This document shows positions 1-64,000 of a DNA stretch of 64,000 nt, piece by piece. Below the pieces are notes generated by a model. That model had not been told where the DNA came from. It saw only the letters and a list, made by a program, of their open reading frames with translations, and ran no database searches. The stretch lies in NCBI RefSeq assembly GCF_027913215.1, contig NZ_CP115784.1:1736001-1800000 (forward strand), read 5' to 3'. The stretch is from Paracoccus aerodenitrificans. GTDB taxonomy: Bacteria; Pseudomonadota; Alphaproteobacteria; Rhodobacterales; Rhodobacteraceae. A program made the position numbers and the translations under genes. Within the stretch, counting starts at the first letter, position 1. Every line of letters begins with the position of its first letter.

Positions 1-396
1 ATGCAGCGCTGACGGGTCAGGCATCAGCCCGGCTTCGGCATAGCCGGGCAGCGGGCTGTCGCCGGGCTGACCGATCAGAAGGCCGGTTTCCTCGGCCAGT
101 TCCCGCAAGGCCGCCGCGAGGATCTGACGCGGAGTGACGGCGCTGTCGGTCCTGGGCTCAATCGCCAACCGCCGAAGCGTCAGCGCATCCGCAGTCCCCG
201 CAAGCGCAAGATCGGCATCTTCGGGATCGACCGCGCCTCCGGGGAAGACGTATTTCGACGGCATGAACGCCGCCGTCTTGCCGCGCATTCCCATCAGGAT
301 GGCGGGCCGCTCGGGATCACGCCGGACCAGAATAATGGTCGCCGCATCGCGCAGCCGCGATTTATCCTCGGCGGTCTGAGGCTCGCCGCCGCTCAT
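1..396 (-). CDS. NUDIX hydrolase (3' end outside window)
   Basis: The reading frame begins at an ATG at 396 and stays open to the left edge, so 132 N-terminal residues are visible and the C-terminus is missing. A split NUDIX box is present: FPGGAVDPED around residues 51-60, then an insertion of about 30 residues, then REL-AEETG around residues 98-105, which holds the metal-binding glutamates. That insertion is typical of Nudt19/acyl-CoA-diphosphatase-like NUDIX proteins; the substrate is inferred only. The start codon overlaps the stop of the upstream DUF983 gene as ATGA, so the two are probably translationally coupled. Confidence 0.85.
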   Translation of the reverse strand, partial: MSGGEPQTAEDKSRLRDAATIILVRRDPERPAILMGMRGKTAAFMPSKYVFPGGAVDPEDADLALAGTADALTLRRLAIEPRTDSAVTPRQILAAALRELAEETGLLIGQPGDSPLPGYAEAGLMPDPSALH

Positions 397-797
397 GAGG
401 ATGACGGCTCTGCATCGCTGCCGCCGAACCCATGCATGCGCCGCGCCCATTGCGCACCGATCATCGCGCCCTTGATGATCGGCAGGAACAGCAGGGACAG
501 CACGACCGCACCGACCGAAAACCCGATCAGCATCGAGACCGGCGAGGGCTGATAGGTCAGGAACACCCAAAGCAACAGCGGCGCACCCAGATGCGACACC
601 AGCAGAATGGTCAGATAGGCCGGGCCGTCATCGGCACGCTGATGATGCAGGGCTTCACCGCATTCCGGGCACGTATCGTTGACCTTCAGATAGCCCGTGA
701 ACATCCGCCCCTGCCCGCAGGCGGGGCAGCGCAGCATCGCGCCGCGGCGCATGGCCTGCGCGGTCGGACGGTCCTGGTCTGTCTTTTCAATCATCAT
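393..797 (-). CDS. DUF983 family membrane protein
   Basis: A small protein of about 135 aa from the preferred start at 797, which is followed by a second Met codon and preceded by a GGACAGGA ribosome-binding region; the frame itself is open to 878. It has a zinc-ribbon-like CPACG...CPECGE pair near the N-terminus, then two hydrophobic segments (YLTILLVSHLGAPLLLWVFL and a VGAVVLSLLFLPIIKG-type helix). This layout defines DUF983, common in alphaproteobacteria and without an established biochemical role. The gene is coupled to the NUDIX gene by a 4-bp overlap. Confidence 0.85.
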   Translation of the reverse strand: MMIEKTDQDRPTAQAMRRGAMLRCPACGQGRMFTGYLKVNDTCPECGEALHHQRADDGPAYLTILLVSHLGAPLLLWVFLTYQPSPVSMLIGFSVGAVVLSLLFLPIIKGAMIGAQWARRMHGFGGSDAEPSSS

Positions 798-874
798 CGT
801 CCTGTCCCTGCCCGGGTTGCCCTGCGACCATAGTTCCTCCGGCGCGGCCTCGCCAGACCCCAATGGCAGGATTG

Positions 875-1795
875 TCATGCGCCGGATTGCCAGGGCGCAC
901 CGGATTCCAGCTCTGCCGCCAGATGGTCTATCAACGCCCTCAGCTTCGCAGGCATCGGAGAGACGGGCGGCCAGACCGCCATGATCGGCAGTTCCCGGGT
1001 TTCCATATCGGGCAGCACGCGGATCAGGGAACCGTCGCGCAGACCGCCCTCGGCAATGAACCCCGGCAACATCGCCAGACCAAGCCCGGCGGCGGTCATG
1101 GCCAGCATCGCCTCGCCGTTATTCATCGACAGACGCCCCGAGACCTGCGGCGAGACCATGCGCCCGCCCTGCCGGAACTGCCACAGCACCGCATCGGAAA
1201 GATGGGTATAGCTGATCACCTGATGATCGCGCAGATCGGCAAGCGTTTCCGGCACACCGTGACGCGCAAGATAATCCGGCGAGGCGACGACAACCGGCCG
1301 ATCCTCGCACAGCTTCCGCGCCTTCAAAGCGCCGTCACGCGCCTCTCCGATGCGGATCCCGAGATCGAAGCCTTCCCGCGCCAGATCACGGGCGCGGTCG
1401 TCATAATCCACCCGGATTTCCAGCGCCGGATGGCTGGCGGCGAAACGGGCGATGATCGGGGAAAGATACATGGTCCCGAAGCTCATCGGAGCAGCGATGG
1501 CCAGCGAGCCGCGCAGTTCGGCCACCCCATCCATGCCCCATGCGGCGCTTTCGGTGGCGGCGACAAGCTCGGACAAGGCGGGGCGCAGACGTTCAGCCAG
1601 CCGCAGCGCCGCCTCGGTCGGGGTGATCCGGCCCGCATTGCGCCGGAACAGCGCCGCGCCGATCGTCGTTTCGAAATCAGAAATGCGTTTGCTGACAACC
1701 GATTTCGAGAGGTTCAGCCGAGCCGCGGCGGCGGTGACCGTCCCCAGCTCCATCACCGTCAGAAAAGTGTCGATCTCATCGAGGGAATAGCGCAT
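875..1795 (-). CDS. LysR-family transcriptional regulator
   Basis: About 306 aa from an ATG at 1795. That start gives the canonical LysR N-terminus MRYSLDEIDTFLTVMELGTV, followed by a winged helix-turn-helix (AAAARLNLSKSVVSKRISDFE) and a type 2 periplasmic-binding-like effector domain. The frame is open to 1897, but the extension lacks family similarity. It is divergent from the ring-cleaving dioxygenase gene at 1914, the classic LysR arrangement, and the intergenic region contains a 17-bp inverted repeat with T-N11-A geometry at 1822-1838. The inferred role is a quinone- or aromatic-electrophile-responsive activator of the detoxification genes to its right. The 3' end overlaps the non-coding part of the DUF983 reading frame. 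Confidence 0.92.
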   Translation of the reverse strand: MRYSLDEIDTFLTVMELGTVTAAAARLNLSKSVVSKRISDFETTIGAALFRRNAGRITPTEAALRLAERLRPALSELVAATESAAWGMDGVAELRGSLAIAAPMSFGTMYLSPIIARFAASHPALEIRVDYDDRARDLAREGFDLGIRIGEARDGALKARKLCEDRPVVVASPDYLARHGVPETLADLRDHQVISYTHLSDAVLWQFRQGGRMVSPQVSGRLSMNNGEAMLAMTAAGLGLAMLPGFIAEGGLRDGSLIRVLPDMETRELPIMAVWPPVSPMPAKLRALIDHLAAELESGAPWQSGA

Positions 1796-1821
1796 GGCGG
1801 CAGAATAGCAGCCCCGGAACC

Positions 1822-1838
1822 GTTCGCAATTCCCGAAC
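1822..1838. promoter_or_regulatory. Candidate LysR operator GTTCG-N7-CGAAC (site 1)
   Basis: The sequence GTTCGCAATTCCCGAAC is an inverted repeat with 5-bp arms and a 7-bp centre, and contains T-N11-A spacing as expected of LysR sites. It lies between the divergent LysR and dioxygenase genes. The same GTTCG-N7-CGAAC pattern recurs at 5747-5763. Binding is inferred. Confidence 0.55.
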
Positions 1839-1913
1839 ACCAGTTTCGGAGGCCGGATGCTGGCAGAGGACATGAAAAGCCCCGATATCATGGACAACGA
1901 AAGGAGGCCGAAA

Positions 1914-2855
1914 ATGGACCTTACAGGAATTCACCATCTGACGGCGATCACCGCCGACGCCCCCGCGAATAACCGTTTCTATACCGAGACGCTCGGGCTG
2001 CGGCGGGTCAAGAAAACCGTCAATCAGGACGATACATCCGCCTATCACCTGTTCTTCGCCGATGGCGCGGGCAGTCCCGGCACGGATCTGACCTTCTTCG
2101 ACTGGCCTGTCGGACGCGAGCGGCGCGGCACGAACTCAATCAGCCGCACCGGGCTGCGGGTGAGCGAATCCAGCCTCGATTACTGGGCCGGACGGCTGCG
2201 CGATAACGGACTGACGGTCGGAGACATCGCCACTCTGGACACGCGGGCGAGCCTCGATTTCGAGGACCAAGAGGGGCAGCGCTTCCGCCTGACCGCCGAC
2301 CAGCCGGGCGACAGCCATCCGTGGGATCGCAGCCCGGTTCCGGCTGAACACCAGATCAGGGGCCTCGGCCCGATCACCATTTCGGTGCCCGATCTGGACA
2401 TGACCGAAGCCGTGCTGACCCGCGTGATGAATATGCGCAAGCTTCGGGACTATCCCAGCCCCGACGGGCAGGGTCAGGTCCATGTCTATGCGATGGGCGA
2501 AGGTGGCCCTTCGGCAGAACTGCATGTCGCCGTTCAGCCCGGCCTGCCGGTTGCACGTCAGGGCGCGGGCGCGGTGCATCACGTCGCCTTCCGCACCCCG
2601 GATCAGAAGACGATCCATGACTGGGCCGCGCGGCTAAACGAATTCCGCATCCCGTCCTCGGGCGAGGTCGAGCGGTATTACTTCCGCAGCCTCTATTTCC
2701 GCGAACCGGGCGGCAATCTGTTCGAGATCGCGACGGACGGGCCGGGCTTTGCTGTGGACGAACCTTTTGAGACGATGGGGGAATCCCTGTCCCTGCCGCC
2801 TTTCCTCGAACCGCGCCGTGCGCAGATCGAGGCCGGGCTGAAGCCTCTGGACTGA
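1914..2855 (+). CDS. Ring-cleaving dioxygenase, VOC superfamily (MhqO-like)
   Basis: 313 aa from the ATG at 1914, which has a strong GGAGG site just upstream; the frame is open from 1857. Two VOC (glyoxalase/extradiol dioxygenase) modules are visible. The first begins MDLTGIHHLTAITADA and carries a His ligand. The second contains AVHHVAFRTPD and GGNLFEIATDGPGF, which supply the other His and the Glu of the 2-His-1-carboxylate iron site. The layout matches the MhqO/LinE/PcpA-type family that opens hydroquinone rings. It is divergent from the LysR gene and is the first member of a quinone-detoxification locus. A terminator follows at 2871. Confidence 0.88.
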   Translation: MDLTGIHHLTAITADAPANNRFYTETLGLRRVKKTVNQDDTSAYHLFFADGAGSPGTDLTFFDWPVGRERRGTNSISRTGLRVSESSLDYWAGRLRDNGLTVGDIATLDTRASLDFEDQEGQRFRLTADQPGDSHPWDRSPVPAEHQIRGLGPITISVPDLDMTEAVLTRVMNMRKLRDYPSPDGQGQVHVYAMGEGGPSAELHVAVQPGLPVARQGAGAVHHVAFRTPDQKTIHDWAARLNEFRIPSSGEVERYYFRSLYFREPGGNLFEIATDGPGFAVDEPFETMGESLSLPPFLEPRRAQIEAGLKPLD

Positions 2856-2870
2856 TCGGGAAAGAAAAAA

Positions 2871-2896
2871 GGCGGCACCGTTTGGGTGCCGCCCTT
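2871..2896. terminator. Hairpin terminator between convergent genes
   Basis: A perfect 9-bp stem (GGCGGCACC/GGTGCCGCC) with a 5-nt loop and CCCTTT beyond on the plus strand. An A-rich tract on the other side gives a U-tract for minus-strand transcripts. It sits between the convergent dioxygenase and glutathionyl-hydroquinone reductase genes and can serve both. Confidence 0.8.
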
Positions 2897-2941
2897 TCCG
2901 TTTCGGGAGGTTTTCCGCTTCAGAAAACCACGCCCGCGATC

Positions 2942-3916
2942 TCAGCCCCGGCCATGCGGCGCGTCCCAGTCGATCACCGGATTGATCGGGATGATGCGGT
3001 GCGGATTAATATTTTCGTGGCTATAGTGATAATGCCGTACGATATGGTCGAAATTCACCGTCTCCGCCACGCCCGGAAACTGGTAGAGTTCCCGCGTCCA
3101 GCCCCAGAGATTGGGATATTCCCGCAGCCACGCCCGGTTGCATTTAAAATGCGTGTGATAGACCGGGTCAAAGCGCAAGGCGGTGGTAAACAGCCGCCAA
3201 TCCGCCTCGGTCAGCCGGTCGCCGGTCAGATAGCGGTTTTCGGACAGAATACCCTCCAGCCAGTCGAGACTGTCGAAAAGCGGCTGCACCGCCTCGTCAT
3301 ATGCCTCTTGTGAGGTCGCGAAACCGGCCTTGTACACGCCGTTATTCACCGTGTCGTAAACGCGGTCGTTGATCTTTTCGATCTTCGGGCGCAGTTCCTC
3401 GGGGTAATAATCATCCGTATTGCCGGTCAGCCGGTCAAAGGCCCGGTTGAACATGCGGATGATCTCGGCGCTTTCATTGCTGACGATGGTGTTTTTCTGC
3501 TTGTCCCACAGCACCGGCACGGTGACCCGGCCCGAGGCTTTCGGATCGGCACGCAGATAGATATCGCGCAGATAGGGCAGCCCGAACAGATCATCGCCGG
3601 TCGCGCCGGGATAATCGGTGCGGAACTCCCACCCATCCGACAGCATGTCGGGATGGACCACGGAAACCGAGATATGATCGGTCAGCCCCTTGATCGCGCG
3701 AAAAATCAGCGTGCGATGCGCCCAGGGACAGGCGAGGCAGACATAAAGATGATAGCGCCCGCTTTCCGCCGCAAAGCCACCCTCGCCCGAAGGACCGGGT
3801 GCCCCATCGGGGGTAATCCAGTTGCGCCACGACGTGGTCGTGCGTTTGAACCGTCCGCCGGAGCTTTCGGTATCATACCAGACGTCATGCCAGACGCCGT
3901 CCACAAGTTGTCCCAT
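2942..3916 (-). CDS. Glutathionyl-hydroquinone reductase (Xi-class GST, YqjG/ECM4 type)
   Basis: 324 aa, the normal family length. The signature LACPWAHRTL places the catalytic Cys at residue 63, the same position as in E. coli YqjG. The flanking WITPDG and NYGW-like Tyr/Trp-rich segments are also family features. Such enzymes reduce glutathionyl-hydroquinones and release glutathione, which recycles quinone-GSH adducts. It follows the isochorismatase-like gene by 53 bp on the same strand and may share its transcript (GNAT, isochorismatase-like, reductase). It fits the quinone-defence theme of the dioxygenase, FMN reductase and fusion genes nearby. Confidence 0.93.
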   Translation of the reverse strand: MGQLVDGVWHDVWYDTESSGGRFKRTTTSWRNWITPDGAPGPSGEGGFAAESGRYHLYVCLACPWAHRTLIFRAIKGLTDHISVSVVHPDMLSDGWEFRTDYPGATGDDLFGLPYLRDIYLRADPKASGRVTVPVLWDKQKNTIVSNESAEIIRMFNRAFDRLTGNTDDYYPEELRPKIEKINDRVYDTVNNGVYKAGFATSQEAYDEAVQPLFDSLDWLEGILSENRYLTGDRLTEADWRLFTTALRFDPVYHTHFKCNRAWLREYPNLWGWTRELYQFPGVAETVNFDHIVRHYHYSHENINPHRIIPINPVIDWDAPHGRG

Positions 3917-3969
3917 GATTTCTCCTTGGATCGCCGGGGCAGGAAACGCCCCGGCTCGTTAGCGGATGC

Positions 3970-4617
3970 TCAGTCGGCCTTCCCCTGCGAGATAAGCTCT
4001 TTCTGCTTTGGGAAATACCATTGCAGAACCTCACGGAATTTCTGTGAAGATTCACGTGCCCAGTTGCGCATCAGCTCTGAGCCGAACTGAATGGCGGTAA
4101 CGGGTGTCGCTCCAGCCTGCCGCATCCGTTCAATCGCCTGATTATGAGCGGTGTGAGAAATCCCACCCACAGCATCGGCGACCGGATAAACGTGATAACC
4201 CTCTTTCTGCATATCCAAGGCCGGAAACGTGAGGCAAACTTCGGTCCAAAGTCCTGCCATGACAATATTCTTCCGGCCCGTTGCCTTCACGGCCTCGCGA
4301 AACTCCTCATCCTCCCATGAGTTCACACCGCTCCGGTCGATTTCCTTAACATCGGGCAGCTCGGCCATGATCTCCTCGGCCGTCCCGGTGTTCACACCCA
4401 TATCGACGCCAACGGTCGAGACGATCACCGGCACATCATAGGCCCGCGCCAGCTTGCAGAGCGCAATGACATTGAGGTTAATCGCTTCTTTCGTGGTCGA
4501 TGTAATGGTACTGTACTGCTCAGGTTGATAGTCAATCAGGACAACTGCACAATTCTCCGGGGTCAGAAGATGATCCGATTTCGGATCGCGGATCGGTTCT
4601 GGTTGTGTCTTGGCCAT
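3970..4617 (-). CDS. Isochorismatase-family hydrolase (YcaC-like)
   Basis: 215 aa cysteine hydrolase. AVVLIDYQPEQ holds the catalytic Asp (residue 29), and GLWTEVCLTFPALD holds the nucleophilic Cys (residue 128) with the preceding cis-peptide-type motif; a Lys near residue 91 is the likely third triad member. The closest recognisable group is the YcaC-like subfamily, whose physiological substrates are not firmly known. It begins 12 bp downstream of the GNAT gene and lies 53 bp upstream of the hydroquinone reductase, suggesting one operon. Confidence 0.88.
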   Translation of the reverse strand: MAKTQPEPIRDPKSDHLLTPENCAVVLIDYQPEQYSTITSTTKEAINLNVIALCKLARAYDVPVIVSTVGVDMGVNTGTAEEIMAELPDVKEIDRSGVNSWEDEEFREAVKATGRKNIVMAGLWTEVCLTFPALDMQKEGYHVYPVADAVGGISHTAHNQAIERMRQAGATPVTAIQFGSELMRNWARESSQKFREVLQWYFPKQKELISQGKAD

Positions 4618-4629
4618 ATTATCTTCCTC

Positions 4630-4944
4630 TCAAACATCGTTGCCAGGTTTGGTTGTGAAAAGCTCGGACCATTCGGGATGTGCCGCGTATTGTTTGCGGA
4701 TATAGGGGCAGACCGGAATGATGCGGAAATTTTCGCGTCGCGCATCTTCCAGCATGAATTCCAGCAGCGCCTTCGCGACGCCCTGCCCGGCCATGCTGTC
4801 GGGAACGCCGGTGTGATTGGCGCTGATAATGCCGGGTTCGGGGCGGGTATAGGTGATCTCACCCTCGCCTTCGACGCCCTCAATCGTGGCGACATAGCGG
4901 CCTTTTCTGTCGCCATCCTGTTTGATTATGGAAATCTCTGTCAT
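4630..4944 (-). CDS. Small GNAT-family N-acetyltransferase (YjdJ/NATD1-like)
   Basis: 104 aa from the ATG at 4944; the open frame extends to 5016 but the added residues do not resemble the family. The core EGEITYTRPEPGIISANHTGVPD, the acetyl-CoA loop MAGQGVAKALLEF and the tail FRIIPVCPYIRKQYAAHPEW match the COG2388 minimal GNAT fold. Its acceptor is unknown. It heads a probable operon with the isochorismatase-like hydrolase. Confidence 0.85.
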   Translation of the reverse strand: MTEISIIKQDGDRKGRYVATIEGVEGEGEITYTRPEPGIISANHTGVPDSMAGQGVAKALLEFMLEDARRENFRIIPVCPYIRKQYAAHPEWSELFTTKPGNDV

Positions 4945-5024
4945 CTCGATTCTCCGGGTTTTCAGGGCAATTTTGCAACCGAGCCCGAGAGGGGCCAAGG
5001 GCCCGCCACCGGGCATAAGAAAAA

Positions 5025-5044
5025 GGCGGCCCTCTCGGGCCGCC
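5025..5044 (-). terminator. Rho-independent terminator of the FMN reductase gene
   Basis: An 8-bp perfect GC stem (GGCGGCCC/GGGCCGCC) with a 4-nt loop, followed in minus-strand sense by TTTTTC. It lies 10 bp past the stop codon of the FMN reductase gene and separates that transcript from the GNAT operon. Confidence 0.85.
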
Positions 5045-5053
5045 CTGTCGGGG

Positions 5054-5644
5054 TTACGCGTCTTTCGCCCGCGCCGTCATGGTGGCATTCGCCCACCATT
5101 TCAATTCGTCCAGCATGGAGTCCAGCGAGGGTTTCAGCACCTCTGCCACCTCGGACATATCGCCATTCGCGCCAAGCGGGCTGACCTTCATGAATTCGCC
5201 CCCGCCAAGATGCACGGCATTGCGCAGCGGAACCATCTGAAGCTCGACAGCGATGCCGCGCAGATGCTCGACCGCGCGGGCCGCGCCGACACCGCCATAA
5301 CCGAAAGCGGCGGCAGGTTTGCGGTTCCATTCCTTGTACGCCTGATCGAGCGCGTTTTTCAGCGCTCCGTTAACCGAGTGGTTATATTCCGGCGTCAGGA
5401 AGATATAGCCGTCAAATTCGCCGATCTTGTTCTGCCATGCGACGGCTTTGGGATCCTCACTGGGCATCCACAGATTCGAGGCGGCCTCGTCGAAAAGCGG
5501 CAGGTCGAACTCCCGCAGATCCAGCAATTCGAAATCCATATCGTCTCGGCCTGCAAGCTGATCCATCAGCCATTTCGCGGGCTTGTCGGCAAAACGTGCC
5601 TGACGGGTCGAGCCGATAATGACGGCGATCCTTGGCGTGTTCAT
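5054..5644 (-). CDS. NADPH-dependent FMN reductase / quinone reductase
   Basis: 196 aa flavodoxin-like protein. The phosphate-binding loop GSTRQARFADKPAKW follows strand 1 at residues 11-25, and PEYNHSVNGALKNALD lies at residues 85-100, both hallmarks of the NADPH-dependent FMN reductase family. Such enzymes reduce quinones or azo compounds by two electrons. Downstream is a terminator at 5025-5044. Upstream, about 100 bp before the start, is a perfect 17-bp palindrome at 5747-5763 that resembles the LysR-promoter site at 1822. It is therefore probably a single-gene unit of the same regulon. Confidence 0.9.
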   Translation of the reverse strand: MNTPRIAVIIGSTRQARFADKPAKWLMDQLAGRDDMDFELLDLREFDLPLFDEAASNLWMPSEDPKAVAWQNKIGEFDGYIFLTPEYNHSVNGALKNALDQAYKEWNRKPAAAFGYGGVGAARAVEHLRGIAVELQMVPLRNAVHLGGGEFMKVSPLGANGDMSEVAEVLKPSLDSMLDELKWWANATMTARAKDA

Positions 5645-5746
5645 TTGTCAGTCCTTTCAGAGGCGCAGCAGCCCCGGTTCAATTGTCTCGCTGGCAAAAT
5701 GCGTCATCATGGGCATTCGTTCCAGACATAACATACAAAACTCGGC

Positions 5747-5763
5747 GTTCGGTTATACCGAAC
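5747..5763. promoter_or_regulatory. Candidate LysR operator GTTCG-N7-CGAAC (site 2)
   Basis: GTTCGGTTATACCGAAC is a perfect inverted repeat with 7-bp arms and a 3-bp centre. It lies upstream of the FMN reductase gene, downstream of the fused dioxygenase-hydrolase gene. It has the same GTTCG-N7-CGAAC frame as the site in the LysR-dioxygenase intergenic region. Confidence 0.6.
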
Positions 5764-5809
5764 ATCTCAGGACGTTCCCGCAAGGACCCCGTGACAGGTC
5801 CACGCCGGA

Positions 5810-7336
5810 TCAGGATCTTGCCGCAAGCCATTCTGCCGCCAGATCGGCATCCTTCTGGGTCAGCTCATGCCCGGCCTCGATCTGACGCGCATCAAGATCG
5901 GCACCGCCCGCCTTCAGCGCATTTTCCAGAGCCGAGGCCATTCCGGCAAATGGATCGCTCGTGCCGGTCAGCATCAGTACGTTGACCCCGCCGAGATCCG
6001 GCTGAGGCGGGTTTTCCAGGGCCTCGACCGCCCGCAGCAAAATCGCGCGATGCACGGTCCCGGGATGCAGCCGCAGGACCGCCGCCAGCAGATTGGCACC
6101 GTTGGAATAGCCCAGAAAGGTCAGCCTGTCCCGGTCCAGCCCATAGCCCCGGACCGCATTATCGACAAATGCCGAGAACGCCTCGGCCTCGGCCCTTATA
6201 TCGTCCTGATCATAGGTCACCGCATCGAAGCGCCGGAACCAGCGGTTCATCCCTTCCTCGGTCGAGCGCCCCCGCAGGCCGAGCAACGTCGCACGCGGCG
6301 CAAGACGACCGGCAAGCGGCATCAGATCGGTTTCATCGCCGCCGGTTCCGTGCAGAAGCATCAGCACAGACCCATCCGGTCGCGCCGGAGTATGCAGACG
6401 GTGAATGAATGGCAGATCTCTCATCGGAGGCCTCTCCTTCCCTGGCAGTGCAAATTGCGGCAGCATCAGGCGCAGATCATGCGCCCTGTCCTCGTCGCCT
6501 GGCGGGATCATCAACGTCTCGCCCAGATGCGCCGCATCCTCATCCACCGTCACGCCGGGCGCATCGGTGGCATATTCGAACAGCGTTCCCGCCGGTTCCC
6601 GGACATAGAGCGACAGGAAATATTTGCGGTCATGGACATTGGTGATGCCCTCGTGATCGCGCAGCGCCAGCCGCATCTGGCGCAGATCCTCGGGGCTGGC
6701 CGCGCGGAACGCGACATGGTCGAAAACACCGGTCCCCTGCGCCCCGTTGACGAAACCCGCCGAATGGCGGATGTCGAGCAGATCCGTGTCGGAGGCCATA
6801 CGGATGAACGGCCCGTCACGCAGCGTCTCGGCATAGCCGAAACGCGCGGCAAAGGACGCCGTCGCTTCGGCATCGCCGGACAGGATGGTGACCGAGTGGA
6901 TGCGGCGCGGCGCGGCAGGATCTTGCAGCGGCGCATCCGCGCCCATATCCGCGCCGATCAGTTTCACGACAAGCCCGTCAGGATCGCGCAGGCGCAGCAC
7001 GGTCTGGCCCATCTCATGTCGCGGGCCCGACACGGCGATCCCTGCGGTCATCGACCTCTGCACCCAGTCCCCGATCCGGTCAGGCGGCACGGCAAAGGCG
7101 ATTTCGCTGACCTGACCCAACCCGGCCCGGCCCGGCGCTCCGTCCTGCCAGACAAGGAAGGTGATCAGCGACCCCGGACTGCCAAGATTGTCGCCATAGA
7201 TGAGATGCAATTGCTCGGCATCCTCGAACCCTCCGGTCTGCTTGACCAGCCGCAGTCCCAGAAATCCGGCGTAGAAATCTACATTGCGCTGAACATTCCG
7301 CGTGATGGCGGTGACGTGGTGAATACCTGTGGTCAA
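5810..7336 (-). CDS. Fused ring-cleaving dioxygenase-carboxylesterase (MhqO-MhqD-like)
   Basis: 508 aa. Residues 1-130 and 145-275 are two VOC modules of an extradiol-type dioxygenase, with likely iron ligands at His7, His207 (FDHVAF) and Glu254 (LFEYATD). Residues about 310-508 form an alpha/beta hydrolase with LLHGTGGDE, nucleophile Ser411 in GYSNG, Asp461 in TGTSDPF and His490 in AGHEL. In Bacillus the equivalent activities are separate proteins, MhqO and MhqD, of the hydroquinone regulon. Joining them in one chain suggests ring opening followed by ester or lactone hydrolysis. The gene lies upstream of the FMN reductase gene on the same strand, 165 bp away. A 19-bp palindrome at 7383 precedes its start. 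Confidence 0.9.
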   Translation of the reverse strand: MTTGIHHVTAITRNVQRNVDFYAGFLGLRLVKQTGGFEDAEQLHLIYGDNLGSPGSLITFLVWQDGAPGRAGLGQVSEIAFAVPPDRIGDWVQRSMTAGIAVSGPRHEMGQTVLRLRDPDGLVVKLIGADMGADAPLQDPAAPRRIHSVTILSGDAEATASFAARFGYAETLRDGPFIRMASDTDLLDIRHSAGFVNGAQGTGVFDHVAFRAASPEDLRQMRLALRDHEGITNVHDRKYFLSLYVREPAGTLFEYATDAPGVTVDEDAAHLGETLMIPPGDEDRAHDLRLMLPQFALPGKERPPMRDLPFIHRLHTPARPDGSVLMLLHGTGGDETDLMPLAGRLAPRATLLGLRGRSTEEGMNRWFRRFDAVTYDQDDIRAEAEAFSAFVDNAVRGYGLDRDRLTFLGYSNGANLLAAVLRLHPGTVHRAILLRAVEALENPPQPDLGGVNVLMLTGTSDPFAGMASALENALKAGGADLDARQIEAGHELTQKDADLAAEWLAARS

Positions 7337-7382
7337 AAACTGTCATCCATAAGATTATATTTTCATGCGGCAACCGCCCTTA

Positions 7383-7401
7383 GCCCATTTGTTAAATGGG
7401 C
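7383..7401. promoter_or_regulatory. 19-bp palindrome upstream of the fusion gene
   Basis: GCCCATTT-GTT-AAATGGGC is perfect over 8-bp arms and lies about 50-65 bp before the start of the dioxygenase-hydrolase gene. In that gene's direction there is no U-tract after the stem, so an operator fits better than a terminator. It differs from the GTTCG-N7-CGAAC sites. Confidence 0.45.
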
Positions 7402-7621
7402 GAAAAAATCTGGCCCAGTGATATAACGATCAGACAGATGGCTTCCCCCAGCTTTTACAAATTTCTTATGCTGCGTCTGAACGTCTCATGTCGCAGAAAA
7501 GATCCAGAGCTTGCGGATCTTCAGAGGGAAACACCTCCCTGAGCACCCTGATTTTCGGCAAATCCTTCCCGATTGCGACGCTGTGCATGGCTGGTTTCCG
7601 GATAGATCATGCCTTTTTGTA

Positions 7622-7667
7622 AGGAAAGTATCCTAAAGAATTTCACAATTTGGGAAAATATTCCAAA
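7622..7667. promoter_or_regulatory. Tandem palindromic operator of the cystine-type transporter
   Basis: Two AT-rich inverted repeats: AGGAAAGTATCCT (7622-7634) and TTTGGGAAAATATTCCAAA (7649-7667), centred 30 bp apart, about three helical turns. The second contains GGAAAATATTCC, a GGAA-N4-TTCC palindrome that recurs as GGAAATAATTCC upstream of the sulfate-transport operon. They lie about 135-180 bp before the binding-protein start codon. A sulfur-responsive regulator is inferred. Confidence 0.45.
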
Positions 7668-7801
7668 CCACTCCAAGCGGCAGAAAAAGCGCATCCAGCC
7701 TTGACGCTGACGGGAACGGACGATCCTGAAATTTGGTTCACATTGAAATCCCCCCGGACAGGGGTCAATTCTGGACGCAACGCCGCAAGGAGAAGACAAT
7801 C

Positions 7802-8566
7802 ATGAAAAACAGATATTTCGCCGCCGCCGTGATCGCCGCCCTGTCCGCAGGGCCGGTGGTCGCACAGGAATCCGATACGCTACGCGTCGGCATGTCGGGG
7901 GGATATTTCCCCTTCACCTTCGTCAGCCAGAATGAGCTTCAGGGCTTCGAGGTCGATGTGATGAATGCCGTCGGCGAAGAAGCCGGGCTGGAAATCGAGT
8001 TCGAAACCATGTCCTTCTCTGGGCTGATCGGTGCGCTTGAGGCCGGACGCATCGACACGATTGCCAACCAGATCACCATCACCCCGGAACGCGAAGCGGC
8101 ATTCCTGTTCACCCAGCCTTATGTCATCGACGGGGCTCAGGTCGTCACGCGCGAAGGCAATGACGAGATCGACGGGGTGGATTCGCTGCGCGGCAAGACC
8201 GTCGCGGTCAATCTCGGCTCGAATTTCGAGCAGCTTCTGCGCGAGTTGCCTTTCGCCGATGAGATCAACATCCGCACCTATGAATCGAATATCGAGCAGG
8301 ATACCGCTCTTGGCCGTGTCGATGCCTTCGTGATGGACCGGGTTTCCTCGGCTCAGGTCATCAAGGAAAGCCCGCTGCCGCTGCAACTGGCAGGCAACCC
8401 GTTTTCCGAGATCCGCAACGCGCTGCCCTTCCGCAATGACGAGGAAGGCCGCGAAATGCGTGACCGGGTCGATGCCGCGCTGACCGCATTGCGCGAAGAC
8501 GGCACGCTGACCGAGATTTCGGAAAAATGGTTCGACAGCGACATCACCTCTGCGCCGGAAGAGTGA
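7802..8566 (+). CDS. Amino-acid ABC transporter, periplasmic binding protein
   Basis: 254 aa from the ATG at 7802, preceded by AAGGAG; the frame is open from 7733. The first 21 residues form a Sec signal peptide ending PVVA-QE. The mature part is a SBP_bac_3 domain with LRVGMSGGYFPFTF near the start, a GFEVDVMNAV ligand-loop motif and FMDRVSSAQV-like hinge sequences. It is first in a three-gene operon with a permease 8 bp downstream and an ATPase. Similarity of the partner subunits to Tcy-type cystine systems, and the operator shared with the sulfate locus, make cystine or another sulfur amino acid a reasonable guess. Confidence 0.9.
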   Translation: MKNRYFAAAVIAALSAGPVVAQESDTLRVGMSGGYFPFTFVSQNELQGFEVDVMNAVGEEAGLEIEFETMSFSGLIGALEAGRIDTIANQITITPEREAAFLFTQPYVIDGAQVVTREGNDEIDGVDSLRGKTVAVNLGSNFEQLLRELPFADEINIRTYESNIEQDTALGRVDAFVMDRVSSAQVIKESPLPLQLAGNPFSEIRNALPFRNDEEGREMRDRVDAALTALREDGTLTEISEKWFDSDITSAPEE

Positions 8567-8574
8567 TCTGACAT

Positions 8575-9249
8575 ATGCGGGCACTTGACCTCGACTATAT
8601 GCTGGGGCTGGTGCCCGTTATTCTGGGCTATGTTCCGCTGACGCTGTTCATGGCGGTGATGGCGATGCTGATGGCGCTGATCCTCGCCTCGATGCTGGCG
8701 GTCGAGCGGGTTTTCAGGGTGCCGGTGCTGGACTGGCTGGTGATGCTGTTCATCAGTTTTTTCCGTGGCACGCCGCTGCTGGTGCAGCTTTTCCTGTTCT
8801 ATTACGGGCTACCGCAGGTCCTGGCCTTCCTGACCCAGATCAACGGGGTGACGGCGGCGATCATGGGGCTTACGCTGCATTTCTCGGCCTATATGGCCGA
8901 AAGCATCCGCGCCGCGATCACCGGCGTCGACCGCAGTCAGTGGGAAGCCGCGCGGTCCATCGGCATGACGCAATGGCAGATGATGCGGCGGATCATCCTG
9001 CCGCAGGCGACGCGAGTGGCCGCGCCAACTCTGGTCAATTACTTCATCGACATGATCAAAAGCACCTCACTTGCCTTCACCCTCGGCGTCACGGAAATGA
9101 TGGGCGCGGCGCAGAAAGAGGCGGCGGGCAGCTTTCTATATTTCGAGGCATTCCTTGTCGTGGCGATTATCTACTGGATCATCGTCGAGGTGCTGAGCCA
9201 GGGCCAGAAGCGGCTGGAGATCTTCCTGAACAGGGCCTATGCACGATGA
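8575..9249 (+). CDS. Amino-acid ABC transporter permease (HisMQ type)
   Basis: 224 aa with about five transmembrane helices. The EAA-loop region WEAARSIGMTQWQMMRRIIL is the ATPase-coupling motif, preceded by FFRGTPLLVQLFLFYYGLP, the classic polar-amino-acid permease sequence. It starts 8 bp after the binding-protein stop and overlaps the ATPase gene by ATGA. One permease per operon implies a homodimeric pore. Confidence 0.92.
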   Translation: MRALDLDYMLGLVPVILGYVPLTLFMAVMAMLMALILASMLAVERVFRVPVLDWLVMLFISFFRGTPLLVQLFLFYYGLPQVLAFLTQINGVTAAIMGLTLHFSAYMAESIRAAITGVDRSQWEAARSIGMTQWQMMRRIILPQATRVAAPTLVNYFIDMIKSTSLAFTLGVTEMMGAAQKEAAGSFLYFEAFLVVAIIYWIIVEVLSQGQKRLEIFLNRAYAR

Positions 9250-9980
9250 TAGATATTCGCAACCTGTCCAAAAGCTTCGGCGAAACCGCTGTTTTGCGCG
9301 ATATCGACCTGCATATCGAACAGGGCGAACGCGTGGTTGTGATCGGCCCGTCCGGGACGGGAAAATCCACCCTGCTGCGCTGCATCAATTTCCTCGACCG
9401 GCCCGAGACAGGGCTGATCACCATTGGCGATCTGACGGTCGACGCCGCAAAGGCCAGCAGACGCGATATTCTGGCGCTGCGTCGGCGCAGCTCTTTCGTG
9501 TTCCAGAATTACGCGCTTTTCGCCAACAAGACCGCGAAAGAGAATATCATGGAGGCGCTGACCGTCGTTCAGGGCAAACCCCGGGCCGAGGCAGAACGCG
9601 CGGCGCTTGATGTGCTGGAGGAAACCGGGCTTGCCGACAAGGCCGACAGCTATCCCTCGGCGCTTTCGGGCGGGCAGCAGCAGCGCGTCGGGATCGGCCG
9701 GGCGATGGCGATCAATGCCGGGCTGATGCTGTTCGACGAACCCACCTCGGCCCTGGACCCGGAATGGGTGGGCGAGGTTCTCGACCTGATGCGCCGCGTG
9801 GCCGAGCAGCGCCAGACCATGCTGATCGTCACCCATGAGATGCAGTTCGCCCGCGAAATCGCAGACCGCGTGGTATTCATGGATGAGGGCCGCATCGTCG
9901 AAACCGCACCGCCGGATCAGCTTTTCGGCGCCCCGAAAGATCCGCGCCTGCAGAAATTCCTGAGCCGCGTCGGCGCATGA
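9246..9980 (+). CDS. Amino-acid ABC transporter ATP-binding protein
   Basis: 244 aa from the ATG at 9246, which overlaps the permease stop. Walker A GPSGTGKST, Q-loop FQNYALF, signature LSGGQQQRVGIGRAM, Walker B LMLFDEPTSALDP and the switch His in IVTHEM are intact. The segment NFLDRPETGLITIGD and the FANKTAKENI element resemble TcyC/TcyN cystine ATPases more than GlnQ, which is weak support for a sulfur amino-acid substrate. Confidence 0.93.
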   Translation: MIDIRNLSKSFGETAVLRDIDLHIEQGERVVVIGPSGTGKSTLLRCINFLDRPETGLITIGDLTVDAAKASRRDILALRRRSSFVFQNYALFANKTAKENIMEALTVVQGKPRAEAERAALDVLEETGLADKADSYPSALSGGQQQRVGIGRAMAINAGLMLFDEPTSALDPEWVGEVLDLMRRVAEQRQTMLIVTHEMQFAREIADRVVFMDEGRIVETAPPDQLFGAPKDPRLQKFLSRVGA

Positions 9981-9989
9981 ACCCAGAAT

Positions 9990-11600
9990 CTAGCGCAGAA
10001 GCGGAAGCTGCGACATCAGCTCTGCGATCTGTTCATCGGACAACCCCAGATCGGGCATAGCGGTGCCCGGCGCGAAACCTTGCGGGGCACGCAGATAGGC
10101 CTCAAGCGCTTCCTGCGTCCATGTCTGTGCGCGTCTGGCCAGCAGTCCTTCGCTGTAGCCGTCATAATCCTCGGCAGATGCGATAGGCCTGCCCAGAATA
10201 TTGCGCAGATGCGGGGCAGCGGGTGAGGATACGGGATAGTTCACATTGTGGCAGGAACCGCACTCCGCCAACGCGTTCAGATTGGTGTTCAGCCCGGTAT
10301 CGCTGCTGACCAGATCCAGATCCTCCACCGGGTCAAGAAGGATTACCTTGCCACTATCCGTGACAAGGGCCATCTGCCCCTGAATAATCGCCAGATCGCG
10401 GAGCCGGTCACCGATATAGATCTGTTCGGTATAGCTGCCGGTTTTCCACCGCCTCACCCGGAACAACGACCGCGCTTTCAGTGTGGCCACCATCAGATCA
10501 CCATCCCATGCCTCGTGAAAATCATGGACATGGATCACATCGCTGATCCCGGGACTGGGCAGATACGCCTCAATCGGCGCGGTATAACCGCCGTGATCCT
10601 CTTCCGGGTCAAGGGGTTTAGAGGGGAAGCGATATGTCCCGTAAACCGTGCCCATCGAGACATTTGGCCAGCCGTAATTCCCACCCTGCCGGATAAGATT
10701 GATCTCATCCCCGCCCTTGGCGGCATGCTCGGTCGAGATCAGTTCGCCATCCGGGGAAAGAGACAGGCCCTGCTGGTTGCGGTGGCCCATCGAGATTATC
10801 CGACTTTCACCCGTTTTCCGATCAATTCTCAGGATCTTTCCCAGATCGCTGTCAGGCGATTGCGGCGGCGGCACCGCTCCGGAATAGACATTGCCGATTC
10901 CGTTAAGGCTGTAATCGCCTACCGTCACGATCAGGTTGTCGTCGCCCGGATCATGGACCATCGCGCCGCCCCCTGCACGCGCGGCATGTCCGTTTTCCAG
11001 CGAAAAGCTGCGGCTTCGAAACAGCGGCTCATCCACTGCGACAATATCACCCGCAGTTTCAGCCCGCTGCATGGGTATACGGCTGATAACCAGAGATTTA
11101 TTAAAACCCGTCCGGTCTTCCTGCCCATAAGAGACATACCACTCGCGCCCCGAACCGGCGTCGACCGAGACAAGGTCATAGATATCATCCAGCATCGCCC
11201 CATCAGGCCGGGCCAGCCGACCGATCTGACGCACGCAGCCGGCATCCTGGCATGAACCTATGGCAATCCTGAACAGCACCCCATCGGATGAGAGCAGCAC
11301 GGCGGCGTCGCCACCTGCCGGTGCAAGCGCCACCATCTGCAAGGGCGCTCCGTCCTCGCGTGTGATCTGGAAGTCAGTCTGCCGCAGCGGCAACAGAGTC
11401 GAGTCAAGCAGGGCGCGGTCGCTCAGATCAAGATGCAGTTGCGGCGCGGGAGGAACGGGTTCGTTCGGCGCGAGATACCTGACGGTTTTAACGATACCGT
11501 CGAAGATGAAATTCTTTCTGAACCCCGAGTAAAATCCAACACAGAATGCAATTGCAGCAATTGCAATAGCGACAAGAGATGCCCGCAGAAACCTACTCAT
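9990..11600 (-). CDS. PQQ-dependent sugar dehydrogenase with C-terminal cytochrome c
   Basis: 536 aa from the ATG at 11600; an ATG at 11621 is also in frame. One N-terminal membrane helix (about residues 5-25) acts as an uncleaved anchor. The middle is a six-bladed GDH/HHIP-type beta-propeller with GHRNQQGLSLSPDGEL and GGDEINLIRQGGNYGWP, the quinoprotein glucose/sorbosone dehydrogenase signature. The last 110 residues hold a single CGSCH haem c motif and a late Met in GTAMPDLGLS as probable axial ligand. Substrate oxidation in the periplasm with electron transfer to the fused cytochrome is inferred. No pqq genes are in the window. Confidence 0.82.
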   Translation of the reverse strand: MSRFLRASLVAIAIAAIAFCVGFYSGFRKNFIFDGIVKTVRYLAPNEPVPPAPQLHLDLSDRALLDSTLLPLRQTDFQITREDGAPLQMVALAPAGGDAAVLLSSDGVLFRIAIGSCQDAGCVRQIGRLARPDGAMLDDIYDLVSVDAGSGREWYVSYGQEDRTGFNKSLVISRIPMQRAETAGDIVAVDEPLFRSRSFSLENGHAARAGGGAMVHDPGDDNLIVTVGDYSLNGIGNVYSGAVPPPQSPDSDLGKILRIDRKTGESRIISMGHRNQQGLSLSPDGELISTEHAAKGGDEINLIRQGGNYGWPNVSMGTVYGTYRFPSKPLDPEEDHGGYTAPIEAYLPSPGISDVIHVHDFHEAWDGDLMVATLKARSLFRVRRWKTGSYTEQIYIGDRLRDLAIIQGQMALVTDSGKVILLDPVEDLDLVSSDTGLNTNLNALAECGSCHNVNYPVSSPAAPHLRNILGRPIASAEDYDGYSEGLLARRAQTWTQEALEAYLRAPQGFAPGTAMPDLGLSDEQIAELMSQLPLLR

Positions 11601-11750
11601 TAAAACATTCCACATAAACATTACTTAAAATTCATAGTTCTTTAAGCGCGGTATAATTTCCAGAAAAATCTGCCCGATCAGAGGTTTCCGGAAGTTTTTT
11701 ATCTGCGCAAGACACAGATTATATCCAACTGAATTTCTTGGAAACAACTC

Positions 11751-13067
11751 TCAGAACAGAGATGCGCTATGCCTTTTTTTTCGAAATCCGAAGATGCATC
11801 CGACGGTCCAGAAAAGATTAAACAAAAGGTTGCTGAAGGCCGCACCCTCGACGCCGAAATAATGCACCATCGGCAGAAAGCTGGCCGCGAACAGAATTGT
11901 CGAGCCGAGCGTAACCAGCACCAGCAGCCGATCCTTGCCCATGCTCAGCAGAGCCGGATTTAGTACGACACCTGATGCAAGGACAATCGAAGAGATCAGC
12001 AGGATGTTCATCACCGGACCGGCCTCGGCGAATTCCTGCCCGAACACGGTAATGATAATCGGCTCGATATTCAGCATCACCGGTATGGCAATGACCAGTT
12101 GCAGTCCCAGAATTCCAAGCGAGACAATGATAACCAGCCGCCTGAACGCGGCGATCCTGCCTTCCTCCCACAGCCGGGCAAGCTCGGGATAGATCGTCTG
12201 CCGCACCGGCGCGGCCAGCTTGCTGACCCGATTCATCACCCGCTTGCCAAGCTGATACATCCCGACCGCCGCCGGGTTCATCATCGCCCCCAGAACAAGC
12301 ACATCGAAACGGTTGGTCGATTGGCGGAGGATAACGTTGAAATTCGAGTTCCAGAGCAAGCGCAGGAAGCCGGGATTTTCCCGAATGGCTGCAAGACCGT
12401 TCGCCGCGAGAACACCTTCATAGCCGCGCCCATGCAGGATGCGGATGGCGAAAAACAGCGCGGTGATACCTTCGATGAGGCTTTGCAGAAAGAGAATCAC
12501 CAGAAACGCCCATATTCCCCATCCGCCCTGCCAGGCAAGAGCAGTGAGCCCCACCCTCAGAATGGCCGAGGCGAAGTCGATCTTCGCCAGAATGTCGAAC
12601 CGGTCAAACACGCGCAGTATCGCAACCGCTGTCGGCCGAAAGGAAAAAAACAGCCCCGCAGCCACAAGATAGATGTAACGTGGCCCCTCTTCTGCAGGCA
12701 GACCGACCATTGGAGCCACCAAGCCCGCCAGCAGGATACAGATCATCCCGGCCAGAAACCCACCCGCCGCGTCGATCATCAGGGAGAGCTTCACCAGACG
12801 CAGCAGGGCGGCGCGGTCGTCATTGACCTCGGCCCGGATCGCGAAACGGATGACCGCCTGCCAAGGTTCAAGCCGAACGATCAGATCGACCACCCTGACA
12901 AATGTCTCAACAAGGGCCAGCATCCCCAGCCCTGCCGGGCCAAGCGCCCGGGCCGAGATGAAAAGCGTGATCACAGCAGCGGCGGAGATAAAAGCCTGGC
13001 TCGCGAAAGTCCACGACATGTTGCGCGCGAGCCTTGAACGCAATGTCCCGGACAAATTGTCAGCCAT
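11751..13067 (-). CDS. Lipopolysaccharide/polysaccharide flippase (Wzx-like)
   Basis: 438 aa with 12 or more hydrophobic helices, starting SWTFASQAFISAAAVITLFI, which is typical of the MOP/polysaccharide-transporter family. A conserved cytoplasmic stretch NFNVILRQSTNRFDVLVLGA lies mid-protein. It probably moves a lipid-linked glycan or teichoic-type repeat across the inner membrane. It is divergent from the GtrA/dideoxyhexose operon across a 720-bp gap and may serve the same surface glycan. Confidence 0.85.
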   Translation of the reverse strand: MADNLSGTLRSRLARNMSWTFASQAFISAAAVITLFISARALGPAGLGMLALVETFVRVVDLIVRLEPWQAVIRFAIRAEVNDDRAALLRLVKLSLMIDAAGGFLAGMICILLAGLVAPMVGLPAEEGPRYIYLVAAGLFFSFRPTAVAILRVFDRFDILAKIDFASAILRVGLTALAWQGGWGIWAFLVILFLQSLIEGITALFFAIRILHGRGYEGVLAANGLAAIRENPGFLRLLWNSNFNVILRQSTNRFDVLVLGAMMNPAAVGMYQLGKRVMNRVSKLAAPVRQTIYPELARLWEEGRIAAFRRLVIIVSLGILGLQLVIAIPVMLNIEPIIITVFGQEFAEAGPVMNILLISSIVLASGVVLNPALLSMGKDRLLVLVTLGSTILFAASFLPMVHYFGVEGAAFSNLLFNLFWTVGCIFGFRKKRHSASLF

Positions 13068-13789
13068 GCTTCAACATTATACCGCGCAACAAGCAGAAAT
13101 CGTTAACCGACCGACATACGGCCAAAGGGAATCTGGATCAGATACGGGACATTTGTCCAGACCGGATTTTGCTTTGAGATAAATATATCGGCCATGTTCC
13201 TGGGCGTGATCGTCGGATGACGCCTGGTCAGCCCGCCGACGCAAGGGCCGGATCAGACATATTCTGACCGGCAATGCGATTCGTTTTGGATGAATTGCGG
13301 AGTACCTCTGCCATTCTGCGATCAAATCCATGCAGGATATTGATAAATATTTATTAATCTTCTGATTGCCCACGGCTTCGGTTCAGGCAGGCTGCAGCGC
13401 AGAGCGCGCTCGGTGTGCCAGAAATTCTGCGCATCTGGCCTCTGAACCAGACGCAGCCACAGATTATGATGGCTTGGTATAATCTGTCGTGACGCAGAAA
13501 CCCTTCAGCCTGCACAAGGCTGCACTGCCGAAAGCTGGGATGTTCTCGCTGGCTGCGTCGCCGTCTCCTGCAACCTTACCGGGTTTTTCGTTGCCAAGCG
13601 GAGAATTCCCTGCATATTGCTCAGAACCGCACCTGTTTTGTTCGGTGCCGTATTTAGTGTTGTAAAGATTGTCATGGTACAGTTACGAGTGCCCGCCGGA
13701 TATTGGCGGAATATATCCCGGAGCAGTTTCCCGGACTGCTTGGATCGCCTCAGCGCCACATCCTTGCAGTACAGGGACGCAGGTGCGTG
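13068..13789. other. Intergenic region upstream of the surface-sugar operon
   Basis: 722 bp between divergent genes, visibly more AT-rich than the neighbours. The possible reading frames lack family similarity and codon bias. It holds a 9-bp inverted repeat, ACAGATTAT at 13459-13467 and ATAATCTGT at 13479-13487. It probably contains both promoters and may be transfer-derived DNA. Confidence 0.5.
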
Positions 13790-14206
13790 ATGGTTTCGTT
13801 TCAACGCTCTCCCAAATGCAGGCCGTCCACGCCGGAAACCATGTTGCGTTTTCTTGTCGCCGGTGTGGTGAACACGGTGGTCGGATATGGAATCTATGCC
13901 GCTGCCGTGCTGTCCGGTGCATCTGCTCAGCTTGCGCTTTTGGTGCAGTTCGTCTTGGGCGCGTTGTGGAATTTTCGCCTGCATTCACGGATGGTTTTTC
14001 TGGTAGAGGGTTGGGGACGGCTTCCCGCCTATCTCACCAGCTATCTGCTGCTTTACGCTGGCAACGCATTGGCGCTTCGCGTGGTTCTGGCGCAAGGTGT
14101 CGGACCGCTTTCCGCACAGTTGCTTGTCCTGCCATTCGTGGTTGCCGCGTCCTGGCTGCTGATCGGTCGGGTCATGGGGTTTCGTCAAGGCGGGGGCAGG
14201 ACGTGA
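13790..14206 (+). CDS. GtrA-like membrane protein
   Basis: About 138 aa from an ATG at 13790; an internal ATG at 13841 (MLRFLVAGVVNTVVGYG) is an alternative start and the frame is open from 13703. Four hydrophobic segments and the RFLVAGVVNTVVGYGIYA opening, followed by a basic FRLHSRMVF loop, match the GtrA/DPMS family. GtrA proteins are thought to flip polyprenyl-phosphate-linked sugars. The stop overlaps the next gene's GTG start, and a GtrB-like transferase is encoded at 20025 in the same operon. Confidence 0.85.
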   Translation: MVSFQRSPKCRPSTPETMLRFLVAGVVNTVVGYGIYAAAVLSGASAQLALLVQFVLGALWNFRLHSRMVFLVEGWGRLPAYLTSYLLLYAGNALALRVVLAQGVGPLSAQLLVLPFVVAASWLLIGRVMGFRQGGGRT

Positions 14207-15835
14207 CCTCTGGTATCCATACCGCCGGGAGCACCGTCAATACGCGTATGAGGACGGCGTTTAAGATCGCTGTCGGAGTCGTTGGCCTTGTGCTGCTGGC
14301 AGGTCTCGCGGGTCGTCTTTTCAGCTACGAGCTGCGCCGAGATGAATTCATGTTCATTCCGCCTGCGGCTCTTCTGGGCGATTATGAGCTGTATCGCGAA
14401 CTGTTTTTCAATCAGCCACCCTATTCGGTCTGGCTGTTCCGCACTGCGCATCTTTTATTGCCGGATCTGGGTCTGCTAGCATCGGCGCGGCTGACAATGC
14501 TGCTGATATGGGTGTTCATGTTGGCTGCGGTCAGGCTGGGTTAGCTGGCGGCTGACACATTCTGGACTGGTCACTCTGTTCGCCCCGGCCAGTCTGATGA
14601 TGACCGATATCCTGCTGGGTCAGACCGGGATGGCGGCAACGAATAACCTGATGCCACTTCCCTTCGCGATTCTGGGCCTCGGCCTGTTTGCAATTGCACT
14701 CACCGAAGAGCGGCTGAACTTCGTGCTGCTCTTTCTCTCCGGAGTGATGCTGGCAATCGGGCCGGGCTTCAAGGTCAGCGCCTTCGCCTTTATCCCCGCC
14801 GTGGCAATCGGATGTTTTCTAGTACCGCGCAACCTGCCCTTCGCCCTGCGCCTCCGGCATATGGTGCTGCCGGTCGGGCTTGGCGGGCTGTTGGGAGCGC
14901 TGCCTCTGATCTGGCTTGCATTGACCCGGACGGATTTATTCTTCGCCCATATCGGCGGATATCACACTGGCCCGCATATCGCCTTCTGGCGCGACAACGC
15001 CATCAGCGAACCCGATTTGGCACTTGGCCTTGCCGCGAAGATTCAGCTTTCCTTCTCGGTCTGGTTTGCCGGCGCGGCAATGCTGTCGGCTTTCATCGCA
15101 GCGCTCGGCTTTGCGACGGTGCGACGTGCGGGACCGGATCACCGACCGGGCTGGACCGCCGACGCCGCGATGATTGTGACGGCAGCGACGATCTGCGCGG
15201 CGCTCTTTGCATTTCTGCCGACTCCGGGCTTTCCGCAATACTATGCGCCGCCTCTTGCCGGGCTGACGGTGCTGACCGCACTTCTCTACCGGGCTTTGCC
15301 GTCAGACAGTCATGCAGCGTTTCGCGGGGCGGTATCTGTTGCGCTTGTCCTCACGTTGCTTGTCGGGTCGCCGCGTCTCGCACTTGGGCTGAATGCGTTG
15401 AGACATCCCGAAAACTTCACAGCGAACCGGGTCGCGCAAGGTGCAGAGCGACTTCGGCAGGCGGTCAAAGATGCCGGGCTTCCGGCAGATGGGCGCGTTG
15501 CTACGCTGTCGCCGATTTATCCCCTTGAGGCAGGGCTGGAGATCTATCCGGAACTGTCTGCCGGATTATTCGGATACCGCGTTACGCCCTATATCGGGCC
15601 GGAACTGGCCGGGAATTATGCTCTGATCAGCCCTGACGGGCTGGCCGGGCTGCTGGATACAGATCCTCCGGTCGCCGTCATGACGGGTTTCGATCCCAGG
15701 CTAGACGACGCATTCAACCAATACGCGCAGTCGCGCGGATATGCTCGCCGTGATTTCCCGGCAATTAACGATCGATACGGCGAGGCAACGCTCTGGCTTG
15801 CGCCGCTTTCAGTTGAAGAAGGAGAGACCCAATGA
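14203..15835 (+). pseudogene. GT-C family membrane glycosyltransferase, frameshifted
   Basis: The coding sequence begins with GTG at 14203 (GTGA overlap with gtrA-like) or ATG at 14248. It runs in one frame to a TAG at 14542-14544 and continues in the next frame to 15835. At the break, GGGTTAGCTGG reads through as RLG-SWRLTHSG if one T is dropped, joining both parts into about 543 residues. The N-terminal loop has RRDEF, the acidic catalytic motif of GT39-like enzymes, and FFNQPPYSVWLF, with about ten helices after it. It should transfer a polyprenyl-phosphate-linked sugar in the periplasm. Either a real null mutation or a sequencing error is possible. The 3' end overlaps rfbF as ATGA. Confidence 0.78.
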
Positions 15836-16635
15836 AGACGATCCTGCTGGCAGGCGGGCTCGGTTCGCGCCTGGCCGAAGAGACTGTGACAATTCCCAAG
15901 CCGATGGTCGAGATTGGCGGTCGCCCGGTCATCGCACGGGTCATGGATATTTACAGCCATTTCGGACAGAGCGAATTCATCGTCGCAGGTGGCTATAAAT
16001 GCATGATGCTGAAGAAGTTCTTCGCCGATTACCACCTGATCGCGAATGATATCAGCGTCGATGTGGATTCCGGCAATTTGGCACTCAAGCCGATCTCGTC
16101 GGGCGGCTGGCGGGTCAGCGTCGTGGATACAGGACCTCTGACCATGACCAGCGGTCGCATCCGCCGTCTGCGCGACTGGATAGGGGATGAGACCTTTATG
16201 GTCACCTATTCCGACGGTCTCGGCAATATCCGGATCGATGAGTTGCTTGAGTTCCACCGCAGCCACGGTCGGCTGGCAACCGTCACTGCGGTGCAGCCCC
16301 CTGCCCGTTTCGGCAATATGGAACTCGGCAAGAATGATCTCGTCCATGCCTTCACCGAGAAGGTGCGCCGCCACGAGACGTGGATCAATGGCGGGTTCTT
16401 CGTGTTTGAGCCGGGCGTATTCGACTATCTCGTCGATGATACCGAGCCACTGGAACAATCGCCGATGGTCAACCTGACCTCGGACGGTCAGCTTATGGCC
16501 TTCAAGCATTGCGGCTTCTGGCACCCGATGGATACAGTGCGCGACCGCAATGCGCTTAATGAGCTTGCCGAACAAAGCCCGCCGCCCTGGCTGGATTTTG
16601 CCGAGATAAGCCCGGCGGCAAGGGCAGTGACCTGA
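15832..16635 (+). CDS. rfbF: Glucose-1-phosphate cytidylyltransferase
   Basis: 267 aa nucleotidyltransferase. The N-terminus KTILLAGGLGSRLAEETVTIPKPMVEIGG is the family signature with the nucleotide-binding GGxGxR loop and the catalytic Lys in PKPM. VTYSDGLGNI supplies a metal-binding Asp and HETWINGGFFVFEP is a cytidylyltransferase-specific segment. It makes CDP-glucose from glucose-1-phosphate and CTP, the entry step to 3,6-dideoxyhexoses. It is translationally coupled to the preceding glycosyltransferase (ATGA) and to rfbG (TGATG). Confidence 0.95.
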   Translation: MKTILLAGGLGSRLAEETVTIPKPMVEIGGRPVIARVMDIYSHFGQSEFIVAGGYKCMMLKKFFADYHLIANDISVDVDSGNLALKPISSGGWRVSVVDTGPLTMTSGRIRRLRDWIGDETFMVTYSDGLGNIRIDELLEFHRSHGRLATVTAVQPPARFGNMELGKNDLVHAFTEKVRRHETWINGGFFVFEPGVFDYLVDDTEPLEQSPMVNLTSDGQLMAFKHCGFWHPMDTVRDRNALNELAEQSPPPWLDFAEISPAARAVT

Positions 16636-17774
16636 TGTTTCCCGCCGAACCCGGAAAAACCGGTAATTTGCTCAGCATTTTTGCCGGTCGCCGCGTCTTG
16701 CTGACCGGGCATACCGGTTTCAAGGGCGGGTGGCTGACGCTGTGGCTGGACCGGCTGGGAGCAAAGATCCGGGGCGTTGCGCTGCCGCCTCAGACCGATC
16801 CGGCGCTGTTCGACATCGCCCGCATCGCGCAAAGCTGCGACAGCCGGATCGCGGATATCAACGATACCGAGGCATTGGAGGAAGCCATCGCGGATTTCGA
16901 TCCGGAACTGATCATCCACATGGCTGCCGAAGCGATTGTGCGTGACAGCTATGAAGCCCCCGTCCGCACCTTCGCGACCAATGTCGTCGGAACGGCCAAT
17001 GTGCTTGAGATGGCCCGCCGCGCGGCGTCTCTGCGTGGTGTGATCGTGGTCACCAGTGACAAATGCTATGAGAATCGCGAATGGGATTGGGGGTATCGCG
17101 AGATTGATCCTCTTGGCGGATCGGACCCTTACAGCGCATCGAAAGCCTGTACAGAGCTTGTCGCACAGGCCTATCGGCGCTCTTTCTTCAGCGATCCGGC
17201 CGGGCCTCGGCTTGTCTCTGTTCGTGCCGGAAATGTCATCGGCGGCGGAGACTGGGCACCGCACCGGCTAATCCCGGATATTGTCCGGGCAACCCGATCC
17301 GGGACGGAAACGGCGATCCGAAATCCGGCAAGCATTCGACCCTGGCAGCATGTGCTGGAGCCTCTTTCTGGTTATCTCACCGTCGCGGCGCGGATCATGG
17401 CCGGAACCGGGCCGGATCTTGCAGGTGCATGGAATTTCGGCCCCGATACTGACGCAACCATTCCTGTCGGAGAGCTTTGCAGAAAATTCGCCCGTATCTG
17501 GGGCGAAGACGGACCTGGTTTCTGCTTCGGCATATCGCCCGCAGGCCCGCATGAGGCCGGGCTTTTGCGACTGGACAGCACAAGGGCGCGTTTGCATCTG
17601 GGATGGCACCCCCGGCTGGAGCTTTCGGAAGCGTTGCGCCTGACAGCCGAATGGTATCGCGCCTATCTGCGCGGCGATAGCGATCTTCGCGAACTGACCT
17701 TGTCTCAGATCATCAAATACGAAGTCCGCATGACGTTTTTTAACGAGTTCGAACCGCAAAACAGGACAGGATGA
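16635..17774 (+). CDS. rfbG: CDP-glucose 4,6-dehydratase
   Basis: 379 aa extended SDR. The Rossmann motif is LLTGHTGFKGGW near residue 24; the catalytic region has SDKCYENREW and DPYSASKAC, with the YxxxK dyad in YSASK. The DKCYENREW motif is specific to CDP-glucose dehydratases. It converts CDP-glucose to CDP-4-keto-6-deoxyglucose. Its start shares one base with the rfbF stop and its stop overlaps the rfbH start. Confidence 0.95.
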   Translation: MFPAEPGKTGNLLSIFAGRRVLLTGHTGFKGGWLTLWLDRLGAKIRGVALPPQTDPALFDIARIAQSCDSRIADINDTEALEEAIADFDPELIIHMAAEAIVRDSYEAPVRTFATNVVGTANVLEMARRAASLRGVIVVTSDKCYENREWDWGYREIDPLGGSDPYSASKACTELVAQAYRRSFFSDPAGPRLVSVRAGNVIGGGDWAPHRLIPDIVRATRSGTETAIRNPASIRPWQHVLEPLSGYLTVAARIMAGTGPDLAGAWNFGPDTDATIPVGELCRKFARIWGEDGPGFCFGISPAGPHEAGLLRLDSTRARLHLGWHPRLELSEALRLTAEWYRAYLRGDSDLRELTLSQIIKYEVRMTFFNEFEPQNRTG

Positions 17775-18976
17775 TGCGAGTTAATTACGGCCAGACCGTA
17801 CATGGCGAAGAGGAAATCGAGGCTGTCGTCAGCGTGCTGCGAAGCTCAACACAAATGGGTCGGCATGTCCGGGAGATGCAGGAGAAGGTCGCGGCTTTAT
17901 TCGAAAAAAGCCACGGAATCATGGTCAATTCGGGGTCCTCGGCGAATTTTATCGCAGTGGCGCTGCTGGATCTTCCGGCCGGTTCCGAAGTCATCACCCC
18001 AGCCCTGACCTTCGCGACAACGGTTGCGCCTATCGTCCAGCATGGGCTTGTTCCGACATTTATCGATGTGGCAGACGGGACATATAACGTCGATGCCGCT
18101 CAGATAGAGGCGATGATCGGGCCTGATACACGCGCGATCATGATCCCTTCGCTGATCGGTAACCTGCCCGACTGGCCCCGCATCCGAGAGATTGCCGAAG
18201 CACATAATCTTGCCGTGATCGAGGACAGCGCCGATACGCTCGGCGCGACGATTGGCGGGCAAAGCACGGGGGTAAATGCGCAGATCTCGACGACCAGCTT
18301 CTACGGCAGCCATGTCATCAACGGCGCGGGCAATGGCGGGATGCTCTGCGTCGATGACGACGACATGGCCCGGCAGGCGCTTTTACTGCGAAGCTGGGGC
18401 CGGACATCCTCACTGTATCAGGAAGGCAGCGAGGCAATCGAAAACCGGTTCAATGTAGATCTGGACGGCATATCCTATGATGCGAAATTCCTGTTTGAGA
18501 AACTCGGCTATAATCTGGAACCGTCAGAAATCAGCGCGGCGTTCGGGCTGGTGCAGCTTGACAAGCTGGACGGCAATATCACCGCGCGTGAACAGAACTT
18601 CGCCCAACATCTTGCGTTTTTCGGTGAGTATAAAGATTGGTTCATCCTGCCCCGGCAACTGCCTGATTCACGGACCGGATGGCTGGCATTTCCGCTGACC
18701 ATTCGCGAGGATGCTCCGTTCTGCCGCCGCGATATGCAAATTTTCCTTGAGAGGCGGGAAATCCAGACACGGCCCGTTTTCACCGGAAATATCCTGAGGC
18801 AACCCGCGATGAAATCGGTGTCCTCCCGGACCCGGCCCGACGGCTATCCGGTCGCCGATGCCGTAATGCGTGGCGGCATTCTGCTGGCCTGTCATCACGG
18901 GCTGACGCAGGAACAGATCGACTTCATGCATGAAAGCTTCCGTGACTTCGCCGCACAGTATTCACGCGGCGCGTAA
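17771..18976 (+). CDS. rfbH: CDP-4-keto-6-deoxyglucose 3-dehydrase (E1, RfbH/DdhC type)
   Basis: 401 aa fold type I PLP protein of the DegT/DnrJ/EryC1 family. NSGSSANFIA binds the PLP phosphate and EDSADTLGA carries the Asp that pairs with the pyridine nitrogen. At the place of the aminotransferase Schiff-base Lys it has His: TTSFYGSHVINGAGNGG. That Lys-to-His change distinguishes the PMP-dependent 3-dehydrases from aminotransferases, so the product is a 3-deoxy intermediate. The known partner, an iron-sulfur reductase (E3, DdhD/AscD), is not in this window. Start overlaps rfbG by ATGA. Confidence 0.9.
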   Translation: MMRVNYGQTVHGEEEIEAVVSVLRSSTQMGRHVREMQEKVAALFEKSHGIMVNSGSSANFIAVALLDLPAGSEVITPALTFATTVAPIVQHGLVPTFIDVADGTYNVDAAQIEAMIGPDTRAIMIPSLIGNLPDWPRIREIAEAHNLAVIEDSADTLGATIGGQSTGVNAQISTTSFYGSHVINGAGNGGMLCVDDDDMARQALLLRSWGRTSSLYQEGSEAIENRFNVDLDGISYDAKFLFEKLGYNLEPSEISAAFGLVQLDKLDGNITAREQNFAQHLAFFGEYKDWFILPRQLPDSRTGWLAFPLTIREDAPFCRRDMQIFLERREIQTRPVFTGNILRQPAMKSVSSRTRPDGYPVADAVMRGGILLACHHGLTQEQIDFMHESFRDFAAQYSRGA

Positions 18977-19083
18977 CTTTGCGCGGACGCCTGCCCGGAT
19001 TTTTCCCGGTGGGACGGGCAGGCACTGCGCATAAAAATGAAAAGATTTTTCAGAAATTTTTTGAACGAATAGGAGCGGACATC

Positions 19084-20028
19084 ATGTCACGCGTTTTCAT
19101 CACAGGCGGGACCGGGTTTATCGGCTCGCATCTGGCGCGGAGATGCCTGTCGCTTGGCGATCAGGTAACTGTCCTTGCGCGTCCGGGCAGCGATTTATGG
19201 CGCCTTGGGGATATTCTGACAGGGCTCAGGATCATTCGCGCCGATCCAGATGATCCCCGCGCGACCGCCGATGCACTTGCCAGGTCGCGCCCCGAGCATA
19301 TCTTTCTGCTTGCCACCGAAACCCGTTTCCGGGGGCAGTCACGGCTGGAAGCTCTGCCTTCGGCGATCCAAGCCAATGTGGACTCGCTGCAACTCGTGCT
19401 GACCGCAATCGCACAGCTTGCAACACCGCCCCGGGCGGTGATCCGTACCGGAACGCTGGCAGAGCTTTCTCCGGGAGATCCGAGCATCGAGTATCCGTCG
19501 GGTATATATGGCCTTTCGGTACTGATCGGGACGAACCTGCTGCGCATCTGGTCCCGGGAAACCGGGATTCCGGCAGTGACAGCACGGCTATGTCTGACCT
19601 ATGGCGGCGACCAGTCCACGGATTTCTTCGTACCCGGCGCGATATCTCAGTCTTTGGCGGGTCATGCTGAAGCGCCGAAAAATCCCCATGCGCTGCGCGA
19701 CCTTCTGCATGTGGATGATATCGTCTCTGCCCTGCTGGTGATCGCCCGCCGTGCCGATGGGCTGCCTCCGGTGCTGAATGTCTCGACCGGCCAGCCGCAC
19801 AAATTGTGGGATGTGGCAAACCGGATTGCGGCTCTGACCGGTCAGAGGCTCAAGCCGACAGCGCCGGCGCAAGGGAACAGCACAGGCGATATCGTCTCGG
19901 CTCCGCCATCGCATGAGCTTTCAGCGCTTGGCTGGCGGCAGGAAATTCCGCTGGATGCCGGCCTTCAGCAGGTCATCGACTGGGAACGACGCAAGCTTGA
20001 CGCCAGACAGAGGAGGAGCAGCCTATGA
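19084..20028 (+). CDS. NAD(P)-dependent sugar epimerase/reductase
   Basis: 314 aa from the ATG at 19084, preceded by AGGAG; the frame is open from 18979. The extended-SDR N-terminus VFITGGTGFIGSHLARR is clear. The catalytic tyrosine is probably in YPSGIYGLSVLIG, where the usual YxxxK Lys is not obvious (YGLSVL). That is unusual for an active short-chain reductase. From context it should finish the CDP-3,6-dideoxyhexose (abequose/paratose-type C4 reduction) or act on another sugar. It is separated from rfbH by about 107 bp and overlaps the next gene (ATGA). Confidence 0.8.
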   Translation: MSRVFITGGTGFIGSHLARRCLSLGDQVTVLARPGSDLWRLGDILTGLRIIRADPDDPRATADALARSRPEHIFLLATETRFRGQSRLEALPSAIQANVDSLQLVLTAIAQLATPPRAVIRTGTLAELSPGDPSIEYPSGIYGLSVLIGTNLLRIWSRETGIPAVTARLCLTYGGDQSTDFFVPGAISQSLAGHAEAPKNPHALRDLLHVDDIVSALLVIARRADGLPPVLNVSTGQPHKLWDVANRIAALTGQRLKPTAPAQGNSTGDIVSAPPSHELSALGWRQEIPLDAGLQQVIDWERRKLDARQRRSSL

Positions 20029-21014
20029 CCATGATTTCACTCATCATCCCGGCCTATAATGAAGAGGAAAATGTCCGGGCCTGCTATACGCGCTGCGCGG
20101 CAGTGCTGGACGATTTGCCCGGTTATGAGGCCGAGATCATCTTCACGGATAATCATTCCACCGACCGGACATTCCCGATCCTGTCCGAGATTGCCGCCGA
20201 GGATCGCCGCGTCCGCGCCTTCCGGTTCTCGCGCAATGTCGGCTACCAGAATTCGGTGATGTTCGCCTATAAGGCTACGCGTGGGGATTGCGTCATTCAG
20301 CTTGACTGCGATTTGCAGGACCCCCCAGAGTTGATCCCCGAAATGCTCCGCCTCTGGGACGAGGGCAATCAGGTGGTCTACGGGATCAGGCGCAAACTGC
20401 CCGACGGTCCTCTGGTGGCAACACTGCGCCGAGGGTTTTACTGGTTCATCGACCGGATCAGCCAGGACGATCTTCCCCGCAATGCGGGCGAGTTCCGGCT
20501 GACGGACCGGCGTGTCGTGGATCAGATCAGAATGCGCGACGACCGTTCTCCCTATATGCGCGGCATGATCAGCGCGATGGGGTTCCGGCAGGTCGGGTTC
20601 GAATATGACCGGCCCGCACGTATGGCAGGTGAATCGAAGTTTCCACTGAGCGCGATGATGTCCCTTGCAGTGGACGGACTGGTGAACCACTCCTTGTTAC
20701 CGCTGCGTCTGGCTTCGACCACATCGCTTGTCGTGGGGCTGATCACGTTCATCGTGCTGCTTCTCTACCTGGTCGGCAAGCTGCTGTTCGGGCAGGAATG
20801 GCCGCCGGGCTTCGCCACGCTGGTAATCCTTCTGCTGATGTCGATGACGCTGAATGCCATGTTTCTAGGTATCCTGGGCGAATATATCGGGCGCATCTTC
20901 ATGCAGACGAAAAGCATAAACGTGCCCATAGTGGAATCGACGCTGAACGTATCGCCCGAGATGATCGGTCAGATGGAGCAACCGGCTCAGGCCGGGTTGC
21001 ATGTGGTGCGCTGA
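20025..21014 (+). CDS. Polyprenyl-phosphate glycosyltransferase (GT2, GtrB/ArnC-like)
   Basis: 329 aa. The GT-A domain starts ISLIIPAYNEEENV, has FTDNHSTDRT and the metal-binding QLDCDLQDPPELI (DxD type), and a GEFRLTDRRVVDQI acceptor segment. Two C-terminal helices (about residues 232-255 and 265-290) anchor it, with the FLGILGEYIGRIFMQTK ending typical of GtrB/DPM1-like proteins. It loads a sugar onto undecaprenyl phosphate. With the GtrA-like protein and the GT-C transferase it makes a complete Gtr-type glycan-modification set. Confidence 0.9.
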   Translation: MTMISLIIPAYNEEENVRACYTRCAAVLDDLPGYEAEIIFTDNHSTDRTFPILSEIAAEDRRVRAFRFSRNVGYQNSVMFAYKATRGDCVIQLDCDLQDPPELIPEMLRLWDEGNQVVYGIRRKLPDGPLVATLRRGFYWFIDRISQDDLPRNAGEFRLTDRRVVDQIRMRDDRSPYMRGMISAMGFRQVGFEYDRPARMAGESKFPLSAMMSLAVDGLVNHSLLPLRLASTTSLVVGLITFIVLLLYLVGKLLFGQEWPPGFATLVILLLMSMTLNAMFLGILGEYIGRIFMQTKSINVPIVESTLNVSPEMIGQMEQPAQAGLHVVR

Positions 21015-21150
21015 CCGTTTTTTGCCGTCTGCGATGAACCCATACTAGACGTCCGGGCATCCGCACCGCTATAGCCAGAGCGGCCTGATGCCGAAGCGGT
21101 ATTCCGCTTTCAAAGTCAGGCATTGTGAAGATGCGGTCAGGAGCAACCGG

Positions 21151-22242
21151 ATGCCGGAACCCGGATCACATGCGCTTTCGCTTGAGGGAATCGGCTGTCG
21201 GTTCGGGGACAGGCAGGTTCTGGCGGATATCTCGATGGAGGCGCCGGCGGGACGGATCACCTGCCTGCTGGGGGAATCCGGCTGCGGGAAATCGACCCTG
21301 CTTCGGGTGATTGCCGGGATAGAGCACCCATCCGCCGGACATATCCTGATGGACGGCTCCGAAATCGCCGGACCTGCGCGTTTCGTCGAACCGGAACAGC
21401 GCAATATCGGCTTCATGTTTCAGGATTACGCCCTGTTTCCGCATCTGAGCATCCGCGACAACCTCGCCTTCGGTCTGCGCGGCATCCCGGCAGAGCAGCG
21501 CCAGCAGCGCATCGATGAGGTCATCGCAAAGATCGGCATCGCCCATCTGGAAGGACGCTTCCCGTACAGCCTTTCGGGCGGAGAGCAGCAGCGCGTGGCC
21601 CTTGCCCGCGCCCTTGCCCCGCGCCCTGCCGTGCTGCTGATGGATGAGCCGTTTTCCAATCTCGATCAAGGGCTGCGCGAATATGTGCGACGCGAAACGC
21701 TTGCGACGCTGCGAGAGTTGGGCATCACTGCGATCATCGTCACCCATGATCCGCAGGAAGCCCTGGCGATGGGCGAGCATATCGTGCTGATGAAGCAGGG
21801 CCGGATCGAGCAGCAGGGATCGCCCTTCGATATTTATGACCGGCCCGTCTCGGTCTATGCCGCCGAGTTCATGGGGCCGTGTAACCGCCTGCCGGGGATC
21901 TGGACCGGGCGGGGGATTGAAACGCCGATAGGGTATTTCCCGGCATCGCTGGATCTGGACGAGGGCGATCTGGCGCTTGCCTGTATCCGTCCGCAGGCAT
22001 TGACGATCGAGCCCGGCTCGGAGGGGATCGCGGCGCGGGTCGTATCGAAAACCTTCATGGGAGAGAGCGAGCAGATCGAGCTGAGCGTTCATCCTCTGGC
22101 CGATACGCTGCGCATGCACAGCCATCAGCGCGTGAAAATGGCCGTCGGTGAGAAGGTACGGCTGAGGCTGAACGGCGCCCAGATTCACGTATTTGCAGAA
22201 AATAGCCTTTCGGATCAGAGATTTGTTCCCAAAAATAGTTGA
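21151..22242 (+). CDS. fbpC: Iron(III) ABC transporter ATP-binding protein
   Basis: 363 aa from the ATG at 21151 with AGGAG upstream; the frame is open from 21088. Walker A is GESGCGKST, signature LSGGEQQRVALARAL, Walker [13 protein letters not shown] and switch IVTHDPQEAL, then a C-terminal TOBE-type domain (AARVVSKTFMGESEQIEL). The family is the Fe3+/spermidine-type ATPases. The neighbours, an iron-binding protein and a fused permease, assign it to ferric iron uptake. The gap to fbpA is 71 bp. Confidence 0.88.
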   Translation: MPEPGSHALSLEGIGCRFGDRQVLADISMEAPAGRITCLLGESGCGKSTLLRVIAGIEHPSAGHILMDGSEIAGPARFVEPEQRNIGFMFQDYALFPHLSIRDNLAFGLRGIPAEQRQQRIDEVIAKIGIAHLEGRFPYSLSGGEQQRVALARALAPRPAVLLMDEPFSNLDQGLREYVRRETLATLRELGITAIIVTHDPQEALAMGEHIVLMKQGRIEQQGSPFDIYDRPVSVYAAEFMGPCNRLPGIWTGRGIETPIGYFPASLDLDEGDLALACIRPQALTIEPGSEGIAARVVSKTFMGESEQIELSVHPLADTLRMHSHQRVKMAVGEKVRLRLNGAQIHVFAENSLSDQRFVPKNS

Positions 22243-22313
22243 CTGAATAAGTAAACGATGATTATCCCTCGGCATCATTCCACGGATCGAAGCACCAAGA
22301 GGGAGAGAGACAG

Positions 22314-23339
22314 ATGAATTTCACAACACGGATCGCCCTGCCCGCCTGCGCCGCAGCGGCCAGCCTTGTCACCGTCTCGGCGGCCTCGGCGGATGAGGTC
22401 AATCTGTATACCTCGCGCGAGCCGGGTCTGATCGAACCGCTTCTCGACGCATTCACCGAAGCGACCGGCGTACAGGTCAACACGGTCTTTCTGAAGGACG
22501 GCCTGCCGGAACGCGTTGAAACCGAAGGCGAGGCCTCGCCTGCCGATATCCTGATGGCTGTCGATGCGGGCAAGCTGACCGATCTGGTCGATAAGGGTCT
22601 GACCCAGCCGATCGAGTCCGAAATCATCTCTGAGACCGTGCCGGAAAATCTGCGCGGGCCGGATAATCAATGGGTAGCGCTGTCGACCCGCGCCCGCGTG
22701 GTGTACGCCGCGAAGGATCTGGAACTGGACAGCATCACCTATGAGCAGCTTTCCGACCCGGAATGGAAAGGTCGGCTTTGCATCCGCTCGGGCCAGCATC
22801 CGTATAATACCGCGCTGTTCTCGGCCTATATCGCGCATCACGGAGCCGATGCCGCGAAGGAATGGCTGACCGGCATGAAGGATAATCTGGCCCGCAAGGC
22901 CGGTGGCGGCGACCGCGACGGCGCCAAGGATATTCTGGGCGGGATCTGCGATATTGCAGTGGCGAACTCCTATTATGTCGGCCGGATGCGATCCGGCGCC
23001 GGTGGTGAGGAACAGAAGGAATGGGGCGATGCGATCAAGGTCATCCTGCCGACCTTCGAAAATGGCGGCACTCATGTGAATATCAGCGGCGCGGCTCTGG
23101 CGAAATACGCGCCCAACAAGGACGAGGCCATCCAGCTTCTGGAATATCTCGTCTCGGATGAGGCGCAGAAGATCTATGCCGAGGCCAATTTCGAACATCC
23201 GATCAAGGCCGGGGTTGAGCTTGACCCCATCGTCGCCTCTTTCGGCGAGTTGCAGATCGACACGGTCCCGCTCACCGATATCGTCACCTATCGGCAAGAG
23301 GCCAGCAAGCTGGTCGATGAGGTCGGCTTCGACAATTGA
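22314..23339 (+). CDS. fbpA: Iron(III) ABC transporter substrate-binding protein
   Basis: 341 aa with a signal peptide cleaved near SAASA-DEV. The mature start VNLYTSREPGLIEPLLDAF and the C-lobe ANSYYVGRM (tyrosines that bind Fe3+) match the FbpA/FutA family of periplasmic ferric-binding proteins. SRARVVYA-type and GTHVNISGAALAKYAPN segments are also family features. It overlaps the permease start (TGATG). The upstream 71 bp contain TTGACT and AT-rich sequence suitable for a promoter; no clear Fur-type box was seen. Confidence 0.92.
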   Translation: MNFTTRIALPACAAAASLVTVSAASADEVNLYTSREPGLIEPLLDAFTEATGVQVNTVFLKDGLPERVETEGEASPADILMAVDAGKLTDLVDKGLTQPIESEIISETVPENLRGPDNQWVALSTRARVVYAAKDLELDSITYEQLSDPEWKGRLCIRSGQHPYNTALFSAYIAHHGADAAKEWLTGMKDNLARKAGGGDRDGAKDILGGICDIAVANSYYVGRMRSGAGGEEQKEWGDAIKVILPTFENGGTHVNISGAALAKYAPNKDEAIQLLEYLVSDEAQKIYAEANFEHPIKAGVELDPIVASFGELQIDTVPLTDIVTYRQEASKLVDEVGFDN

Positions 23340-25081
23340 TGCAGGGCAATGCGCCGCAGCCCGCGCCGCTTTCCGGCAGCATGACGTCGCAGGGTGAGCG
23401 TCAGGGCAGAATATCCAGCCCCTTCCGTTCCGGCGGAGGGGGCTGGTTCATTGCCACGCTGCTGATCTCTGGGCTTGTGGTCGCGCCGCTGCTGGCGCTG
23501 ATCTGGCAGGCTTTGCAAGGCTCGGACGGGCTGTGGTCGCATCTGGCGCAGAATGTTCTGCCATATGCGCTTGGGCAGACCGTCACGCTTCTGGCCGGGG
23601 TCGGCATTCTGGTCGCGGTAATTGGCGCATCGACCGCATGGCTGGTCACGGCCTATGATTTTCGCGGCAGGCGGGCGCTTGAATGGGCGCTGCTTCTGCC
23701 GCTGGCGGTGCCGACCTATATCGTCGCCTATGCCTATCTGGACCTGCTGCACCCTCTGGGGCCAGTGCAATCTGTGGTCCGGGATCTTCTGGGCTATGAC
23801 AGCCCCCGCGATTTCCGCCTGCCCGATATCCGCAACATGCCCGGCGCAATCCTGCTGCTGAGCCTTGTGCTGTATCCCTATGTCTACCTGCCGACACGGG
23901 CGATGTTCATGACACAGGCCGCCAATCTGATCGAGATATCGCGAACGCTCGGCACGACACGGCGACAGATCTTCCGCCGCGTCGCGCTGCCTCTGGCGCG
24001 TCCGGCCATCGCGGTGGGGATCAGCCTGGCGCTGATGGAAACGCTGAACGATATCGGCGCGTCAGAGTTTCTGGGCGTCCGCACACTGACCATCTCGGTT
24101 TATACAACATGGGTCACGCGGTCCGATCTGCCCGGCGCGGCGCAGATCTCGCTGGCGATGATCCTGCTGGTCGTGGCGCTGATCTCGCTGGAAAGATGGG
24201 CGCGGAGACGGCAGAGATATTCGGTGAATGCGCAGAGGGCGCGGCCCTTTGCGCCGCGCAAACTGACAGGTTCCCTTGCCATCGCCGCATTCGCGATCTG
24301 TTTCCTGCCGGTCCTGCTTGGCTTCCTGACCCCGGCGATTTTTCTTGCCGTCGAGGCCATAAAGCGGTTCCGCTTCGCCGGATTGTCGCAGCAATTGCTG
24401 ACCGAGGCGCGGAACACCTTCCTGCTGTCCGCTTTCGCCACGCTTGCCGTTCTGGCCTGCGGCATCGTCGTTATCTGGGCCGCGCGGCTCATGCCTCTTC
24501 GGAGAGTGGCGATCATGCAGCGCATCGCCACGCTTGGATATGCGATGCCGGGAACGGTGCTGGCGCTTGGGATTCTGGTCGTGGCTGGCGGGATCGACCG
24601 GTCAATCAATCAATTCGTGCAGCAATTTCTGGGACAGTCCGCCGGGCTGATCCTGATCGGATCGGGGGCGGCGCTTGGCTATGCCTATCTCGTGCGCTTC
24701 CTTGCGATCTCGGTCGGATCGGTCGAGGCCGGGATGACGCGCATTCCGCGCAGCTATGACCATGCGGCGCGGACCCTGGGCCACGGTCCATCGGCAACGC
24801 TGCGCCGCGTGCATCTGCCGCTGACGCGCGGTGCCATCGCGGCAGCCGGGCTGCTGGTCTTTGTCGATTGCATGAAAGAGCTTTCCGCCACGCTTCTTCT
24901 GCGCCCGCTGAATTTCGAAACGCTGGCCACGCATCTTTACGGAGAGGCAGCGCGGGGCACCTATGAAGAGGCTTCGCTGGCGGCGCTTGCCATCGTTCTG
25001 GTGGGTATCCTGCCGGTCATCCTTCTGGCACGGATCGGCCGCAATGACGCAGCACCGCAGCCGGGCCGTCAATCCATCTGA
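23339..25081 (+). CDS. fbpB: Iron(III) ABC transporter permease, fused two-domain
   Basis: 580 aa with about 12 transmembrane helices in two homologous halves. Each half has an EAA coupling loop: EISRTLGTTRRQIFRRVALPLARPAI and DHAARTLGHGPSATLRRVHLPLTRGAI. This duplicated layout is that of FbpB/SfuB-type iron permeases. The start ATG at 23339 overlaps the fbpA stop, so fbpA and fbpB are coupled. Confidence 0.92.
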   Translation: MQGNAPQPAPLSGSMTSQGERQGRISSPFRSGGGGWFIATLLISGLVVAPLLALIWQALQGSDGLWSHLAQNVLPYALGQTVTLLAGVGILVAVIGASTAWLVTAYDFRGRRALEWALLLPLAVPTYIVAYAYLDLLHPLGPVQSVVRDLLGYDSPRDFRLPDIRNMPGAILLLSLVLYPYVYLPTRAMFMTQAANLIEISRTLGTTRRQIFRRVALPLARPAIAVGISLALMETLNDIGASEFLGVRTLTISVYTTWVTRSDLPGAAQISLAMILLVVALISLERWARRRQRYSVNAQRARPFAPRKLTGSLAIAAFAICFLPVLLGFLTPAIFLAVEAIKRFRFAGLSQQLLTEARNTFLLSAFATLAVLACGIVVIWAARLMPLRRVAIMQRIATLGYAMPGTVLALGILVVAGGIDRSINQFVQQFLGQSAGLILIGSGAALGYAYLVRFLAISVGSVEAGMTRIPRSYDHAARTLGHGPSATLRRVHLPLTRGAIAAAGLLVFVDCMKELSATLLLRPLNFETLATHLYGEAARGTYEEASLAALAIVLVGILPVILLARIGRNDAAPQPGRQSI

Positions 25082-25118
25082 ACAACATGGAAGAGGCGAA
25101 CCAAATTTCCGCGTTAGA

Positions 25119-25140
25119 GAATATTTTCGGAAATAATTCC
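25119..25140. promoter_or_regulatory. Palindromic operator upstream of the sulfate transporter
   Basis: GGAAATAATTCC (25129-25140) is a GGAA-N4-TTCC inverted repeat, directly preceded by GAATATTTTC (25119-25128). It lies about 85-105 bp before the binding-protein start. A near-identical 12-mer, GGAAAATATTCC, is found upstream of the cystine-type transporter at 7653-7664. A common sulfur-status regulator is inferred. Confidence 0.45.
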
Positions 25141-25223
25141 CTAATTATCTTTCTGCAATTGCAATCATGGGAACATTCATACCATTTGCACCGCAGAAAC
25201 ACCTGACCACAGGGAAACGCAAT

Positions 25224-26246
25224 ATGGCCTCCAATCTTTCATTCCGCCTGCTGCCGCGCAGTCTCGGCGCCGCCGCCATCGCCTTTGCAGGGCTGATCGG
25301 TCCCGCACAGGCGCAGGAACGCGACATGCTGAACGTGTCCTATGACATCGCGCGTGAGCTTTACGCGGCGCTGAACCCGGTTTTCATCGAGAACTGGGCC
25401 GGGGAAACCGGCGAAACGCTGACCATCGAGCAGAGCCATGCCGGATCGTCCAAACAGGCCCGCGCCATTCTTCAGGGTCTGAAAGCCGATCTGGTGACCT
25501 TCAATCAGGTGCTGGATGTGCAGATCCTTGCCGAGAACGGCTTCGTCGATGAGGACTGGCAGCAGGATCTGCCGAATAACGCCTCTCCCTATTATTCGCT
25601 GCCCGCTTTCCTTGTGCGCGGCGGTAACCCGAAGGGGATCGAGGATTGGGACGATCTGGCACGGGACGATGTTTCGATCGTGTTCCCGAACCCGAAAACC
25701 AGCGGCAATGCGCGTTACACCTATCTTGCGGCCTATGCCTATGCGCTGAATGCCTTCGAGGGCGATGACGCTCAGGCGCGGGAATTCGTCGGCAAGGTTC
25801 TTGATAATGTCGCCGTCTTCGACACGGGCGGGCGCGGCGCGACCACCAGCTTTGTCGAGCGCGGCATCGGTGACGTTCTGATCACCTTCGAAGCCGAGGT
25901 CGAGAATATCCGCGCCGCCGAGGATGAGGGCGAGTATGATCGCGTCGTGCCGCAGGTTTCTCTGCTGGCCGAATTCCCGGTGGCGCTTGTCCGCAAGGTC
26001 GCCGAGGAGCGCGGCACCACCGATGTTGCGGAAGCCTATCTGAACTTCCTCTACAGCACCGAGGCGCAGGAAATCATCGCGTCCTTCAACAACCGCGTCC
26101 ATGATCCGGCTGTGGTCGAGGCCACCGCCGATCAGTTCCCCGAGGTCGAGCTGCTGACCGTCGAGGATGTCTTCGGAAGCTGGCAGGAAGCGCAGGAAAC
26201 GCATTTCAGCGATGGCGGCACGCTTGACCAGATCCAGCGGAACTGA
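25224..26246 (+). CDS. Sulfate/thiosulfate ABC transporter substrate-binding protein
   Basis: 340 aa from the ATG at 25224; the frame is open from 25167. The signal peptide ends near AQA-QER. The mature N-terminus LNVSYDIARELYAALNPVF, then QSHAGSSKQARAILQGLKADLVTFNQ and FPNPKTSGNARYTYLAAYAYAL, is the sulfate-binding-protein signature; the SGNAR region contacts the dianion. It leads the cysTWA operon, with a strong hairpin at 26267 between it and the first permease that should favour expression of the binding protein. Confidence 0.95.
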   Translation: MASNLSFRLLPRSLGAAAIAFAGLIGPAQAQERDMLNVSYDIARELYAALNPVFIENWAGETGETLTIEQSHAGSSKQARAILQGLKADLVTFNQVLDVQILAENGFVDEDWQQDLPNNASPYYSLPAFLVRGGNPKGIEDWDDLARDDVSIVFPNPKTSGNARYTYLAAYAYALNAFEGDDAQAREFVGKVLDNVAVFDTGGRGATTSFVERGIGDVLITFEAEVENIRAAEDEGEYDRVVPQVSLLAEFPVALVRKVAEERGTTDVAEAYLNFLYSTEAQEIIASFNNRVHDPAVVEATADQFPEVELLTVEDVFGSWQEAQETHFSDGGTLDQIQRN

Positions 26247-26266
26247 TTAGCCGCGAAACTGAACCC

Positions 26267-26295
26267 GCCCCCTGCGTGATCCTCACGCGGGGGGC
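26267..26295 (+). terminator. Intercistronic hairpin between sulfate-binding protein and cysT
   Basis: A 13-bp stem with one G-U pair (left arm 26267-26279, loop TCC, right arm 26283-26295), followed by ATCTTT. It lies in the 70-bp gap before cysT. A leaky terminator or RNA-stabilising stem at this place would yield more binding protein than permease, a known pattern in ABC operons. Confidence 0.75.
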
Positions 26296-26316
26296 ATCTT
26301 TACCGGACCGATCCAC

Positions 26317-27159
26317 ATGACCGCCCTCGCCCGCCGCAACCCAAGAATTCTGCCGGGATTTTCCCTGTCTCTGGGAATCACGGTGCTGTTCCTGTGCCTG
26401 ATCGTGCTTCTGCCGCTCAGCGGGTTGCTCTGGCAGTTGGCGCAGCTTGGGCCGGGGGATTACCTGCGCATCATCTCATCGGAACGTGTGCTGGCAGCGC
26501 TGCGCGTGACGATTTCGGCGGCGGCTCTGGCCACCGCGATTAACGGCGTGTTCGGGCTGATCCTTGCATGGGTGCTGACCCGGTATCGCTTTCCGGGACG
26601 CGGCATCATGGATGCGCTTGTCGATCTGCCCTTCGCCCTGCCGACTGCCGTTGCCGGGATCGCGCTTGTGGCGCTGTATGATCGCTCTGGCTGGGTCGGC
26701 CAGTTGCTGGACCCGCTTGGCATCCAGATCGCCTATACATGGTGGGGTATCGTGATCGCGATGGCGTTCACCTCGATCCCCTTCGCCGTCCGCGCCATCC
26801 AGCCCGCCATCGAGGAACTGGACCCGGCCGAGGAAGCCGCCGCGCTGACCCTTGGCGCGAACGGGGTGCAGATGTTCTTCCGCGTGCTGCTGCGCCCGCT
26901 GCTGCCGTCGATCCTGACCGGGATCGGACTGTCCTTCGTGCGCTCACTGGGAGAATTCGGCGCGGTGATCTTCATCGCTGGAAACCTGCCCTATGAGACC
27001 GAGATCGCCTCATTGCTGATCCTGATCCGGCTGGATGAGTTCGACTATCCCGCCGCCGCCGCCGTGGCCGGCACATTGCTGGCGCTGTCACTCGTGCTGC
27101 TGGTGGCGATCAATGTCATGCAGAACCGGCTGCAATCCTATCTGCGGGTGGGCGCGTAA
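26317..27159 (+). CDS. cysT: Sulfate ABC transporter permease CysT
   Basis: 280 aa with six helices. The N-terminal LSLGITVLFLCLIVLLPLSGLLW and the coupling loop [28 protein letters not shown] are typical of CysT/CysU. DALVDLPFALPTAVAGIALV is another family segment. It directly abuts cysW (stop TAA then ATG) and should pair with CysW to make the pore for sulfate or thiosulfate. Confidence 0.95.
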   Translation: MTALARRNPRILPGFSLSLGITVLFLCLIVLLPLSGLLWQLAQLGPGDYLRIISSERVLAALRVTISAAALATAINGVFGLILAWVLTRYRFPGRGIMDALVDLPFALPTAVAGIALVALYDRSGWVGQLLDPLGIQIAYTWWGIVIAMAFTSIPFAVRAIQPAIEELDPAEEAAALTLGANGVQMFFRVLLRPLLPSILTGIGLSFVRSLGEFGAVIFIAGNLPYETEIASLLILIRLDEFDYPAAAAVAGTLLALSLVLLVAINVMQNRLQSYLRVGA

Positions 27160-27963
27160 ATGGCGAAACCGATCCTGATTGCGCTTGCGGTGATCTTCCT
27201 TGCGGTCATGGTGCTGATGCCGGTCGTGGCGATTTTCGACAGGGCCTTCGCGGACGGCGCGGGGGCCTATATCGCCGCGATCACCGACCCCGAGACCCTG
27301 GCCGCGATCAAGCTGACCGTCATCGCCGCGCTGATCGTGGTGCCGATCAATATCGTCTTCGGCGTTGCCGCCGCGTGGCTGATCGCACGGTATCGGTTCT
27401 GGGGACGCCGCGTGCTGCTGATCCTGATCGAGCTGCCTTTCGCCATGTCGCCCATTGTGGCGGGCCTCGCCTTCCTGCTGATCTACGGCGCTTACGGGCC
27501 CGTCGGCGCGGCGCTAGAGCCGTTTGGCATCCAGCTTATGTTCAACCTGATCGGTATCGTGCTGGTTTCCCTGTTCGTCACCTGCCCTTTCGTGATGCGG
27601 GAAATCCTGCCCGTGCTGCAAGTCACCGGCGAGGAAGAGGAAAAAGCCGCCCTGACGCTCGGTGCCAATGGCTGGCAGACATTCCGCCATATCGTGCTGC
27701 CGAATATCTCATGGGGTCTGGCCTATGGCACGGTGCTGACAATGGCCCGCGCAATGGGTGAATTCGGTGCGGTCAGCGTCGTGTCGGGCGCGATCCGGGG
27801 ACGCACCATGACCCTGCCTCTGCAGATCGAACTTATGTATAACGACTATAACGCCACCGGCGCTTTCGCCGCCGCGACCGTCCTTGCCGGTCTGGCCTTC
27901 CTGACGCTGGTTTTGCGCGGTGCGCTGAACCGCTTCGGCCCCAGAAAAGAGGCGCATTCATGA
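27160..27963 (+). CDS. cysW: Sulfate ABC transporter permease CysW
   Basis: 267 aa with six helices. The coupling loop [24 protein letters not shown] and the [26 protein letters not shown] segment are CysW signatures. It begins immediately after the cysT stop and overlaps cysA by ATGA. Confidence 0.95.
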
Positions 27964-28685
27964 CATTCAAGGCCGTTGAGATCCATAAATCCTTCGAGGA
28001 CACACAGGTTCTGAAAGGGGTCTCGCTGACCGTCGAACCCGGAGAGTTCGTCGCCCTGCTGGGTCCTTCGGGCTCCGGCAAGACAACGCTTCTGAATATT
28101 ATCGCAGGGCTCGCCCATGCCGATCAGGGCAGGCTTGTTCTGGACGGTGAGGACATCACCCGGCTGCCCGCCGGGAAGCGGCATTTCGGCATGGTTTTCC
28201 AAAGCTATGCGCTCTTCCGCCATATGACCGTGGCGCAGAATATCGCTTTCGGGCTGAAGGTGATGGACGGCAAGCGCCGCCCCTCGCGGGAGGCGATCAA
28301 TCGCCGGGTCACCGAATTGCTGGAGATGATCGAACTGCCCCAGCTTGCCGGGCGCTATCCGGCTCAGCTTTCCGGCGGTCAGCGTCAGCGCGTCGCGATG
28401 GCCCGCGCCCTGGCCATCGACCCCAAGCTGCTGCTGATGGATGAACCGTTCAGCGCCCTTGACACGCAGGTCCGCCAATCCCTGCGCGGAGAGGTCCGCG
28501 CCCTTCAGCGCAAGGCCGGTGTGGGCGCGATCATGGTGACGCATGACCGCGCCGAGGCATGGGCTTTGGCCGACCGGATTGCGGTCATGGATCATGGCCG
28601 GATCGTGCAGTTCGACACGCCCGAGCGTCTTGCGGATAATCCTGCGAATGAGGCGGTCAGGTCTCTGGTCGGGGATGTCGCCTGA
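27960..28685 (+). CDS. cysA: Sulfate ABC transporter ATP-binding protein CysA (short form)
   Basis: 241 aa. Walker [11 protein letters not shown]-loop FQSYALF, signature [15 protein letters not shown], Walker [13 protein letters not shown] and switch [10 protein letters not shown] are intact. It lacks the C-terminal TOBE/regulatory domain of enterobacterial CysA (about 365 aa), ending soon after the nucleotide-binding domain. The stop is inside a hairpin at 28680-28702 that faces a convergent gene. Confidence 0.93.
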
Positions 28686-28702
28686 TCTGCGGGAGATCAG
28701 GC
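28680..28702. terminator. Hairpin between convergent cysA and PAP2 genes
   Basis: A perfect 9-bp stem, GCCTGATCT and AGATCAGGC, around a 5-nt loop, spanning the cysA stop codon and the 19-bp gap to the convergent gene. There is no T-tract on either side, so termination efficiency is uncertain. Confidence 0.5.
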
Positions 28703-28704
28703 GG

Positions 28705-29199
28705 TCAGAATTTCAGCCCGAAACTGAACGCGGCACCCTCCGTGCCGATGCCGAAATCCGCCGCGCCGAGGCTGAGGCCAATCAATGTTCCCGCCCAGAC
28801 CTGCTGCGGCGTATGTTCGCCCGCATGAACCCTGCTCCACCCGGTCAAAGCCGCCGCGCCATAAGCGGCAGCACCTGCTTCCGGCTGATCGTCGAAACAT
28901 TTCCCTGCCAGATCGGATGCGCCGAAAAACGCGGCTGAGCTGTGGCCCGAAGGGAAGCCCTCACCCCCGCCACCTGGCCGCACGGAAACAGGTCCATCTA
29001 TGTAATGTTTCATGGCCAGAACCAGTGCCGCCTGAAGCGCACCGCGCACGGCAAGATCCTCCAGCCGGTCCTGCCGTTCGGCACAGATCGCTGCCGCCAG
29101 AGGCAGGCCGTATTTCATACCGGTTCCGAAATTTTCGAACGCATCGGCATGGACCGGACCTGCCAGCCCGATACCTGCAAGCAGAGCCGCTATCTTCAT
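28705..29199 (-). CDS. PAP2-superfamily phosphatase-like protein
   Basis: 164 aa from the ATG at 29199; the frame is open to 29232. The N-terminal 18 residues look like a signal peptide (MKIAALLAGIGLAGPVHA). PAP2 motifs: K..IDGPVSVRP (motif 1, longer spacing than KX6RP), FPSGHSSAAFF (motif 2) and SRVHAGEHTPQQV (motif 3). Motif 3 keeps the nucleophilic His but has Gln where Asp is usual. A periplasmic lipid or sugar-phosphate phosphatase is expected, with some doubt about activity. The GEHTPQQV ending is common to a small secreted PAP2 subgroup. Confidence 0.78.
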   Translation of the reverse strand: MKIAALLAGIGLAGPVHADAFENFGTGMKYGLPLAAAICAERQDRLEDLAVRGALQAALVLAMKHYIDGPVSVRPGGGGEGFPSGHSSAAFFGASDLAGKCFDDQPEAGAAAYGAAALTGWSRVHAGEHTPQQVWAGTLIGLSLGAADFGIGTEGAAFSFGLKF

Positions 29200-29365
29200 T
29201 TCCGCCGGTAATTCCTTAACAAAAGCGGCCACGCATCACGGTACATGACGATCCCCCGACAAACCTGCATCGACTGGAAATCATCACCGGAGCTTCCCAT
29301 GCAAACCGGCTGACGGCGAGCCGATATCATGGCCCGCCTCCAGCAATCTGCCGACCGGCGTACAA

Positions 29366-30628
29366 TCAGCCAGCGGTTTTCGCCGCTTCCGCCTTGGCAT
29401 CCGCGTGAATGATCAGAGGTTTCGCCGAATTATTATCGACCGCCTCTTCATTCACCACGACTTCCTCGACGCTTTCCATGCCCGGCAGATCGAACATGGT
29501 ATCCAGCAGGATATCCTCCATGATCGAGCGCAGGCCACGCGCACCGGTCTTCCGCTTGATGGCGCGGCGGGCGATGGCGGTCAGCGCATCCTCGGTAAAG
29601 CTCAGCTTGACATCATCCAGTTCGAACAGGCGCTGATACTGCTTGACCAGAGCGTTTTTCGGCTTGGTCAGAATTGTAATCAGCGCGTCTTCGTCCAGAT
29701 CGGTCAGCGTCGCAATCACCGGCAGGCGGCCGACAAATTCCGGGATCAGGCCGAATTTCAGCAGATCCTCGGGTTCGAGATCCTTGAACACCTCACCCAC
29801 GCCGCGATCGTCGTTTTCCTTGACCTCTGCACCGAAGCCCATCGCCGTGCCCTTGCTGCGCTGCGAAATGATCCGGTCCAGCCCGGCGAAGGCACCGCCG
29901 CAGACGAACAGGATATTCGTCGTATCCACTTGCAGGAATTCTTGCTGCGGATGCTTGCGCCCCCCCTGAGGCGGTACACTGGCAACCGTGCCTTCCATGA
30001 TCTTCAGCAAAGCCTGCTGAACACCCTCACCCGAGACATCGCGGGTGATCGAGGGATTATCGGATTTGCGGGTGATCTTGTCGACCTCATCGATATAGAC
30101 GATGCCGCGCTGTGCCCGTTCGACGTTATATTCCGACGCCTGCAACAGCTTGAGGATGATGTTTTCAACATCCTCACCGACATAACCCGCCTCGGTCAGC
30201 GTCGTCGCATCGGCCATCGTGAACGGTACATCCAGAATCCGCGCAAGGGTCTGGGCCAGCAATGTCTTGCCGCAGCCGGTCGGTCCAATCAGCAGGATAT
30301 TGGATTTCGCCAGTTCAATATCCGATTTCGAACCGTGATTGAGCCGCTTGTAATGGTTATGCACCGCAACCGACAGGACGCGCTTGGCGCGTTCCTGCCC
30401 GATCACGTAATCATCCAGCACCTGACAGATTTCCTGCGGCGAGGGCACACCCTCTCCGGATTTGAGCCCGGTGGATTTCGTTTCCTCACGAATGATATCC
30501 ATGCACAGCTCGACGCATTCGTCGCAGATGAACACGGTCGGTCCCGCGATCAGCTTGCGAACCTCATGCTGGCTCTTGCCGCAGAAGCTGCAATAGAGCG
30601 TGTTCTTGCTGTCGGTCTCTGTCGCCAT
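29366..30628 (-). CDS. clpX: ATP-dependent Clp protease ATP-binding subunit ClpX
   Basis: 420 aa. The N-terminal zinc-binding domain has [11 protein letters not shown] and [10 protein letters not shown]. The AAA+ module has Walker [17 protein letters not shown], Walker [11 protein letters not shown], sensor sequences and the C-terminal [18 protein letters not shown]. It unfolds substrates for ClpP. It lies downstream of clpP, 127 bp apart with a hairpin in between, the usual clpP-clpX order. Confidence 0.98.
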
Positions 30629-30722
30629 ACTACGTCCTTGATCTTTCGGGCCGACCCTTTGGACGGCCCATGCAGCGTTCCGCCCATGTTAGGGGTCCCT
30701 GCCCCATGTCTCAATCCCCAAA

Positions 30723-30744
30723 CCGCATCCCCGGCGGGATGCGG
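30723..30744 (-). terminator. Hairpin in the clpP-clpX intergenic region
   Basis: A 9-bp perfect stem (CCGCATCCC/GGGATGCGG) with a 4-nt loop, 12 bp after the clpP stop, followed in minus-strand sense by TTTGGGG. The T-tract is short, so it may attenuate rather than stop transcription into clpX. Confidence 0.5.
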
Positions 30745-30755
30745 CGGCGACAAGT

Positions 30756-31388
30756 TTACTTAGCGTCAGGATCAGCCTTGCCGCGCGGGCTGAGTACTTC
30801 GTCGATCAGACCCCAGTCCTTCGCCTCTTCCGGCGACATGAAACGATCACGCTCAAGCGCTTCTTCGACCGCTTCAAGCGATTGCCCGGTATGATGAACG
30901 TAAATTTCGTTCAGCCGCTGCTTCAGCTTCTGGGTTTCCTGCGCGTGGATCAGGATATCGGTCGCCTGCCCCTGATACCCGCCCGAGGGCTGATGCACCA
31001 TGACCCGGCTGTTCGGCAACGAATAACGCTGACCCTTTTCACCGGCACACAGCAGCAGCGACCCCATCGAGGATGCCTGACCGATCACCAGCGTCGACAC
31101 ACGCGGGCGGATATATTGCATCGTGTCATAGATCGACAGGCCAGAGGTCACGACCCCGCCCGGGCTATTGATATACATTGAAATTTCCTTGGACGGATTT
31201 TCCGCCTCAAGAAACAGAAGCTGTGCGCAGATCAGCGTCGACATCCCGTCATGGACGGGGCCGGAGACGAAAATGATCCGTTCCTTCAGCAGCCGTGAGA
31301 AAATATCGTATGCCCGTTCCCCGCGAGAGGTCTGTTCGACCACCATGGGAACAAGCGTGTTCATGTAGAATTCTGCCGGATCGTTCAT
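30756..31388 (-). CDS. clpP: ATP-dependent Clp protease proteolytic subunit ClpP
   Basis: 210 aa from the ATG at 31388; the frame is open to 31433 but [20 protein letters not shown] is the normal family start. The catalytic Ser107 lies in [11 protein letters not shown], His132 in [12 protein letters not shown], and the Asp in the following helix region. It forms the tetradecameric peptidase used by ClpX and ClpA. It is divergent from pth. Confidence 0.98.
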
Positions 31389-31550
31389 CAAGTTTCCTGC
31401 CCGCTTGCGATGCCCTGAGATTTTTTCCGGCACCAGAGACCGGACCAGAGCGGAGTTCTAACCACCAAAGGTTGACAGAGTCTTAGTAACGCCCGATCTC
31501 ATCCGCAAGGGATGCAACGCATTTGACATGAAACGCAGGATGAGGCTGGC

Positions 31551-32264
31551 ATGAAACTGATCGTCGGACTGGGCAATCCGGGCGCGAAATATGAAGGAAA
31601 CCGGCATAATATCGGTTTCATGGCGCTTGACCGGATCGCAGCGGATCACGGGTTTTCGCCGTGGCGGGCGCGGTTTCAGGGGCAGGTCTCGGAAGGACGG
31701 CTTGGATCTTCGCGTGTGACCCTGCTGAAACCCGGCACGTTCATGAATCTTTCCGGGCAGTCTGTGGGCGAGGCGATGCGCTATCTGAAGCTGACCCCGG
31801 ACGATGTGATCGTGTTCCATGACGAGTTGGACCTCGCGCCGGGTAAATGCCGCACCAAAACCGGCGGAGGCCATGCCGGTCACAACGGTTTGCGCTCGAT
31901 CCATCAGCATATCGGAGAGGCCTATCACCGGGTGCGGCTCGGCATCGGGCATCCCGGCCATAAGGACCGCGTTGCGCCCTATGTCCTGTCGGATTTCGCG
32001 AAATCCGATCAGGACTGGCTGGACGATCTTCTGCGCGGCATTTCCGACGGAGCCGAGGCTCTGGCCACGGGCGATGCGCCCGGCTTCCAGAATAAGGTAG
32101 CGCTGAGGGTCAATCCGGGGCGCGGTGGCGGGACCGGGCCGTCATCCGATACGCGGCAGGCCGCCCAACCCCGCCTTGTGCCGAAACCCAAGGAAAAACC
32201 GGCTGAGACCGCGCCGCAGAGCCTGACGGACAAGCTGCAATCTCTGGCGCGGCGCTTCAGATGA
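31551..32264 (+). CDS. pth: Peptidyl-tRNA hydrolase
   Basis: 237 aa. GLGNPGAKYEGNRHNIGF holds the catalytic His19; FHDELDLAPGKCRTKTGGGHAGHNGLRSI holds the Asp and the tRNA-binding loop. It releases peptides from stalled peptidyl-tRNA. It is about 40 residues longer than the E. coli enzyme because of a Pro/Lys/Arg-rich C-terminal tail, which is common in alphaproteobacteria. It overlaps the next gene by ATGA. Confidence 0.97.
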   Translation: MKLIVGLGNPGAKYEGNRHNIGFMALDRIAADHGFSPWRARFQGQVSEGRLGSSRVTLLKPGTFMNLSGQSVGEAMRYLKLTPDDVIVFHDELDLAPGKCRTKTGGGHAGHNGLRSIHQHIGEAYHRVRLGIGHPGHKDRVAPYVLSDFAKSDQDWLDDLLRGISDGAEALATGDAPGFQNKVALRVNPGRGGGTGPSSDTRQAAQPRLVPKPKEKPAETAPQSLTDKLQSLARRFR

Positions 32265-33292
32265 ACCCGGTCCGCGCCGCTTTTGCCGATCAGGCCCGGT
32301 CCTGCCGCACTCTCGGTTCTGATCTGACCGGGCATATCCTTGATCTTCTGGGCAGGGAATTACAGTCCGATCAGGGAGAGGTCGCCCGCCGCATCCTGGG
32401 CTGGCAGGGCGATGTGACCTCGCGCGGGGCATCGGTGCCGCTGCGGCTGGCGGGGGCGCTGCACGGGCTGGTGCTGGATCACAAGGCGCCGCAGCTTGCC
32501 GCTGCCTATGCTGACCGGGACGTGTCGGCCGGGCTGCTTCTGGACAGTATCGCCGGGCATGAGGAACGCATTCTCGACTGGCTGGACCGGGCTCCCCAGA
32601 CCAATGAGGTTGGCCGCGCGGCCACCCTGATCGCCGGGGCAAAATTTGCGCTTGATCAACTGGCGGCCCCGATGAAGCTTGCGGTGAAGGAACTCGGAGC
32701 CAGTGCCGGGCTTAACCTGAATTTTTGCGATTACGGGACTGATACAGGGGCAGAAATCATTGGCCGCGATGATGTTCTGGTCACGGATTGCACTTGGCGC
32801 GGACCGCATCCCGGGACGCAGGATCTGCACAGCGTCTCACGGCGCGGGGTGGATCTGGCACCGCCCGATCGCAACCAGCCGACCCGCTTGCGTGCCTATA
32901 TCTGGGCCGATCAGCCGCAACGGCTGGCCCGGCTGGATGCCGCTCTGGCCCATGCAGGCAACCATCCGCCCGAGCTGGAACAGGGCGATGCCGCGGCATG
33001 GATTGAGAAGGAAATCCTGTCGCAGCAAGGTGTTCTGACATTTATCTATCACACCGTGGCATTCCAGTATTTCCCGGCAGATACGCAGCAACGCGTCAAC
33101 CATCGACTTGAAGAGGCAGGTGGCCTTGCGACGCGGGACGCTCCGCTTGCGCATCTGTCGATGGAGGCAGATGACCGGCGGAATGGCGCGGCCCTTACCT
33201 TGCGTATATGGGACGGAGCAGACCGGGTCTGGGATCTGGGACGGGCAGATTTCCACGGACGCTGGATCGACTGGTCGCCCATGCTGCGATAA
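32261..33292 (+). CDS. DUF2332 family protein
   Basis: 343 aa. The family features are the N-terminal helical part with LGRELQSD and VPLRLAGALHGLVL, the TNEVGRAATLIAGAKF segment, then LKELGASAGLNLN as in methyltransferase-like glycine-rich loops, and a late FIYHTVAFQYFP. Function is unknown. The ATGA overlap with pth suggests coupled expression. Confidence 0.85.
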   Translation: MNPVRAAFADQARSCRTLGSDLTGHILDLLGRELQSDQGEVARRILGWQGDVTSRGASVPLRLAGALHGLVLDHKAPQLAAAYADRDVSAGLLLDSIAGHEERILDWLDRAPQTNEVGRAATLIAGAKFALDQLAAPMKLAVKELGASAGLNLNFCDYGTDTGAEIIGRDDVLVTDCTWRGPHPGTQDLHSVSRRGVDLAPPDRNQPTRLRAYIWADQPQRLARLDAALAHAGNHPPELEQGDAAAWIEKEILSQQGVLTFIYHTVAFQYFPADTQQRVNHRLEEAGGLATRDAPLAHLSMEADDRRNGAALTLRIWDGADRVWDLGRADFHGRWIDWSPMLR

Positions 33293-33459
33293 TGTTGGTG
33301 CGCCGCAGACCGGATTTCCGCGATGCAGTCCCTCTGTAGCTGCACTTCACAGGTCACATTCAAGGGAACCTGCCACAGAATTTCCGTATCCCCGCTGACT
33401 TTCACACCCCGCCAACCTATGATCCATCTATCATGCGGCATGTCATCAGGGAGAGGGTG

Positions 33460-33831
33460 ATGGAGGCTTCACGCAATGTTCTCGGCACCGCACTTGTGCC
33501 TTGCTCGACCGATCCGATGACCGGATTCTATCGCGATGGCTGCTGCAATACCGGTCCCGAGGATGCGGGCCGGCACACAGTCTGCGTCATCGTCACGGCA
33601 GAGTTTCTTGCCCTGTCGAAATATCTCGGCAACGATCTGACCACACCACGCCCGGAATATCATTTCCCCGGCCTGAAACCTGGAGATCGCTGGTGTCTCT
33701 GCGCCGCAAGGTTCCTGCAGGCCGCGCAGGAATTCGCCGCGCCGAAAGTCGTGCTGGAGGCGACACATGCGCGGTCGGTTGACATCATCCCTCTGGAACT
33801 TCTGCGCACACATGCCACAGAGGCCGGATAA
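33460..33831 (+). CDS. DUF2237 family protein
   Basis: 123 aa from the ATG at 33460 (GGGAGAGGGTG upstream); the frame is open from 33433. MEASRNVLGTALVPCSTDPMTGFYRDGCCNTG, GRHTVCVIVTAEFLALSKYLGNDLTTPRPEY and FPGLKPGDRWCLCA are diagnostic of DUF2237, a conserved family of unknown function. Several conserved cysteines could bind metal. Confidence 0.9.
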   Translation: MEASRNVLGTALVPCSTDPMTGFYRDGCCNTGPEDAGRHTVCVIVTAEFLALSKYLGNDLTTPRPEYHFPGLKPGDRWCLCAARFLQAAQEFAAPKVVLEATHARSVDIIPLELLRTHATEAG

Positions 33832-33856
33832 CCGTCGTCAAATTGCAGAGGAAACC

Positions 33857-34468
33857 ATGCGCAAAACTGCGATTATCGCCGCATTTACAGCCTGTCTTTC
33901 CCTGCCCCTTTCGGCGCAGGAAAGCACCGTTTTGGAAGACGGCACCCCCGTCCGGCCCGACGATGCCGACAAGCTTGCCATGTTCAGCACGCATTTCACC
34001 GGGGCCCTGCGGGTGGCCTTCGCACAGGGACAGTCCGGCGACATCGCCGATCTGGTAGATTCTCTCAGCGGTGCCGCGATGCCCGCAGATGACGCAATCG
34101 AGGCTTTGCAGGGTGACTGGAAATGCCAGACGATCAAGGCGGGAGAGCTGTCCGCTCTGGTCGTCTATGCTCCTTTCGATTGCCGTATCGAGGGCAATAT
34201 TTTCGAAAAATCAACCGGCTCGCAGCGGACGCGCGGCGCGATTCACCGCGACTCGGGGCGGCTGATCTATCTGGGCACGGGCTTCGTTCAGGGCAGCGAG
34301 GTTCCCGCCTATGCCGATCTTCCCACCGACCCGTTGAGCAGCCCGAATCCGGGTCAGATCTGGTCCGATATCGCGCTTGTCGAAGCCGTCACGCCCAATC
34401 GGGCACGGCTGATCTTTCCCGACCCGGCGCTGGAATCGCAGATGAACGTTCTTTACCTGACCCGTTAG
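33857..34468 (+). CDS. DUF4893-like secreted protein
   Basis: 203 aa from the ATG at 33857; the frame is open from 33767. The N-terminal 22 residues are a signal peptide ending LSA-QES. The core [25 protein letters not shown] has two cysteines that may form a disulfide, and [19 protein letters not shown] follows. This resembles DUF4893 proteins of Rhodobacteraceae, which have no known function. The stop overlaps the convergent trpB stop by 3 bp. Confidence 0.75.
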
Positions 34469-35694
34469 CCGCCCGCGTCGATCTCAACGCCCAAATGTTT
34501 GGCGACGGTGAAAATATCCTTGTCCCCGCGTCCTGACAGATTCACCACCATCAGATGATCTTTCGGCAGGTCCGGCGCGATCTTGCTGACATGCGCGAGG
34601 GCATGGCTGGGTTCCAGCGCGGGAATGATCCCCTCGGTCCGGCAAAGAAGCTGGAACGCCTCAAGCGCCTCCTGATCGGTGACATAGACATATTCGGCAC
34701 GGCCCTGTTCGTGTAGCCAGGCATGTTCCGGCCCGATACCGGGATAATCCAGCCCGGCGCTGATCGAATGCCCGTCGAGGATCTGGCCGTTCTCATCCTG
34801 CAACAGATAGGTGCGGTTGCCATGCAGCACCCCTGCCCGCCCTCCGGTCAGAGAGGCGCAATGCTCCATCCGCTCATCGACGCCGTGACCGCCAGCCTCG
34901 ACCCCGATAATGCCGACCTCGGGATCGTCGAGGAACGGGTGAAACAACCCCATCGCATTCGAGCCGCCGCCGATACAGGCGATCACCGTATCCGGCAGCC
35001 GCCCCTCGGCCCGCATGATCTGCTCGCGCGTTTCCCGCCCGATCACCGCCTGAAAATCACGCACCATGCGCGGATAGGGATGAGGCCCCGCAACCGTGCC
35101 GATGCAGTAAAACGTATCCCGCACATTGGTTACCCAGTCGCGCAGCGCATCGTTCATCGCATCCTTCAGCGTCCCTTTGCCCGAGGTGACCGCCACGACC
35201 TCAGCCCCCAGAAGCCGCATCCGAAACACATTCGGAGCCTGCCGCTCGACATCGGTCGCGCCCATATAGACCACGCATTTCAGCCCGAACCGCGCACAGA
35301 CCGTCGCCGTCGCCACCCCGTGCTGCCCGGCCCCGGTCTCGGCAATGATCCGGGTCTTGCCCATGCGCCGCGCCAGCAGGATCTGTCCCAGCACGTTGTT
35401 GATCTTGTGGCTGCCAGTGTGGTTGAGTTCCTCGCGCTTGAGGTAAATCTTCGCCCCACCCAGCTCTTCCGTCAGCCGTGGCGCGTAATAAAGCGGACTG
35501 GGGCGACCGACATAATGTTCCCACAGATCGCCCATCTCGGCCTTGAAGGCGGGATCGTTGCGAGCGCGGTCATATTCCGCCTCCAGATCCAGAATCAGTG
35601 GCATCAGCGTCTCCGAGACAAACCGCCCGCCGAAAATCCCGAAACGCCCCTGCCCGTCCGGGCCCTGGCTGAAAGAGTTGATACGATCGGTCAT
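34465..35694 (-). CDS. trpB: Tryptophan synthase beta chain
   Basis: 409 aa from the ATG at 35694; the frame is open to 35769. [15 protein letters not shown] carries the PLP Lys97, and [13 protein letters not shown] the phosphate-binding Gly/Ser loop; EAGGHG supplies the glutamate near the ring. It makes tryptophan from indole and serine. No trpA or trpF follows within the window; the downstream neighbour is convergent. Upstream is the tRNA-Ser gene on the other strand. Confidence 0.97.
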
Positions 35695-35792
35695 TGTCGC
35701 CTCCTGTCGGTTCGGCCTGTCGTAACGAAGCGCGTGCAAGGCGGCAAGCCGGGCTTGCAGTTTCCGCACACTGACGTTAGCAGAGCGCGATC

Positions 35793-35882
35793 GGAGGAGT
35801 GGCAGAGTGGTTTAATGCACCGGTCTTGAAAACCGACGTGGGTGAAAGTCCACCGTGGGTTCGAATCCCACCTCCTCCGCCA
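35793..35882 (+). tRNA. tRNA-Ser (anticodon UGA)
   Basis: A 90-nt cloverleaf: acceptor GGAGGAG pairs with CTCCTCC, followed by an encoded G-CCA end. The anticodon loop CTTGAAA within CGGT...ACCG gives UGA. A long variable arm (GTGGGTGAAAGTCCAC) marks it as a class II serine tRNA, and GGTTCGAATCC is the T-loop. An integrase remnant begins 91 bp downstream, so this gene is the likely attachment site of the island. Confidence 0.97.
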
Positions 35883-35888
35883 CTATAC

Positions 35889-35914
35889 TGATGAAAAACA
35901 ACATTTTTTCATCA
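35889..35914 (+). terminator. Inverted repeat after tRNA-Ser
   Basis: TGATGAAAAA and TTTTTCATCA form a 10-bp stem 6 bp after the tRNA end, with an extra T in the right arm so that a T6 tract is embedded. It may end the tRNA transcript; it could also belong to the attachment region. Confidence 0.55.
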
Positions 35915-36003
35915 AAGACTCTCACCCTGACAGAATGTCCACAATGCCCTGAACACAGGGGCACAAGATATAGTGTCAGGTCACATCATGTGTGGGTAGC
36001 CCC

Positions 36004-36241
36004 GGTTTTAGCGGGCTGTCGCCTCGGCTGGCATGATACGATCGAATGCGTCCATGTGTCAGGCCTTTTCGCGAGGCGCGCTGCCTCTTGGCCGGTATGG
36101 GATCCGCGGGCTGTGGTCAAAACATCAAAACGAGCTCGGAGCTCTCCATGTGACCCTGATTTCCCCAACCCCGATCTGGTCGATCGGTTTCATACAAGCT
36201 TCAGCTTCTCCCGCATTTTCGAGGCGGTGCTGCTGACTTCA
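36004..36241 (-). ncRNA. Candidate IS110/IS1111 guide (bridge/seek) RNA region
   Basis: About 240 bp of non-coding DNA between the transposase stop (36242) and the left subterminal repeat, on the 3' side of the transposase. The other end has only about 60 bp. IS110-family recombinases use a structured RNA made from the longer non-coding end to recognise target and donor DNA; in IS1111-type elements this is the 3' side. The exact ends and loops of the RNA were not determined. Confidence 0.4.
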
Positions 36242-37285
36242 TCAGTTTGCCATCAGCGGTCCCCCTCGAAACTCTTCATCCTTCGTTATCATGGCCCACA
36301 ACATGCGAGCCATCTTGTTCGCCAACGCGATGGCCGCAAGCATCCGGGGCTTGCGGGCCAGCATACGCCCCAGCCAGGAGTTTTCCGCAGGCGGCTTGAT
36401 CTTGGCACCGGAGATCACTGCCATGGCACCGATGATCAACAATCTTCGGATATCCCGCTGCCCGGATTTGCTCGTGCGACCGAGCCGTTGCTTGCCACCG
36501 CTGGAATGTTGTCGTGGAACGAGGCCAAGCCAGGCCGAAAAATCACGCCCCTGACGGAACGTCTCCATAGGCGGGGCGAAAGCGGCCAATGCCATCGCCG
36601 TAACCGGGCCAACCCCGGGCATCTTCTGCAGCCGGGCAGAGAAAGGCGACCGCTTGCTCGCCGCCGCGATCTGTGCGTCAAGTTCGGCGATCCGTCGGGA
36701 CAGGTCATCAATCTGGTCGAAGCAGAGCTGTGCCATATGATGAACGGCCGGAGGGAGGTCTTTCGTCCCATCGTGGCCCGGTTCCAGAGCGGCCCGCAGT
36801 TTGTCGATGTTCTCGCGCCCCTTGCCGGCGATGAGCCCGAACTCGGCGAGATGTCCGCGCAAGGCGTTGATTGTCTGCGTCCGTTGCCCGACCAGAAGAT
36901 TACGCAGCCGAAAGATCATGCCGAGACCCTGCTGCTCCGGTGTCTTCACCTCGACGAAACGCATGGTCGGTCGACTGGCCGCCTCCGCGATGGCCTCGGC
37001 ATCCGCCATGTCGTTCTTCTGGTTCTTCAAATACGGCTTGACGAACTTCGGGGCGATCAGGCGCACCTCGTGCCCGATCGGCGCCAACGTCCGCGCCCAA
37101 TAATGAGCTGTCGCGCAGGCTTCCATGGCAACGAGACATCCGGGGTGCCTCTGCATGAACGCAAGAAACTGTTTGCGCGACAGCTTCTTGCGAAACACGA
37201 CTTCGCCTTCCGCTGTCGCTCCGTGCAGTTGAAAGACCTGCTTCGCCAGGTCAACGCCGATGATCGAGACTTCCTTCATAGCCAA
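36242..37285 (-). CDS. IS110-family transposase
   Basis: 347 aa, complete. The N-terminal RuvC-like DEDD domain begins SIIGVDLAKQVFQLHG (first Asp), with VAMEACATAHYWAR (Glu) and KNDMADAEAIAEA (Asp-x-x-Asp). The C-terminal transposase_20 domain has LQKMPGVGPVTAMALAAF and ASKRSPFSARL upstream; a Ser in FSAWLGLVPRQHSSGGK is the probable nucleophile. It appears intact, so the element may be active. Confidence 0.95.
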   Translation of the reverse strand: MAMKEVSIIGVDLAKQVFQLHGATAEGEVVFRKKLSRKQFLAFMQRHPGCLVAMEACATAHYWARTLAPIGHEVRLIAPKFVKPYLKNQKNDMADAEAIAEAASRPTMRFVEVKTPEQQGLGMIFRLRNLLVGQRTQTINALRGHLAEFGLIAGKGRENIDKLRAALEPGHDGTKDLPPAVHHMAQLCFDQIDDLSRRIAELDAQIAAASKRSPFSARLQKMPGVGPVTAMALAAFAPPMETFRQGRDFSAWLGLVPRQHSSGGKQRLGRTSKSGQRDIRRLLIIGAMAVISGAKIKPPAENSWLGRMLARKPRMLAAIALANKMARMLWAMITKDEEFRGGPLMAN

Positions 37286-38820
37286 TTCCTCCTGATCCTG
37301 TCCGGATCAATCTGGCACAAGTGCCGTCAGGAGGGGCTACCCAACCCATCATCAAACGCGACGGTCGTTTCTCGTGGCGACGGGTCATTCGAGGCGTCAC
37401 GATTCAGGTGCCGTTGCGGACCACGGACCCAAGGGTTGCAAGGGAGATTGGTGCCGTCGCAACCTCGGCTTCTTACTCGGTGTTCTTCGACATCGCTCAT
37501 CGTGGGCTGGACCGCACCGCTGGAAAACGCATTATAGAACGGGCGACGATGGTCGCTTCGGCCCGTTTGACATTGCGTGAGGAACAGATGTTCTTTTTCC
37601 CATTCCCGTTCGAATCTGCTCGTTCGATGCGAGAGCGTGGCTGGCCCGAAGCTCAGATTAGAACCTGGATTCGCGGACGGCATGACAAACCGACAGAAGA
37701 GGATTTACGGGGCTGGGATCCAGAAGATATCGCGGAATACATGGCTATTCTGAACGATGAACCCCATCCACTGCCCCAAAAGCGGGCGCCCAAACCGAGG
37801 CCGTTGGTTATCAACAATCATTACTACGCTTCGCCCCCTCAAGAAACACGCCGTCAGAACGCAGCAGAGATCACATCGGAACCCGCGATGACTATTTTGC
37901 GTAAAAGCGACGAGTGTGCATCCAAAGACCATCCCAAGGAAGCAACTGAATCCCCGCCGGACAGGACGCCCATCCCTGATCTTGTCGAAACAATCATCGC
38001 ATCCGACCTTCGTCGGAACCGTGTAAATGAAGCGACAGCAAAGGGCTTCAGAACAAGTATCGCCCTGTTCTGCGAGATTTGCCGTATCAATGATGTAGAG
38101 GAAATCACACAAGACAAGCTGGATGCCTTCTGTAAAACGCTGACACGAATCCCACCAAACTATCGGCGCGGGGCCAAAGGGCGTGCTACACCGATCTTCG
38201 TTATCATTGAGCAAGCAGAGCGCGAGGGTGTGGAAACGGGTTTGAGCGCGAAGACTGTTAACAAACAGCTTGAAGCGCTGAAAAAAACTTATCCGCCACG
38301 CCAGCACAAAAATCACTCTACCTCCGCTTGAGGTCTCAATCCTTCGTGTCCGCGACAACACGCCCGCGAAAGAAAAGCGTTTGCCGTTCACGCTTGAAGA
38401 AATCCGCAAGCTGTTCGCACAGCCGGGCTTGAACCTTTCGTCCGAACGCAATGCCCTGTTCTGGAACGCACATCTTGCCGTTTACACGGGTGCAAGGCGC
38501 GAGGAACTGGCTGGCCTTGAAACTGATGACATCACCCAACAGAACGGCGTTCCCGTCATCTTCATCCGGTCAAACAGTCACAGGACGCTCAAGAACGGAC
38601 AGTCAGAAAGATTCGTGCCGGTCCATCCCGATCTCATCAAACTTGGTTTCCTTGATTATGTCGCCAGCCGTGGACCAGGCCTGCTGTTCGACATTCGCAA
38701 GAAAGGAAAGACCTACGGGAACTTCTTTGAATACGGTTGGCAGAAGGTCAGGAAAGCAGTGATAGGAGCGACGACAGGAAGACATTCCACTCATTCCGCC
38801 ACAGTGCCGTTCAGACCCTA

Positions 38821-39661
38821 GGCTCCAGACCCATTGATTTCGGGCTGTTTGCGTGATTCAGGCTCTGCAAGGAGACCTGATTTATGAGCAACCTTTTCTG
38901 GCTGACTGACGCGCAGATGGAGCGTCTGAAACCCTATTTCCCGAAATCCCACGGCAAGCCACGCGTTGACGACCGGCGTGTCCTGAGCGGCATAATATTC
39001 ATCAATCGTAATGGCTTGCGATGGTGCGACGCGCCGACGGACTACGGCCCCGCCAAGACGCTCTACAACCGCTGGAAGCGCTGGAGCGAGAACGGGACCT
39101 TCGCCCGGATCATGGTGGGCCTCGCCGCCGAGAGCGCCGAACACAATACGATCATGATCGACGCGACCTATCTGAAAGCGCACCGCACGGCCTCGAGCCT
39201 GCGGATCAAAAAAGGGGGCGCGGGCGCCAGATCGGGCGAACGAAAGGCGGCATGAACACGAAACTGCACGCCGTCACCGACGCGAAGGGCCGCCCGATAG
39301 GGTTCTTCATGTCCGCCGGACAAGTCAGTGATTACACCGGGGCAGCGGCACTTCTGAACAGCCTGCCGGAGGCGGATTGGCTGCTGGCCGATCGGGGCTA
39401 TGATGCCGACTGGTTCAGAGATGCCTTGAAAAACAAGGGGATAAAGGTTTGCATCCCGGGTCGGAAGTCGCGCAAGAAACCCGTCAAATACGACAAGCGG
39501 CGATACAAACGCCGCAACCGCATCGAAATCATGTTCGGCCGACTCAAGGATTGGAGGCGCGTCGCCACCCGATACGACCGTTGCCCCGAGACCTTCTTCT
39601 CTGCAATCCTGCTCGCCGCGACCGTCATCTTCTGGTTATGATCAAGAACGAGTCCTGAGCC
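38821..39661 (+). mobile_element. IS5-family element (IS427 group), copy 1
   Basis: 841 bp bounded by imperfect inverted repeats GGCTCCAGACCCATT and AACGAGTCCTGAGCC, flanked by a TA duplication (38819-38820 and 39662-39663). It sits inside the integrase gene, and removing it with one TA restores VQTLINADI. Two further copies at 44950 and 45942 are nearly identical. Confidence 0.95.
38884..39641 (+). CDS. IS5-family transposase (OrfA/OrfB, programmed frameshift), copy 1
   Basis: OrfA (38884-39255, 123 aa) starts MSNLFWLTDAQMERLKPYFP and holds the N-terminal domain and first catalytic Asp (MIDATYLKAHRTASS). OrfB, in the -1 frame, ends at 39641 and holds LLADRGYDADWFRDAL (second Asp) and RYKRRNRIEIMFGRLKDWRR (Glu). 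The two frames overlap at AAAAAAGGGGG (39208-39218), a slippery site suited to -1 frameshifting that would make a DDE fusion of about 252 aa. Confidence 0.93.
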
Positions 39662-39853
39662 TAATCAACGCTGACATCCCTCTACATGTTCGCGCCGAGT
39701 TGTTCGGCCATGACCATGAACATATTCAAGGAAACATATATGGTGGGGCCGGAAAGGAAATAACGCTTCTCGAAGCCATCAAGCTTCTGCCATCTGTTCG
39801 TTGATCAAAATAAACAGACATCGGGATGACTCTTGATCCTTGACCGGGTATCG

Positions 39854-39872
39854 CGATCTGAAGCTCAGATCG
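39854..39872 (+). promoter_or_regulatory. Inverted repeat at the ribosome-binding site of the restriction gene
   Basis: CGATCTGA-AGC-TCAGATCG is a perfect 8-bp repeat ending one base before the GAGGG of the endonuclease gene's ribosome-binding site. It could be an operator for a regulator or the methyltransferase, or an RNA stem that limits translation of the endonuclease. No controller gene is visible. Confidence 0.45.
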
Positions 39873-39881
39873 TGAGGGCAC

Positions 39882-40892
39882 ATGGATCAAAAAGAGTTTG
39901 AACAGGTTCTGACGGAAGTTACCAATCTTCTGACGAAAGATATTCAACTTTCCTCCGACCATCACAGACCATCAGTTTTTGAAGATTTTGTCAGGGTGAC
40001 CATTCAAGGCGTATTGCGAGAGCGAGGACATGCCGCAGCTATGGATCCTCGTATCCAAGGCTTCCCGGACATTGCTGTCGGACAGTTCGGCGTTGAGGTG
40101 AAATGTACCGAAAGCGATTCCTGGCGCTGTATCGCAAACTCGGTTTCAGAGGGTAACGCGATCGCGGATGTGAACCACATCTATGTGATTTACGGTAAGA
40201 TCGGAGGTATCCCGGAAGTACGCTGGGCCGACTATGGGCGATCAATCATGCATGTTCGCACCAGTCACGTCCCGAGGTTTGAGATCGAGATCGGGACCGA
40301 CCGTCCGTTATTCGAACAACTCGGAACCACCTACGAGGATTTCCGTGTCCTGACAATGCACGAGAAAATGCCCTACATACGCCAATACGCTCGCGGACGC
40401 CTCGGTCCGGGGGAACGGCTGTGGTGGCTTGAAGACAAAGAAGATGACGATCAGCACTCGCTGCCGCTGAGCGTGAAAATCTACATGGACCTTCCACAAG
40501 ACGAGAAACGGAAGTTACGCGCCGAGGCCGTTCTTATGTCACCGATGATATGTGCCCACTCGCGTTCACGCAGGAAGTATAACGATGCTGTCCTGTATAT
40601 GATGACCTATCGAGGCGTACTCTGCCCGCAAGCCAGAGATCTGTTTTCTGCCGGAAGCGTCGCGGGCCCAGAACGCGGGGGCAACTACTTGCTTCGTGCC
40701 CTGCAAGACATCCAGGATGAAATCAGGGCCGCCGCTCATTATCTTGAGAATGCCCTGTTCAAAGAATATTGGGGGGTTGTTCCAGCCCCAGAGGATCGCA
40801 TCCTGTCTTGGCTGCGTATGGCCGACGAGATCGCAACCGACTGGACGCCATCTGAACACTTATTTTTTGACGAGCAGGGCGGGATCAGATAG
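39882..40892 (+). CDS. Type II restriction endonuclease (PD-(D/E)XK fold)
   Basis: 336 aa. GFPDIAVGQFGVEVKCTE at residues 60-77 is a PD-(D/E)XK active site with Asp63, Glu72 and Lys74. The preceding FEDFVRVTIQGVLRERGH helix is typical of such nucleases. The rest does not match a subfamily I recognise, so the target site cannot be named. It lies 37 bp upstream of a DNA cytosine methyltransferase on the same strand, giving a standard type II pair. Base composition is more AT-rich than the chromosome backbone. Confidence 0.8.
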   Translation: MDQKEFEQVLTEVTNLLTKDIQLSSDHHRPSVFEDFVRVTIQGVLRERGHAAAMDPRIQGFPDIAVGQFGVEVKCTESDSWRCIANSVSEGNAIADVNHIYVIYGKIGGIPEVRWADYGRSIMHVRTSHVPRFEIEIGTDRPLFEQLGTTYEDFRVLTMHEKMPYIRQYARGRLGPGERLWWLEDKEDDDQHSLPLSVKIYMDLPQDEKRKLRAEAVLMSPMICAHSRSRRKYNDAVLYMMTYRGVLCPQARDLFSAGSVAGPERGGNYLLRALQDIQDEIRAAAHYLENALFKEYWGVVPAPEDRILSWLRMADEIATDWTPSEHLFFDEQGGIR

Positions 40893-40929
40893 CTTTGTCA
40901 GCAAAATACGGCAACCGCGAAGTTGCCCG

Positions 40930-41907
40930 ATGAAGCAGGAGCAGAGCGTGAATAAATATTCTGTCGTATCAATGTTTTCCGGGTGCGGCGGTATGGATCT
41001 CGGGCTCTTGGGGGGGTTCGATTATCTGGGCAAACGCTTCAAGCGGAATCCGTTTGAAATCGTATGGGCCAACGACCTCAACCCCTTTGCTTGCGATACA
41101 TATGAGTACAACCTCAAGCATAAAATCCATCGGGGTAGCGTTTGGGATCACATAGATCATATGCCTGATCAATGTGATCTTTTAATAGGTGGATTCCCAT
41201 GCCAAGACATATCCATAAACGGAAAGCGCCGTGGTATCTCTGGTGAGCGTTCGGGCCTTTACCGTGCGATGGTTGAGGCCGTTCGGCGGATGCGACCGAA
41301 AATGTTTGTCGCTGAAAATGTGCGCGGCCTACTTTACGCGTATAACAGAGAAAGCCTTGAGACCGTTATTAAAGACTTCACCTCTCTGGGGTACGAAGTC
41401 AGCTATAAGCTTTATCTGACGGCCGATTATGGCGTTCCTCAAAGCCGTGAACGGGTATTGATTGTCGGCGTTCTGGATGGAGTTTCGTCCTTTAATGCGC
41501 CGAAAGAAGTGACGCCGAAGGGAAGCTGGATTACGTCCCGTGAGGCCATCCGGGATTTAGAGACTGCGCCGCAGGATGATGAGTACAGTCATATATGGTC
41601 TCTGGCAAAGCGCTCCGGCGATCAGGGTGGTCGTATGCTGAACCCGGATCGTCCCTCGCCCACTATCCGGGCCGAATGTCATGGCAACAACTCGTTCCAT
41701 TATAGTCTGCCCCGGCGTATCTCCATGCGAGAAGCCGCGCGTTTCCAGTCATTTCCCGACAGCTTTTCATTCAAAGCAAGGCTCCGAGAAACCGAGCGAA
41801 TGATAGGAAACGCAGTTCCGCCGGTTTTCGCTTGGCATATTGCCCAATCAATAAAAGAAGCATTGAACACATTCGACGACAGCAAAGTGCTTGTCGCCGC
41901 CGAATAA
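40930..41907 (+). CDS. DNA (cytosine-5)-methyltransferase
   Basis: 325 aa from the ATG at 40930. A GTG at 40948 with AGGAG six bases upstream is a better-supported start (MNKYSVVSMF). All main motifs are present: I FSGCGGMDLG, IV GGFPCQDIS with catalytic Cys91, VI ENVRG, VIII QSRERVLIVG and X GNAVPP. The recognition domain lies between motifs VIII and X and is short. It protects host DNA from the neighbouring endonuclease. Confidence 0.93.
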   Translation: MKQEQSVNKYSVVSMFSGCGGMDLGLLGGFDYLGKRFKRNPFEIVWANDLNPFACDTYEYNLKHKIHRGSVWDHIDHMPDQCDLLIGGFPCQDISINGKRRGISGERSGLYRAMVEAVRRMRPKMFVAENVRGLLYAYNRESLETVIKDFTSLGYEVSYKLYLTADYGVPQSRERVLIVGVLDGVSSFNAPKEVTPKGSWITSREAIRDLETAPQDDEYSHIWSLAKRSGDQGGRMLNPDRPSPTIRAECHGNNSFHYSLPRRISMREAARFQSFPDSFSFKARLRETERMIGNAVPPVFAWHIAQSIKEALNTFDDSKVLVAAE

Positions 41908-42373
41908 GAAAACTCCGTTTTTCCGGGTTTTCTTCCAGTGGTTTCGAAAGGGGATAAGAAGCCGTTAGGGTTTTTCTCCTCTTCGCCGGATATCCATAGC
42001 GTATCCCCCTCGTGGGGTGAGTTATGGATAGTAGGTTATGATATGGAGAAACCATCCCAGAAGAATAAATCTTCCGAAGGAAACCCAAAGGCTTCGTCAA
42101 CGCGACTTCAACTGAAAAACGCTCGTGCTTTGGCGGGTCAGCGTAAACACGATAAACGCATTGGCAGGCAACCCGATTATATAGACGCATCCCGGAAGCA
42201 TCTCAATCGGATTATAATGGAACCGGACCCGCCCGGCGTCATGATGTCAATCGGCATCCAATCGTGACCCCTTATCGGCGTCCAAAATTGACCCCTCTGG
42301 AGCTGAGCTGGCCCGTCGCTGCATAGTCTTCATGTAACGCCGCGGCGACGGGCCAGCGGGGGTTCCGCTTGCC

Positions 42374-43102
42374 CTACGCCCGGTTCTTGAAGCGCCAGCT
42401 TTCGTTGCCGGTTTCGACGATCTCGCAATGATGGGTGAGCCGGTCGAGGAGCGCGGTGGTCATCTTGGCGTCGCCGAAGACGCTGGGCCATTCGCCGAAG
42501 GCGAGATTGGTGGTGACGATGATCGAGGTCCGCTCGTAAAGCTTGCTGATCAGATGGAATAGGAGCTGGCCGCCGGTCTGGGCGAACGGGAGATAGCCAA
42601 GTTCGTCTAGGATCAGGAAGTCGAGGCGGGAGATCAGTTCCGCGGTCCGGCCCTGTCGTTCGGCCCGGGCTTCGGCGTCGAGCTTGTTCACTAGGTCGAC
42701 GACGTTGAAGAAGCGGCCCCGGCGGCCGTTTCGGATACAGGCGCGCGCGATGCTGACCGCGAGATGGGTCTTCCCAGTCCCGGTTCCGCCGATCAGCACG
42801 AGGTTGCGCTGATGATCGAGGAAGTCTCCGGTGGCCAAATCGCGGATCAGGGTCTCGTTGACCTCGGCGGCCGCGAAGTCGAACTCGTCGACTTCCTTGG
42901 CCAGCGGCAGTTTGGCGATGGTCATCTGGTATTTGATCGAGCGCACCTGCTTCTCACTGATCTCGGCGGTCAGCAAATCGCCGATGATCTGCTGTGGCTC
43001 GTGCTGTCGCTTGACCGCTGTAGTGATGATCTCGTCGTAGGCCGTCCTCATGCCGTAGAGCTTCAGCTGGCCCATGGCGTCCAGCACCTGTGATCGTTCC
43101 AT
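42374..43102 (-). CDS. istB: IS21-family helper ATPase IstB
   Basis: 242 aa AAA+ ATPase related to DnaC. Walker A is [17 protein letters not shown] and Walker B is [36 protein letters not shown] is the conserved C-terminal box. It forms rings on DNA that direct the IstA transposase to targets. The start overlaps the 3' end of istA by 40 bp in another frame. Confidence 0.97.
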
Positions 43103-44598
43103 TTGTTCCTCCTCAGGCTGTCATAGCGGTCGCAATTGGCGGCGGGTTTGCGGCCCAGCTTCAGCGCATCCGGCGTCGTGATCGTCAGGGGTGGCGGCGG
43201 TTCGCGGTGACGCGCCAGGATGTTCAGCACGACGCCGGCGGAATGAACGTTGTGAGACAGGGCCTCCGCACAGGCGGCTTCGACGGCGTCCAGGCCATCG
43301 GTGAGCACAGCCCCGAGGATCTCGACCACCTGACGGTCACCGCCGGGCTGGCGTTCTAGCCTGCGCTGCAACCGGCACAGGGCTGGAGGCAGGTCCCACT
43401 CCTTGAACGGCGCCCCGTTGCGCAGGGCACCAGGTTTACGCGCCAGAACCGGGATGTAATGGAGCGGGTCGTAGATCGCCTTGCCACGACCGAAGGCCCG
43501 ATCATGGCGAGCCACGACCTGACCATCCTGCCAAAATTCCAGCCTGTCGGCATAGGCGCGGATCTCGACGGGCCGCCCGACCGCACGGGCGTCGACCGAG
43601 TAGCGGTTCTTGTCGAAGCGCACGAGACAGGTCTTGGAGACGGAGGCCGGCACTGCATGGAAGCCGTCGAACGGGCCGATATAAGGCACCAGGCTCGGAC
43701 GCTCCTCCTCGAACACCTCCCAGATCGTCCTGTCCGGAATGTCGGGGTGTTTGTTCGCCTTGGCATAGGCAATGCATCGGTCCTCGAGCCAAGCGTTCAG
43801 TTCAGCATAGGATTTGAACTTCGGCCGCGGCACGAAGAACCGCCGCCGGAGCACGCCCACCTGGTTCTCGACCTGACCTTTCTCCCAGCCTGAGGCGGGC
43901 GTGCAGGCAGCCGGCTCGACCAGATAGTGCCCGCACATCTGCTGGAACCGGCGATTGTAGGCGCGATCCTTGCCGACAAAGATCGTGTCCACCGCCGTCT
44001 TCATGTTGTCATAGATGCCCCGGGCACAGGCTCCGCCGAAGAACGCGAAGGCCCTGTCATGCGCGTCGAACACCATCTCCTGCGTCTCGCGCGGATACGC
44101 CCCAACGAACGGCATCCGGCTGTGGCACAGCCGGACATGGGCGACCTTGACCGTCGTGGTCACGCCATCGAGGATCACGATCTCATGGCTCCAGTCGAAT
44201 TGGTAGGCCTCACCAGGATCGAAGATCAGCGGGACATAGGCTGAAGCCGATGCCTCCTGTGTTACCTTCGACCAACTGGCCGCATAGCGCCGGATAGCAT
44301 CATAGCTGCCGTCATAGCCACGGTTGCGCAGCTCCTCGTAGACCCGGATCAGCGTCAGGCGTTCGCGCTTCGGCCGCCGCGCATTCTCGGCCAGCATGTC
44401 GTCCAGTGCAGACCGCCAGGGATCGATCTTCGGACGCGGTTGCGTCGTGCGGTCATAGGTGAATTCGGTCGCGCCCGATCTGATGACTTTACGCACCGTG
44501 TTCCGAGACAGCCGCAACTCACGGCAGATCTGCTTGATCGACTTGCCTTCGACGAAATGCGCGCGCCTGATCTTCGCGATCGTTTCCACAACCAACAT
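43063..44598 (-). CDS. istA: IS21-family transposase IstA
   Basis: 511 aa. The N-terminal helix-turn-helix [23 protein letters not shown] binds the terminal repeats. The DDE core has [14 protein letters not shown] (Asp), [11 protein letters not shown] (Asp) and [18 protein letters not shown] (Glu). The C-terminal region is basic. Complete and apparently intact. Confidence 0.97.
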
Positions 44599-44949
44599 CC
44601 CCTGACTGCTCCCTCATGCTTTTGAGGAAGCTTCTGATCAGAATTATCAGGGGGGTCACTTTTGGACGCCGATCACCCCAAGATAGGGGTCAGTTTTGCA
44701 TGCCGTTCCACAAACAGCAGGCAAGCCGTGGGTCATCAGTTCTCGTTGATAACATTCGAGGCGGTCAGATGAACCTCTGCGTCATGTCTGACGCGGAAGC
44801 GACAAAAAAGGATATCGACCCGGCAATGCGGAAACGGTTCGTCAAGCTTGTTCAGGCCAAGACGAACTTCGGGCCACCGATGGCGGACAAGTGGCTTGAA
44901 CGCGGAGAGGGCGGAATTCTGCTTCCAAAGAATGAAATCCCAGTCGTTA

Positions 44950-45790
44950 GGGTCAGGACTCGTTCTCGATCATAACCAGAAGATGACGGTCGCGGCGAGC
45001 AGGATTGCAGAGAAGAAGGTCTCGGGGCAACGGTCGTATCGGGTGGCGACGCGCCTCCAATCCTTGAGTCGGCCGAACATGATTTCGATGCGGTTGCGGC
45101 GTTTGTAGCGCCGCTTGTCGTATTTGACGGGTTTCTTGCGCGACTTCCGACCCGGGATGCAAACCTTTATCCCCTTGTTTTTCAAGGCATCTCTGAACCA
45201 GTCGGCATCATAGCCCCGATCGGCCAGCAGCCAATCCGCCTCCGGCAGGCTGTTCAGAAGTGCCGCTGCCCCGGTGTAATCACTGACTTGTCCGGCGGAC
45301 ATGAAGAACCCTATCGGGCGGCCCTTCGCGTCGGTGACGGCGTGCAGTTTCGTGTTCATGCCGCCTTTCGTTCGCCCGATCTGGCGCCCGCGCCCCCTTT
45401 TTTGACCCGCAGGCTCGAGGCCGTGCGGTGCGCTTTCAGATAGGTCGCGTCGATCATGATCGTATTGTGTTCGGCGCTCTCGGCGGCGAGGCCCACCATG
45501 ATCCGGGCGAAGGTCCCGTTCTCGCTCCAGCGCTTCCAGCGGTTGTAGAGCGTCTTGGCGGGGCCGTAGTCCGTCGGCGCGTCGCACCATCGCAAGCCAT
45601 TACGATTGATGAATATTATGCCGCTCAGCACACGCCGGTCGTCAACGCGTGGCTTGCCGTGGGATTTCGGGAAATAGGGTTTCAGACGCTCCATCTGCGC
45701 GTCAGTCAGCCAGAAAAGGTTGCTCATAAATCAGGTCTCCTTGCAGAGCCTGAATCACGCAAACAGCCCGAAATCAATGGGTCTGGAGCC
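44950..45790 (-). mobile_element. IS5-family element (IS427 group), copy 2
   Basis: 841 bp, inverted relative to copy 1, flanked by TA at 44948-44949 and 45791-45792. The 44950 tip reads GGGTCAGG where the other copies have GGCTCAGG, a single change in the terminal repeat. It lies in the split hypothetical gene. Confidence 0.95.
44970..45727 (-). CDS. IS5-family transposase (OrfA/OrfB), copy 2
   Basis: OrfA is 45356-45727 (123 aa) and OrfB is read in the -1 frame to 44970. The slippery site is A6G5 (minus strand, 45393-45403). It differs from copy 1 by SSLRVKKGG instead of SSLRIKKGG. DDE residues are retained. Confidence 0.93.
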
Positions 45791-45941
45791 TAGTATTACA
45801 GCGCTTACTGTCATCTGGATAGCAAATAGGGTAGCATTCTGCGGCAAGGCATTGTGGTCTCAATGCTGGTCGCTGCGCCCCTGAATCTTTTGTATCCCGC
45901 GGCTGCGCAAATCTGAACAAGCTTCTTTGATTCCGCAGTTA

Positions 45942-46782
45942 GGCTCAGGACTCGTTCTTGATCATAACCAGAAGATGACGGTCGCGGCGAGCAGGATTGC
46001 AGAGAAGAAGGTCTCGGGGCAACGGTCGTATCGGGTGGCGACGCGCCTCCAATCCTTGAGTCGGCCGAACATGATTTCGATGCGGTTGCGGCGTTTGTAG
46101 CGCCGCTTGTCGTATTTGACGGGTTTCTTGCGCGACTTCCGACCCGGGATGCAAACCTTTATCCCCTTGTTTTTCAAGGCATCTCTGAACCAGTCGGCAT
46201 CATAGCCCCGATCGGCCAGCAGCCAATCCGCCTCCGGCAGGCTGTTCAGAAGTGCCGCTGCCCCGGTGTAATCGCTGACTTGTCCGGCGGACATGAAGAA
46301 CCCTATCGGGCGGCCCTTCGCGTCGGTGACGGCGTGCAGTTTCGTGTTCATGCCGCCTTTCGTTCGCCCGATCTGGCGCCCGCGCCCCTTTTTTTGATCC
46401 GCAGGCTCGAGGCCGTGCGGTGCGCTTTCAGATAGGTCGCGTCGATCATGATCGTATTGTGTTCGGCGCTCTCGGCGGCGAGGCCCACCATGATCCGGGC
46501 GAAGGTCCCGTTCTCGCTCCAGCGCTTCCAGCGGTTGTAGAGCGTCTTGGCGGGGCCGTAGTCCGTCGGCGCGTCGCACCATCGCAAGCCATTACGATTG
46601 ATGAATATTATGCCGCTCAGCACACGCCGGTCGTCAACGCGTGGCTTGCCGTGGGATTTCGGGAAATAGGGTTTCAGACGCTCCATCTGCGCGTCAGTCA
46701 GCCAGAAAAGGTTGCTCATAAATCAGGTCTCCTTGCAGAGCCTGAATCACGCAAACAGCCCGAAATCAATGGGTCTGGAGCC
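45942..46782 (-). mobile_element. IS5-family element (IS427 group), copy 3
   Basis: 841 bp in the same orientation as copy 2, 151 bp away, flanked by TA at 45940-45941 and 46783-46784. Terminal repeats GGCTCAGGACTCGTT and AATGGGTCTGGAGCC match copy 1. It marks the right edge of the island, 97 bp before the catabolic genes. Confidence 0.95.
45962..46719 (-). CDS. IS5-family transposase (OrfA/OrfB), copy 3
   Basis: OrfA is 46348-46719 and OrfB continues in the -1 frame to 45962. Here the frameshift site is A7G4 (46385-46395 on the minus strand) instead of A6G5, giving RIKKRGAG; total length is unchanged. DDE residues are retained. Confidence 0.93.
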
Positions 46783-46879
46783 TAAGGTTCAACGCGTCGC
46801 AATAACTTTACAGTGTCCTCGCAGCTTTATAACTATGTTAGTAGGATTATTTGACAAACCGAAATTCGAAAGCCCCATT

Positions 46880-47719
46880 ATGGACTTTAGTGATATACGT
46901 TACGATATCGCGGCGGGGATCGCGACGCTGACCCTCCATCGTCCTGAAAGGCTAAATGCTGCGCGTATAGAAACCCATGAAGAAATCCAAGCGGCACTTT
47001 CAGCCGCAGACACAGATGATGATGTCCGTGTCGTTATAGTGACGGGCGAAGGTCGAGCCTTTTGCGCTGGCACCGATATTTCGGAAGGGTTCAATCTGCC
47101 CCAAGGGGGCGACCTGAGCACCGGCGACGACATCCCCCCGGATGTGGGCGGCGTAACGGTTTTACGCCTGTATGAAATGTCCAAACCCATTATAGCGGCG
47201 ATTAATGGACCCGCTATCGGCTTTGGCGCAAGCTTTACGCTGGCAATGGATATCAGACTAGCCTCTGAAAACGCAAAATTCGCATTTCCATTTGCCCGTC
47301 GGGCAATCTGTGCTGAGAGCTGTTCAAGCTGGTTTTTGCCGCGCCTTGTAGGCATGCAGACGGCACAGGATTGGATGTTGACAGGCAGGGTATTCGGCGC
47401 AGAAGAGGCACTGTCACGTGGCTTGGTTTCAGAAGTGCTTCCGGCTAGCTCCCTTCTTTCTCGAGCCCACGCAATTGCCTCGGATATTGTCACGAACTGC
47501 GCCCCTGCCGCGCTGGCCCTGAACCGAAAATTGCTGTGGCAGATGCAGGGTGCCGCGCATCCTGCAAAAGCACATGAACTGGAAAGCTGGGGCATTGCAG
47601 CATGCCTTTCGCACTCAGACGCGGCAGAGGGTATTGCTGTATTTCGTGAAAAGCGCGCACCGCATTTTGTTGGACAGGCACATGATCATGATTTTGTTCT
47701 GCGTGTGAAAGATCAGTGA
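46880..47719 (+). CDS. Enoyl-CoA hydratase/isomerase (crotonase family)
   Basis: 279 aa from the ATG at 46880; the frame is open from inside the IS5 copy. The crotonase oxyanion-hole segments are GRAFCAGTDISEGF and INGPAIGFGASFTLAMD. FARRAICAESCSSWFLPRLVG carries the Glu of a SSWFLPR subgroup often found in propionate, bile-acid and steroid catabolism clusters. It is transcribed towards the thiolase gene, which runs the other way. Confidence 0.88.
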   Translation: MDFSDIRYDIAAGIATLTLHRPERLNAARIETHEEIQAALSAADTDDDVRVVIVTGEGRAFCAGTDISEGFNLPQGGDLSTGDDIPPDVGGVTVLRLYEMSKPIIAAINGPAIGFGASFTLAMDIRLASENAKFAFPFARRAICAESCSSWFLPRLVGMQTAQDWMLTGRVFGAEEALSRGLVSEVLPASSLLSRAHAIASDIVTNCAPAALALNRKLLWQMQGAAHPAKAHELESWGIAACLSHSDAAEGIAVFREKRAPHFVGQAHDHDFVLRVKDQ

Positions 47720-47903
47720 ATTTTTCTGATTTTTGGGCTACGCTCAGCGCCAATTGGTATTCCCCACTCTTGGCGACTATGAGCGCTTGGCTAACCCACA
47801 GGCGTTAGACACTGCTGCCATATCATCTATCCCAATCTCCATCATGGCACCCTGAATAATCAGATACTCATCCCGAGCGTCTCTGTGAATTTCGTCCAGA
47901 TTG

Positions 47904-49067
47904 TCATGAGATGGCTTCCAATATAGTGACGTTAGCAATCCCCCCGCCTTCGCACATGGTCTGAAGCCCGTATTTCTTGCCGCGTGCATGTAGAGCATGA
48001 ATGAGAGTTGTCATCAATTTAGTGCCAGAAGCACCGAGCGGATGGCCCAGAGCAATCGCACCACCGTTCACATTCAGCTTGGCGGGGTCGGCTTTCAGCT
48101 CTTTCAGCCACGCAAGCGGTATGGAGGCGAAGGCCTCATTGACTTCGTAAAGGTCGATATCATCAATTTTCATCCCTGTTTTTTCCAATGCGCGGATAGT
48201 GGCTGGGATAGGTTCTTCGAGCATGATGACAGGATCACCCGCGGTGACAGTCAGGTTCACAATCCGGGCACTGGGCTTCAGGCCGTATTTTTTCAGTGCC
48301 GCTTCAGAGACGACGAGGACACCCGCAGCGCCGTCACAGATCTGCGACGCGTTAGCGGCAGAAATCATCCCGCCCTCCTCCAACAGTTTCACACTGCCTA
48401 TACGCTCCAACGAAGCATCCGCGCGAATTCCTTCGTCGCGCGTATGCATCCCGCCTTCGATCACAAGAGGGCAAATTTCCTTGTCAAACTCTCCTGCCTC
48501 GGTAGCGGTAAGTGCACGTTTGTGGCTTTCCAACGCGAATCTGTCGAGATCATCCCGAGTGAAGCCATACTTGCGAGCAATCATTTCCGCCCCCTTGAAC
48601 TGGCTGAAATCCCTGGTGCCGAACCTTTCTGCAATTCTATCCGAGAACGGACCGATCCCAACGCCGTTTTTCATGTGATAGGTAAGGTTGGAAAACATCG
48701 GCACACGTGTCATGCTTTCGACACCCATGGCAATGATCACATCCTGAGTGCCCGACATGACGGCCTGTGCTGCGAATTGCACTGATTGTTGGGATGAGCC
48801 GCACTGGCGATCGATAGTTACGGCTGGTACGGATTGCGGCAGATTCGAGGACAGCACACAGTTGCGACCAAATGCAAAAGCCTGTTCACCTGCCTGCGTC
48901 ACGCAGCCGACAATAACGTCGTCTATTGCAGCGGGGTCGATGCCTGAGCGGTCCACCAGTGCATTGATTACCTCGCCGCCCAACTCCGCTGGATGCCAAT
49001 CCTTTAACGCACCCTCCCGGCGACCGCCGGCTACGCGGACCGTTTCCACTATATAAGCTTCAGCCAT
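47904..49067 (-). CDS. Acetyl-CoA acyltransferase (thiolase)
   Basis: 387 aa from the ATG at 49067. The nucleophilic Cys89 is in DRQCGSSQQS, NEAFA holds the active-site Asn, GGAIALGHPLGASG the His, and QTMCEGGGIAN the second Cys. Conserved thiolase I/II layout. It starts just before the stop of the upstream enoyl-CoA hydratase region and shares its transcript. It cleaves 3-ketoacyl-CoA to acetyl- or propionyl-CoA. Confidence 0.95.
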   Translation of the reverse strand: MAEAYIVETVRVAGGRREGALKDWHPAELGGEVINALVDRSGIDPAAIDDVIVGCVTQAGEQAFAFGRNCVLSSNLPQSVPAVTIDRQCGSSQQSVQFAAQAVMSGTQDVIIAMGVESMTRVPMFSNLTYHMKNGVGIGPFSDRIAERFGTRDFSQFKGAEMIARKYGFTRDDLDRFALESHKRALTATEAGEFDKEICPLVIEGGMHTRDEGIRADASLERIGSVKLLEEGGMISAANASQICDGAAGVLVVSEAALKKYGLKPSARIVNLTVTAGDPVIMLEEPIPATIRALEKTGMKIDDIDLYEVNEAFASIPLAWLKELKADPAKLNVNGGAIALGHPLGASGTKLMTTLIHALHARGKKYGLQTMCEGGGIANVTILEAIS

Positions 49068-49068
49068 T

Positions 49069-49851
49069 TTAGTTCGCCCCTTTGAAATCGGGTTCGCGGC
49101 GTGCCAAGAAGGCCGAGACACCCTCGCGACCTTCGGCACTTTCTCCGGCTGCGACGATACTTTGTAGTTCACGGTCCATCTGAGCCACGTAGCTTTCGGT
49201 CATTCCGGTATTGAGCAGCCAGCGTGCCTGACCCATAGTCTGAATCGCCCGATCCTTCAGGGTCGCCGCCAATTCCGCACCTGCGGCTGCCAGATCTCCG
49301 GAAACCATCCGAGTTGCCATGCCGAGACCGACCGCTTCCTCGGCACCGACGCGGCGATTCGAAAGTATGATGTCCTGTGCCTGCCGCAACCCGATCAAGC
49401 GTGGTAGCGTCCATGTCATGCCACCGTCCGGGGTCAGGCCAATAGCGCAATAGGCAGCGGTGAAGCTCGCTTCCGGAGCGGCAAGGACGAAATCTCCTCC
49501 TATGGCGACGCTCATCCCCGCACCTGCTGCCGGACCATTGACCAGCGTGATGAGAGGCTTCTTCATCATCGAGAACTGAGCCAGCGACTGATGCAGCGTG
49601 CCCGCAAGATGGGCTAGGAAAACGCCTATCTTATCGGAGTTTTTTGCGAAATCACCAACATCGCCACCAACGCAGAACATTCGCCCAGCGCCGGTCAATG
49701 TCACAACACGGATATCTGGATCATGCCCAACCTTTAGCGCGACTTCGAGCAGCGCGTCGGCCATCGGCTGGTTGAAGGCATTCCCTGACTCGGGACGGTT
49801 CAGCGTGATCCGTGCCACGCCCTCTGCTTCTTCGTAAAGAATTTCGTTCAT
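49069..49851 (-). CDS. Enoyl-CoA hydratase/isomerase (PaaG-like)
   Basis: 260 aa from the ATG at 49851, which has GGAGG at seven bases upstream; the frame is open to 49911. Crotonase motifs are GRMFCVGGDVGDF and VNGPAAGAGMSVAIGGDF. The loop AIGLTPDGGMTWTLPRLIG has Asp where hydratases use Glu, as in PaaG-type isomerases, so double-bond isomerisation is likely. It precedes the thiolase by one base. Confidence 0.9.
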   Translation of the reverse strand: MNEILYEEAEGVARITLNRPESGNAFNQPMADALLEVALKVGHDPDIRVVTLTGAGRMFCVGGDVGDFAKNSDKIGVFLAHLAGTLHQSLAQFSMMKKPLITLVNGPAAGAGMSVAIGGDFVLAAPEASFTAAYCAIGLTPDGGMTWTLPRLIGLRQAQDIILSNRRVGAEEAVGLGMATRMVSGDLAAAGAELAATLKDRAIQTMGQARWLLNTGMTESYVAQMDRELQSIVAAGESAEGREGVSAFLARREPDFKGAN

Positions 49852-50061
49852 TTGCATGCCTCCATGTTTGCCAGGTATCGTTTCACCAGCCTCTCTGGCA
49901 GCGTCCTTCAACTCGGCGGTGAGCTCATCGGCAGGTCCGTGACAGGCACGGCGCAGGTCTCGTTAATAGGGTGCGACGGCATTACGCACAAAGGCTTCAC
50001 TTTTCCGGCAGTCGACAAGGCGCGGGTGCTCATGCCGCTATTATATTACCGAAGGAGAAGC

Positions 50062-50823
50062 TCATTTTGGAGCCATCCGGATCGCCCCGTCCAGGCGAAT
50101 CGTCTCACCATTCAACATTACATTCTCGACAATAGAACCAACCATCTGGGCAAATTCCGATGGATCGCCCAAGCGCGGCGGAAAGGGAACCTGACGGCCA
50201 AGACTATCCTGCGCCTCTTGCGGCAGGCTGGCCATCAGAGGCGTCAGAAAAAGCCCCGGCGCGATTGTCATGACACGAATACCGTAGCGAGCGAACTCGC
50301 GTGCTATCGGAAGGGTCATGCCAACGATCCCGCCCTTGGAAGCTGCATAGGCTGCTTGGCCGATCTGACCATCAAAGGCTGCAACCGACGCGGTGTTGAT
50401 GATGACACCACGCTCCTCGCCCAGAGGATCGGCAGTGTGCAGAGCAGCGGCGAATTTAGAAAGCACATTAAACGAACCAAATAAGTTCACGTTCACGATC
50501 GAGCTAAAGTCCTGCAATGCAATTGCGTTTCCCTCCCGATCGATGACTTTCTTGGGCGGACCAATGCCGGCACAGTTCACCAGAATTCGCGCCTTACCAT
50601 GGAGCCGTTCGGCCTCACCGATTGCAGCCTCTATCTCGCTTTCGTCTGTAACATCAGCCTTGATGAACTTGCCGCCGACCTCTTTGGCCTTCGCCTCGCC
50701 GAGTTCAGCATTCAGATCGAAAATAGCGACCTTCGCGCCGGCCTTGGCCAATAGGTCCACTGTAGCACCGCCAAGACCCGAAGATCCTCCCGTAACGATT
50801 GCCGCTTGTCCATCGATTTTCAT
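50062..50823 (-). CDS. 3-hydroxyacyl-CoA dehydrogenase, SDR type (HSD17B10-like)
   Basis: 253 aa short-chain dehydrogenase. The NAD motif is VTGGSSGLGGATVDLLAK, then FDLNAELGEA with Asp for NAD preference, NCAGIGPPKKV, and the catalytic Ser and YAASK in TASVAAFDGQIGQAAYAASKGG. The closest group is type II 3-hydroxyacyl-CoA dehydrogenases, which also act on 3-hydroxy-2-methylbutyryl-CoA. It is upstream of the hydratase and thiolase on the same strand (210 bp gap). Confidence 0.9.
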   Translation of the reverse strand: MKIDGQAAIVTGGSSGLGGATVDLLAKAGAKVAIFDLNAELGEAKAKEVGGKFIKADVTDESEIEAAIGEAERLHGKARILVNCAGIGPPKKVIDREGNAIALQDFSSIVNVNLFGSFNVLSKFAAALHTADPLGEERGVIINTASVAAFDGQIGQAAYAASKGGIVGMTLPIAREFARYGIRVMTIAPGLFLTPLMASLPQEAQDSLGRQVPFPPRLGDPSEFAQMVGSIVENVMLNGETIRLDGAIRMAPK

Positions 50824-50865
50824 TCCTATCTTCCTTCTTTGATTTCAGGCCGCAGTTTTCACAGA

Positions 50866-51294
50866 TCAGTACTCGTCTCTCAACTTGCGCCTAATCAACT
50901 TACCACTTGGTGCGCCGGGAAACTCGTCGCAAAAATCAACGTTCTTCGGAGCTCCGACCTTGGATAGCCGCTCGCGGCAATAGTTGTTCAAATCTTGCGC
51001 CTGTTCAGACATCTCTCCAACGTCGGCTTCCAACTGCACCACGGACTTTATCCCCTCACCCATCTCTTCACATGGTATGCTGAACAGTGCACATCTGCCA
51101 CATCCGGATGCGTAATTAGCAGGTTTTGGTTTCCTGCAGATACACTTTACACCGTCCGAGAAGATCGGGTGGGAAACGCGGTCGGTAAGGAAGAGAAAAC
51201 TTTCTTTGTTGACATATCCAACATTGCCAAAAGTCGAACAGTCCGGCGGCAGATAAGCTTTCGCTATTTTTTCCGGATCATGGCGGTACAACAC
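50866..51294 (-). pseudogene. Acyl-CoA synthetase relic (C-terminal part)
   Basis: A readable 142-aa stretch matches the C-terminal third of an AMP-forming acyl-CoA synthetase: YRHDPEKIAKAYLPPD, GYVNKESFLFLTDR and ending FPGAPSGKLIRRKLRDEY. In the middle the frame is wrong, but a shifted reading gives NLLITHPDVADV, the expected sequence, so at least two frameshifts are present. The N-terminal AMP-binding part is absent. It shows the locus once held a second synthetase. Confidence 0.85.
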
Positions 51295-51566
51295 TCGATA
51301 CCGCTATCGAATGGCTCTGATGCTGTGACCGCCCCCGGCAGCATCGACGTGCCAAGGTTGGCATTGGCGGGTAGCCTGATCCACGATCCTGTTGACCGTC
51401 GGACAACGATAGCCGGGCTTTGTAATCTTTACTTCCGTGACCTTATGGGGTTTCGAATACATTCACGGTTCCCCCCGGAAAGACAGGGCAAAGGCCCTTG
51501 AGCTACTTGCCTCGTGAAAGGCAAGATCATTGCCAATACTTGTCCAAAACAATTCAGAGGCTCTAC

Positions 51567-52715
51567 ATGTCACGCCCTCCCCTTTCTGGCATCCGCATTA
51601 TCGAACTTTCTGGAATTGGCCCCGGCCCTTTCGCCGCAATGATGCTGGCCGATCATGGCGCCGAGGTCATACGGGTCGAACGCATTGGCTCTGGCAAAGC
51701 AGGTCCTGAAGTGCCTCCTGATAAGGACATATTGCTGCGATCTCGCAAAACGATAGAAATGGATCTCAAGAAGCCAGCGTCACGGGAAATAATGCTGGAC
51801 CTGGTGAAAAATGCCGATGGGCTGATTGAAGGGTTCCGTCCCGGAGTGATAGAGCGCCTAGGTATAGGTCCTGAAATCTTATTGGACAAAAATCCGAAAC
51901 TGGTCATCGGTCGCATGACAGGCTGGGGACAGACCGGGACGATGTCGGAAATGGCCGGACATGACCTGAACTATATCGCTATTTCAGGTGCGTTGCATGG
52001 CGTTGGTCGCAAAGGCGGAAAGCCGGTTGTCCCTCTGAACCTATTCGGGGATTTCGGCGGTGGCGGAATGTTTATGGCATTCGGGATGCTGGCCGCACTG
52101 CACCACGCCAAGGCAACCGGGCAGGGTCAGGTCATTGACGTTGCGATGACAGACGGCTCGGCCTTATTGACCGCGATGATACACTGTTTCCGCCAAGTTG
52201 GCATCTGGCAGGACGAAAGGGGTGTCAATTTGCTGGATGGCGGTGCGCATTTCTATGATACCTACGAAACGAAAGACGGAAAATACATTTCAATAGGTGC
52301 CATCGAACCACAATTCTATGCCCGCCTGCTGGAACTGCTCGGGCTGAAAGAAGATCCCGTATATACGCGTCAAATGGACGCTGGAAATTGGGACGTGATG
52401 CGGCAGGGCCTGGAACGGATATTTCTCACTCGTACGCGCGACGAATGGGACAAGATTTTCATTGGCTCAGACGCCTGCTATGCTCCGGTTCTGTCTTTGG
52501 AAGAGGCGGCCCAACATCCACACAACGCCTCTCGTAAGACCTTCCAGACAATCAAAAGTACCCTCCAGCCATCGCCTGCGCCACGCTACTCTGTCAGTCC
52601 TACCGTGCAACCTGAAATGTTCAATAACGTGCTGGACACAGATACCTTGCTCGCAAGTATCGGATACTCGGAGGACCGTATACGCGCCTTGCGAAGAGAG
52701 CGCGTAATAAGCTGA
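51567..52715 (+). CDS. CaiB/BaiF CoA-transferase family protein (AMACR-like)
   Basis: 382 aa from the ATG at 51567. The family III fold features are SGIRIIELSGIGPGPFAAMMLADHGAEVIRVE and GFRPGVIERLGIGPE. The segment GHDLNYIAISGALHGVG corresponds to the catalytic His region of alpha-methylacyl-CoA racemase, so racemisation of 2-methylacyl-CoA is favoured over CoA transfer. It is alone on the plus strand between minus-strand catabolic genes. Confidence 0.88.
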   Translation: MSRPPLSGIRIIELSGIGPGPFAAMMLADHGAEVIRVERIGSGKAGPEVPPDKDILLRSRKTIEMDLKKPASREIMLDLVKNADGLIEGFRPGVIERLGIGPEILLDKNPKLVIGRMTGWGQTGTMSEMAGHDLNYIAISGALHGVGRKGGKPVVPLNLFGDFGGGGMFMAFGMLAALHHAKATGQGQVIDVAMTDGSALLTAMIHCFRQVGIWQDERGVNLLDGGAHFYDTYETKDGKYISIGAIEPQFYARLLELLGLKEDPVYTRQMDAGNWDVMRQGLERIFLTRTRDEWDKIFIGSDACYAPVLSLEEAAQHPHNASRKTFQTIKSTLQPSPAPRYSVSPTVQPEMFNNVLDTDTLLASIGYSEDRIRALRRERVIS

Positions 52716-52816
52716 CATCGCTGTTCAACGGGAAGCTATCAAAGTGCACACTATTCCCGGATCGCGGATGCTACGTCAGACAATTCCATAGAGGCAAAAA
52801 ACAGGAGATCTGCGGA

Positions 52817-53821
52817 TCATATCGTCACGACAACCTTACCCATAACCCCGCGAGTTGACAGCATGTCGATTGCCTCCGCACCCTGTTCAAGCGGTAACCG
52901 CGAGTGGATTCGAGGGCGAATTCGACCCTCTCGGTAAAGAGCCAACAATTCGCTGACGGCACGTGCGTGGCCCTCCGGGTCGTGTTCAATATGTGACCCC
53001 CAGAAGACCCCTCGGACATCGCACTCCTTCAAAAGTGGCAAATTAAAAGGCAACGACGGAATTCCTGCAGGAAAGCCGATGATCAGATACCGCCCACCAC
53101 GCGCAATTGCTCGCAACGCTGGCTCGGCATAGCTGCCTCCGACCGGATCATAGATGACATTTGCTCCGGGGTTGCCCGCCAGTTCGCGAATTTTCCTCGA
53201 GAAAGCACGCTGTGTATTTTTGTCGAGTACACCCGCCGGATAGAGAAGCGTTTCCGCCGCTCCAGCCTCCCGCGCAGCAGCGAGCTTTTCTTCGGATGAG
53301 GCAGCCGCAATCACCTTTGCACCGATCGCCGCACCAAGTTCGACCGCCGCAAGTCCGACACCACCGGCAGCTCCAAGAACAAGCAGCGTCTCACCGGCCT
53401 TTAATTGTGCACGGTCACGTAGTGCATGCCATGACGTACCGTAAGTCATGAGGAAAGCTGCTGCCTCATCCATTGGCATCTCATCTGGAATGGCAAAACA
53501 CTTTTCGGCAGGCAGTATGATCTTTTCAGACATCCCGCCCCAGCCTGACATCGCAATGACGCGCGTACCGATCACTGGCTCTTCGACGCCGTCCCCAAGT
53601 GCTGCCACAATGCCGGACACTTCTGCACCGGGCGAAAAGGGGCGCTCAGGCCGATATTGATATTTGTCCTCAATGATCAGCAGATCGGGATAATTCACAC
53701 CTACCGCCTGAACATTCAACAATATCTCGCCCGCTCCGGGTACGGGTACCTCGATTTCACGAAGTTCAAGGGTGTCGGTTCCGCCCGGAACTACGCTCTG
53801 CACAGCGCGCATCAATGCCAT
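52817..53821 (-). CDS. NADPH:quinone oxidoreductase-like MDR enzyme
   Basis: 334 aa medium-chain reductase without structural zinc. The N-terminus MRAVQSVVPGGTDTLELREIEVP, GVNYPDLLIIEDKYQ, the nucleotide loop LVLGAAGGVGLAAVELG and the C-terminal GVMGKVVVTI are family hallmarks. It may reduce an enoyl-CoA or quinone; the substrate is not predictable. It is 45 bp downstream of the MaoC gene on the same strand. Confidence 0.88.
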   Translation of the reverse strand: MALMRAVQSVVPGGTDTLELREIEVPVPGAGEILLNVQAVGVNYPDLLIIEDKYQYRPERPFSPGAEVSGIVAALGDGVEEPVIGTRVIAMSGWGGMSEKIILPAEKCFAIPDEMPMDEAAAFLMTYGTSWHALRDRAQLKAGETLLVLGAAGGVGLAAVELGAAIGAKVIAAASSEEKLAAAREAGAAETLLYPAGVLDKNTQRAFSRKIRELAGNPGANVIYDPVGGSYAEPALRAIARGGRYLIIGFPAGIPSLPFNLPLLKECDVRGVFWGSHIEHDPEGHARAVSELLALYREGRIRPRIHSRLPLEQGAEAIDMLSTRGVMGKVVVTI

Positions 53822-53866
53822 TTTTTCGTCCTTTCCGCCGACTTTAGTGATCTACGGCTTATTCAA

Positions 53867-54739
53867 TCAATCATGAAAAAAGCGCATCTCTCCGTTATCA
53901 ATCACGACCCGATCCGCGACACGCGCCCGAAAAAAGCAACCTTGGCCCTGCATCCACAGATCAATTTCCAGTATCTCACCCGGAAAAACTGGCGCGGTGA
54001 AGCGACAATCCATCATCTTGATTCGTTTGCTGCGCTGCTCGGCCAGTATTTTTCTTGCGACATGCCCATAGCTGCAAAGGCCGTGCAGAATAGGCTTAGA
54101 AAATCCGGCTCTTCCGGCGAAATCCGGATCAATATGCAACGGATTATTATCCCCCAGTAGTCGATAGAATGCAGCAGCGCGCGGTGAGGTCGGAGTGACA
54201 AGCACCTGATCCGGTAACCCTGATGGTAATTCCAGCTTGGGCGGGGCCGGAAGCACCCTGGCACCCAAACCGCCATCGGCGCGCGCAAAGGCACTCTGCG
54301 TGACAATCGCGATGCACTTGCCAGTTGCTACATCCCTGATCTCACGACGGCTGACGATCAACGCGCCGCGACCTTTTCCCTTATCGTAAATAGCCGTGAT
54401 CGTGGGTTTGGCTGTCACGTGACCCGAAACCGGTAGATCCTGATCCAGCTCAATTCGCTCTGAGGCGTGCACAACATGCAAGGCATCTATATCAAATGAA
54501 GGATCGGCGTAGAAGTTACCCGGATAGGCAAGTACTGTTGCCATCGTGGGCAGCGCTAGCAATCGCTCTTCCCAGACAAGATCAAGGTCATCTGCCGCTG
54601 CACCGCATGCCAGAGCATAAAGAATCGTGTCACGCTTATCAAAGCGATGTTCGGTGGTGGGAAAGTCATGTGACAGAAGCCGGTCATAACGTGCAAAATC
54701 ATCTGCGGTGCCATGTCCGTTTTGTGTGGCATCTTGCAT
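53867..54739 (-). CDS. MaoC-like dehydratase (enoyl-CoA hydratase 2 type)
   Basis: 290 aa from the ATG at 54739. It has two hot-dog halves. The C-terminal half contains YRLLGDNNPLHIDPDFA, the hydratase-2 motif with the catalytic Asp/His pair, and PILHGLCSYGHVAR; the N-terminal half begins DTILYALACGAAADDLDLV. This is the layout of peroxisomal (R)-specific hydratase 2. It follows the GntR gene by 21 bp, so these form an operon with the quinone oxidoreductase. Confidence 0.9.
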   Translation of the reverse strand: MQDATQNGHGTADDFARYDRLLSHDFPTTEHRFDKRDTILYALACGAAADDLDLVWEERLLALPTMATVLAYPGNFYADPSFDIDALHVVHASERIELDQDLPVSGHVTAKPTITAIYDKGKGRGALIVSRREIRDVATGKCIAIVTQSAFARADGGLGARVLPAPPKLELPSGLPDQVLVTPTSPRAAAFYRLLGDNNPLHIDPDFAGRAGFSKPILHGLCSYGHVARKILAEQRSKRIKMMDCRFTAPVFPGEILEIDLWMQGQGCFFRARVADRVVIDNGEMRFFHD

Positions 54740-54760
54740 CCTGTCCGTCCCCTTCTGCAC

Positions 54761-55489
54761 CTATTTTTGCTCGATACAGTCGTCAAGTAACCGGCCGGCC
54801 ATCTCCCATCCCCTCTTCAAATCCGCGATATGGCGCGCCATCCACTCACGGGCTTTTTCGGAGTCGCGGGCGCTCAACGCATCGACAACCTCCCGATGTG
54901 CGACGAGATTGCGGTGCGGTGCTTGTTTCAGGATTCTTCCAATTTCAAGATAAGGCTTGAACAGCAAGCGGCCGATAGGCTCGCGGCTCAGAACCAGAGC
55001 ACGGTTGCCGGTAAACTTGGCAAGCATTGCATGAAACTCGGTATCAAGCCCATCTGTCGGCGTACCCGCCGCAATCGCTGATTCCGTATCAGCAAGATTT
55101 TTTTCCAAGATATGGATCTGATCGTCGGTTATTCGCTGCGCGGCGAGCGCTGCCGATAGCGGCTCCAATGCATTCGCGACCTCCCAAAGTTCGCGAAACC
55201 GCACGGCGTGAAGCAAAAGTGCACGCTCCATACGGACTGACATATGCTGTTGATCGGGAATGGTGATCAGCAAACGTCTCCGGCCAACACGCCGCAGAAG
55301 CCCTTCGCTTTCAAGCTGCCTAATTCCCTCGCGAAGTGTAGATCGATTGACGCCAAAGCGATCCGCAAGCTCTGTTTCTGCGGGAAGCTGATCGCCAGGC
55401 TTCAGTATTCCTTCGAGGATGAGGCGCTGAAGTTCGTCAGATACCACCTGATAGGCCGGAGAGACTTGCAGCTTCGTGATTTCATCCAT
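54761..55489 (-). CDS. FadR-subfamily GntR transcriptional regulator
   Basis: 242 aa. The N-terminal winged helix has GILKPGDQLPAETELADRFGVNRSTLREGIRQLESEGLL, and the C-terminal all-helical FCD ligand domain starts near residue 95 with FRELWEVANALEPLSAALAA. The FCD metal/ligand residues include Asp and His in LDTEFHAMLAKFTGNRAL. It is probably the local regulator of the acyl-CoA cluster. A 14-bp palindrome, CCGAACGAGTTCGG, lies 45 bp upstream. Confidence 0.93.
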   Translation of the reverse strand: MDEITKLQVSPAYQVVSDELQRLILEGILKPGDQLPAETELADRFGVNRSTLREGIRQLESEGLLRRVGRRRLLITIPDQQHMSVRMERALLLHAVRFRELWEVANALEPLSAALAAQRITDDQIHILEKNLADTESAIAAGTPTDGLDTEFHAMLAKFTGNRALVLSREPIGRLLFKPYLEIGRILKQAPHRNLVAHREVVDALSARDSEKAREWMARHIADLKRGWEMAGRLLDDCIEQK

Positions 55490-55533
55490 GGGACCTTCCT
55501 TATTCTTTGTCTACCCTGCAGCTTTTGCCTCAA

Positions 55534-55547
55534 CCGAACGAGTTCGG
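55534..55547. promoter_or_regulatory. Palindrome upstream of the GntR gene
   Basis: CCGAAC-GA-GTTCGG is a perfect 14-bp inverted repeat between the gntR start and the TRAP dctQ stop. An autoregulatory or other operator is possible. It does not fit the TNGTNNNACNA consensus of FadR-type proteins. Confidence 0.4.
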
Positions 55548-55580
55548 AAAGTATCCTCACCGGAAAGGGGTAATCACCGA

Positions 55581-56129
55581 TCAGCCTTCCCCTGTCAGTG
55601 GGTCTGACATAGAAGCTGGCGCGGGACCTCGGCCTGCGAAATAGAGGATATGCCGGCAAATCTGCCAGATCGTTTCAATCGCCATTAGCCCGATAGCAAG
55701 AGGAACCATCATGATGAATGGCCAGACAGGAAAGTAACCCGAGCCCAGTTGCATTGTTCGTCCTGTCTGCAGGCTGGTGATCGAATATCGCAGCATATAC
55801 CACAACAGAAAAAGGAAGATCACCAGTTCAACAACAAGCATCAGAACGCCGACAACCGAGCGGATCGGGACAGACATCATTGCAGTGAACGCTTCAAGTC
55901 GAGGAAAAAACGCTTCACGATGAGCCAGTGGGAGTCCCCAGAATACCACGAGGGGAAACAGCATGCGTTCAATAATATTATAGGCGCCGGGTATCAGGTC
56001 CATGTGCAGCGCATAACGCCCGAAAACAGACAGAACAGTGATCATCATGATAACGAACAGGCAGATACCAGCCCCGATAGCGGCAAGGCCAAACTCGAAT
56101 CTGCCAAGCGCTTGATAGGCTTTCCTCAT
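55581..56129 (-). CDS. dctQ: TRAP transporter small permease DctQ
   Basis: 182 aa from the ATG at 56129 with GAGGAG upstream; the long frame before it is not coding. Four hydrophobic helices, with ITVLSVFGRYALHMDLIPGAYNIIERMLFPLVVFWGLPLAHREAFF split around the second, match the DctQ domain. It partners DctM, encoded 20 bp upstream on the same strand. Confidence 0.92.
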   Translation of the reverse strand: MRKAYQALGRFEFGLAAIGAGICLFVIMMITVLSVFGRYALHMDLIPGAYNIIERMLFPLVVFWGLPLAHREAFFPRLEAFTAMMSVPIRSVVGVLMLVVELVIFLFLLWYMLRYSITSLQTGRTMQLGSGYFPVWPFIMMVPLAIGLMAIETIWQICRHILYFAGRGPAPASMSDPLTGEG

Positions 56130-56149
56130 GATCTCAACTCCTCTTGCAC

Positions 56150-57460
56150 TTATCTGACATGGCTTGGCAGCCAGGTGACGATTCCGGGAAAGAAGATCGT
56201 GGCACTGATAACGATCACGGCTGCAGCGAATGCAAATTTCGTCGCGGGCCGGAAGACTTCGACAACCGGATATCTCTGCGCGGCAGCCGCTGCATAGGCT
56301 GATAACCCAACAGGAGGAGTTAACAACCCGAGCGAGATCATAAAGCCAGCAAGCACGCCAAACCACAGCAGATCAATTTGAGCGGCTTCTAATATAGGTA
56401 ATATGATCGGTACGATCAGCAGGATCACGGCGGCACTTTCAAGGATCATACCGGCGAGAAACAGAACGATCATCAGTATCGCGACCAACAGACCCGGCTG
56501 ATCGACAAAGGGCTCTGCCAGTTCAAGAAGTTCGCGTGGTATCCGCGAAAAGGCCAGGAACCGTGCGAAAATCTGGGCGCCGATCACGATGAACATCAGC
56601 ATCGCGGAGATTTTGACACTTTCATTCAGCGCATGCGCCAGATCGCGCAGATTGATCCGGCGCATCAGCATCAAGCCGACAAGTGCGGTGAACGCACCGA
56701 TCGCACCAGCTTCACCCACTGTGATCACACCGCCATAAATACCCCCGAACACTACCAGCATCAGCGCGATCAGGAAAAGCGATGCGGCCAAAGCGCCGCG
56801 TTCGAGTTGCTCTGGCTCGGCGGCTTGGATTTCTGCCATCTTCAAAGCTTCGGGATTCAGTTCTTCGAAAACAGCGAGGCAGCCAATATAAACCAGAAGG
56901 CACAACATTCCCGGACCGATCAGCCCGATGAATAATTGTCCAATCGGGACAGAGGTGATCGCACCATAAATAATGACGATCAGGCTTGGAGGAATAACCG
57001 CCGATAAAGACCCTGCAACGGCTGACAAACCAATGGCGAAGCGACGAGAGTACCCGACGCGCTCCAACTCGGGTGCTGACAAGGTTGCAAGCGAAGCAGC
57101 AGATGCAGCGCCTGAACCCGAAACAGCACCCAGAAGTCCGCCAATGACCAAAGTGGCCACTCCAAGCGGATATCTCCGGTAACCTGCAAGCCTGTGACCC
57201 ACCCGGAACAGGTCAAGGACCAGCCCGCCCCGCATCAATAACTGCGCCATCAGAAGATAAAGGGGAATGATCGAGAGAGAGTAGTTCGAGGCGGTATAGA
57301 ACACATCCTGTCCGACAATACCGTCCAGCACGCGCGGGCCAGTCCAGAGCAATATGCCGACGATACCGGTACCGAACAGTACAGTCGCAACATGTTGCCC
57401 CAGAAATAGGAAGAAGCAGAACCACCCGACGACGATCATGATGATAAGATCGTGTGACAT
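56150..57460 (-). CDS. dctM: TRAP transporter large permease DctM
   Basis: 436 aa from the ATG at 57460 with GGAG seven bases upstream. About 12 helices; GAVSGSGAASAASLATLSAPEL near residue 100 and GLLTPPVGLSAYAAAAAQ near the C-terminus are DctM signature loops. It carries the substrate with Na+ or H+. It is 99 bp downstream of dctP, with a hairpin in the gap. Confidence 0.94.
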   Translation of the reverse strand: MSHDLIIMIVVGWFCFFLFLGQHVATVLFGTGIVGILLWTGPRVLDGIVGQDVFYTASNYSLSIIPLYLLMAQLLMRGGLVLDLFRVGHRLAGYRRYPLGVATLVIGGLLGAVSGSGAASAASLATLSAPELERVGYSRRFAIGLSAVAGSLSAVIPPSLIVIIYGAITSVPIGQLFIGLIGPGMLCLLVYIGCLAVFEELNPEALKMAEIQAAEPEQLERGALAASLFLIALMLVVFGGIYGGVITVGEAGAIGAFTALVGLMLMRRINLRDLAHALNESVKISAMLMFIVIGAQIFARFLAFSRIPRELLELAEPFVDQPGLLVAILMIVLFLAGMILESAAVILLIVPIILPILEAAQIDLLWFGVLAGFMISLGLLTPPVGLSAYAAAAAQRYPVVEVFRPATKFAFAAAVIVISATIFFPGIVTWLPSHVR

Positions 57461-57523
57461 TTTAGGCTCCAATCAAATCCGCGGTAAGATCAGCGGTGGG
57501 TGACAGGTTGGGGCAGAAAGCTC

Positions 57524-57548
57524 CTCCGGGACAAATAGCGTCCCGGAG
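57524..57548 (-). terminator. Intercistronic hairpin between dctP and dctM
   Basis: A perfect 9-bp stem (CTCCGGGAC/GTCCCGGAG) with a 7-nt loop, 12 bp past the dctP stop. In minus-strand sense there is no U-tract, so it more likely shields the 3' end of dctP mRNA than stops transcription. This would raise the binding protein over the permease. Confidence 0.6.
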
Positions 57549-57559
57549 CGAGAGATTTT

Positions 57560-58654
57560 TTATTCGCTAACAAGCAACTCTTCGACGCCTTGGGGCAATT
57601 CGGCACCTTCGGCCTGAACCAGCTCTGCCCAGAGTTGTGCCGTTGCCCGACCAGGGAGGCCAGCTTCTTCGGTCTGCTCAATCCACCGCCGCCAGGTTGC
57701 GGTGGATGCACTTTCTATCGCTGAGCGCAGACCCTCAGGAATAGCGGCCACATCGACGAATTTAATTCCTGCAGCCGCTGCCTCTTCAGCAACCTCTACG
57801 TCCTGCGCGTCGATCAGCTCGGCGTTTTCAATTGCAATATCACGTGCAGTCTGATCCCAGATTTCCTTTTGCTCATCAGAAAGCTGCTGCCATGCACTAT
57901 CCGAAATCGCAATATAGCTGCCCCAGTGACCGACCGCCACGCCGGTAATAGAATAGGTCAGGACATCCTGCAGCGAATAAGACCGCCAGTCCGCGACAGA
58001 AAGAATCGTCCCTTCGACAGTGCCGCGGGAAAGCGCCTCATAAGAAGCCGAACTGGGCATGGTTACGGGCGTCGATCCCAGCTCTTCAAGAAAAATCGTA
58101 TGAAGCGCAGAGCCTGCCCGCAGCGGCATGCCGTTGAGATCCTCGGCACTTTCAGGTTCGACGCCCGCAAAATTGATCGCATATGCAGAGGTTGTGCCGA
58201 CCGGCCAGGCATGAATACCTTTCGGCTCGATCTCGTATTCATAGAAGGTCTTGCCATCCGCCAGTTCGACATCTGAGTCCATCAGCTTCAGGAAAGCATT
58301 CGTTTCAATCAGTGAGGTTGTCCCCAGCGTCGGCAACTGGGTCACGTCGGAGAGCGGAAAAGTCCCTTCGTGATAGGGCGCAAGCAATGGCGCGGCCACA
58401 TCGATGGAACCGCCTTGCAGCCCGTCCAGTTCACGACCGACCGAGGTAATCTCACCTGCGTAAAACCTGGTAAAACTGATATCTCCGTCTGTTCGTTCCT
58501 CAATCGCATCAGCAAACAGGTTCATATGCTTGCCGACCCAGAAGTGAACCTCTGGCAGCGAGGCTGCGATGATGAGGTTGGCGTCAGCTTTACTGACTGT
58601 TGGAGCCGATGCAGCAAGTGCGCCCACAAATACGAATTTTGTCAGATTTGTCAT
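57560..58654 (-). CDS. dctP: TRAP transporter substrate-binding protein DctP
   Basis: 364 aa with a signal peptide (MTNLTKFVFVGALAASAPTVSKA). The mature domain has IAASLPEVHFWVGKHMNLFADAIEER at the start, and GMPLRAGSALHTIFLEELGSTPV with the conserved Arg that binds the carboxylate. It captures an organic acid for DctQM. Position next to CoA ligase, dehydrogenase and kinase genes implies that the imported acid is the substrate they degrade. Confidence 0.94.
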   Translation of the reverse strand: MTNLTKFVFVGALAASAPTVSKADANLIIAASLPEVHFWVGKHMNLFADAIEERTDGDISFTRFYAGEITSVGRELDGLQGGSIDVAAPLLAPYHEGTFPLSDVTQLPTLGTTSLIETNAFLKLMDSDVELADGKTFYEYEIEPKGIHAWPVGTTSAYAINFAGVEPESAEDLNGMPLRAGSALHTIFLEELGSTPVTMPSSASYEALSRGTVEGTILSVADWRSYSLQDVLTYSITGVAVGHWGSYIAISDSAWQQLSDEQKEIWDQTARDIAIENAELIDAQDVEVAEEAAAAGIKFVDVAAIPEGLRSAIESASTATWRRWIEQTEEAGLPGRATAQLWAELVQAEGAELPQGVEELLVSE

Positions 58655-58731
58655 TGTTCCTCCCGGTTTTCATATTCTGTTAAGACAGCCATCCTCATGG
58701 GCGATGCCCAATTGTCAGCGTTTCGGATAGT

Positions 58732-60306
58732 TCATGGTGCCGCGTTAAGCAGCGAGTCGCGCAACAACTTCTTGTCAACCTTGCCGTTGGCGTTTCTCGG
58801 CAAAGGGTTCTGCCAGAGATCGAGGGTTTCGGGCACCTTGTAATCAGACAGCCGGGCACTACACCATTCGCGCAGCGTGACGGCATCTATTGCGGATCGG
58901 ATCGTTACCACGGCATGCACGCGCTCACCAAGAACCGGGCATGGTTTGGCAATCGCTGCCGCCTCAACAACAGCCGGATGATCTGTCAGAACGTTTTCCA
59001 GCTCCGCCGAATAAACTTTTAGACCGCCGCGATTGATCATGTCCTTTGCCCGGTCGAGCACGCGGACAAAACCGTCCTCATCCATCACGCCGATATCGCC
59101 CGAATGCCAAAAGCCTGCGGTGAAGGACGCAGCCGTCGCCTCGGGATTGTTCCAGTAACCGCGAACGACATTGGGACCCCTAAGCCAGATCTCACCGGTT
59201 GACCCATGGGGTAGCTCCCTGCCGTTTTCGTCCATAATCCGCGCTTCAGTACCCGGAAGTGCGCAGCCGACAAATTCGCGCTTTTCATATGCATATTGGC
59301 GAGGGGTCACGAGTTGCGCGAGAATGGTTTCGGTTGAACCATAGCAATTTGCGAATGACAGTGCCGGAATAGCTTCTGCCAAACGTCGAATTGTAGGTTC
59401 GGGCATTGGAGCACCGCCATAAGCTGCAAGCCTCCATGTTCCGAGATCCCGATCAGCAAAATCCGGCTGTAGCAGGCACAGATTATACATTGCTGGAACC
59501 ATCAGAGTGTAAGTCATCCGCTCGACTTCTGCGAGATCAAGAAATGCTGCGGCTTTGAACGCTTCCATCAGGATGACAGTCGCGCTGCCGTGCATAGGTC
59601 CTGCTATAAGCGCGGCAATTCCAGTCACATGACTCAACGGCACGGCAGAGATGACACGATCTTCCGGCTGAAAGCCCATGATAGTCTGATAATATACTCC
59701 CGCATGAATCAGACCTAAATGAGTCAGCATGGCGCCTTTGGGCTTTCCGGTCGTACCCGACGTATAGAGGACTAGCGCGACCTCCTCTTCCCTCGATATC
59801 TCATCCGGGTCGGAAAGAGTGCCCTCACCGTCCAGATCTGGAAATGCAATCAAACGGCCATCGGACGTAATTACGGCCTCTGAACTGCGTGCTGTCAGGT
59901 CCCGGTCACAGACCAAAAGCTCCGCACCACAATTGCTAAGCATGAAGGCGATTTCCGGTACGCTGGCCCGAACTGACACCGGAACCCCAACCGCACCAAG
60001 ACGGAACAGACCGAACAGCATGGCAATAAAATCAATCGAGTTGCCCATGAGTATGCCAACCCTGTCGCCCTTTCGGACGCCTTGCGCGGACAGGGCAAGC
60101 GCCACACGCTCTGATTCTGCGAGAAAGTTTCTCCAACTCACGCGGCGTGTACCCGATACATAGGCCTCACCATTGGGGTTGCGGGCCACCGCGTCAGAAA
60201 GAAACTGCCAAAGATGTTGCGGGCGATCAGAAAAGCACTCAACAACCCGGTCATTGTAATGTGCCTCGGCTCTGCGTTCAGGAAATACTCCGCTGTCCCA
60301 GCTCAT
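58732..60306 (-). CDS. AMP-forming acyl-CoA synthetase
   Basis: 524 aa from the ATG at 60306; the frame is open to 60432. The P-loop-like motif YTSGTTGKPKGAM, the A5-type YGSTET, A7 GFWHSGDIG, A8 FVRVLDRAKDMINRGGLKVYSAELE and the C-terminal catalytic Lys in NANGKVDKKLLRD are all in order. It activates a carboxylic acid to its CoA thioester. It lies between dctP and the acyl-CoA dehydrogenase on the same strand, so uptake and activation are co-located. Confidence 0.95.
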   Translation of the reverse strand: MSWDSGVFPERRAEAHYNDRVVECFSDRPQHLWQFLSDAVARNPNGEAYVSGTRRVSWRNFLAESERVALALSAQGVRKGDRVGILMGNSIDFIAMLFGLFRLGAVGVPVSVRASVPEIAFMLSNCGAELLVCDRDLTARSSEAVITSDGRLIAFPDLDGEGTLSDPDEISREEEVALVLYTSGTTGKPKGAMLTHLGLIHAGVYYQTIMGFQPEDRVISAVPLSHVTGIAALIAGPMHGSATVILMEAFKAAAFLDLAEVERMTYTLMVPAMYNLCLLQPDFADRDLGTWRLAAYGGAPMPEPTIRRLAEAIPALSFANCYGSTETILAQLVTPRQYAYEKREFVGCALPGTEARIMDENGRELPHGSTGEIWLRGPNVVRGYWNNPEATAASFTAGFWHSGDIGVMDEDGFVRVLDRAKDMINRGGLKVYSAELENVLTDHPAVVEAAAIAKPCPVLGERVHAVVTIRSAIDAVTLREWCSARLSDYKVPETLDLWQNPLPRNANGKVDKKLLRDSLLNAAP

Positions 60307-60385
60307 TCCGGATTTCCTCCCATTTTCACCTGCGTCCCCTCTCGCAGTTATCCCGCCGCCAGCCTCCACGCAGACGGATATGAAT

Positions 60386-61636
60386 CTACTCGGCAGCGCT
60401 CGGCAAAACACCACGAGCCTCAAGTCGTGCACGTGCCTGCTTCAGTTCGTTCCGAGCGATACCGCGCAGGTGTACTTCATCTGGCCCGTCAATGAAGCGT
60501 AAGGCCCGCCCCCATGTCCAAAGGAAAGAAAGCGGCGTATCAGGCGTGATGCCGCACGCTCCGTAAACCTGCATTGCACGGTCCAGGACCTCTGTCTGCA
60601 GCCGCGCCGCCGCGACCTTTATTTCGGACACGAGGACCTGCGCCGCCTTATTGCCCTGATTATCCATCAGCCAGCTTGTATAAAGGTTCAGCAATCGCGC
60701 CTGATCTATCCCGATACGAGACTGTGCAATCCAGTCACGGATATTCGAGTAATCTGCCAGATCCTTTCCGAATGTGCGCCGGGTCAATGCACGTTCGCAC
60801 ATCAGGTCCAGAGCAAGCTCGCATTGCCCGATAGTTCGCATGCAGTGATGGATGCGTCCGGGCCCAAGCCGGGCCTGAGCAACCGCAAAGCCAGCACCCT
60901 CATCACCGAGCAGATTGCTGACAGGCACACGGACATCTTTGAACTCGACTTCGCAATGCCCTTCGGGAGCGTGATGATGCATGATCGGAACATCGCGGAC
61001 GATACGAAAACCAGGTATGTTTGCCGGCACAATCACGAAACTATGCCGCGAATGGCGCGGTGCATCCGGGCGGGAATCCGATATACCCATGACGAGCGTG
61101 AATGCGAATTTTGGGTGTAGCGCACCGGTGGTAAACCATTTGCGTCCGTTGATCACATATTCATCACCATCACGTTCGATTGTCGTCTGAAGGTTGGTCG
61201 GATCTGAAGAGGCCTGATCCGGCTCAGTGATAGATACTGCAGACCTGATTTTGCCCTCAAGCAACGGCAAAAGCCAGCGTTCCCGTTGTTCCGGCGTTGC
61301 GAAAAGATGCAGTATTTCCATATTTCCGGTATCTGGGGCATTACAATTGAAGACCTCTGAAGCCCAAGGCAGTTTGCCCATGATTTCGGCCAATGGCGCG
61401 TATTCGAGATTTGTCAGCGCTGTCCCAGGCTCATCCGGCTTCAACGCCGGAAGGAACAGATTCCACAGACCCTCTGCTTTCGCCCTCTCTTTCAGGCCAT
61501 CTACCAACTTTTCGGGATATGAACCGTCGTCCGCAATACGCCGGTAATCCTCATCTGCAGGCCAAACATGCTTATCCATGAACTCTTGAAGCTGCGCCTG
61601 AAGTTTTTTCATTTTGGGCGTATATTCAAAATCCAT
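60386..61636 (-). CDS. Acyl-CoA dehydrogenase, ACAD10/ACAD11-like
   Basis: 416 aa. The FAD-binding and middle domains are intact (AVSITEPDQASSDPTNL, WFTTGAL). The C-terminus has YGACGITPDTPLSF and RFIDGPDEVHLRGIARNEL; DGPDEVHL is diagnostic of the ACAD10/11 and LvaC-type branch. Members of this branch are known to release phosphate from 4-phospho-acyl-CoA, producing an enoyl-CoA. The kinase needed for that step is the next gene upstream, 24 bp away. The ordinary alpha-beta dehydrogenase role is a less likely alternative. Confidence 0.93.
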   Translation of the reverse strand: MDFEYTPKMKKLQAQLQEFMDKHVWPADEDYRRIADDGSYPEKLVDGLKERAKAEGLWNLFLPALKPDEPGTALTNLEYAPLAEIMGKLPWASEVFNCNAPDTGNMEILHLFATPEQRERWLLPLLEGKIRSAVSITEPDQASSDPTNLQTTIERDGDEYVINGRKWFTTGALHPKFAFTLVMGISDSRPDAPRHSRHSFVIVPANIPGFRIVRDVPIMHHHAPEGHCEVEFKDVRVPVSNLLGDEGAGFAVAQARLGPGRIHHCMRTIGQCELALDLMCERALTRRTFGKDLADYSNIRDWIAQSRIGIDQARLLNLYTSWLMDNQGNKAAQVLVSEIKVAAARLQTEVLDRAMQVYGACGITPDTPLSFLWTWGRALRFIDGPDEVHLRGIARNELKQARARLEARGVLPSAAE

Positions 61637-61660
61637 CTCGATTCCTCCCCATATCCCAGA

Positions 61661-62689
61661 TCAGGCGATCAACGCAGCGCCGCGTGCAGCGAGTGCCGGC
61701 GCCAACCGTCCAACTTCCGCCGCATCCTTTGATGAAGCGTTCCCCTGCCGCGCCCGACTGGCAATACCTTCAAAAATTACGGCGTTTCGGAACAGGGCAA
61801 GCACAAGATAGAAGCGTGACAGCTTTCCATCGTCACCAGAAGCCGCAAAATATTGTGAGACGAATTCATCCATATCTGGCAGACCATCGCCGGCAACGTC
61901 ACGATCCAGTAGGCCGCGACTATATTCATCTGAACGCATGAACCACGTATAGATGCAACTATGAGCAAGATCTGCCATTGGGTGTCCTAACGTCGAAAGC
62001 TCCCAATCAAGCACGGCAACGATGCGTGGTTCGTCAGGGTGGAACATGACATTGCCCAGCCTAAAATCTCCATGAACCAGCGTGTTCCGTTCGTCGTCCG
62101 GCATATTATTGGGCAGCCAGTTGATCAGAGCATTAATGTCGTTATTGGGCGCCGTCGATGATAACTCCCATTGCCTGGTCCAGCGACCGACCTGTCTCTC
62201 GGCAAAACCACCCGGCTTGCCAAAACCGGTCAGCCCTGCTTCCTTGATATCAATCTTATGAATTTCGGCCAGCATGCTGGCAATGGCATCGAAATATGCA
62301 CGACGTTCTTTGACTGGAATTTCAGGCAGCCCATTATCATGAAAAACCCGCCCTTCGACCCTCTCCATCAAATAGAACTGGGTGCCGATCACGCTTTCAT
62401 CTTCACAAAACGCGACCATCCTCGGCACAGAGACCGCCGAAGCGGCGAGTGCCTCTTGGACCCGATACTCCCGATCAACTGCATGCGCTGACGGCAGCAA
62501 TTTACCTGGCGGCCGCTTTCTCAGTACCAGATGACGGTCATTTGTCTCCAGAAAGAATGTAGGATTGGATTGACCACCACTTATCTGGTGCAATGCGATG
62601 TCAGGACCAACGCCGTCGACGCGCGGCACCATCCAGTCGAGCAACGAGGCGACATCAATCTCGGTCGATTGGCGGGCAGTGGCAATCAT
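61661..62689 (-). CDS. APH-type phosphotransferase (ACAD10/11 kinase domain, LvaA-like)
   Basis: 342 aa from the ATG at 62689; the frame is open to 62740. The kinase-like fold shows VLRKRPPG (ATP Lys58), the catalytic HGDFRLGN (His206-Asp208) and the metal-binding DWELSTLGHP (Asp228). It is homologous to the kinase half of ACAD10/ACAD11 and to LvaA, which phosphorylate 4-hydroxyacyl-CoA. Together with the adjacent dehydrogenase it forms the two-protein version of the fused enzyme. A FadR-consensus site precedes the start. Confidence 0.92.
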   Translation of the reverse strand: MIATARQSTEIDVASLLDWMVPRVDGVGPDIALHQISGGQSNPTFFLETNDRHLVLRKRPPGKLLPSAHAVDREYRVQEALAASAVSVPRMVAFCEDESVIGTQFYLMERVEGRVFHDNGLPEIPVKERRAYFDAIASMLAEIHKIDIKEAGLTGFGKPGGFAERQVGRWTRQWELSSTAPNNDINALINWLPNNMPDDERNTLVHGDFRLGNVMFHPDEPRIVAVLDWELSTLGHPMADLAHSCIYTWFMRSDEYSRGLLDRDVAGDGLPDMDEFVSQYFAASGDDGKLSRFYLVLALFRNAVIFEGIASRARQGNASSKDAAEVGRLAPALAARGAALIA

Positions 62690-62705
62690 GATTCTATCCG
62701 CATGT

Positions 62706-62716
62706 TTGTCCGACAA
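62706..62716. promoter_or_regulatory. FadR-type GntR operator candidate
   Basis: TTGTCCGACAA is a perfect 11-bp palindrome and fits TNGTNNNACNA, the consensus of FadR-subfamily GntR proteins, at every defined position. It lies 17-27 bp before the kinase start, at the head of the kinase-dehydrogenase-synthetase-TRAP gene set. The gene at 54761 encodes such a regulator. Confidence 0.55.
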
Positions 62717-62754
62717 GCCAACGGTTGAGCATTTTATCACTTAGGTCAATCTCT

Positions 62755-63420
62755 AATTTGGTTCTATCGCAAACCGATCAGCACGACACAGGTCGTTGAT
62801 AAGTGTCCAGGCTTCAGGCAGCCAGTCTACAGACTGCTGAAAGGGACGTAGCTCCGGCCTCAGCTGACCCTTTTGGATCATGTTGGCGAATTCAATCCGA
62901 CCGAAGGTCGAAACGATCGATGTGAAGCTCTTGAAGCAGAGCATGGTCCTCAACCGATGCTTGATAAAGCGATAATCCTGCTAAACAAATTGTTTAGGCA
63001 CTTGACCCTCACTATCCAGATCGGAATCGGGCATCCAAACCGTTTAAGCATGCGATTGATCTCGGTGATGCGCGCTGAATTTGCGCCTATTTTGTCGATG
63101 ACGATCTTGCAGTGCAGGCCGTTGTCCTCGAGCGCCCGGGCGAAGAACCTGCTGACAGCCGGCTTGTTCCGGTGCAGGGAGAGCATGAAATCCAGAGTTT
63201 TCCGTGTTTGTTGACGGCCCAGTACAGGTAAACCCACTGCCTCTTAACCCTGCTTAGGTCTCGTCTATGCGTCAGTATCTGTCGGTCGATCTTTTACGCC
63301 GGCACGAATCTTCCGTGATCAGCCCAGCATAGCGTTCCACACAGCGGCTCAGCGTCGCATGATCAACCGTGACGCCTCAATCGGCCATGATCTCCTCAAG
63401 GTCGCGGTATGACAGTGGAG
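62755..63420 (-). pseudogene. IS6-family transposase remnant
   Basis: Minus-strand fragments in several frames match an IS6-type DDE transposase. In order they are SYRDLEEIMAD followed by a stop, GVTVDHATLSRCVERYA, a broken DET region, then KTLDFMLSLHRNKPAVSRFFARAL, KIVIDKIGANSARITEINRML and LCFKSFTSIVSTFGRIEFANMIQKGQL. Stops and frameshifts make it non-functional. Confidence 0.85.
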
Positions 63421-63556
63421 CTTGGCAAGGTAGCAAAAACGCAAGAGGCAACTCCGGCCCCGATCCTGCCCTCTTGACCAATTCGCGGCACTGGCAGCAT
63501 AGGGAAGTGGCTATGAAGGAGCTAGCCTTGCCGAAAGGAAAGTTTGCGACAGATCC
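62760..63556 (-). mobile_element. Decayed IS6-family element
   Basis: About 797 bp bounded by GGTTCTATCGCAAA (62760-62773) and TTTGCGACAGATCC (63543-63556), imperfect inverted copies of an IS6-type terminal repeat. It contains only the broken transposase. No 8-bp target duplication is evident. It borders the catabolic cluster on the right. Confidence 0.8.
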
Positions 63557-63592
63557 GAGACCGAGGCTTCGTCGCAGACGGTAAGGCTATTC

Positions 63593-64000
63593 TCACAAGC
63601 CTGCCCCAGTCCAGTCCATCGGCGCGAACAGCGTAGAGCGTATTACCTCCATAAAGTTCGGAGGGTCAGCACCGCGTTCAAGATTGCTCGCCAGCAAAAC
63701 CAGCCAGGTCAGCAGCGCAAGGCAGATCGAATACGAAATGAAATAGAGCAGACGCATGACAACTGATACGGATAAACGAAGCATTAGAAGCCCCGGGGCA
63801 ACGAAACCGACAAATATCCAGACAAAAACACCGAACCCGAGGACTGCATGCCGGATATTGGAGAGATCTTGATCAACCAGGCTGGCAGAGAACTGGTCGA
63901 GCACGGGCTCATAAGGGCTGATAAAGATGAACAATGTCATGATCAGCGCCAGATACATCAGAAGATCGCCAATGATTACAAAGTGAATGCTGCAGGTCCC
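63593..64000 (-). CDS. Membrane protein of unknown family (5' end outside window)
   Basis: The frame has no stop up to the right edge. An ATG at 63958 gives 121 aa, but it has no clear ribosome-binding site and the upstream codons IHFVIIGDLL extend the first hydrophobic segment, so the gene probably starts beyond the window. Three to four transmembrane stretches are seen (LALIMTLFIFI, GVFVWIFVGFVAPGLLML, LLYFISYSICLALLTWLVLLA). I do not recognise the family. Confidence 0.6.
   Translation of the reverse strand, partial: GTCSIHFVIIGDLLMYLALIMTLFIFISPYEPVLDQFSASLVDQDLSNIRHAVLGFGVFVWIFVGFVAPGLLMLRLSVSVVMRLLYFISYSICLALLTWLVLLASNLERGADPPNFMEVIRSTLFAPMDWTGAGL

Follow-up and report, generated by a model that had tools for sequence, protein, structure and literature searches.

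A split ACAD10/ACAD11-type kinase and acyl-CoA dehydrogenase in a mobile-looking gene cluster of Paracoccus aerodenitrificans, with a proposed role in 4-hydroxy acid catabolism

The stretch of DNA analysed here, 64,000 nucleotides of the Paracoccus aerodenitrificans chromosome (NZ_CP115784.1, positions 1,736,001 to 1,800,000; hereafter the window), carries an APH-fold kinase gene adjoining the gene of an acyl-CoA dehydrogenase of the family that includes mammalian ACAD10 and ACAD11. We consider it likely that the two belong to a horizontally acquired catabolic cluster by which a 4-hydroxy acid, probably methyl-branched, would be taken up, activated with CoA, phosphorylated at C4, relieved of its phosphate and passed to beta-oxidation. 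The two central steps, phosphorylation and elimination, are predicted from homology to assayed enzymes; every individual reaction and the substrate, including the 4-hydroxy position, the chain length and the branching, are likewise predictions. The preliminary description of this DNA, which had proposed 4-hydroxyacid degradation, may thus be regarded as right in kind, its substrate being the presumptive part. The genes concerned are given below, with the evidence for each; loci of other genomes carry handles, among them L034 (Salipiger abyssi plasmid pPABY1), L154 (Sulfitobacter alexandrii) and L155 and L156 (Pseudosulfitobacter plasmids).

61661..62689, minus strand: APH-fold kinase, ACAD10/11 kinase-domain type, 342 aa (Pfam APH and structure matches)
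60386..61636, minus strand: ACAD10/11-type acyl-CoA dehydrogenase, 416 aa (structure matches, alignment, tree)
58732..60306, minus strand: AMP-forming acyl-CoA synthetase, 524 aa (profile and structure matches)
57560..58654, minus strand: TRAP importer binding protein DctP (profile match; 53% relative in L154)
56150..57460, minus strand: TRAP large permease DctM (62% to annotated large permease of L154)
55581..56129, minus strand: TRAP small permease DctQ (52% to annotated small permease of L154)
54761..55489, minus strand: GntR/FadR-type (FCD) regulator (44-47% to annotated FCD/FadR/GntR regulators of L034, L155, L156 and L188)
53867..54739, minus strand: MaoC-type hydratase 2, MFE-2 like (profile and structure matches; 57% to L034)
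52817..53821, minus strand: quinone oxidoreductase-like (MDR) reductase (profile match; 55% to L034)
51567..52715, plus strand: alpha-methylacyl-CoA racemase, AMACR/MCR type (racemase matches)
50866..51294, minus strand: second acyl-CoA synthetase remnant, C-terminal end only (profile match; L034 comparison)
50062..50823, minus strand: SDR of the type II 3-hydroxyacyl-CoA dehydrogenase (HSD17B10) kind (87% to L155)
49069..49857, minus strand: crotonase-fold hydratase/isomerase (profile match)
47904..49067, minus strand: acetyl-CoA acyltransferase, thiolase (profile match; 85% to L155)
46880..47719, plus strand: second crotonase-fold hydratase (50-51% to annotated hydratases of L155/L156)

Both members of the pair are intact reading frames on the minus strand, separated by 24 bases, as expected from the earlier claim of an APH-type kinase beside an acyl-CoA dehydrogenase with the DGPDEVHL motif, which the dehydrogenase indeed carries. 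The kinase matches Pfam APH at 5.5e-56 and, among solved structures, 3dxp (3.7e-86), the kinase domain of mouse ACAD11 (6.2e-76) and then 9o56 (1.9e-49); it groups with the ACAD11 kinase domain. The best structural matches of the dehydrogenase are human ACAD11 (2wbi, 3e-112), mouse ACAD11 (8v3u, 2.4e-111) and 4hr3 (4.6e-111), after which the next match falls to 1ukw (1.4e-35). The genome encodes a single dehydrogenase of this type (E 1e-80) and three APH-family genes (E 0.001). Whereas the kinase and the dehydrogenase are fused in mammalian ACAD10 and ACAD11, here they are two separate genes, and the pair lacks the HAD domain reported for ACAD10. In animals the fused proteins serve the breakdown of 4-hydroxy fatty acids.

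The likeness to the mammalian proteins extends to individual residues. In ACAD11, Rashan et al. 2025 (PMC12440821) single out four kinase residues (D220, N225, R86 and R176) and four of the dehydrogenase (R626, H634, R637 and D753). By alignment, the latter four correspond to R256, H264, R267 and D383 of the window dehydrogenase, which therefore has the catalytic Asp replacing Glu and the Arg/His/Arg phosphate pocket, the residues of which were modelled in ACAD11 with a C4 phosphate (PMC12440821). The kinase keeps HGD...N, with equivalents of Asp220 and Asn225 (the Asp of HGD is D208, numbered from the start at 62689), as well as the helix-C Arg-Glu and a counterpart of R176. The paper prints R86, but counting along the ACAD11 chain puts the Arg that adjoins this Glu at position 84. 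The five dehydrogenase positions checked read RRHRD in 127 of the 140 tree rows; among the others, two end before the last position and 11 fall outside the family in the tree. Family placement and the retention of these residues uphold the assignment as a split ACAD10/11-type pair, and a mechanism of phosphorylation followed by phosphate elimination is supported by homology.

The preliminary description had proposed a phylogeny as one check on this assignment. In our tree, where two ACAD11 sequences and 4hr3 served as references, the dehydrogenase falls in the ACAD10/11 family and not among ordinary short-chain acyl-CoA dehydrogenases, so that one of the two contrary outcomes it had named is absent. 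From the 172 rows collected, 26 Pseudomonas loci and six duplicates were dropped to leave the 140 of this tree, and rows matching fewer than 300 query residues had been excluded at collection; this tree, like that of the kinase, is a quick search with SH-aLRT support only. The window dehydrogenase lies in a clade of 44 rows (support 100), the named rows of which are Proteobacteria, and this clade is the sister of the one that holds mammalian ACAD11, a separate clade of 60 rows (support 97) in which ACAD11 of human and mouse stands with 4hr3, the common Pseudomonas copy and every one of the eight genus-mate copies. Its identity to ACAD11 is 45%, and across the 44-row clade identity to mouse ACAD11 ranges from 42 to 53% (median 46%), whereas 99 of the 118 other full-length rows, a count that includes 26 Pseudomonas loci outside the tree, exceed 50%. 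The kinase tree, from which five duplicate or redundant loci and matches covering fewer than 230 model positions were omitted, places the window in a group of nine rows (support 91) together with loci that are also near the window in the dehydrogenase tree; one of the nine is the window's own gene read a second time.

Kinase and dehydrogenase distance matrices, compared for loci with exactly one kinase, are correlated among all 57 such loci, the window included (r 0.632), among the 44 in which the two genes are adjacent (r 0.728) and among the 15 within the window's clade (r 0.926), a correlation reached in each case by 0 of 5000 permutations. We therefore read kinase and dehydrogenase as a co-inherited pair, although the parallel distances may in part reflect ordinary common descent of the hosts. 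Some loci speak against a strict pairing: no kinase lies in the examined flank, which is only 1.5 kb for many loci, at 67 of 119 loci with an ACAD10/11-type dehydrogenase (a set that counts three places twice: L005/L121, L006/L122 and L007/L123), and the same is true of 29 of the 44 rows of the window's clade (flank only 1.5 kb for some). When 11 genomes were searched whole, each gave a kinase match (1e-10 or better), in six of them at only 32-35% identity.

On the minus strand, transcription would run from the kinase through the dehydrogenase, acyl-CoA synthetase, DctP, DctM, DctQ, regulator and MaoC genes to the quinone oxidoreductase-like gene. The TRAP importer, acyl-CoA synthetase, hydratases, SDR and thiolase earlier reported near the pair are all present by profile or similarity matches; the full route from import to acetyl-CoA built upon them is a plausible prediction. 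The synthetase remnant at 50866-51294 is an addition to that inventory. No Rfam match at gathering score occurred between 46000 and 64000; promoter and terminator matches were no more numerous than in shuffles.

The substrate is envisaged as a 4-hydroxy acid that would be free, derived from a gamma-lactone or produced by shortening of a longer acid hydroxylated at an even position. The TRAP importer would bring in the acid, the synthetase would form its CoA thioester and the kinase would phosphorylate the C4 hydroxyl. Elimination by the dehydrogenase, an FAD enzyme, would follow with no net oxidation: Asp383 would act as the base, the FAD would carry a hydride transiently and the Arg/His/Arg pocket would hold the phosphate, which is expelled to give the 2-enoyl-CoA. 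A crotonase or the hydratase 2, followed by the HSD17B10-type dehydrogenase and the thiolase, could provide the rest of beta-oxidation, and the racemase could set the configuration of an alpha-methyl group.

The suggestion of a branched substrate depends on the racemase, hydratase 2 and HSD17B10-type SDR taken together. AMACR-type racemases, hydratase 2 and SDRs of the HSD17B10 type serve 2-methyl-branched acyl-CoAs. The two genes earlier called AMACR-like and hydratase-2-like proved to be of these kinds: the former finds alpha-methylacyl-CoA racemases at 1e-110, and the best likeness of the MaoC gene is to the hydratase 2 of peroxisomal multifunctional enzyme 2. The racemase gene has AGHD and GDFGGG motifs, which we take to be the sites of the catalytic His and Asp; its assignment as a family III CoA-transferase was rejected, matches to that family being far weaker (8e-36). 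The SDR matches type II 3-hydroxyacyl-CoA dehydrogenases. Because such a racemase would act on an alpha-methyl group, a 2-methyl branch is probably present in at least one intermediate. The genome encodes a methylisocitrate lyase, which scores over the profile cut-off, and no methylmalonyl-CoA mutase (TIGR00641) was found in it, so that propionyl-CoA could leave by the methylcitrate route. The racemase gene sits inside the kinase–dehydrogenase cluster but on the strand opposite to the pair, and it might serve another route, since the genome has four other genes of the CoA-transferase III/racemase family.

In the cited papers, levulinate catabolism is the one worked-out bacterial pathway of this type. 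A plain route for levulinate or 4-hydroxyvalerate, in which the cluster would be a modified lva operon acting on a straight-chain substrate and the racemase a bystander, we regard as rather unlikely. In the Pseudomonas putida lva operon too, kinase and dehydrogenase are separate genes and are accompanied by an acyl-CoA synthetase and an SDR; the window enzymes are of the kinds of LvaA, LvaC, LvaE and LvaD (PMC6692424). The window cluster differs in its TRAP importer, racemase, hydratase 2 and thiolase: the lva importer is a symporter of the cation/acetate type, and racemase and hydratase 2 fall outside the lva set as described in the consulted part of PMC6692424. As for the SDR, its relatives are 3-hydroxyacyl-CoA dehydrogenases, and reduction of a 4-keto group by it would be putative. 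The earlier observation that no small LvaB-like partner is visible was confirmed, no reading frame of at least 100 aa (LvaB being 12 kDa) occurring between the pair or directly beside it on the same strand. This lack speaks against levulinate without excluding the activity, because a levulinate cluster devoid of lvaB is on record (PMC6692424). No recognisable lva locus was found, either among the best 80 of at least 589 relatives in a genome scan or in the flanks of 30 loci in Pseudomonas genomes. DUF6285 was considered as a candidate LvaB; the kinases paired with it reach only about 30% identity, and the open-licence PMC literature returned nothing on this domain. LvaC is given as 56% identical to ACAD11 and 62% to ACAD10 (PMC11342911, in the text available), as against 45% between the window dehydrogenase and ACAD11; by this indirect comparison LvaC is more likely to lie in ACAD11's clade, and the difference speaks against close orthology of the two bacterial enzymes, which would still be of the same kind, that of the LvaC/ACAD11 family.

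The pair might instead act elsewhere than at C4, removing for instance a tertiary hydroxyl or one at C5 or C6 from an acid derived from a terpenoid, a sterol or a cyclic ketone. Genes for Baeyer-Villiger-type monooxygenases occur in the related clusters L034, L191 and L192, and the closest relative of the TRAP importer, in L154, adjoins an AtuA/biotin-carboxylase set. However, the pocket residues modelled with a C4 phosphate are all kept, this genome contains no relative of the Salipiger monooxygenase at E 1e-20, and a similar monooxygenase at L198 lies near a window-type synthetase with neither kinase nor pocket dehydrogenase, so that we hold this reading to be improbable. APH-fold kinases and acyl-CoA dehydrogenases are both common, and the cluster might be imagined as one for ordinary beta-oxidation of fatty acids, beside which an APH-family kinase of no related function happens to lie; the family placement, the residue signature and the parallel distances speak against this, and we hold it to be very unlikely. 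An ordinary acyl-CoA dehydrogenase beside a chance kinase was rejected on family placement, tree and parallel distances.

The proposed acquisition of the 4-hydroxy acid cluster by horizontal transfer accords with its mobile-looking character. Its GC content is 54.2%, as compared with 60.0% for positions 1-30000 of the window, and it is flanked by an insertion sequence at chromosome positions 1781900-1782720 (plus strand, the query) and 1803721-1804502 (minus strand), of which the chromosome has at least 32 near-full copies (40 of 71 candidates scored). A degenerate transposase-like stretch was seen by eye upstream of the kinase, at about 62800-63400. Among some 90 genus-mates searched, eight have any ACAD10/11-type dehydrogenase at 1e-80, and none has one of the window's clade.

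Parts of the cluster recur beside such pairs in other genomes, the Salipiger abyssi plasmid pPABY1 being the best case. It has seven gene types in common with the window cluster, at 45-78% identity: SDR (78%, over a 99-residue piece, the gene being cut at the stretch edge), thiolase (68%), dehydrogenase (66%), MaoC (57%), quinone oxidoreductase-like (55%), kinase (47%) and GntR regulator (45%). It differs in a synthetase of another subfamily (34%), in having no match to the TRAP importer or the racemase in the 29 kb read, and in a Baeyer-Villiger-type flavin enzyme of its own, the best NCBIfam match of which is pentalenolactone D synthase, far under the cut-off. The Pseudosulfitobacter plasmids (L155/L156) share the SDR (87%), thiolase (85%), crotonase (50-51%), regulator (44-46%) and kinase (43%), and also carry a TRAP importer and a synthetase. 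Sulfitobacter alexandrii is the only source of a DctP relative above 50% among 15 plasmid records. After this DctP come the two permeases and a kinase 27% identical to that of the window, then a small gene for which Pfam gave nothing even at E 10, a synthetase and finally a dehydrogenase with RRHRD. A racemase relative (51-53%) adjoins the pair in Afifella (L041), and Thalassovita and Polaromonas have a window-type synthetase in one cluster with the dehydrogenase. Close relatives of the SDR are widespread (77 plasmid records at E 1e-90). Within the open-licence PMC literature, no such bacterial cluster was the subject among the titles of the matches listed.

Relatives of the synthetase (44-50%) are clustered with an RRHRD dehydrogenase at L044, L049, L188, L189, L191, L192 and L194, and occur without one at L190, L193, L195, L198 and L201. 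With the synthetase as bait, five of nine plasmid records examined (of 21) had an RRHRD dehydrogenase nearby, four of these with a kinase as well; the other four, and the copy of a genus-mate, had neither. The synthetase alone is thus a weak marker of the pair. At three loci with synthetases of another subfamily (L157, L196 and L197) neither pocket dehydrogenase nor kinase was found; this control is small and non-random, its loci having been chosen among the matches listed (12 of 76 records) with Pseudosulfitobacter, Salipiger and Halococcus left out, and L156 and L034 are themselves kinase clusters.

The chemistry of ACAD10 and ACAD11 in mammals was, according to the cited work, assigned only in 2024-2025. 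ACAD10 knockouts were compared for 4-, 5- and 6-hydroxyhexanoate, and in vitro each of the two ACAD10 domains could be substituted by a bacterial relative (PMC11342911, as far as consulted). A cluster in which the pair is joined by importer, activation, racemase and beta-oxidation genes offers a way toward the natural substrates of this chemistry. It is tempting to speculate, with more doubt than conviction, that the racemase and hydratase-2 set together with phosphorylation and elimination forms a dedicated pathway for alpha-methyl-branched 4-hydroxy acids or gamma-lactones. The same tentative proposal would make the module wider than known, since in sphingomonads and roseobacters kinases of this family adjoin a second dehydrogenase lineage (about 32% identical) that keeps the pocket; Baeyer-Villiger-type enzymes, present in some of these clusters, would turn cyclic ketones into the hydroxy acids.

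Such kinase-adjoining dehydrogenases, only 31-33% identical to the window's and with the same five residues, were found in Pseudosulfitobacter (two plasmids), Blastomonas (L189), two Sphingobium and Novosphingobium. The lineage is represented in the tree by two Pseudosulfitobacter sequences and one from Pseudomonas profundi, which form the sister group to the rest of the ACAD10/11 family; the Blastomonas, Sphingobium, Novosphingobium and Comamonadaceae members lie outside the tree. Sharing the pocket, such a lineage would enlarge the family and supply further proteins on which the hydride-shuttle mechanism could be examined. On the Comamonadaceae plasmid, the second-lineage dehydrogenase stands with no kinase in its flank.

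A second lineage of acyl-CoA dehydrogenases, of ~32% identity to the window's ACAD10/11-type dehydrogenase, has the identical R/R/H/R/D residues, five positions that include the counterparts of the phosphate pocket and catalytic aspartate of ACAD11. Its motifs, as read out from three copies (L155, L188 and L189), are RLSPARLxHCMRW and YDGPTEVHK, and ACAD10/11-type kinases adjoin the dehydrogenase at all of the following loci except L188.

Second-lineage acyl-CoA dehydrogenases
L155:18219-19409, kinase adjoining
L156:16257-17420, kinase adjoining
L189:15372-16547, kinase adjoining
L191:6701-7885, kinase adjoining
L192:6672-7856, kinase adjoining
L194:6657-7841, kinase adjoining
L188:10660-11856, without adjoining kinase

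Downstream of a TRAP importer of the window's type, a Sulfitobacter alexandrii plasmid (L154:18906-23270) encodes in turn a divergent kinase, a protein of 157 aa for which Pfam gives no match, a synthetase and an ACAD10/11-type dehydrogenase. The 157-aa protein is a possible LvaB-like partner. A histidine-phosphatase-family gene lies near the ACAD10/11-type kinases of L036, L039, L050, L052, L053 and L128, an arrangement that the levulinate cluster of Pseudomonas citronellolis is also reported to have.

Between the SDR and racemase genes of the window's own cluster lies a C-terminal remnant of an acyl-CoA synthetase (50866-51294), the AMP-binding C-terminal domain being its sole recognisable part. 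The cluster, together with an antiporter-like and a glutamate-decarboxylase-like gene (both named by eye), is enclosed by two copies of an insertion sequence present in at least 32 near-full-length copies.

Flanking insertion-sequence copies
Window 45939-46720 (minimum extent)
Host chromosome C5:1803721-1804502, in the opposite orientation

An identical 24-residue stretch, encoded at window 46712-46783 and at L152 6159-6230, opens the ORFs of the second crotonase and the glutamate-decarboxylase-like gene; this common start is apparently insertion-sequence end DNA. Insertion sequences also surround a DNA cytosine methyltransferase-like ORF (window 40696-41907; GGFPCQDIS motif, by eye), whose upstream ORF may be a restriction partner.
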